Notes under the pieces: generated by a model
Told to the model about the DNA's origin: nothing
Database searches by the model: none
What the model saw: only the letters and a program-made list of their open reading frames with translations
From: a virus
Strand: one strand, 5' to 3'
IMG/VR virus record: IMGVR_UViG_3300047557_001771
Location: 1 to 24,260 of that record
DNA: 24,260 nt
In this document: positions 1 to 24,260 of the stretch, in pieces
Layout of the letters: every line of letters starts with the position of its first letter
Numbering within the stretch: position 1 is the stretch's first letter
Position numbers and translations under genes: made by a program

Positions 1-314
1 AGCGCCGAAAGTGTTTTCCCCGTACCCGGTTCTGAGAATACAAAAGCCCTGCGATGTAGTGTGAGGAAGGCAGACGTTTCAATCTGGTGCGCCATTGGCT
101 TATGCCGTCCCGGCCAAGCATACCTCGCTGTGATGGGCGACGGCACATTCTTGACGCCAAGATTCTTGAGTACTCTGACTTCATCTAAACCCCACTTGAC
201 TGCTACTTCATAAATTCCGTTTTCTTCGCTTACTACTTTACTCTTCGGAATAACGCTGTATTTATCAGGGTTGCGTGTCCGAAGCAACAACGCCTTGTTT
301 TCTATGATTTGCAT
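1..314 (-). CDS. DEAD/SNF2-like helicase, N-terminal part (cut by window edge)
   Basis: This is the first 104 codons of a minus-strand gene that continues beyond base 1. The start is the ATG at 314-312, preceded by a good ribosome-binding site (AAAGGAG, 6 bases away) and lying just after the stop of the upstream gene. A Walker A loop, SEPGTGKT, lies at about residues 94-101. About 20 residues upstream is a KPMAHQIET segment resembling the Q motif that precedes motif I in superfamily 2 helicases. The preceding ~70 residues are a variable N-terminal region. Phage SNF2-like or DEAD-like helicases of this layout sit beside polA and nuclease genes and act in replication or recombination. The helicase motifs after motif I are outside the window, so the exact subfamily is open; another P-loop ATPase is possible but less likely. 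Confidence 0.75.
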   Translation of the reverse strand, partial: MQIIENKALLLRTRNPDKYSVIPKSKVVSEENGIYEVAVKWGLDEVRVLKNLGVKNVPSPITARYAWPGRHKPMAHQIETSAFLTLHRRAFVFSEPGTGKTLSA

Positions 315-315
315 T

Positions 316-519
316 TTAATCTCCTTTGAGCTTCAGTATTTCTGTTACTCCTGCCCCTCCACCTGTTCCCACCCACTGCGATAATTCGTAGCGTAGGTAA
401 TCATTACGCATCAGCGTTTCAGCAATCTTGTTCCAATCTTCATCTAACTCAGGGCGTGCTACCCATTCATAACCAAACTTTAAATACCAAGCATCAGCAA
501 GCTGACTCGGTTCTATCAC
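316..519 (-). CDS. hypothetical protein, 67 aa
   Basis: A small open frame between the HNH-like gene and the helicase gene. It starts with GTG at 519-517, overlapping the TGA stop of the upstream gene (GTGA), so translation is probably coupled. The product is acidic and rich in aromatic residues in its first half (AWYLKFGYEWVARPELDEDW) and has a glycine run, GTGGGAG, near residue 52. I recognise no domain or signal peptide. Its place in a tightly packed replication operon and its clean overlap make it a credible gene. A role near replication is inference from context only. Confidence 0.65.
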   Translation of the reverse strand: MIEPSQLADAWYLKFGYEWVARPELDEDWNKIAETLMRNDYLRYELSQWVGTGGGAGVTEILKLKGD

Positions 520-746
520 TTGTTGTCCCCTTGATTTGCTTTCTTGCTGCGCAGACGCATGTTGCTTGGCGTGGACTTACCGCCTTTGCGTAACGGCTTG
601 ATGTGGTCAATGTCTTTCCCTGCACGATCAATTCCTTTTTTATCGTACATACGGCGAGCGCGTTGACGCTCATGCTGATCACTGCCTGGACCAGACTTTC
701 CGGTTTTAAGATCTTGTTGGTATTCTTTTTTATAGTCGCGTGCCAT
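516..746 (-). CDS. small HNH endonuclease-like protein
   Basis: A 76-residue basic protein. Its second half carries the short phage HNH-type motif: DIDHIKPLRKGG (about residues 45-56), then SNMRLRSKKAN ending in the N of the third motif block. The DH pair supplies the first catalytic histidine expected in the beta-beta-alpha metal fold, and the N..R..S..N tail fits the family. The N-terminal half, MARDYKKEYQQD and an RQRARRMYDKKG helix, is typical of a widespread group of tiny phage HNH proteins. The ATG at 746 has an AGGAG site. Family members may nick DNA during replication or packaging. There is no flanking Cys-x-x-Cys zinc pair, so it may bind DNA rather than cut it. The gene lies in the replication operon, with its stop overlapping the next GTG start. 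Confidence 0.75.
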   Translation of the reverse strand: MARDYKKEYQQDLKTGKSGPGSDQHERQRARRMYDKKGIDRAGKDIDHIKPLRKGGKSTPSNMRLRSKKANQGDNK

Positions 747-754
747 GACTGCTC

Positions 755-1417
755 CTAGTGTTTGGGGTTGAACTCACAACTTTTGACGGGGCACCAGCCG
801 CATAACGGCGTAGAGTTTGGGTTCCAAACGTTGTGTTCAAAAGCGGAAGAAAGCTTTGACACCCGTTCTCTGTATCGCCACCAATAGCCTTCGGCCTCAT
901 CTATAGACATCTTGTGCTTAAACATAGATTCTTTAACAACAAACAAAAGCGCGGAGTTAACCTGTCTTATGTGCGGGAAGTGGGCAAAGACTAAGAGTTC
1001 CATTAGCACTAACTGATCAGTGTCAGGGTACTTGTCATTCCCTGTCTTGTAGTCCACCACCCATGCTGTCAGATTATCATCGTCTACTATTAGTAAGTCA
1101 GCAATACCACGTACCCAAGCTTCTTCTGATTTGAAGTCACACGGTTTGAGCGATTCGGTCAGCGCCATCTCATGTTCTGGATACTTGCGCCCAGATTTAT
1201 TGAGCAGGGCTTCCATGATTGGCACCATGTATTTGTACTGCTCAGGTATCGGCGTGCCGTGACGAACATGATCTTCTGCAGCTTTGTGAACTTCTTTGCC
1301 GTATCGAATCTGTTCAGTCTCAGGCGTTGGGTACTTCTTCAGTATCTTGACTTCATGAAACCTGCGCGCGCAACCCTCAAAATCTTTGAGGGCGCTGTGT
1401 GACCATTTGACTTTCAA
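755..1417 (-). CDS. PD-(D/E)XK (RecB/Cas4-type) nuclease with possible Fe-S cysteines
   Basis: A 220-aa protein with the ordered motifs of the RecB/Cas4-like nuclease superfamily: GKEVH (H44), EHE (about 83), RGIADLLIVD (D107), VDYKTG (D122, K124) and a following Q135. Together these form the metal-dependent active site. One cysteine near the N terminus (C16) plus a C-terminal C206-x2-C209-x4-C214 matches the four-cysteine pattern that holds a 4Fe-4S cluster in Cas4/AddB-like nucleases. The start is TTG at 1417, overlapping the preceding TGA; no early ATG exists, and a GAGG site lies 5-6 bases upstream. Beside polA it probably acts as a recombination or replication exonuclease. There is no CRISPR array or cas gene nearby, so an adaptation role is not supported. 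Confidence 0.85.
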   Translation of the reverse strand: MKVKWSHSALKDFEGCARRFHEVKILKKYPTPETEQIRYGKEVHKAAEDHVRHGTPIPEQYKYMVPIMEALLNKSGRKYPEHEMALTESLKPCDFKSEEAWVRGIADLLIVDDDNLTAWVVDYKTGNDKYPDTDQLVLMELLVFAHFPHIRQVNSALLFVVKESMFKHKMSIDEAEGYWWRYRERVSKLSSAFEHNVWNPNSTPLCGWCPVKSCEFNPKH

Positions 1418-1716
1418 TCGAACCTCGCGGAAAGAATTGCTTTGTTTAGCCGTTCAGAAAACGCAGTTACGAACTTCTCATCGGCTTCTAACCTACTGTT
1501 CATGTCTTTCAGGATTGCATGGGTCAACTCATGCCAGAACGTATCGTAGATTTCTTCTTTCTTAAACCTTACGTCACGTACGTTGCTGTGAGTTGCTACT
1601 TCGATGACAGCGTTTTTGTAATGCGTTTTACCCATCATACCTTTGCGTTGCATGTACTTAACCTGATTAACGCCGTACCACTTGCTACCTACCTTGATCC
1701 TCTTCGGGATTCTCAC
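1414..1716 (-). CDS. HExxH zinc metallopeptidase-like protein (SprT-like)
   Basis: A 100-aa protein with a FWHELTHAILKDM segment. H62-E63-x-x-H66 is the zinc-binding and catalytic motif of gluzincin/SprT-type proteins, and E80 in the helix after it could be the third ligand. The N terminus (KRIKVGSKWYGVNQVKYM) forms beta strands typical of this small phage family, which consists of little more than the catalytic core. The start is GTG at 1716, overlapping the polA TGA, with GGAGATG upstream. The gene sits between polA and the nuclease gene. By analogy with SprT/Spartan proteins it might process proteins on DNA, but that is inference; the substrate is unknown. Confidence 0.7.
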   Translation of the reverse strand: MRIPKRIKVGSKWYGVNQVKYMQRKGMMGKTHYKNAVIEVATHSNVRDVRFKKEEIYDTFWHELTHAILKDMNSRLEADEKFVTAFSERLNKAILSARFD

Positions 1717-3674
1717 TTTGCATCTCCATAACGATTCGCATGCCCTATGTCTGCGTTTAATGGAATCCCCGGCATGTACTTGGGTTCCATAGTCATCTGC
1801 GCCAAGACCCAGTTTTTAGCTTCTTCAGCCTCCAACTCAGGGACTAGCGCCACCACCTCATCATGCACCGTCAGCACGCATGGATACCGCTTTTGAATCC
1901 GCAGCATGCCATCAGTCATGACGCACCGAGCCACCGCCTGAACGATGTTTTCAGTCAGTTTCCCGCCATACAACTTCTTCTCATCCTCACCATACGTCCA
2001 CTGCATACGGCCTTGTTCGTCTGGTGTGCCTTTCAAATTTGGGTAGCGTAACGCTAGCCCACTAGGAAGAATAATCTTCTCTTTAGCAAACGTCAAGCAT
2101 TTATGTTTGTACTCCATGCCATTAACCAGACTGCGCTTGATGAGCGCGTCGCAGATCTCCCAGAATGTTCTAACAGGAGCCGCCGCATCTCTGTATTTAT
2201 CAATTATCTTTTTAGCCGCCACTGCATGAATTACCAACTCCGCGCTGGTGCATGTGTGCGGTATGTCTTTCAGGCGTTCTATGTACGGTTCGTATGAGAT
2301 GAACTTGTGGTAATACTCTTTATCTACACCAGCTTGCTTGGCAAACTCTTTGTCATATCGAATCGGTTTTGCCCCGAGAAAGCCAGTCAACAACTGCGCC
2401 GCAAACGATGCCCAGCCCAGACCATAACCCGCGCCCAACAGTGCAGACTTGGCAGACTGCCGTAGATCAGGATGGCTATCCTTGGTCATGCCAGGCACGC
2501 CGAACATCTGCGCGCCAAACTGTGCGTAAGGGTCTTGGCCTGATTTAAAAATATCTAGTAGGACATCGTAGTCCGCGAGATACGCCAGCACCCTTGGCTC
2601 TATCTGTGATAAGTCACAGACAACAAGCGTATAACCTTGCGGGGCCATGATCGACTTGCGTAGGAACGAACCCCTTTTGAGGTTTTGTAAGTTAAGTCCA
2701 GAACCTTTTGACGCAGACCAACGTCCGGTGTGTGCCCCGTAATAGTTAAGGGGAACTGGGAGTTGCCCACGTTGCGCAATATCCAAAAAGCGCTGGGCAC
2801 GTGTTCTCTCCAGCGTGGATTTAACGGACAGCCTCGCTTCACAAAGGAGCGCCACATCCTCACGCTCTGAGTTGAGTAACGCTTGGAAATGAGCATCGTT
2901 TTTTGCAAGTGCAAGCGTTCGCTCTCCTGTGGTCTTTGAAATCTTCGTAGGCGCATCCACGCCAAGTCCACGAAGCAACTCCGCAAACTTCGGGTTGCTG
3001 GCGAGTTCGGCTTCCTGCACATCAAGCCGTTGTAAAAGATCATTACGTTTCGTCGCTTCCTCTGATATAGCTTCACCAAGCATCTCCTGATCTAGTTCTA
3101 ATACGGCATTGGTAAACATCTTTAGCGTAAGGTCTATGAGGCGTAGTTCTTTAGTAGGGTAGCCCTCACGCAAGCGATTGAATACTTCTTCACAAAGGTA
3201 CGTGTCGTGCTTGCAGTACTCAGCAAGTTCAGCCTCAACTTCTTCTGGCAGATCAACTAATCCTGATGTGCTATGCACAGCCGCGCCCTTGGGTGGCAGG
3301 CCAAACTCGGCAGCTAACTTTGCCAAGCTATTACCCGCTTCTACCCCACGCAAAGCACGCGCCATTGAGAGCGAATCAAAGATAAAGCAGGGTTTGATTC
3401 CGTACACCCACGACAGAATGGCGACATCGAATTGTGCGTTGTGCGCCAGCACAGCGGTCTTTGACCAATCAAATGAACCTAGTACATCAGGAAGATCTGC
3501 ATGAGATACCCAAACAATGCCGTCCACTCCGTAAGTTTTAATGCAACAACCAAATGCTTTGAAGCGTGGATCGCGTATGTATTGCTCCGTTGTCATCTTT
3601 GACAGCGTGTATTCTTTTGCATCCCATCTGGTTTCAAAATCTAGGACCAGTATCTGTTCGTATGGTTGACTCAA
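1713..3674 (-). CDS. polA: DNA polymerase I (family A) with 3'-5' exonuclease domain
   Basis: A 653-aa replicative polymerase. The N-terminal DnaQ/DEDDy-like exonuclease is complete: LDFET (D12, E14), AHNAQFD (N79, D83) and YCKHD (Y153, D157). The polymerase domain has TGRWS (316-320), motif A DLSQIEPR (D354, E359), motif B RQSAKSALLGAGYG (R405, K409, Y417) and motif C VHDE (H604, D605). The 5'-3' nuclease domain of bacterial Pol I is absent, as usual for phage enzymes. The residue aligned with E. coli F762 / Taq F667 is Leu413. The start is TTG at 3674, overlapping the upstream TGA, with AGGA 7 bases before it. The first downstream ATG would remove the exonuclease I motif, so TTG is well supported. 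It should synthesise phage DNA with the adjoining helicase and nucleases. Confidence 0.95.
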   Translation of the reverse strand: MSQPYEQILVLDFETRWDAKEYTLSKMTTEQYIRDPRFKAFGCCIKTYGVDGIVWVSHADLPDVLGSFDWSKTAVLAHNAQFDVAILSWVYGIKPCFIFDSLSMARALRGVEAGNSLAKLAAEFGLPPKGAAVHSTSGLVDLPEEVEAELAEYCKHDTYLCEEVFNRLREGYPTKELRLIDLTLKMFTNAVLELDQEMLGEAISEEATKRNDLLQRLDVQEAELASNPKFAELLRGLGVDAPTKISKTTGERTLALAKNDAHFQALLNSEREDVALLCEARLSVKSTLERTRAQRFLDIAQRGQLPVPLNYYGAHTGRWSASKGSGLNLQNLKRGSFLRKSIMAPQGYTLVVCDLSQIEPRVLAYLADYDVLLDIFKSGQDPYAQFGAQMFGVPGMTKDSHPDLRQSAKSALLGAGYGLGWASFAAQLLTGFLGAKPIRYDKEFAKQAGVDKEYYHKFISYEPYIERLKDIPHTCTSAELVIHAVAAKKIIDKYRDAAAPVRTFWEICDALIKRSLVNGMEYKHKCLTFAKEKIILPSGLALRYPNLKGTPDEQGRMQWTYGEDEKKLYGGKLTENIVQAVARCVMTDGMLRIQKRYPCVLTVHDEVVALVPELEAEEAKNWVLAQMTMEPKYMPGIPLNADIGHANRYGDAK

Positions 3675-3919
3675 TTTAAAATCCTATCCTTATGCATATC
3701 TTCAATTGCATCCTTGATGTGACCCATGACAGACTCCATAGCGTTATCTAGCATTGCCACGGCACTACCTGGACTTGTGTTCAGCGTGAGCATACGAAAG
3801 TCACCTAGTTTTTTGTCATACATAATGACAATTGCTAAGTGATCGTCGTTGTCAACATCAAACTTGTCAAACATGTGTTTGACTTTATCCATAGCTTCTT
3901 GCTTAGTTGTATCTTTCAT
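3671..3919 (-). CDS. hypothetical protein, 82 aa
   Basis: A short acidic protein encoded directly before polA, whose TTG start overlaps its stop. It is predicted to have an N-terminal helix rich in Lys/Asp (MDKVKHMFDKFDVDNDDH), two beta strands (LAIVIMYDKK and FRMLTLNT) and a C-terminal helix (AMLDNAMESVMGHIKDAIED). The start overlaps the end of the VRR-NUC gene. I do not recognise the family. A perfect GTCAAAC-N4-GTTTGAC inverted repeat lies inside the gene at 3866-3883. Coupling to polA suggests a replication accessory, but nothing in the protein shows this. Confidence 0.7.
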   Translation of the reverse strand: MKDTTKQEAMDKVKHMFDKFDVDNDDHLAIVIMYDKKLGDFRMLTLNTSPGSAVAMLDNAMESVMGHIKDAIEDMHKDRILN

Positions 3920-4202
3920 AGCGTTCTTTCAAGTAAGTTTCTAAGAGATTTAAGTTCTCTTCGTTGATGACAAACGCATGTCCTTTAGCCTTTCTAATTT
4001 TTTCAATCTCTGCTTCCTGAATGGCTGTTGTCTTACCCTTTCCCGCCTTGCACTCAACAGCGAAATACTGACCGCTGTGACAACCAACAATGTCAGGAAT
4101 ACCAGCACGCCCAAAAGCACCCATAGCAGGGAAGAAATAGTAAGCGCCATATTTTTTCAGTAGCTCCGCAACTTTCTTTTTAACTTTGCCTTCAGGTGTC
4201 AC
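3903..4202 (-). CDS. VRR-NUC domain nuclease
   Basis: A 99-aa stand-alone VRR-NUC protein. This is a PD-(D/E)XK fold found in phage and in FAN1-type structure-specific nucleases. Visible motifs are GRAGIPDIVG (D37), FAVECKAGKGKT (E50, K52) and the following helix with Q62, then HAFVINEEN as the last strand. The length is that of the minimal domain. The start is GTG at 4202, overlapping the upstream TGA, with a strong GAGGAGG ribosome site 7 bases before it. The family cleaves branched DNA or Holliday-like junctions, so a role in resolving replication intermediates fits the neighbouring polA and helicase. The direct substrate is inferred. Confidence 0.9.
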   Translation of the reverse strand: MTPEGKVKKKVAELLKKYGAYYFFPAMGAFGRAGIPDIVGCHSGQYFAVECKAGKGKTTAIQEAEIEKIRKAKGHAFVINEENLNLLETYLKERYERYN

Positions 4203-4408
4203 AGCAGTGCCTCCTCAAATTCAAGTACCTGTTTTTTTCGCTTGGGCTTTGGAAGAACGATTAACTTCATCCAAGGCTGCATCCACCGCTTGGCTTCCTC
4301 CTTCGTCCAAAACATCCGCAAGGGACCGCACTCGTCCATCACCTGATACCTTGGCTCGTCGGGCGCAGGCGTGACAAATCCAATACAAACTTTCACCTTG
4401 GCTACCAT
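4199..4408 (-). CDS. hypothetical protein, 69 aa
   Basis: I choose the ATG at 4408 because GGAGGA lies 7 bases upstream; an in-frame ATG at 4435 would add 9 residues but has no comparable site. The stop overlaps the GTG of the VRR-NUC gene. The product begins MVAKVKVCIGFVTPAPD and contains GPLRMFWTKEEAKRWMQPW followed by a strand and a Lys/Pro tail, a compact alpha/beta pattern seen in small phage accessory proteins. No catalytic residues are evident. Most of it is encoded in a different frame of the same DNA as the zinc-ribbon-like gene at 4221-4469. Both frames have their own good ribosome sites. Confidence 0.65.
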   Translation of the reverse strand: MVAKVKVCIGFVTPAPDEPRYQVMDECGPLRMFWTKEEAKRWMQPWMKLIVLPKPKRKKQVLEFEEALL

Positions 4409-4469
4409 GAACAATTCCTCCCTCACGCTCTCCATGCGTGCTTTGACAGAGCTTGCACCATCTAATCAT
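4221..4469 (-). CDS. putative zinc-ribbon protein overlapping the next gene
   Basis: An 82-aa frame whose ATG at 4469 overlaps the TGA of the upstream gene (ATGA) and has GGAAGA as a ribosome site. The first 40 residues contain two Cys-x-x-Cys knuckles, C5/C8 (WCKLCQ) and C32/C35 (ICHACARRAK), with a 23-residue spacer: a plausible one-zinc ribbon. The rest is encoded in the same DNA as the 69-aa gene in another frame and looks less structured (Ala/Asp/Gly/Ser-rich). Either both are real and overlap by about 190 bases, or a frameshift has fused or split an ancestral gene. The first 60 bases are unique to this frame. Confidence 0.5.
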   Translation of the reverse strand: MIRWCKLCQSTHGEREGGIVHGSQGESLYWICHACARRAKVSGDGRVRSLADVLDEGGSQAVDAALDEVNRSSKAQAKKTGT

Positions 4470-4669
4470 CTTTTCTTCCCATAAAAAAATTCATTACCCA
4501 CTTTACTTCGAGTTGCTAGTCCAGCAAAAACAAAATGCTCAAGTGCTCGTCGTGCGTGCATTTCGTTTGTTGGCACCCCAAGTACTGCTTGCTTAATCGT
4601 AACTAAAGTTTTACGTCTGTCAAAGTATTTCCAAACTTTTTCATACTCCGGCGGTATGTTAACGGGCAT
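4466..4669 (-). CDS. small winged-helix-like DNA-binding protein
   Basis: A 67-aa protein from the ATG at 4669. A TTG at 4705 would add 12 residues, so the start is not certain. Predicted order: a helix (EYEKVWKYFDRR), a second helix (TIKQAVLGV), a recognition-like helix (NEMHARRALEHFVFAGL) and a beta-hairpin wing (ATRSKVGNEFFYGKKR). This matches a minimal winged helix, as in phage or archaeal regulators, though no family is recognised. Its stop overlaps the start of the zinc-ribbon-like gene. It could regulate the operon or assist replication; both are inference. Confidence 0.55.
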   Translation of the reverse strand: MPVNIPPEYEKVWKYFDRRKTLVTIKQAVLGVPTNEMHARRALEHFVFAGLATRSKVGNEFFYGKKR

Positions 4670-4868
4670 TTTGTTTATTCCATTCCTTTCTGTTTTGTTG
4701 TCCAACCCACAACCCCGCGCACCGCATCTCTAGTTCTTCTGATGGGGGATCAGACTTCAGGGCGTAGTTCATACCTACCCTGAATCCTTCAGCGTGGGCC
4801 TTGTCGATACGATAATCAACGAAGAGCCACAGCACGCCAATGAGAGAGCCAAGTAACAAGATCTTCAT
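4659..4868 (-). CDS. small membrane-anchored or secreted protein, 69 aa
   Basis: Begins with MKILLLGSLIGVLWLFVDYR, a single hydrophobic segment of about 16 residues that serves as a signal anchor or signal peptide, followed by a soluble tail with AEGFRVGMNYALK and two tryptophan/cysteine-containing stretches (RCAGLWVGQQN). An alanine-rich site (AHAEG) near residue 25 might allow cleavage. The ATG at 4868 overlaps the upstream TGA and has GGAGAAGA close before it. No lysis family is recognisable. It may be an inner-membrane or periplasmic protein acting on the host envelope. Confidence 0.6.
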   Translation of the reverse strand: MKILLLGSLIGVLWLFVDYRIDKAHAEGFRVGMNYALKSDPPSEELEMRCAGLWVGQQNRKEWNKQNAR

Positions 4869-5098
4869 TCTTCTTCTCCAAGATCACATTTAGCGCCAGC
4901 TTCATAACCTTTAGTCCATGCGCGTTGCCAGCACAGACACCACAGATCGTAATAGCCACCACCGAGAGGAAACTTAAACTCTGGATCGTTGTGCATTTCA
5001 AACAAATCCTTCACATCTTTGCGTTTAATAAAGGCTTCCCAAGACTTGTCACGGTCAATGTTTTTTAGGGGGATGTCATCAAACAGTCCTTTTTTCAT
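4865..5098 (-). CDS. hypothetical protein, 77 aa
   Basis: The ATG at 5098 has AAAGGAGAAG upstream and the stop overlaps the next ATG. The protein is soluble and has a distinctive central part with a GGGYYDLWCLCWQRAW segment (about residues 46-61), then KGYEAGAKCDLGEEE. The Cys-x-Cys and later Cys could bind a metal, but the pattern is too short to claim it. The W..AW.KGYEAG pattern is common in small phage proteins that precede membrane-anchored partners. Function unknown. Confidence 0.65.
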   Translation of the reverse strand: MKKGLFDDIPLKNIDRDKSWEAFIKRKDVKDLFEMHNDPEFKFPLGGGYYDLWCLCWQRAWTKGYEAGAKCDLGEEE

Positions 5099-5129
5099 GT
5101 GTTCTTCTCCTTTAGTTCACGGTCTGTCA

Positions 5130-5336
5130 TCACATCCTCCGCTGACAGTTAAACGCTTGCGTACCTACACGAAATGACCCTGAGTAACGGCAATCTTCAA
5201 TGATGTCCGTCTGTCTATACAACACTCCTATCAGTATCCCAAGCACTAGCGCAATCACAACACCAAGAGACTCGGCCCATACGGCTTTGATCCAAGCCTT
5301 CATCTTCCTCCATTCGATTAGTGGGTGTCCGTTCAT
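5130..5336 (-). CDS. single-pass membrane protein, 68 aa
   Basis: The ATG at 5336 is chosen because its A overlaps the preceding gene's TGA (ATGA) and GGGAAGGGAG lies upstream. The longer in-frame form from 5399 would be coded inside the winged-helix gene. A basic, Trp-rich N terminus (WRKMKAWIKAVWAES) leads into a transmembrane helix, LGVVIALVLGILIGVLY (about residues 28-44 counted from this start). A short tail with two cysteines (DCRYSG...FNCQRR) follows, probably periplasmic if positive-inside holds; the cysteines could pair there. It resembles small phage inner-membrane proteins generally, with no specific lysis motif. Confidence 0.6.
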   Translation of the reverse strand: MNGHPLIEWRKMKAWIKAVWAESLGVVIALVLGILIGVLYRQTDIIEDCRYSGSFRVGTQAFNCQRRM

Positions 5337-5635
5337 GGCTGGCTCCCTTCCCAATCGGTCAGATACTTCATGCCTTGTTCGGTTACTTGGATGTAGCACT
5401 TGCGCCCGTCTTTATCGTTGTCGTGTTTAACTTCTCGCACAAAGCCAAGCTTTTTGAGTTGTCCCAATTTTTTATGGGTTGTAGCTGGTGACGATACTTT
5501 GTCTTTGGCGCACTCGTCAACAATGGTCTGCGTGGGTGTTGGCTTGGGGAAATCGCTCAACAGATCTAACACGCAGTCCATTACAAAGTCAGACGCTGTG
5601 CTTCGTTGCAACTGCAAAACTTTTAGTGGTCTCAT
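5333..5635 (-). CDS. winged-helix (MarR-like) transcription regulator candidate
   Basis: A 100-aa protein with a clear winged-helix pattern: helix (FVMDCVLDLLSDF), helix (TQTIVDECAKDK), recognition helix (SPATTHKKLGQLKKLGFV, about residues 49-66), then a wing with charged turn (REVKHDNDKDGRKCYIQV) and a last helix (TEQGMKYLTDW). This order is that of MarR and related regulators, though it lacks the dimerisation helices of full-length MarR (about 140 aa). The ATG at 5635 has a GAGG site. It could bind one of the palindromic operators elsewhere in the window; that link is inference only. Confidence 0.7.
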   Translation of the reverse strand: MRPLKVLQLQRSTASDFVMDCVLDLLSDFPKPTPTQTIVDECAKDKVSSPATTHKKLGQLKKLGFVREVKHDNDKDGRKCYIQVTEQGMKYLTDWEGSQP

Positions 5636-5643
5636 ATCTAGCC

Positions 5644-6516
5644 TCAGAAGTTAAACTTGTCCATAATCTCAGCAACCTGAGTCCTAACTTCCGTCCGAGC
5701 GTCATCATGCTTACGCAGATCATCGACATCAACACTACGCAAGACAGACTCCAGCTTGGCACGAGCAGCCTCCAAGTCAGGGTCGTTGGTCAAGTTCAGA
5801 GCAACGAGAGCCTCACACAACTCCAGCCCACCCTCGACGAGCGAGTTATGGATGCGAGACTTCGACACCTTGCCATTGATCTCCTCTACCTTCAGACGCT
5901 CCATCATGCGCTCCAGATGCGACTTCAAACGATCTCGTGCATCCTTCATCGCTGACTCAATGCGCTCATCAGCTAACTTAGCCAGCTTGGCCTGCAGTTC
6001 TTCCTGCGCTTCGTTACCAACATCTACACGAAAGTCACCAGCTTTGGGCACAGGCATGTAGTTCAGACGGAAGTCAAACTTGCGCGAGATAGCATCAGCC
6101 GTTGGGTATTCGTATCTGTTAAACATGTCACCAAGAGCCATAGCCTGCGCCGTAATCAGCGTGGGGTAAACATCCACAAACTTGTTAACCAACTCTGTGA
6201 ACTCGTCTTGGTATTGACCCATGCGATCATTGAACTTCATAAAACTTTTCGTGGGCAAGAGCCGGATGCCTGTATCAGACCACGGCAGAGTATTCTCATA
6301 AACATACAAACGGATGGCACCAACTAACTGTTGGATAACTTCTAACTCTTGACGGCCAGCCAGCAAGTGTTTGTTGACACGCGCGGCGTCTTTAGCAACG
6401 GCGCCTTTGCCGTAAATAACTTCGTCAGTCACAGTGCGGTCAAGTCTGCGTGCAGTCCACACGGATGCGTTGAACTCAACAAGCAACGAACAGGTATCAA
6501 TGTTGTATCTAGTCAT
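5644..6516 (-). CDS. coiled-coil partner protein of the AAA+/VWA block (DUF3150-like)
   Basis: A 290-aa, mostly helical protein, last in the block that follows the MoxR ATPase and VWA genes. The N-terminal third has mixed helices with W and DR/RV-rich charge clusters. The middle (about 95-150) contains EFTELVNKFVDVYPTL. From about 165 there is a long charged helix (ELQAKLAKLADERIESAMKD and RLKSHLERMMERLKVEE) likely to form a coiled coil. Phage MoxR/VWA loci often carry a third protein of this size and helical make-up, commonly annotated DUF3150; I place this one there from memory, not from a search. The ATG at 6516 has AAAGGAGATAC upstream. No enzymatic motif is visible. It is probably an adaptor or substrate of the ATPase. 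Confidence 0.6.
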   Translation of the reverse strand: MTRYNIDTCSLLVEFNASVWTARRLDRTVTDEVIYGKGAVAKDAARVNKHLLAGRQELEVIQQLVGAIRLYVYENTLPWSDTGIRLLPTKSFMKFNDRMGQYQDEFTELVNKFVDVYPTLITAQAMALGDMFNRYEYPTADAISRKFDFRLNYMPVPKAGDFRVDVGNEAQEELQAKLAKLADERIESAMKDARDRLKSHLERMMERLKVEEINGKVSKSRIHNSLVEGGLELCEALVALNLTNDPDLEAARAKLESVLRSVDVDDLRKHDDARTEVRTQVAEIMDKFNF

Positions 6517-6528
6517 TTTGTATCTCCT

Positions 6529-7176
6529 TTATTTAATGCGAAAAATTTCAAGGTTCTTGCTTTTGTCAAACATAGTGGTGTAAGAACCTTTACCCCAACT
6601 AGAAGCCATGCGAGCAGTTACAGAACTGCGTAGATCTTCAGGTTGAAACTCAGGATTAAATGGAATTACAGCGGTCCCACCCACTTGTAAGTTTTCAATA
6701 AACGGTTTGTAGTAAGCGGCTAACGAACCATACTCACGATCAGTGCGGCGATGCCGTCTTGTTTTGCCGTCATCTATTGACCCTTGCTCCAGCAGTTTGC
6801 CATCCGCAGTGAGAATTTTGTAAGAGCATCCCAAAGCCTGAAGCGTGAGAAGTGCTTGAACTAATGCTTTTTCTTTTACGCCTCCAAATTTCTTGGGGTG
6901 TGGTTTGATTGAAGCGTTGCGAACATATTTGCGCTTGGGCTTCGCTTGCTCTGCTTGCTCTGCTTTTGCGCGTGCTTCTGAGCGTGCTTCTGCTTCTGCA
7001 AATCTCCTATCCATTTCTATTTTCGACTCTTCTATTTCAATGTTTCTGATTAGATCTTGCAGGCTCTGTAGACCTTGAGCGCGCATAATCTTGGGCTTTG
7101 CTGTGTACGTGTTGCTCACAGGAACTTTGTGAACTTCTTCATCGTCCAGCATACTTTGATATTTAAGTTTAGGCAT
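6529..7176 (-). CDS. hypothetical phage protein with coiled coil and C-terminal small domain
   Basis: A 215-aa protein. Residues ~35-80 form a highly charged helix (IEIEESKIEMDRRFAEAEAR) with an Ala/Glu/Lys repeat, likely a coiled coil, followed by a basic linker (PKRKYVRNASIKPHPKK) that could touch nucleic acid. The C-terminal ~70 residues match a small module I have seen in many phage proteins: YKPFIENLQVGGTAVIPF, then LRSSVTARMASSWGKG and a final YTT...LEIFRIK, where a G-x-G-containing strand and an arginine helix precede a last strand. This module also occurs in DNA-binding phage proteins. The start at 7176 has AAAGGAG. Its place between the VWA protein and the coiled-coil partner suggests membership of that block. 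Confidence 0.6.
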   Translation of the reverse strand: MPKLKYQSMLDDEEVHKVPVSNTYTAKPKIMRAQGLQSLQDLIRNIEIEESKIEMDRRFAEAEARSEARAKAEQAEQAKPKRKYVRNASIKPHPKKFGGVKEKALVQALLTLQALGCSYKILTADGKLLEQGSIDDGKTRRHRRTDREYGSLAAYYKPFIENLQVGGTAVIPFNPEFQPEDLRSSVTARMASSWGKGSYTTMFDKSKNLEIFRIK

Positions 7177-7187
7177 TTGATTCTCCT

Positions 7188-8366
7188 TTACACATGAATG
7201 CGCACGACTTTGCCGTGCGTAGGTTTGAAATGATCGTTGTTAACAACGCCCCATAGTTCATTACTGCAGACCGATGTGGGGCATGCATCTAGGTAACCAT
7301 CAGTTAACCAAATGACAGCAGTCGGTCTGTATTCTTTACTGGCAATATAAGTTGCCACACACTGCGGAGAAGTGCCGCCGCCACCAACAGGTTTGAGCAG
7401 GTTGGCAATGCCATCAAACTCTCCACGATTAAATACTTGTTCGCCGCAAACGTGCGTATCCCACCACAGTACGCGCACCTTTTCCGGCTCAGCTTGTTGA
7501 CAGATGTTGGCGATCTCACCAAACACGATTGGATACACGCCCTCCATCGAACCAGACGTATCACAAGCAATTAGCAACTCACCCATTACGATGTCAAAAT
7601 GCGTGGGCATCAAAATGTTATGCACAAGAAACCTACGATTGGGAGGGTTATACCGAGAATACTCGTCACCCGTTATTACCTGCTCAATGAATTCACGCAG
7701 AGCATTACGCCAGTCGGTATCACGCTTGACACCAAGACCAGACAGAGGGTTGTCGCCACTGTTGCTACCCGCCTGCATACGCTTCTGCACCATGTCACCG
7801 TGGTTGAGTGCGTCTTGAATCTGCTGTTCCAGTTCTTGCGGATCGACCTCTTCGGGAGTGCCATAGTGCTCATCAAGAGTCATACTTTCTTCCTGACTCT
7901 GAAGCGGGGGGTTCTTCAGCAAGTCCTGCAACACATCCACGAATGAGCGATTGAAGTACTTAGAATCAAGCAGAGGGACTGGATCGGTTGTGTATTCTAT
8001 AAACTTGTGTTCAGGATCAGTCTGCTCGATCAGCCCATTGACCACATAATCCATCGCCATGTTAGATAACTCTGGGTACTTCTTAACAATATCTTTGTAG
8101 TCAGAGCAATGACGCAGGGCCTTGTGTAGTGACTCATGCAATTGAACGAAGCGCACTTGTTTACGGTTCTGTCTTGCCAAAAATTCACAGCCATAAAACA
8201 CATCGATGCCATTTGTGCCTGCGGTTGGCATACCGTCAATGAGTTGCACATCACCCATTGTTACCAAGCCAGACAGCGTACAAAAGTTGCTGTGATTCAT
8301 GATGTCGATATTGACTGCACGCACACGCTGTTCGAGCGTCATGCTGTCCCATGCGGAGTGTTTCAT
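7188..8366 (-). CDS. metallopeptidase-like/VWA (DUF2201-type) protein
   Basis: A 392-aa protein with two parts. The N-terminal part has QLHESLHKALRH (H77, E78, H81) followed by a MAMDYVVN helix (D106), a zinc-binding pattern of the putative metallopeptidase domain that precedes VWA-like domains in DUF2201 proteins. A low-complexity acidic linker runs about 155-215. The C-terminal VWA domain has the metal-ion-dependent adhesion site: D269-T-S271-G-S273, T332 in GGGGTSPQ and D356 in LTDGY. Genes of this type pair with MoxR AAA+ ATPases to insert metals or remodel protein complexes. Here it directly follows that ATPase (17 bases away). The ATG at 8366 has AAAGGAGG. Whether the HESLH site is catalytic is unknown. 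Confidence 0.85.
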   Translation of the reverse strand: MKHSAWDSMTLEQRVRAVNIDIMNHSNFCTLSGLVTMGDVQLIDGMPTAGTNGIDVFYGCEFLARQNRKQVRFVQLHESLHKALRHCSDYKDIVKKYPELSNMAMDYVVNGLIEQTDPEHKFIEYTTDPVPLLDSKYFNRSFVDVLQDLLKNPPLQSQEESMTLDEHYGTPEEVDPQELEQQIQDALNHGDMVQKRMQAGSNSGDNPLSGLGVKRDTDWRNALREFIEQVITGDEYSRYNPPNRRFLVHNILMPTHFDIVMGELLIACDTSGSMEGVYPIVFGEIANICQQAEPEKVRVLWWDTHVCGEQVFNRGEFDGIANLLKPVGGGGTSPQCVATYIASKEYRPTAVIWLTDGYLDACPTSVCSNELWGVVNNDHFKPTHGKVVRIHV

Positions 8367-8383
8367 GTTGGCCTCCTTTTTAT

Positions 8384-9514
8384 TTATTGGACTCTGTAGT
8401 AGATACGATTGTCGGTAAGCATTTCACCAAACTCATTGACAGAACTGAATGGCCCGATGCGATCAGACTCAGTGATGCGGCGGAGGAACAACGCTTGCAT
8501 CTCAGGTTGCAGACGCTTTACATACTTTGTAAATGCCTCGGCGTGCTCACGCGTTTCGGTGCGAGTGATGAATTGAAACACTTGCACTTGTTGTGCGATT
8601 TTGTTGTTGGGTATTGGTGCAGTATTGGGATCAGAAAGAATAGTGTTGATAGGGGGAACCTGTTGGCCGAAGCGAATGTATGAGTTCAGTATCGAAGCGA
8701 AAGGTTTGCCGACTGTACCTTCCAACGCTTTCTGCAAAGTCTCCGCATCTAGTTTGTCCATCACATCCAAGATGTCAGAGGCCGCGTGCATAGAACGTGG
8801 CGAGGCGTAGGCATCTTGCACGATGCGCGGGTTAAAGATGCTGGGGTTATCTTTGGTCAGGTCTTTGTTCTCGTGCTTGCCGCCTTTCTCGTAGTCCAAG
8901 AACGAATCAAAGACCATCGGATACTCCTGTACACACGCAAGCATGATGGGATTCAAGCGGAAGGGGATGGCAAACTCGTTGAGCCATTCGAGCAACGTAG
9001 CCTTACGCATCTTGACTACAATGAGACGGTTGCGTAGGTGTGCCTGCAGTATGTCGCCTAGTCCCTCCACCGATAGGTTTGTACCAGCAAACCACACAGA
9101 ACCGTCAGGCATACCCATCGCGCCCGCGCGGCGCTCGTAGAGGATCGGGGCGATCATGTTCTTGACGTACTGCGGAACCTTGGCGATTTCATCAAACATA
9201 CCCAGCACAGGGCGTGCTCCGTTTACACCTAGCTGATTGTTCTTTGAAAGGCCAAGGCGGGCGTTGGGTAGCTCGGTTGATATGCCGTTCTCACGATCAA
9301 GGTCAGGCATGAACAGCGAGCCATCGCTGAGTTGTGTTGAATCAATGGGCTTGATCTTGATGTGCCCATCGAAGTCAGGATCTCTGGCTAACGTGTGCCA
9401 CACAGCAGTTTTGCCGATGCCGTTTTCGCCCATGATTAAGACTGTGCGCTTGGCACCAACAGCCTTGATCAAACTGACGACTTGTTTATGGGAAAGAAAG
9501 TCCGATGTATTCAT
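8384..9514 (-). CDS. MoxR-type AAA+ ATPase
   Basis: A 376-aa AAA+ protein with Walker A GENGIGKT (29-36), Walker B VLGMFDE (D108, E109), sensor 1 GTNLS (N146), likely arginine finger in HLRNRL (R161/R163) and sensor 2 SPRSM (R240). The C-terminal ~100 residues form a helical region. The fold belongs to the MoxR/RavA-like clade that works with VWA partners, and here the VWA gene follows directly. It would use ATP to remodel a target complex or load a metal. The ATG at 9514 has AAAGGAGTG, and just upstream is a sigma70-like promoter with an overlapping palindrome (9554-9582). The role in phage infection is unknown. Confidence 0.9.
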   Translation of the reverse strand: MNTSDFLSHKQVVSLIKAVGAKRTVLIMGENGIGKTAVWHTLARDPDFDGHIKIKPIDSTQLSDGSLFMPDLDRENGISTELPNARLGLSKNNQLGVNGARPVLGMFDEIAKVPQYVKNMIAPILYERRAGAMGMPDGSVWFAGTNLSVEGLGDILQAHLRNRLIVVKMRKATLLEWLNEFAIPFRLNPIMLACVQEYPMVFDSFLDYEKGGKHENKDLTKDNPSIFNPRIVQDAYASPRSMHAASDILDVMDKLDAETLQKALEGTVGKPFASILNSYIRFGQQVPPINTILSDPNTAPIPNNKIAQQVQVFQFITRTETREHAEAFTKYVKRLQPEMQALFLRRITESDRIGPFSSVNEFGEMLTDNRIYYRVQ

Positions 9515-9553
9515 GGTTATGCACTCCTTTGTAATTAACGATTTATGTAAAAG

Positions 9554-9582
9554 ATTTTACAGCCCTGTCAAAAATTTGACAA
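9554..9582 (-). promoter_or_regulatory. sigma70-like promoter for the MoxR/VWA block
   Basis: Read on the minus strand: TTGTCA (-35, at 9577-9582), a 17-base spacer and TAAAAT (-10, at 9554-9559), each one base from consensus. Transcription would start near 9547, about 33 bases before the MoxR ATG. A second reading, TTGACA-16-TACATA shifted 11 bases leftward, is weaker at the -10. Confidence 0.65.
9566..9581. promoter_or_regulatory. palindromic operator candidate overlapping the -35
   Basis: TGTCAAA-AA-TTTGACA: two perfect 7-base arms with a 2-base centre, lying on the -35 element and spacer of the promoter above. It matches the 18-bp palindrome at 15898-15915 in sequence and in position relative to a promoter, so a repressor may bind both. 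Confidence 0.6.
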
Positions 9583-9615
9583 GCATTTTTCAGCCATTTT
9601 ACTCCTATAAACGTG

Positions 9616-10047
9616 TTAACCGGAAGGAGACCAGCTAAAAATCTTGTCTGGGTAGCCAATCACACGCTTGATATCCAGCCAATCCACGTTGCGCTCGGTA
9701 GCCTCCCGCTCGTTGTCGTTAGGGTCTTCCCCTATGCGGACAAACTCGATGGCTAGGGATTCGCGGTCAGCCGGATTGTCCACATCGTTGGCGTCTTCAA
9801 CCTGTTCAACGAAGTTAAACAGATGGTTCTTCACCGTATCTAGTTCGCTGTACCACTTGACGTTATCGAACGACCAGAATACGTAGTGCACCTGCCCTTG
9901 CGTTTTCTCCTGTTTGTGTTGGTTCATAAACTCTTTGTCTTCGTCAGGTAGTGCGCTTTGCATAAGTAAATCCAGCACCATCTGACACTCACGTTTCTCG
10001 CCATACATGAGCATGGCAACAGCAGATCGGTAGCCCATATCACTCAT
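9616..10047 (-). CDS. hypothetical conserved phage protein, 143 aa
   Basis: Begins MSDMGYRSAVAMLMYGEK and ends with an acidic stretch plus FVRIGEDPNDNE. The start MGYRS and the F.RIGED signature mark a small phage family that I have seen repeatedly without assigned function. Predicted secondary structure is alpha/beta: a strand (VAMLMYG), helices, a strand with VHYVFWSFDNVKWY and an acidic helix region. No active-site residues are apparent. It precedes the MoxR/VWA block but is separated by the 9515-9615 promoter region, so it may be the last gene of the upstream unit. Confidence 0.65.
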   Translation of the reverse strand: MSDMGYRSAVAMLMYGEKRECQMVLDLLMQSALPDEDKEFMNQHKQEKTQGQVHYVFWSFDNVKWYSELDTVKNHLFNFVEQVEDANDVDNPADRESLAIEFVRIGEDPNDNEREATERNVDWLDIKRVIGYPDKIFSWSPSG

Positions 10048-10135
10048 CCTTTCCTAAGTAGATACCAATACCAATTACCACGAAGATAAATACAACAAAC
10101 CAAACTACATTCTGTGCGGCTTCATGCGCTGGCAT
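10040..10135 (-). CDS. 31-aa single-pass membrane peptide
   Basis: A tiny frame, M-P-A-H-E-A-A-Q-N then a continuous hydrophobic stretch VVWFVVFIFVVIGIGIYLG and a KDE tail. The ATG at 10135 has GGAGGT with 5 bases spacing, among the best ribosome sites in the window. Its start overlaps the end of the NinX-like gene and its stop overlaps the 143-aa gene start, so the spacing is that of a real operon member. The single helix with Gly-x-Gly-x may span the inner membrane. Function unknown; a short phage membrane regulator is possible. Confidence 0.65.
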   Translation of the reverse strand: MPAHEAAQNVVWFVVFIFVVIGIGIYLGKDE

Positions 10136-10442
10136 GATGCACCTCCACTTCATCACCTAACTTACTTGCCACATAACAACGCATGGCGGCGATCAGGGGC
10201 GTTTGACCTGATTCAAATTCAGATGGGTTGATGCTGTTGGATTCCATTGAAGCGTTCCATTGTTGACCTACCCACAACTGAATCTTTTCCCGTTCAATGA
10301 TCGGCCCACCCTGCGCCCAATCGACTGAGGGCATATAAGGTTCGTTGTGCGTTTCGTAATAGTCCTGCTTATCTACACCCTCGCACTTCGCCACCATAAG
10401 ATCCAACTGCACACCGCTTAACTCACTCGTCTTGATCTTCAT
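10122..10442 (-). CDS. NinX-like (DUF2591) protein
   Basis: A 106-aa protein whose motifs are typical of the phage NinX/DUF2591 family: MKIKTSELSGVQLDLMVAKC at the start, DWAQGGPIIERE in the middle and TPLIAAMRCYVASKLGDEV near the end. Family members are widespread in proteobacterial phages and have no firm molecular function; they sit in the nin region of lambdoid phages. The ATG at 10442 has GGAGGT. Its stop overlaps the membrane peptide gene. The family assignment rests on remembered motifs. Confidence 0.8.
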   Translation of the reverse strand: MKIKTSELSGVQLDLMVAKCEGVDKQDYYETHNEPYMPSVDWAQGGPIIEREKIQLWVGQQWNASMESNSINPSEFESGQTPLIAAMRCYVASKLGDEVEVHHASA

Positions 10443-10639
10443 ACCATTACCTCCTTCTTGAAATAACGAACTGCTTTAACGAAGTATTGAAGCGCAGGTT
10501 GGGGGCCAAACTCTTTGTTAACTTTGTCCACCTGCGCCTCTGCCTCAGCCACCGTATCAAATGCATACATCACCCATTCTTTACCCATGCTTGGGTCATA
10601 CTGCATCACCAAATAAACGAAGTTGTTTGTGTCAGTCAT
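10439..10639 (-). CDS. hypothetical protein, 66 aa
   Basis: Opens MTDTNNFVYLVMQYD, then KEWVMYAFDTVAEAEAQVDKV and FGPQPALQYFVKAVRYF: a beta-alpha-beta pattern of a small soluble protein with tryptophan and tyrosine on the strands. No family is recognised. The ATG at 10639 has AAAGGAG, and both ends overlap neighbours by 4 bases, so it is a coupled operon gene. Confidence 0.6.
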   Translation of the reverse strand: MTDTNNFVYLVMQYDPSMGKEWVMYAFDTVAEAEAQVDKVNKEFGPQPALQYFVKAVRYFKKEVMV

Positions 10640-10839
10640 TTCATTTCTCCTTTCAGTTGTTCACGCACATAGGTAATTAAATCCAACGCATCAAGCGCCA
10701 CTTCCAAAGTATCTTCAAAATACTCAGCCTGATACTCGGCAGGATTTTCTAGATAGTTGGCTAGGTCTACTCGAATAGCGTTTACATCTGCTTGCAATCG
10801 GCGTAGCCCATCGTGTATGTTCTTTGGTGTGGTAGTCAT
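10636..10839 (-). CDS. hypothetical coiled-coil protein, 67 aa
   Basis: Almost wholly helical: IHDGLRRLQADVNAIRVDLANYL and EVALDALDLITYVREQLKG, with heptad-like leucines and isoleucines. The ATG at 10839 has AAAGGAG at 7 bases. It may dimerise or act as a small adaptor. It follows the amidotransferase gene on the same strand with a 23-base gap. No function recognised. Confidence 0.6.
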   Translation of the reverse strand: MTTTPKNIHDGLRRLQADVNAIRVDLANYLENPAEYQAEYFEDTLEVALDALDLITYVREQLKGEMK

Positions 10840-10862
10840 TTGCTTCTCCTTTCGTAAGTTAA

Positions 10863-11771
10863 TTATTGAAATGGTGTTGTAACTGATTCACTAGCAAACA
10901 GATCAGAGATCCAATCAACTGCATCTTCTGGTGTATCTTCGACAAGTGCTCGCACTTCATGTGTATCAAGTTCGTACCATTGAATGAGCAGATACTTTGC
11001 TTTCTCTGGATTGAAGCAGACCCAGTTCAACAAGTTGCTTTGACCTTTAAGATAGCATCGGTGCACATCACGAATGATGTCATCGTAATCAAATTTCTCG
11101 TACTCAGCATCCTGCACATTGGCTTTGATATCGCCAACATACGAACTGCCGTATTCGTAATCGTAGCTGTCGTAATACGAACCCCATCTGTTGGTGATGC
11201 CCTTGTGAACAAAGCCATGCTGAGAGGCAGACCATGCGTAGGTATTAGATAGCCACGCACCGAAATGCTCAACGCCAGCATCACGATTGATAACAGCGAT
11301 GCGGCCATCGGCATGACATAGTGCAAACTTGTTGCTAGAACCAATCATCTCACCGAGATACTCTTGGAAGTCTTCGGTGAACAGCAAGTCCATGTTCGAC
11401 TCAGCGATTGGTCTGAGTATGTACTCGATCATGTGCCAAGTGTCTGACATCTCTTTGCGTATGGGATTGCCCGCAGACAGGATGCCGTTGTGCGACAGCC
11501 ATAGATCATCAGTGATGCGATACGGATGGCAGTTGGCTGTGTCGATGTTGCCATGAGTCTTCATGCGGTAATGCAGTATGCACTCACGCCCCTCGGCAAT
11601 GTCACGATACAGCGCAATGGTTTCGTCCACGCTACCAAGAGACTTGGTGACATGGATCTTCTTGCCATCACCAAACATGATGCCGAAGCCATCGGGGTTG
11701 TGTGAGTAGAAGTCACGAAGAACTGCATCAGAGAACGAAGTCTCTGCGGTGTGGTGAATTAGTATGCACAT
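10863..11771 (-). CDS. class II glutamine amidotransferase
   Basis: A 302-aa Ntn-type glutaminase. Cys2 follows the initiator Met directly and would become the N-terminal nucleophile. Other signature pieces: NPDGFG (25-30), HYRMKTHG (67-74, substrate-arginine loop), CHPYRI (81-86), SHNGIL (93-98) and SDT (109-111). These fit the GATase-2/6 family, which releases ammonia from glutamine for a synthase or ligase partner. No synthase domain is fused to it; the only ligase-like gene is the neighbouring amidoligase, so the pair probably makes an amide. After the core (about residues 190-302) is a Tyr/Asp/Ser-rich stretch (YYDSYDYEYG, 199-208), then an acidic helical tail. The ATG at 11771 has AAAGGAG. 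Confidence 0.85.
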   Translation of the reverse strand: MCILIHHTAETSFSDAVLRDFYSHNPDGFGIMFGDGKKIHVTKSLGSVDETIALYRDIAEGRECILHYRMKTHGNIDTANCHPYRITDDLWLSHNGILSAGNPIRKEMSDTWHMIEYILRPIAESNMDLLFTEDFQEYLGEMIGSSNKFALCHADGRIAVINRDAGVEHFGAWLSNTYAWSASQHGFVHKGITNRWGSYYDSYDYEYGSSYVGDIKANVQDAEYEKFDYDDIIRDVHRCYLKGQSNLLNWVCFNPEKAKYLLIQWYELDTHEVRALVEDTPEDAVDWISDLFASESVTTPFQ

Positions 11772-11795
11772 GGTTTACGCTCCTTTTGATTATGG

Positions 11796-13280
11796 TTAAA
11801 GTGTTTCAAGTTTGTTGTCGATGTAATTGCGTAGGATCTTGGTATCGTTAGCAATCACAGGGTTGGCGAGGAACTGCAAGAAAGATTTGGTATCAAGCCT
11901 GAACCCGTAGCCTGACTGATCGCTACAGAAGTTGATCAAGGCATTTGCAAACTGCACCGCAGACAGGATCGACTCGTACTTCAGCGAACCCTTGAACATA
12001 CGAAACTCAACGGTCTTGCGTGACTCGATGTTGAGTGCTTCGTATCTGTTGGTGTCAACACGCAACGCATTGCCTACTCGTTTGCTTGAGTAATACCTGG
12101 CGTAGTCACTACCGTACCTGCGAGCGATGGCCTCGATCAATGCACGATTGTCAGGGTGATTGACAAACGCCACCATCTTTGAGAGTTGCAACTTGGATAG
12201 GCCAGCGCGTGTTACATGGACATGAAGACCGCAAGTGCTGGTGTTGTGCGATGACAGGCCGCGCAACAAGTGAGGTGTCTTGACCCACTCCCAAAACGAT
12301 GCGTGCATATCAAGACCCATCGGTTGCGTGATGATCTCAAAGCCATTGGACAACGAACCATCATTCTCAAAGAAGCAACGCTGTCCCACCTTGCCATTGT
12401 TGAGCGCCTCGTTGAGTATCTGCGCGTGTTCGGTGCGATCATTGCGTACCTCGACCTCAAGCTCAACGCCAAAGAACCGCTCAAAGCGAATGCTCTCATC
12501 TGATAAGTTAAGCGGCTTGGTTACATAGACTGAGTTAGCCTTAGTCCACTCAGATTGAATGGGCATGAAGCTGCCCTTCGATGAATGGTAGTTACCAATG
12601 ATGCGCCCACCATACTCGTGGTGAACATAGCAATCTTCATCATCACTCCACGCAAAGTCTTCATCATCGGTATGAATGGTAACCTCACTACCATCCTGAT
12701 CCATCGCAGTAGCAGAACTCTCGTTGTATACATACGAATCGTAGTAGTCTGAGTATGTGTAGTAATTCTCAATACACGAACGGCAGACAGTAGCGCAACT
12801 GTTGTACGGCTCGGTAGTTTCATCACGCGCCTCCCACTCACCGCAGTCATCGCAAGTCACAAACTCGTTATCAAGAAGATCATTGATATTATCTTTTTCA
12901 TCAAACGCAAGTAAGTAAGAAATGTAACTGCGTATGCCACTTTGATACGAGCGTGCGATGTTGCGCATATGCCCAGTCTGTGAATCGAACAAGGCCAAGG
13001 CATACCGACTCTGCGCTTGGGTACACAGAAGCTTTAACCAAGCGCGCACTTTGTCATGCGATAAAGTAAAGTGGTTGTGCACCTTACCCAACAGGCACAC
13101 GAGCAACGCAGGGCGTTTGTGCGCCATCGTATGCAATGCACGCAACAGATTGACCTGATCCCAACTCAACTCAGGGTTTGGGAAGGTAGCTGATTCGTGC
13201 GATACATTTGTTTCAAGTGCCTTGCCCAGTCTTTGTAGCAACATACTACGAGTATCGTTACCGTAGATTTCAAAGCTCAT
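11796..13280 (-). CDS. amidoligase family protein with zinc-binding module
   Basis: I use the ATG at 13280 (494 aa), which overlaps the upstream TGA and has GGAGGT 5 bases before it. The C-terminal half carries the motifs of the GCS/COOH-NH2 amidoligase superfamily: FGVELEVEV (270-278), ENDGSL (305-310), GFEIITQP (313-320), GLHVHV (351-356), NRYEALN (411-417) and VEFRMFKGS (424-432). The glutamates and arginine would bind ATP/Mg and substrate. The N-terminal region has a four-cysteine treble-clef-like module (C143-x2-C146, C166-x2-C169) followed by a Tyr/Asp/Glu-rich acidic stretch, 171-222. It should activate a carboxylate with ATP and join it to an amine, with ammonia perhaps supplied by the amidotransferase encoded next. 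The substrate is unknown. Confidence 0.85.
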   Translation of the reverse strand: MSFEIYGNDTRSMLLQRLGKALETNVSHESATFPNPELSWDQVNLLRALHTMAHKRPALLVCLLGKVHNHFTLSHDKVRAWLKLLCTQAQSRYALALFDSQTGHMRNIARSYQSGIRSYISYLLAFDEKDNINDLLDNEFVTCDDCGEWEARDETTEPYNSCATVCRSCIENYYTYSDYYDSYVYNESSATAMDQDGSEVTIHTDDEDFAWSDDEDCYVHHEYGGRIIGNYHSSKGSFMPIQSEWTKANSVYVTKPLNLSDESIRFERFFGVELEVEVRNDRTEHAQILNEALNNGKVGQRCFFENDGSLSNGFEIITQPMGLDMHASFWEWVKTPHLLRGLSSHNTSTCGLHVHVTRAGLSKLQLSKMVAFVNHPDNRALIEAIARRYGSDYARYYSSKRVGNALRVDTNRYEALNIESRKTVEFRMFKGSLKYESILSAVQFANALINFCSDQSGYGFRLDTKSFLQFLANPVIANDTKILRNYIDNKLETL

Positions 13281-13489
13281 TTCACACCTCCTTCTTCCTT
13301 TTCGGATGACCATTCGTTATCCCATTCTTCACCACAAGCAAACAACTCCACCTTTGGCAGATCGTTCAGCACTAGCCACAACTTATGGCCTTCGTCCCGC
13401 ATGGCATCAGACCCACCATGCAGTCGTTGCTCGATTCGGCGCAACTTTTCAAAGGCTTCTTTCTCTACGAAGTACCCTTCGTAACTCAT
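13277..13489 (-). CDS. hypothetical protein, 70 aa
   Basis: The start at 13489 is chosen because its ATG overlaps the previous TGA and has AAGGAGGG before it; an in-frame ATG 30 bases earlier lies inside the upstream gene. The product is helical with a charged C terminus: YEGYFVEKEAFEKLRRIEQR, then LWLVLNDLPKVELF and a Glu/Asp-rich end. Its stop overlaps the amidoligase ATG, so the two are translationally coupled. No known family. Confidence 0.6.
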   Translation of the reverse strand: MSYEGYFVEKEAFEKLRRIEQRLHGGSDAMRDEGHKLWLVLNDLPKVELFACGEEWDNEWSSEKEEGGVK

Positions 13490-13683
13490 CTGCTCTTCCC
13501 TCCTTTCAGTAATACGCACTCGCGTTTGAATCTCTGCCAGTCATCACGGCCAGCGTCCACAACAGCCACGACAACGCGATCTTTCTTTGGGACAGATGTC
13601 CCAATCGCTTTGCTCTTTGGTTTAACTTCAGTTTGTAATGCTTGCTTGGCAAGCAACAACACAGCAAGGTTCTCTGCTTTCAT
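13486..13683 (-). CDS. hypothetical protein, 65 aa
   Basis: Start ATG at 13683 with AAGGAG at 7 bases; a longer form would begin in a hairpin leader. It has an N-terminal alpha helix (AENLAVLLLAKQAL), a basic/polar linker (KPKSKAIGTSVPKKD), a strand (VVVAVVDAG) and a basic C-terminal helix. An 18-bp perfect palindrome (13587-13604) lies in the linker codons. Next gene coupled by ATGA. Function unknown. Confidence 0.55.
   Translation of the reverse strand: MKAENLAVLLLAKQALQTEVKPKSKAIGTSVPKKDRVVVAVVDAGRDDWQRFKRECVLLKGGKSR
13587..13604. promoter_or_regulatory. palindrome TTGGGACA-GA-TGTCCCAA (operator family A)
   Basis: Perfect 8-base arms with a 2-base centre, inside the 65-aa coding gene. 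It is the best-formed of three like sites (others at 14971-14994 and 15583-15602). It could be a DNA operator or an RNA hairpin; the sequence does not decide. Confidence 0.55.
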
Positions 13684-13701
13684 TTGCTTCTCCTTCAGGT
13701 T

Positions 13702-13723
13702 GGTGCGGTCAAACCCCCGCACC
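13702..13723 (-). promoter_or_regulatory. RNA hairpin in leader between two genes
   Basis: On the minus strand GGTGCGG ... CCGCACC gives a 7-base perfect stem with an 8-base loop, located between the stop of the zinc-finger gene (13740) and the ribosome site of the 65-aa gene. No U-run follows, so it is not an intrinsic terminator; a processing or protection element is possible. Confidence 0.35.
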
Positions 13724-13739
13724 TTGGGTTACAGATTCT

Positions 13740-14429
13740 CTACGGCCTCGGGATGTGATACAGGAATGGGGCCAGCCTTTGCGTATGCTCAGCGGGCACA
13801 GCTTTGAACAGATCCCACAGCTCAGAATGAAACCGCTCGGCAATCAACTCATGCCATGCAGCGGGTAGTTTCGCCCCCGTCTTGGCTTTCAGTTTGAGAA
13901 GTTGCTTCACGCTATCCAGCATGACCATGTACCTCGCGCAGAACAGAGTCCCTGCTTGATCCTGTTTGTTTGTTCTACGGAAGTGAATGAGTTTGTTTGA
14001 GATGCGCTTTTCAACATCTCGCATGGATTCAAGTAATGGCACGAGTTCGGGTGCGGCGTTCTTCAAACGAGTGCGGAGTGTTTTTTCTGTGCGGTTTACT
14101 GCGCCTCGTATGCGGCGGGCGTTTACGCGTTCTTCGATCTTGAGCGGGTTCAGACCTTGGGTGACCAAGCGTTTGCGGTAAACCTCGGGGGATATATCAA
14201 CCGACTTGCGGCGCCTTGCGTTGTGGCAGTCGTTACAATGCTTGCCTTCGTATGTCAGGCGCTTTTGTGAGGTTGGGTTCTTTGTCCACGCTCTGGACTG
14301 CAGGATTGTGGCGCGCCGAGTGAAATCAGAAAGTGGACATTCGCGTTTGCACGCTGGGCACCGCTTGTATCCTTGCTTTGGCTTGGGTGCATCGTTGTTT
14401 AGAGCATCTAAATATTTCATGAATTTCAT
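13740..14429 (-). CDS. zinc-finger protein, 229 aa, unknown function
   Basis: The start is probably the ATG at 14429 (weak AGGA upstream); an ATG 9 bases later is also possible, and longer frames have no ribosome site. The N-terminal region has two Cys-x2-Cys pairs, C24/C27 (RCPACKREC) and C65/C68 (HCNDCHNARRRK), which resemble the zinc knuckles of phage HNH/endonuclease VII-like proteins, but no H-N-H triad is visible. A basic helical region follows (RGAVNRTEKTLRTRLKN), then a helical C-terminal part. It could bind DNA or RNA. It is encoded upstream of the amidoligase set, after a 350-base region with no gene. Confidence 0.6.
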   Translation of the reverse strand: MKFMKYLDALNNDAPKPKQGYKRCPACKRECPLSDFTRRATILQSRAWTKNPTSQKRLTYEGKHCNDCHNARRRKSVDISPEVYRKRLVTQGLNPLKIEERVNARRIRGAVNRTEKTLRTRLKNAAPELVPLLESMRDVEKRISNKLIHFRRTNKQDQAGTLFCARYMVMLDSVKQLLKLKAKTGAKLPAAWHELIAERFHSELWDLFKAVPAEHTQRLAPFLYHIPRP

Positions 14430-14718
14430 AGGTTGTGTCCTGTGTATCAAAAAATGTCCTAGCGATTGGACGCGCTGTAACCCTTGTGGAATAAGGCTTG
14501 AGGTCATGTGTAGCATACTAGTCCAGCAAAATAGAAAATACTAAACAAACAAAATAAAATTTTCTTTTTTTCTGAAAAAGTGTGTCCATATGTACACCTC
14601 TCTATAAATAAATACTTAATTTATAAAAAGATATATATAGTATGACGCAAAGTGGACGAAGCCAATACGGGCGCGGGTTTGAGCGCGTCCAAACGCTGGG
14701 ACAAAACGAGATAAGTGT

Positions 14719-14730
14719 GGACAAATGTCC
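14719..14730. promoter_or_regulatory. short palindrome GGACA-AA-TGTCC
   Basis: Five-base arms, 2-base centre, the same core as the family A palindromes but lacking the outer TTG/CAA. It lies beside the hairpin at 14733-14751. Confidence 0.4.
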
Positions 14731-14732
14731 GA

Positions 14733-14751
14733 GGGGGTAAAAAACACCCCC
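14733..14751. other. stem-loop GGGGGT-N7-ACCCCC
   Basis: Six-base perfect arms around an A-rich (plus strand) or T-rich (minus strand) loop. It lies 31 bases downstream of the 54-aa gene's stop in the transcription direction. No T-run follows the stem on either strand, so it is not a standard terminator. Confidence 0.35.
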
Positions 14752-14781
14752 TTCCTATAAACATACTAATGGGAAGCACAG

Positions 14782-14946
14782 TTAGTCTTGCGGTGCTGTG
14801 CGTTCGAGCCATGTGGTGAAAGCGTAGAGTTTGCGTTCATCGCGGCGTTTGCGTTCGGTCTTGAATCGCTGAGAAACCTTGCGCTCCCGCTTCTTGGCTT
14901 TAGTTGTGTCAAACAAACTAACAACATCTTTGTATGTCTTGCCCAT
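14782..14946 (-). CDS. small basic protein, 54 aa
   Basis: Starts at ATG 14946 with TTTAGGAGAAC upstream and ends with TAA at 14782-14784. The product is highly basic: TTKAKKRERKVSQRFKTERK and RRDERKLYAFTTWLERTAPQ. It has many Arg/Lys residues and no cysteine or obvious fold, suggesting nucleic-acid binding by charge. The palindrome TTTGGGAC...GTCCCAAA lies 25-48 bases before its start. It is too short for a standard length cut-off, but the ribosome site and the leader support it. Function unknown; an early host-takeover peptide is a guess. Confidence 0.6.
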   Translation of the reverse strand: MGKTYKDVVSLFDTTKAKKRERKVSQRFKTERKRRDERKLYAFTTWLERTAPQD

Positions 14947-14970
14947 GATGTTCTCCTAAATATGTTGGTG

Positions 14971-14994
14971 AGTTTGGGACAGGCGTCCCAAACT
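14971..14994. promoter_or_regulatory. palindrome AGTTTGGGAC-AGGC-GTCCCAAACT (family A)
   Basis: Ten-base perfect arms around AGGC. It lies between the stop of the 136-aa gene (14998) and the start of the 54-aa gene (14946). As RNA it would be a 10-base stem with a 4-base loop. No T-run follows, so it is not a normal terminator. Confidence 0.6.
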
Positions 14995-14997
14995 TGT

Positions 14998-15408
14998 TTA
15001 CTCGATACCAGCAAGTTTGCGAAACTTCGCACGCTCCGCATTACTAAGTTTGTCGTATGCCTGCACCAACTTATCAACGGCAGACAACACCTCAGCCTTG
15101 TTGCGTGCTCCGCCTCGCTTATCCTTGACACCGATGAATGGTGCAATGACGCGGTTCCATTGTTTCGTAGCCGCCTCATGCCTGTTCGCGCTCGTGATGT
15201 CCTTAGCATCTTTGTAGAAACGATAAGCCCCTGTCTCTAACATCTCAGCATGAGCGTGATAGCACTCCGAATGTTCCTCGGCTAAGTCTGCAACGATGCT
15301 CGCAGGCAACTTACCCCGCACGAGATGTTTCTGTATCTCGTTACGCATATCGTATCCAGCGCGCAGGAAGTTGCGGTAAGCCAAACGAATGGATGATTTT
15401 GCTTTCAT
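14998..15408 (-). CDS. hypothetical protein, 136 aa
   Basis: The ATG at 15408 has AAGGAGAATC upstream. The product is mostly helical with a basic N terminus (MKAKSSIRLAYRNFLRAGYD), a His/Glu-rich middle (EEHSECYHAHAEMLETGAY) and a charged C-terminal helix (KLVQAYDKLSNAERAKFRKL). The histidine/cysteine cluster might bind a metal, though no standard pattern appears. It lies near the front of the early operon, between the two very small genes. I do not recognise the family. Confidence 0.65.
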   Translation of the reverse strand: MKAKSSIRLAYRNFLRAGYDMRNEIQKHLVRGKLPASIVADLAEEHSECYHAHAEMLETGAYRFYKDAKDITSANRHEAATKQWNRVIAPFIGVKDKRGGARNKAEVLSAVDKLVQAYDKLSNAERAKFRKLAGIE

Positions 15409-15442
15409 GTTTGATTCTCCTTAGTTTGTTTGTGATAAGTAA

Positions 15443-15562
15443 TTACTTCGAGATGATGCGATACGCAGGTTGCTTGCGATACAGCAGGAAATAGATCCTT
15501 TGGTAAGACATCACTTCTTCAAGGCTTGAAAAATACAAATCATTGCAGATGGCTTTGAACAT
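15443..15562 (-). CDS. 39-aa protein, first early gene
   Basis: ATG at 15562 with a strong AAGGAGAAG site; stop TAA at 15443-15445. The product is MFKAICNDLYFSSLEEVMSY followed by a basic, aromatic stretch (QRIYFLLYRKQPAYRIISK). It is the first open frame downstream of the control region and follows the leader terminator and a palindrome (15583-15602). Its size is typical of phage early peptides, though this is context only. No homology recognised. Confidence 0.55.
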   Translation of the reverse strand: MFKAICNDLYFSSLEEVMSYQRIYFLLYRKQPAYRIISK

Positions 15563-15582
15563 GATTACTTCTCCTTAGTTTG

Positions 15583-15602
15583 TTTGAGACAGATGTCCCA
15601 AA
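15583..15602. promoter_or_regulatory. palindrome TTTGAGACA-GA-TGTCCCAAA (family A)
   Basis: Nine-base arms, one base off perfect, with the GA centre. On the minus-strand RNA that base becomes a G-U pair, so an RNA hairpin of nine pairs can form. It lies 21 bases before the 39-aa gene's ATG and just after the minus-strand terminator's T-run. Confidence 0.55.
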
Positions 15603-15604
15603 TG

Positions 15605-15628
15605 AAAAAGCCGAGCAAGCGGCTCGGC
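15605..15628 (-). terminator. intrinsic terminator in the early leader
   Basis: Minus strand: GCCGAGC-CGCTT-GCTCGGC followed by TTTTT. The stem is 7 G+C-rich pairs (15610-15628), the T-run is 15605-15609. It lies downstream of both minus promoters and upstream of the first early gene, so it may act as an attenuator. A second stem (GGTTGGCA...TGCCAGCC, one mismatch, 15637-15656) precedes it. Confidence 0.7.
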
Positions 15629-15665
15629 ATCGCAACGGCTGGCAACCCTGCCAACCGATACATCT

Positions 15666-15674
15666 ATTATAGCA
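15666..15674 (-). promoter_or_regulatory. extended -10 promoter (TGCTATAAT) on the minus strand
   Basis: TG-C-TATAAT is a perfect extended -10. The 17-base-upstream hexamer (GGCATA) is poor, which an extended -10 can tolerate. Transcription would start near 15659 and run directly into the two hairpins and the terminator. Confidence 0.5.
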
Positions 15675-15875
15675 TTAACATTAGTTGCTATGCCTTTTGC
15701 CAACCTTGTGACCCCACCATACCCCGACCCCCCAAACAATGTAGCAATGTGGCGACGGCGCAAGATCACTATTCCTCAGCCACACAGCAACTTTTGTAAA
15801 AGGCCAGTAAAACTTACCCCACCCCCTTCGCCGCGCATAAATAAAGCAAAGGAGGACGCAAAAGTGCTAAAAATT

Positions 15876-15904
15876 TCTATAAAAATTAAAGTAGATTTTG
15901 TCAA
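15876..15904 (-). promoter_or_regulatory. main early promoter (TTGACA-17-TATAGA)
   Basis: Minus strand: TTGACA (15899-15904), 17-base spacer, TATAGA (15876-15881). The -35 is exact and the -10 matches 4 of 6. The start would be near 15869, giving a ~300-base leader before the 39-aa gene. The -35 is inside the palindrome 15898-15915. Confidence 0.65.
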
Positions 15905-15915
15905 ACTTTTGACAA
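15898..15915. promoter_or_regulatory. operator TTGTCAAA-CT-TTTGACAA (family B)
   Basis: Perfect 8-base arms with a 2-base centre, overlapping the -35 of the early promoter. The same pattern lies on the MoxR/VWA promoter (9566-9581). A protein bound here would block RNA polymerase. Confidence 0.65.
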
Positions 15916-15931
15916 TGCTGTTGGCGTAGGC

Positions 15932-15966
15932 AAAAAAATCCCCCATTGGGGAGGCCGCTGGGGGAT
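15932..15966 (-). terminator. intrinsic terminator upstream of the early promoter
   Basis: Minus strand: ATCCCCC, 15-base loop, GGGGGAT, then a T-run (7 T counting the last stem base). A shorter inner CCCC-ATT-GGGG stem is also possible. It would stop minus-strand transcripts arriving from the right, insulating the early promoter from antisense reads of the late arm. Confidence 0.6.
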
Positions 15967-16087
15967 CAAGGCTGAAAAAGCCAGCATATAAAGGAGATGC
16001 AAAAGTCCTCCCCTTGCAGGAAAGACAAAAGCAAGTATACACTCCGCACAACTGAGCGCAAGCTCTGCTTACGGGGACAGACCCGCG

Positions 16088-16717
16088 ATGTTAGAACATT
16101 TACATGAAATAGATTTTGAGCCGGAGGTGCTGGATGCACCAGACGAAGGCTTTGTGCCTTTGAAAAAAGTATCCGCGCCGAATCTATTACAAGCACAGGT
16201 AAATACTGCCGACTGGTTAAAAGAACTTGGCGCAGAAGATGATGCGGCTGTGGAGCAGGAGGCACAAACTGCCGCAGCCCGTAATGCGTTTGCTGCTGTA
16301 ACAACAGGAGCGCCAGATCCAAAGACAGCGTTATTGAATCTGAAGGTGCCCGAGGCCGTTCGCAAGACGGTGGCAATGCTGACTGCGTATGACTGGGAGT
16401 TTGTTTCGCAAGCCAAAGAGATACGCGGCAAAGCTGTGGCACAGCTTGTGGATGAGATGGATCACCCTGATGCCCGCATTAGGCTAAAAGCAATTGAGCT
16501 GATTGGTAAAGTAAACGGTATCGACATGTTTACTGAGCGGGTAACGGTCAAGAAAGAAGAGTTGGCCGACGAAGAACTGGATAAACGGATTAAAGAAAAG
16601 CTTGCGCAGCTACAGAACACGGTGGATGCAGAAGCCAAAGCCCGCGAAGAACGTAATAAAGACGCCGAAGATGTGGAAGTAGCTGAGCCAGAGAGCAAAG
16701 ATGCAGCGGCTGAGTGA
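16088..16717 (+). CDS. terminase small subunit
   Basis: The first gene of the late arm, directly before and overlapping the large terminase gene (17 bases). The 209-aa product has an acidic, disordered N terminus, a helical core (VPEAVRKTVAMLTAYDWEFV, about 88-107, then KAVAQLVDEM, RIRLKAIELI) and a long charged C-terminal helix (ELDKRIKEKLAQLQN, with an acidic tail). This layout fits phage small terminases that bind DNA ends as oligomers and recruit the large subunit. The start has only a weak GGGG site, but no better in-frame start exists. Assignment is partly from position. Confidence 0.75.
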   Translation: MLEHLHEIDFEPEVLDAPDEGFVPLKKVSAPNLLQAQVNTADWLKELGAEDDAAVEQEAQTAAARNAFAAVTTGAPDPKTALLNLKVPEAVRKTVAMLTAYDWEFVSQAKEIRGKAVAQLVDEMDHPDARIRLKAIELIGKVNGIDMFTERVTVKKEELADEELDKRIKEKLAQLQNTVDAEAKAREERNKDAEDVEVAEPESKDAAAE

Positions 16718-18218
16718 CGCAGAGATAGCTGCGCTCTTAAAAACAATGACTCCGCAGGAGAAGCTGGAGTTTTTGGAGGAGCTTGAAGAGCAAGAACGGC
16801 GGATGAAGCTTAAAAAAGCGCAGACTTCAATGATTTCGTTTGCGCATGAGATCTACCCAGGCTTCAAAGAAGGCGCGCATCACAGGAAACTGGCGCAAAT
16901 ATTTAAAGATGTGGCGGACGGTAAGAAGAAAAGGGTGATTATCAACATCGCCCCCCGTATGGGTAAGTCGGAATTTAGTTCTTATATGTTTCCGGCGTGG
17001 TTTTTGGGGCAGTACCCGGACAAAAAGATTATTATGGCAACGCACACTGCCGGTCTTTCCGAAGATTTTGGTAGGCGAGTGCGAAATTTGATTGATTCAG
17101 ATGAATATAAAGCAGTTTTTCCAGGTACTGTGGTCGCAGATGATCAAAAAGCTGCGGGAAAATGGTCTACCTCTGCTGGTGGTCAGTACTATGCTGTTGG
17201 CGTTGGTGGTGCTCTTGCTGGCCGTGGCGCCGATTTATTCGTTATTGACGACCCACACTCAGAACAGGACATTAAAGCTAATAGCCGAGCTACATTTGAC
17301 AACGCTTGGTCATGGTTTCAAACAGGTCCGCTCCAACGATTGATGCCGGGCGGTGCGATTCTGGTCATTATGACCAGATGGTCGCTGGTTGACCTTACAG
17401 GACGGCTGCTTCAGTACCAAATTCGTAACCCAGACGCAGATCCGTGGGAAATAGTAGAGTTGCCAGCCATACTGCACGAGAACACGGACAACGAGAAGTC
17501 ATTATGGCCCGAGCAGTGGCCTTTGGACCAGCTAAAACAGAAACGCGCAGCCATTGATGCTCGGTATTGGAACGCCCAGTACATGCAGCAGCCGACATTG
17601 GACTCGGCGGCGTTTATTAAAAGAACACACTGGCGCTTGTGGGACAAAGATGACCCACCGCGTTGCGAGTTTGTCATTCAGAGCTGGGATACGGCGCATG
17701 AAACCAAGACTTCATCAGACTATACGGCCTGCACCACATGGGGCGTTTGGTATAACGAGGAAGAAGGCGACAGGCCAAGCATTATTTTGTTAGATGCTTT
17801 TAAAGATCGGATGGAGTTTCCAGAACTGAAGGAAGTGGCGTTAAAGCAGTACAAGGAGTGGAAGCCAGATTCGTTTCTGGTGGAGAAAAAAGCGGCTGGT
17901 GCACCGCTTGTGCAGGAGCTGCGACGCATGGGCATACCGGTGGACGAGTTTACCCCCACCAGAGGTAACGACAAGATTGCTCGGGTTAATGCGATTAGTG
18001 ATCTGTTTGCTTCAGGCACGGTGTGGGCACCAGATAGACGGTGGGCTAAGGATGTGATTGAAGAGGTCGTGGCGTTTCCTGTTGGGGAGCATGACGACTA
18101 TGTAGATACGATGACGCAGGCGCTGTTGCGGTTTAGGAATGGGGGGTTTATTACGCTGCCCTCTGATGAACCAGACGAACCCGTGTTCTGGCGAAGCCGT
18201 AAGGCTGCTTACTATTAA
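16701..18218 (+). CDS. terL: terminase large subunit (packaging ATPase/nuclease)
   Basis: A 505-aa packaging motor. N-terminal ATPase: Walker A-like APRMGKS (84-90), Walker B LFVIDDPHSE (D183, D184) and coupling TRW (225-227). C-terminal RNase H-like nuclease: QSWDTAHE (D330), FLVEKKAAG (E395) and HDDYVDT (D466/D469), all metal-binding acidic residues. The length and layout fit the T4 gp17-like large subunits (TIGR01630-type nuclease part). It cuts concatemeric DNA and pumps it through the portal. The N-terminal ~45 residues form a charged helix likely to contact the small subunit. Confidence 0.95.
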   Translation: MQRLSDAEIAALLKTMTPQEKLEFLEELEEQERRMKLKKAQTSMISFAHEIYPGFKEGAHHRKLAQIFKDVADGKKKRVIINIAPRMGKSEFSSYMFPAWFLGQYPDKKIIMATHTAGLSEDFGRRVRNLIDSDEYKAVFPGTVVADDQKAAGKWSTSAGGQYYAVGVGGALAGRGADLFVIDDPHSEQDIKANSRATFDNAWSWFQTGPLQRLMPGGAILVIMTRWSLVDLTGRLLQYQIRNPDADPWEIVELPAILHENTDNEKSLWPEQWPLDQLKQKRAAIDARYWNAQYMQQPTLDSAAFIKRTHWRLWDKDDPPRCEFVIQSWDTAHETKTSSDYTACTTWGVWYNEEEGDRPSIILLDAFKDRMEFPELKEVALKQYKEWKPDSFLVEKKAAGAPLVQELRRMGIPVDEFTPTRGNDKIARVNAISDLFASGTVWAPDRRWAKDVIEEVVAFPVGEHDDYVDTMTQALLRFRNGGFITLPSDEPDEPVFWRSRKAAYY

Positions 18219-18227
18219 GGAAAAATC

Positions 18228-20660
18228 ATGGCATTTGACAAAGCACTAACTCGCGCGCCTATGGGCATCATGCAAGAAGCCGAACTCATGGAAGGCCCGG
18301 AGCTTGAGATTGAGGTTGTGGACCCAGAGGCGGTAAACGTTAGCCTTGATGGTGAAGAGATTCTGAGTATTGAAGAAGATGAGCAGGAAGAAGATTTCTA
18401 TAAAAATCTTGCAGAGGACATGGAAGAAGCAGCGCTACAGTCAATGGGTAGCGATTTGGCAGAAGACATAGGCAGCGATCTCAACAGCCGTAAAGATTGG
18501 GAAGATACATATAAAGAAGGCATTACGCTGCTGGGCTTGAAGTATGAAGAGCGCACGGAGCCGTGGAACGGCGCGTGTGGTGTGTTCCATCCGATGATTA
18601 CCGAAGCCGTGGTGCGTTTCCAGTCAGAGACAATCATGGAGACCTTTCCTGCACAGGGACCGGTTAAGACAAAGATTGTTGGCAAAGATACGCGGGAAAA
18701 GGAAGAAGCAGCCCAGCGTGTTAAGGAGGACATGAACTACGAGCTGACGGAAGTCATGACCGAGTTCAGAACCGAGCATGAGCGGATGTTGTGGAATCTG
18801 CCAGCTACTGGCTCAGCATTTAAAAAGGTGTATTACGATCCCGGCATGCAGCGCCAGATGTCCATATTTGTGCCCGCTGAAGATGTGATCATTTCCTATG
18901 GCGCTGCCAGTATTGAGACAGCCGAGCGTGTAACGCACCGGATGTATAAAACCAAAAACGAAATTCGCAAGCTGCAGGTGGCAGGCTTTTACCGCGACAT
19001 CGACATTGGTGATCCGCCCAAGATTAAGAATGAACTGCAGGAACGTAAAGATAAAGAGACTGGGTTTAACAGTCTAAATGATGACCGTTACGTGCTGTAT
19101 GAGATTCAGGTCAACTTGGACTTGGATGGGCATGAAGATAAAGAAGATGGCAAACCTACCGGGATTGCCCTGCCATACATTGTCACAATTTTAGGTGGTA
19201 GTAATGATGTGCTGGCGATTCGCCGTAATTTCTACGAAGACGACGAAACAAAAGAAAAGCGCAACCACTTCGTACACTATATCTATATCCCAGGCTTTGG
19301 CATTTACGGCTTTGGTTTGTTTCACCTGATTGGTGGGTTTGCTCGATCTGCCACCTCCATCATCCGCCAGTTGGTTGATGCGGGAACTCTTTCTAATTTG
19401 CCTGGTGGCCTAAAAGCTCGTGGCCTGCGGATCAAGGGTGACGATACGCCTATTGCCCCGGGTGAGTTCAGGGATGTGGATGTTAGTTCCGGTGCGATTC
19501 GGGACAACATACTGCCCCTGCCTTATAAAGAGCCAAGCCAGACGCTCTATAACTTACTGAATACCATCGTAGAAGAAGGTCGTCGGTTTGCCGCTACGGC
19601 AGATATGAAGATCTCAGATATGTCCGCACAGGCTCCGGTTGGCACTACGCTGGCGTTGCTTGAGCGGATGTTGAAGGTGATGTCGGCAGTTCAGGCTCGT
19701 GTGCACTACGCGTTTAAGCAGGAGTTGAAACTGCTGGCTGCGATCATCCGTGATTACACCGATGAAACCTACGACTATGAACCCGAGACAGCTACACCTC
19801 GGGCGAAGAAGTCAGATTACGACATGGTGGAGGTTATTCCCGTGTCTGATCCCAACGCTGCAACAATGTCGCAGCGGGTTGTCCAGTATCAGGCAGTAAT
19901 TCAGTTGGCTCAAGCTGCACCACAGATCTACGACCTCCCGGCGCTGCATCGTCAGATGCTGGAAGTTCTGGGTATTAAAAATGCAGCCAAACTGGTGCCG
20001 ATTGAAGATGACCGGAAACCTCGTGATCCTGTATCAGAAAACATGGATGCGCTTAATGGCAAACCGCTTAAAGCCTTTATGTATCAGGACCACGATGCGC
20101 ACATGCAAGTTCACATGGCGTTTATGCAGGACCCCATGATGCAGCAAACAGTTGGACAAAACCCAATGGCCCAGCAAATTCAAGCCGCCATGCAGGCGCA
20201 TATTGCCCAGCACCTTGGATTTAAATATCGCCAGCAGATTGAAGAACAACTGGGTATGCCTTTGCCAATTGGAGAAGAAGAAGACGAAATTCCAGAGCAG
20301 CTCGAAGTGCAGATTTCTCGTTTGGTTGCTGAAGCTTCCAAGCGCGTACTTATTGACAGCCAGCAGAAAGCTCAGGCAATCCAAGCCATGCAGCAGATGC
20401 AGGACCCGGTTGTCCAGATGCAGCAGCAAGAACTCCAGATTCGAGACAAAGAGGCTAATGCCAAAGTTCAGAAAGTTATGCTGGACGCAGAAGCCAAGGC
20501 AAAAGAACTGGCGCTCAGAGAGCAGGAGCTTGCGCAGCGTGCTGCACAGGCCGATGAAGAACTGCGGTTAAAAGCAGAAACCGAGGGTTTGAAACTCGGT
20601 GCAAATATTGCCAAAGACCGCATGATGGCAAATAAGCCCAACCCACCTAAAAGGAGCTAA
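18228..20660 (+). CDS. portal protein
   Basis: An 810-aa protein right after terL, with a good AAGGA site at 18228. The N terminus is acidic (DGEEILSIEEDEQEEDFYK). Around residues 80-150 it has EDIGSDLNSRKDWEDTYKEG and EPWNGACGVFHPMITEAVV, motifs I associate with P22-like portals of uncultured phages. The C-terminal ~110 residues are Gln/Met-rich, then a coiled coil (QELQIRDKEANAKVQKVMLD) with a basic end. Size is close to the P22 portal (725 aa), longer than siphoviral portals. It forms the dodecameric ring at one capsid vertex, through which DNA passes. Confidence 0.85.
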   Translation: MAFDKALTRAPMGIMQEAELMEGPELEIEVVDPEAVNVSLDGEEILSIEEDEQEEDFYKNLAEDMEEAALQSMGSDLAEDIGSDLNSRKDWEDTYKEGITLLGLKYEERTEPWNGACGVFHPMITEAVVRFQSETIMETFPAQGPVKTKIVGKDTREKEEAAQRVKEDMNYELTEVMTEFRTEHERMLWNLPATGSAFKKVYYDPGMQRQMSIFVPAEDVIISYGAASIETAERVTHRMYKTKNEIRKLQVAGFYRDIDIGDPPKIKNELQERKDKETGFNSLNDDRYVLYEIQVNLDLDGHEDKEDGKPTGIALPYIVTILGGSNDVLAIRRNFYEDDETKEKRNHFVHYIYIPGFGIYGFGLFHLIGGFARSATSIIRQLVDAGTLSNLPGGLKARGLRIKGDDTPIAPGEFRDVDVSSGAIRDNILPLPYKEPSQTLYNLLNTIVEEGRRFAATADMKISDMSAQAPVGTTLALLERMLKVMSAVQARVHYAFKQELKLLAAIIRDYTDETYDYEPETATPRAKKSDYDMVEVIPVSDPNAATMSQRVVQYQAVIQLAQAAPQIYDLPALHRQMLEVLGIKNAAKLVPIEDDRKPRDPVSENMDALNGKPLKAFMYQDHDAHMQVHMAFMQDPMMQQTVGQNPMAQQIQAAMQAHIAQHLGFKYRQQIEEQLGMPLPIGEEEDEIPEQLEVQISRLVAEASKRVLIDSQQKAQAIQAMQQMQDPVVQMQQQELQIRDKEANAKVQKVMLDAEAKAKELALREQELAQRAAQADEELRLKAETEGLKLGANIAKDRMMANKPNPPKRS

Positions 20661-20666
20661 ATCTAA

Positions 20667-20861
20667 GTGATAAATACCTTCGTAGAAGTTCTACGCAAAA
20701 AAATCCGCGAGGATATGAACAACTACGCCGACGATTTGGCAGGCGGCGTATGCAAAAGTTTTGAGGAGTACCAAAAGCTCTGTGGCGTCATTCAAGGGTT
20801 GGCGATGGCAGAGGCCCATTTATTATCCCTTGCTAAGAAAGTAGAGGAATCTGATGAGTGA
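20667..20861 (+). CDS. small hypothetical head-operon protein, 64 aa
   Basis: GTG start with AAGGAG 10 bases earlier; stop overlaps the GroES-like gene. Helical: VEVLRKKIREDMNNYADDLA, then YQKLCGVIQGLAMAEAHLLS. This short helix-rich layout is common for phage proteins between portal and scaffold, but no function is established. Confidence 0.55.
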   Translation: MINTFVEVLRKKIREDMNNYADDLAGGVCKSFEEYQKLCGVIQGLAMAEAHLLSLAKKVEESDE

Positions 20862-21225
20862 TACGGCAGAAGTAGAAGAACAACAGAAAGCCACACAGCT
20901 ACCAGAACCATGCGGTTGGAAAATTTTGTGCGCTGTCCCAGAAGTAGAAGACCGGTTCAGTGGTACAGATTTATTAAAGCCGGAATCAATATCTAGAGTT
21001 GAAGAACACAGCACTACGGTGTTGTTTGTTTTAAAAGTAGGGCCGGAGGCATACAAAGACTCAGCCAAGTTCCCCAACGGGCCTTGGTGTAAAGCAGGTG
21101 ACTTTGTGTTAGTAAGGGCTTACTCAGGTACCCGGTTCAAAATTCATGGTCGGGAGTTTCGGCTGTTGAATGATGATCAGGTTGAAGCGGTAGTAGAAGA
21201 TCCGCGTGGCTATACACGCGCTTAA
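20854..21225 (+). CDS. GroES-like co-chaperonin
   Basis: A 123-aa protein with the Cpn10 barrel pattern: EPCGWKILCAVPE (18-30), a hydrophilic stretch where the mobile loop would be (about 31-52), FVLKVGPEAYKD (58-69), GPWCKAGDFVLVRAYSGT (76-93), FKIHGREFRLLNDDQVEAVV (95-114). The vGP..Y.D and GD.V motifs and the final D.v.av are typical. The length is longer than E. coli GroES (97 aa). T4 gp31 shows that a phage GroES can replace the host cofactor to fold the capsid protein; this gene's place among portal, scaffold and capsid supports that role. The mobile-loop hydrophobic tripeptide is not clear. Confidence 0.8.
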   Translation: MSDTAEVEEQQKATQLPEPCGWKILCAVPEVEDRFSGTDLLKPESISRVEEHSTTVLFVLKVGPEAYKDSAKFPNGPWCKAGDFVLVRAYSGTRFKIHGREFRLLNDDQVEAVVEDPRGYTRA

Positions 21226-21239
21226 CAGGAGAGTTATAA

Positions 21240-22187
21240 ATGGCAACTAACGATAAAGAAGAGTACAAGTTTCCCGATGAGCAGGAAGATACAGGTGGTG
21301 AGCAAGAGTCAGCTGTACTTGAAGAAGGCGACATCGAGCTAGAAATAGTAGATGACACGCCTACTGAAGACCGTGGCCGCAAGCCGTTAGATCGAGAGGT
21401 CGACGATGTGACCGACGAGGAAGTATCTGAATATAGTGAGAAAGTTCAGAAACGCCTCAAGGAGTTGACTCATGCCCGTCATGACGAGCGCCGCGCTAAA
21501 GAAGCAGCGTTGCGGGAGAAGGAGGAGGCTGCTCGGGTAGCCCAGCAACTGTTTGAAGAAAACAAAAAACTTCGGGAACAGTTCAACGCTACAGCCAAAA
21601 TTAGCTCAACGGCGTTCCAGTCCAAAGCCGAGGCCGAGATGCAAATTGCTCGGCAGAAGCTAAAAGAAGCTCAGGAATCCTACGACACCGACCAAATTAT
21701 TGCAGCGCAAGAAGAGCTGGCTGCTGCTCGGTACCGGCTAGAGCAGGCAAAAGCTTTTTCACCAAAAGCTTTACAAATCCCAGAATCTGATGTATATAGT
21801 TCCCCAACGCCACAGCAATCCCCTGTGCGAGTTGATGAAAAAGCAGCTCGCTGGCAAGCGCAGAACCGATGGTTCGGCCCGGATGAAGAGATGACCAGTC
21901 TCGCGCTAGCGGTGCATAAAAAGCTGGTCGATGGGGGTGTAGACCCCCGCAGTGATGAATATTACGAGCGAATTGACGCTCGCATGCGTGAAGTGTTTCC
22001 CGATTATTTCGGAGAGACGCGGAAGGAACCGAAACGTCCGGCAACCGTAGTTGCTGCTCCTACCCGTACTGCGGGTAAGAAAAAAGTGCAGTTGACCAAA
22101 ACTCAAGAAGCTTTGGCGCGGCGCTTAGGTCTTACCAATGAACAGTATGCCAAAGAAGTACTGAAATTAAATAACTCGGAGTCCTAA
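21240..22187 (+). CDS. scaffolding protein candidate
   Basis: A 315-aa, highly charged protein preceded by GGAG. Residues 1-60 are acidic and disordered; 65-185 form long coiled coils (RAKEAALREKEEAARVAQQL, then QKLKEAQESYDTDQI); 203-255 contain a compact piece (QNRWFGPDEEMTSLALAVHK ... VFPDYF); the end is basic (GKKKVQLTKTQEALARRLG). Scaffolds of tailed phages have this acidic/coiled-coil body with a basic C terminus that contacts the capsid protein. Position between portal and major capsid genes fits. No protease domain is visible. Confidence 0.75.
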   Translation: MATNDKEEYKFPDEQEDTGGEQESAVLEEGDIELEIVDDTPTEDRGRKPLDREVDDVTDEEVSEYSEKVQKRLKELTHARHDERRAKEAALREKEEAARVAQQLFEENKKLREQFNATAKISSTAFQSKAEAEMQIARQKLKEAQESYDTDQIIAAQEELAAARYRLEQAKAFSPKALQIPESDVYSSPTPQQSPVRVDEKAARWQAQNRWFGPDEEMTSLALAVHKKLVDGGVDPRSDEYYERIDARMREVFPDYFGETRKEPKRPATVVAAPTRTAGKKKVQLTKTQEALARRLGLTNEQYAKEVLKLNNSES

Positions 22188-22189
22188 CC

Positions 22190-22663
22190 ATGTCTGAAAG
22201 AATTAGTCGTGACGGTGCGCAAGAGCGCACACCCAGAAACCTTCAAACTCGTGAGAGAGAAGCTCGTGTTGTTTATCAACCGGCAAGCACTCTTCCAACC
22301 CCTGATCCTCGTCCTGGCATTGCACATCGTTGGATTGCCACAGAGATTCTGGGTCAAGCCTACGCGCCTAACGTATCCAAAAAGATGCGTGAGGGGTGGG
22401 AACCCGTCAAAGCAGCGGACTATCCCGAGCTAATGCTCGCAGGTAATAAAAATGGGAATGTTGAACTTGGTGGCCTCATGTTGTGTTCTATGCCAGAAGA
22501 ACTGGCTCGGTCACGCAATGAGTACTACCAGCGTCAAGCCCAAGCTCAAGTGGAGTCTGTGGACAACAACTTCATGAGAAATAGCGACCCCCGCATGCCG
22601 TTGTTCAGCGAGAAAAAATCGACGACAACGCGTGGTGTGGGATTTGGTAATGGTTCTAAATAA
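22190..22663 (+). CDS. conserved head-region protein of unknown role
   Basis: A 157-aa protein with GGAG upstream. Central signature LPTPDPRPGIAHRWIATEIL, then NVSKKMREGWEPVKAADYPE and the end GVGFGNGSK. I have seen this kind of signature in uncultured marine/freshwater phages beside capsid genes. It is basic at the N terminus and lacks cysteines apart from one in the middle. It could be a head completion or minor capsid protein; the sequence alone does not decide. Confidence 0.55.
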   Translation: MSERISRDGAQERTPRNLQTREREARVVYQPASTLPTPDPRPGIAHRWIATEILGQAYAPNVSKKMREGWEPVKAADYPELMLAGNKNGNVELGGLMLCSMPEELARSRNEYYQRQAQAQVESVDNNFMRNSDPRMPLFSEKKSTTTRGVGFGNGSK

Positions 22664-22679
22664 TCTTTAGGAGTTTTAC

Positions 22680-23327
22680 ATGGCTTATCCTACCATTAGC
22701 AAGCCGTATGGCTTGCAGCCGATCAATCTGATCGGCGGGCAGGTGTTCGCTGGTGCAACTCGTCAACTTGCAATCACAACTTCTAGCGTCAGCTACAACA
22801 CTGCCATTTTTAATGGTGATGTTGTTCAAATTGACTCTGGCGGTACGATTATCAAGTCCGTGTTGAACGACGAAACCTCTGCCGTTGCTGGTGTTGTTGG
22901 CGTATTTGTTGGATGCCGTTACACCAACCCCGTAACTAAGCAGCCGACCTACAGCCAGTACTGGCCTGGGTTTGCTTCGGGCGTTACCGATGCATTTGCA
23001 TACATCGTTGATGATCCTGATGCACTGTTTAAGGTTGTTTCCGTTGGCGCTACTGCCAATACTACTGGTCTTGATGTCACACCGCTTCAGCAAACCGTTC
23101 TGGGCAACAACGTCCAGCTGGTTCTGAATGCAGGTGATACCACTTCCGGTGATTCTCGTATTGGTGCGTATTGGAACTCTGGTGCCCCGACTCAGACATA
23201 CGCTATGCGTATTGTCGATCTGGTGCCTGATACCTCGTACGTTTCTAGCGGAAACATTGTGTACCCCGAGTTGATTGTCAAATTTAACTTTGGCTTCCAC
23301 TCGTACTACAACGCTACTGGTGTTTAA
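22680..23327 (+). CDS. beta-rich structural protein, likely capsid decoration
   Basis: A 215-aa protein with TAGGAG upstream. Nearly all strands: opening MAYPTISKPYGLQPINLIGG, FNGDVVQIDSGG near 44-55, GVVGVFVGCRYTNPV near 72-86, and a Gly/Ser/Thr/Asn-rich composition. No charge clusters or helices. The layout and the place just before the major capsid gene fit a decoration or cement protein, perhaps trimeric on the shell, but a minor structural role is equally possible. Confidence 0.65.
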   Translation: MAYPTISKPYGLQPINLIGGQVFAGATRQLAITTSSVSYNTAIFNGDVVQIDSGGTIIKSVLNDETSAVAGVVGVFVGCRYTNPVTKQPTYSQYWPGFASGVTDAFAYIVDDPDALFKVVSVGATANTTGLDVTPLQQTVLGNNVQLVLNAGDTTSGDSRIGAYWNSGAPTQTYAMRIVDLVPDTSYVSSGNIVYPELIVKFNFGFHSYYNATGV

Positions 23328-23338
23328 GGAGTAATTAA

Positions 23339-24250
23339 ATGGCTATTTCACGCGCACAACTACTGAAAGAGCTGCTCCCTGGCCTGAACGCGTTGTTTGG
23401 TCTGGAGTACGCACGTTATGGTGAAGAACACAAAGAGATCTACGAAACTGAGACCTCTGAGCGTTCCTTCGAAGAAGAAACCAAGCTGTCCGGCTTCTCA
23501 GCCGCACCTGTCAAAAACGAAGGTTCTGCCATCGCTTATGACAATGCGCAGGAAGCTTTTACAGCTCGGTATAACCACGAAACCATCGCCCTCGGCTTCT
23601 CCATCACGGAAGAGGCAATTGAGGACAACCTGTATGATTCCCTGTCATCGCGGTATACCAAGGCCCTGGCTCGCGCTATGGCTTATACCAAACAGGTTAA
23701 AGCGGCTTCGGTTCTGAACAATGGCTTCTCCAGCAGCTACCCCGGTGGCGATGGTGTTGCTCTGTTCTCCGATGCTCACCCGCTGGTTTCTGGCGGCACC
23801 AACAGCAACATCCCGGCTGTGGCTACCGACCTGAACGAAACTGCACTTGAAAACGCAGTTATTCAGATCGCTGCCTGGACGGATGAGCGTGGCCTGCTGA
23901 TCGCAGCTAAGCCCCGCAAGCTGATTATTCCGCCTGCACTGCAGTTCGTTGCAACCCGTCTGTTGGAGACTGAACTCCGCGTTTCAACCGCAGACAACGA
24001 CATCAACGCGATCAAGAACAATGGCTCGATCCCCGAGGGATACGCCATTAACCACTTCTTGACCGATCCTGATGCGTGGTTCCTGACGACTGATGTTCCC
24101 AACGGTATGAAGCACTTTGTCCGTACCCCCATGCAAAACAGCATGGACGGTGACTTTGACACTGGCAACGTCCGTTACAAGGCTCGTGAGCGTTATTCAT
24201 TCGGGTGGTCTGATCCGCTTGGAATGTACGGCTCTCAAGGGGCTGGTTGA
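23339..24250 (+). CDS. probable major capsid protein
   Basis: A 303-aa protein with AAGGAG upstream. It has an N-terminal helix (ISRAQLLKELLPGLNALFGL), a YETETSERSFEEETKLSGF stretch like an extended E-loop, FTARYNHETIALGFSITEEA, a helix (RYTKALARAMAYTKQVKAAS), a FSDAHPLVSGGT loop, and C-terminal strands with RYKARERYSFGWSDP. This resembles the Mu gpT-like HK97-fold capsid proteins, with a length typical of a shell subunit. Position after scaffold and decoration genes and a well-formed ribosome site support high expression. No maturation protease site or delta domain is evident. Confidence 0.8.
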   Translation: MAISRAQLLKELLPGLNALFGLEYARYGEEHKEIYETETSERSFEEETKLSGFSAAPVKNEGSAIAYDNAQEAFTARYNHETIALGFSITEEAIEDNLYDSLSSRYTKALARAMAYTKQVKAASVLNNGFSSSYPGGDGVALFSDAHPLVSGGTNSNIPAVATDLNETALENAVIQIAAWTDERGLLIAAKPRKLIIPPALQFVATRLLETELRVSTADNDINAIKNNGSIPEGYAINHFLTDPDAWFLTTDVPNGMKHFVRTPMQNSMDGDFDTGNVRYKARERYSFGWSDPLGMYGSQGAG

Positions 24251-24253
24251 TGT

Positions 24254-24260
24254 AGGAGGG
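24254..24260 (+). promoter_or_regulatory. ribosome-binding site for a gene beyond the window
   Basis: AGGAGGG follows the capsid gene stop by a few bases at the right edge, so another late gene starts just outside. Confidence 0.5.

Follow-up and report, generated by a model that had tools for sequence, protein, structure and literature searches.

An intact amidoligase gene and the class II glutamine amidotransferase gene that directly follows it form a cassette-like unit in this DNA of a bacterial virus, and in relatives their linkage is close to obligate. The DNA analysed (the window, whose position numbers are used throughout) is a 24,260-base record from a virus collection. Our preferred reading, held tentatively, is that the pair constitutes a mobile two-component ligase cassette using glutamine for ammonia-dependent amidation, with a host-cell molecule as the probable target.

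Both enzyme identities proposed in the first-pass annotation held up. The window amidoligase matched Pfam family PF12224 (Amidoligase_2; E=1.8e-5, 25.2 bits, curated cut-off 22) and the amidotransferase PF13230 (GATase_4; E=1.3e-6, 27.9 bits, curated cut-off 23), and the predicted folds agree. PF12224 was matched at E<=0.01 by 25/25 members of the amidoligase alignment A2, and the PHROGs matches for the pair were phrog_16683 (E=1e-32), phrog_2443 'amidoligase enzyme' (3.9e-12) and phrog_25883 (5.5e-8). Neither protein matched a PADLOC defence protein model, and Rfam and tRNA scans were empty. The amidoligase reading frame (13313–11796) begins at ATG 13313, which would give 505 aa; the start is likely the ATG at 13280, since a Shine-Dalgarno site precedes it and similarity to the nearest relative, L002, begins at about that point. 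The Shine-Dalgarno-supported starts at 13280 and 11771 mean that the gene coordinates assigned earlier were right. On the minus strand of the window, 24 bases separate the two genes.

Table 1. Features of the amidoligase–amidotransferase pair in the window
Feature	Position	Strand	Details and basis
Amidoligase_2 gene	11796..13280	-	494 aa from ATG 13280; ORF, PF12224, phrog_16683, GS/GCS-type fold match, Shine-Dalgarno site
Class II (Ntn) glutamine amidotransferase gene	10863..11771	-	302 aa; ORF, PF13230, GlmS/PurF/EgtC fold match
Shine-Dalgarno AAGGAGG, amidoligase	13287..13293	-	Sequence; 6 nt 5' of ATG 13280
Shine-Dalgarno AAGGAG, amidotransferase	11780..11785	-	Sequence; 8 nt 5' of ATG 11771
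N-terminal helical domain, amidoligase	12912..13259	-	Residues 19-134 of 505-aa ORF; AlphaFold2, pLDDT roughly 67-92
CxxC...CxxC element, amidoligase	12774..12854	-	C154, C157, C177, C180; kept in 50, 53, 53, 53 of 55 relatives
Catalytic GS/GCS-fold ligase domain (predicted)	11799..12491	-	Residues 275-505; invariant catalytic residues and Foldseek
Ntn glutaminase domain	11217..11771	-	Residues 1-185 with Cys2, R69, N95, G96, D110; alignment and model
C-terminal five-helix domain, amidotransferase	10893..11087	-	Residues 229-293; AlphaFold2, most pLDDT about 90
Block 88.8% identical to L002, ending at the pair's own ends	10824..13294		blastn, window against L002; dS lower than in flanking genes

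The amidoligase contains the motifs expected of its family (GVELEVEV, ENDGSL, GLHVHV and VEFR), as had been noted, and its active site is intact. Across an alignment of 55 amidoligases with a mean column identity of 21%, the GxHxH and ExR motifs and the acidic metal/ATP residues were kept in every member, the invariant positions (55/55) being G282, E284, E286, D318, S320, E326, H364, H366, R399, N428, E436 and R438 (numbered from ATG 13313; numbers counted from ATG 13280 are lower by 11). The earlier description of the enzyme as 'stand-alone' is inexact, as its catalytic domain is accompanied by an N-terminal helical domain and a four-cysteine element that, judged by its sequence, is zinc-ribbon-like. 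AlphaFold2, run with family alignments, gave models with a mean pLDDT of 87 for the amidoligase and also for the amidotransferase. The predicted amidoligase fold is the GS/GCS fold: when searched with Foldseek against solved structures, the model matched glutamine synthetase, γ-glutamylmethylamide synthetase (GmaS), YbdK and the Pup enzymes Dop and PafA. Scores against glutamine synthetase, GmaS, YbdK and Dop ranged from E 3e-6 to 8e-4 (probability 1.00), with TM-scores of 0.24-0.38 that are low because of the extra domains of the amidoligase. At the level of sequence, neither the amidoligase nor its alignment had a usable match among solved structures; only the fold search yielded any.

The amidotransferase begins MC, with a catalytic-type cysteine right after the initiator methionine, again as first noted. 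In 46/46 relatives C2, H67, R69, T72, H82, H94, N95 and G96 were invariant, and D110 was kept in 43/46. This set had been picked for a cysteine near the start; in an unselected set the N-terminal cysteine was present in 21/22 proteins, the exception being the divergent StenR_269 protein. Hence neither the ATP/Mg glutamates nor Cys2, whose loss in close relatives would have spoken against the first-pass annotation, has been lost. In the model, a disordered linker joins the Ntn domain to the five-helix tail. The best fold matches were the GlmS glutaminase domain (1.2e-6), PurF and EgtC (E about 1e-4). GlmS and PurF are ammonia-transferring amidotransferases and EgtC is a γ-glutamyl hydrolase, an option for the amidotransferase that was absent from the first-pass annotation.

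The two genes are linked in relatives, as had been anticipated. The amidotransferase lay directly 3' of the amidoligase, on the same strand, in 185/191 ligase loci from viruses and bacteria, a total that should not be read as so many independent genomes, since the loci partly overlap (L001 is the window itself, and several contigs entered twice). Of the linked loci, 108 are from viruses or phages, with a median gap of 29 nt, and 77 from bacteria, with one of 42 nt; in 27/27 viral loci retrieved with the amidotransferase alone the ligase was directly upstream. Six amidoligase loci had no downstream partner. Three of these end with the contig (L054, L113 and L190); in L092 (about 9080-10300) the match of the amidotransferase frame breaks off after 38 residues, apparently owing to an inserted element, and the species has intact copies elsewhere. 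The others are two distant relatives with no adjacent amidotransferase, in Clostridioides phage L015, where the next gene is RlaP-like, and Microcoleus phage L019. We found no ORF in which the two proteins were fused. Over 33 non-redundant viral loci, the protein distances of ligase and amidotransferase were correlated with r=0.92, compared with 0.71 and 0.67 for their correlations with terminase. For the four-cysteine branch, the two genes should be considered as one unit.

Purifying selection acts on both genes. Relative to L002, dN/dS was 0.19 for the amidoligase and 0.13 for the amidotransferase, and relative to L021 it was 0.19 and 0.21, respectively. The identity block shared with L002 stops at the ends of the pair; the region 5' of it (13.3–14.46 kb) is mostly without a DNA match in L002, and the small ORF downstream (10636–10839) has no counterpart there. 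Values of dS against L002 were 0.32 and 0.36 for the pair, and 0.71, 1.04 and 1.33 for MoxR, VWA and TerL. This single comparison of the window with L002, in its identity block and low dS, is in keeping with a recent exchange in which the pair moved as one unit. The pair is accessory, since phages whose terminases are closest to that of the window (about 50%; HTVC027P, HTVC023P and others) are missing from the phage records bearing either gene. A further contig, L010, is 99.86% identical to the window over 8.3 kb (positions 13009-21313), with one end within the amidoligase gene; it and the window probably represent the same phage population.

The same pair occurs in bacterial conjugative-type elements, which the first-pass annotation had not mentioned. 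The best 80 of 554 bacterial genome matches were mostly from Ruminococcus. A DUF960 gene lies immediately 5' of the ligase in 61 bacterial loci, and recombinases, a relaxase and TraG-like coupling proteins recur near the Ruminococcus pair, so that these loci look like integrative or conjugative elements. Several copies of the DUF960–amidoligase–amidotransferase unit are found per Ruminococcus genome (L047-L126), and one R. flavefaciens genome holds 7 amidoligases. DUF960, being small and directly upstream, was considered as a possible peptide substrate of the Ruminococcus ligases; its match to a general Pfam family and its absence from viral loci speak against its being a universal one. Among plasmids, a search returned no more than four matches, all of them distant (three from Clostridioides, one from Mycobacterium).

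If our preferred reading is correct, the ligase, with ATP and Mg2+, would activate a substrate carboxylate as an acyl phosphate, and the Ntn glutaminase would hydrolyse glutamine and hand the ammonia to the ligase, yielding a primary amide. Substrate binding, or holding the two proteins together, would be the probable role of the CxxC...CxxC element and the helical domain in the ligase and of the helical tail in the amidotransferase. The target would probably be a molecule of the host cell (a cell-wall peptide, protein or small metabolite) altered during infection, and not part of the virion; modification of a host molecule by the pair is plausible. In favour of this reading we counted the families and folds, the invariant residues, the 185/191 linkage, the distance correlation of 0.92, the dN/dS of 0.13-0.21, the pair-bounded block and the match to GlmS and PurF. 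Against it we counted the lack of a fusion, the good fold match to EgtC, the two distant relatives without an adjoining partner and the occurrence, in two Ruminococcus genomes, of a canonical amidoligase with γ-glutamyl cyclotransferase (GGCT), which is unable to supply ammonia.

This last arrangement bears on a possible, though somewhat less probable, alternative, namely EgtA/EgtC-like γ-glutamyl chemistry, in which the ligase would link an amine to a glutamyl or like group, and its Ntn partner would later hydrolyse the γ-glutamyl amide, donating no ammonia. In the two R. flavefaciens genomes examined, a canonical short Amidoligase_2 (331 aa) is followed by GGCT and not by an amidotransferase (L195:3945-5981; L196:3917-5647, where GGCT was identified from the near-identity of its sequence). 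The γ-glutamyl amide bond is the site of action of GGCT and of EgtC-like Ntn enzymes alike, and the amidotransferase may therefore be a γ-glutamyl hydrolase instead of an ammonia donor. Such chemistry would also agree with EgtC being one of the top fold matches to the partner, with the nearness of the ligase fold to GmaS and YbdK, with the amidoligase and GGCT arrangement listed for Tn6164 (PMC3485107) and with the classing of the GGCT and amidotransferase of RIO-1-like cassettes as degrading enzymes (PMC5498523). However, GlmS and PurF match the partner fold equally well or better, and GGCT was found in 0/28 related viral records. The tightness of the linkage and the co-divergence do not discriminate between the two chemistries, since they are expected of an ammonia-sharing complex too. 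What the data pose is a clear choice between ammonia transfer and γ-glutamyl hydrolysis, for which both phages and bacterial elements offer pairs that are intact and diverse.

In the window, the pair belongs to a minus-strand block with an exonuclease, DNA polymerase A, DUF3150, VWA, MoxR and an endonuclease VII-like gene, and the plus-strand block holds terminase, portal, GroES-like and head genes. That the pair is expressed early, as the first-pass annotation had it, is a fair guess made only from this layout, in which it is co-oriented with replication genes and opposed to the terminase, portal and head genes; a promoter scan found fewer sigma-70-like sites than in shuffled sequence. Just downstream of the pair lie genes for a MoxR-type ATPase, VWA (DUF2201) and DUF3150 (5644-9514, minus strand), in an order kept in the related phages L002, L021 and L045, and the GroES-like co-chaperonin gene (20854-21225, plus strand) is placed between portal and head genes. 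Elsewhere, a DUF932 protein is encoded directly 5' of the pair in 21 viral loci (e.g. L155:20-1033). In one viral group a RimK/R2K-like ATP-grasp ligase follows the pair (L025:9897-10667, also L029, L039, L042 and L046; in the L042 record the gene is in two pieces), so that 5/28 related viral records have an ATP-grasp homologue and the window has none.

It is unlikely that the pair acts on the cell wall, altering peptidoglycan stem peptides against superinfection or lysis by others. As this idea concerns the choice of substrate and fits either chemistry, our confidence in it partly overlaps with that in the readings above. It has been put forward for phiEco32 and RIO-1-like phages (as related in PMC10580990 and PMC5498523), and bacteria amidate stem peptides via MurT/GatD (PMC3267633). 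Yet no wall-related gene was recognised beside the pair, GGCT and ATP-grasp genes occur in 0/28 and only 5/28 viral records, and phages and Ruminococcus elements, which share the pair, need not have one wall substrate. We regard as similarly doubtful the idea that the four-cysteine amidoligase and its amidotransferase form a self-contained module, common to phages and Ruminococcus conjugative-type elements, for amide modification, of a kind so far undescribed, of a conserved protein or metabolite of the host, which might blunt host defence or competing elements. Amidation of a hypermodified DNA base or nucleotide is highly improbable: the pair does lie in the replication-side block with DNA polymerase A, an exonuclease and an endonuclease VII-like gene, but hydroxymethylase, base kinase and 7-deazaguanine genes were not recognised among the scanned window proteins or the identified recurrent neighbours, an absence that weighs little because the contig is incomplete.

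The prediction of amidoligases in phages goes back to 2009 (Iyer et al., cited in PMC10580990). Pairs of amidoligase and amidotransferase have also been published for phages, and the window pair belongs to the same kind. The earlier statement that the literature connects such pairs with cell-wall change or small products is borne out by PMC10580990 and PMC5498523: as the former relates, Iyer et al. (2009) proposed a cell-wall change against superinfection for phiEco32, and secondary metabolites have been proposed for mycobacteriophage Marvin. The literature searched yielded no tested substrate of a phage amidoligase. In the open-access papers searched, we found neither the near-obligate unit of the four-cysteine branch, nor its sharing with DUF960-bearing Ruminococcus elements, nor its cassette-like exchange, and such absence is weak evidence.

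Among published systems, OM43 phages and over 30 marine genomes carry an amidoligase with a GATase (PMC10580990). The Methylophilales phages MEP401 and MEP402 and other OM43 phages have the same two genes in the same order, strand and adjacency, with replication genes following; they differ from the window pair in host group and in sequence (identity about 27% for the ligase and 33% for the amidotransferase). The larger cassettes of RIO-1-like, phiEco32 and LUZ24-like phages (PMC5498523, PMC3890496) also combine a PF12224 amidoligase and a class II amidotransferase in a replication-side block, but also contain a second ligase, GGCT and ATP-grasp, and none of these three was recognised in the 24-kb window; given the GGCT and ATP-grasp counts in the viral records, the full published cassette is absent here. 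Tn6164, L195 and L196, which are Firmicutes mobile elements, share the ligase family and the mobile setting, whereas their ligase is short, lacks the four-cysteine element and is partnered by GGCT. EgtA/EgtC and MurT/GatD are functional analogues in their logic of ligase plus partner, and EgtC resembles the window amidotransferase in fold. MurT has a Mur-ligase fold, GatD is a class I enzyme and EgtA belongs to another GCS family. The window pair, with its predicted GS/GCS-fold ligase and class II amidotransferase, does not match the MurT/GatD type, and no other Egt genes were recognised among the window proteins scanned. In the Ruminococcus mobile elements (L051-L126), a four-cysteine ligase is likewise followed by an amidotransferase, but there the ligase is shorter, without the long helical N-terminus, and DUF960 stands upstream in the 61 loci described above.
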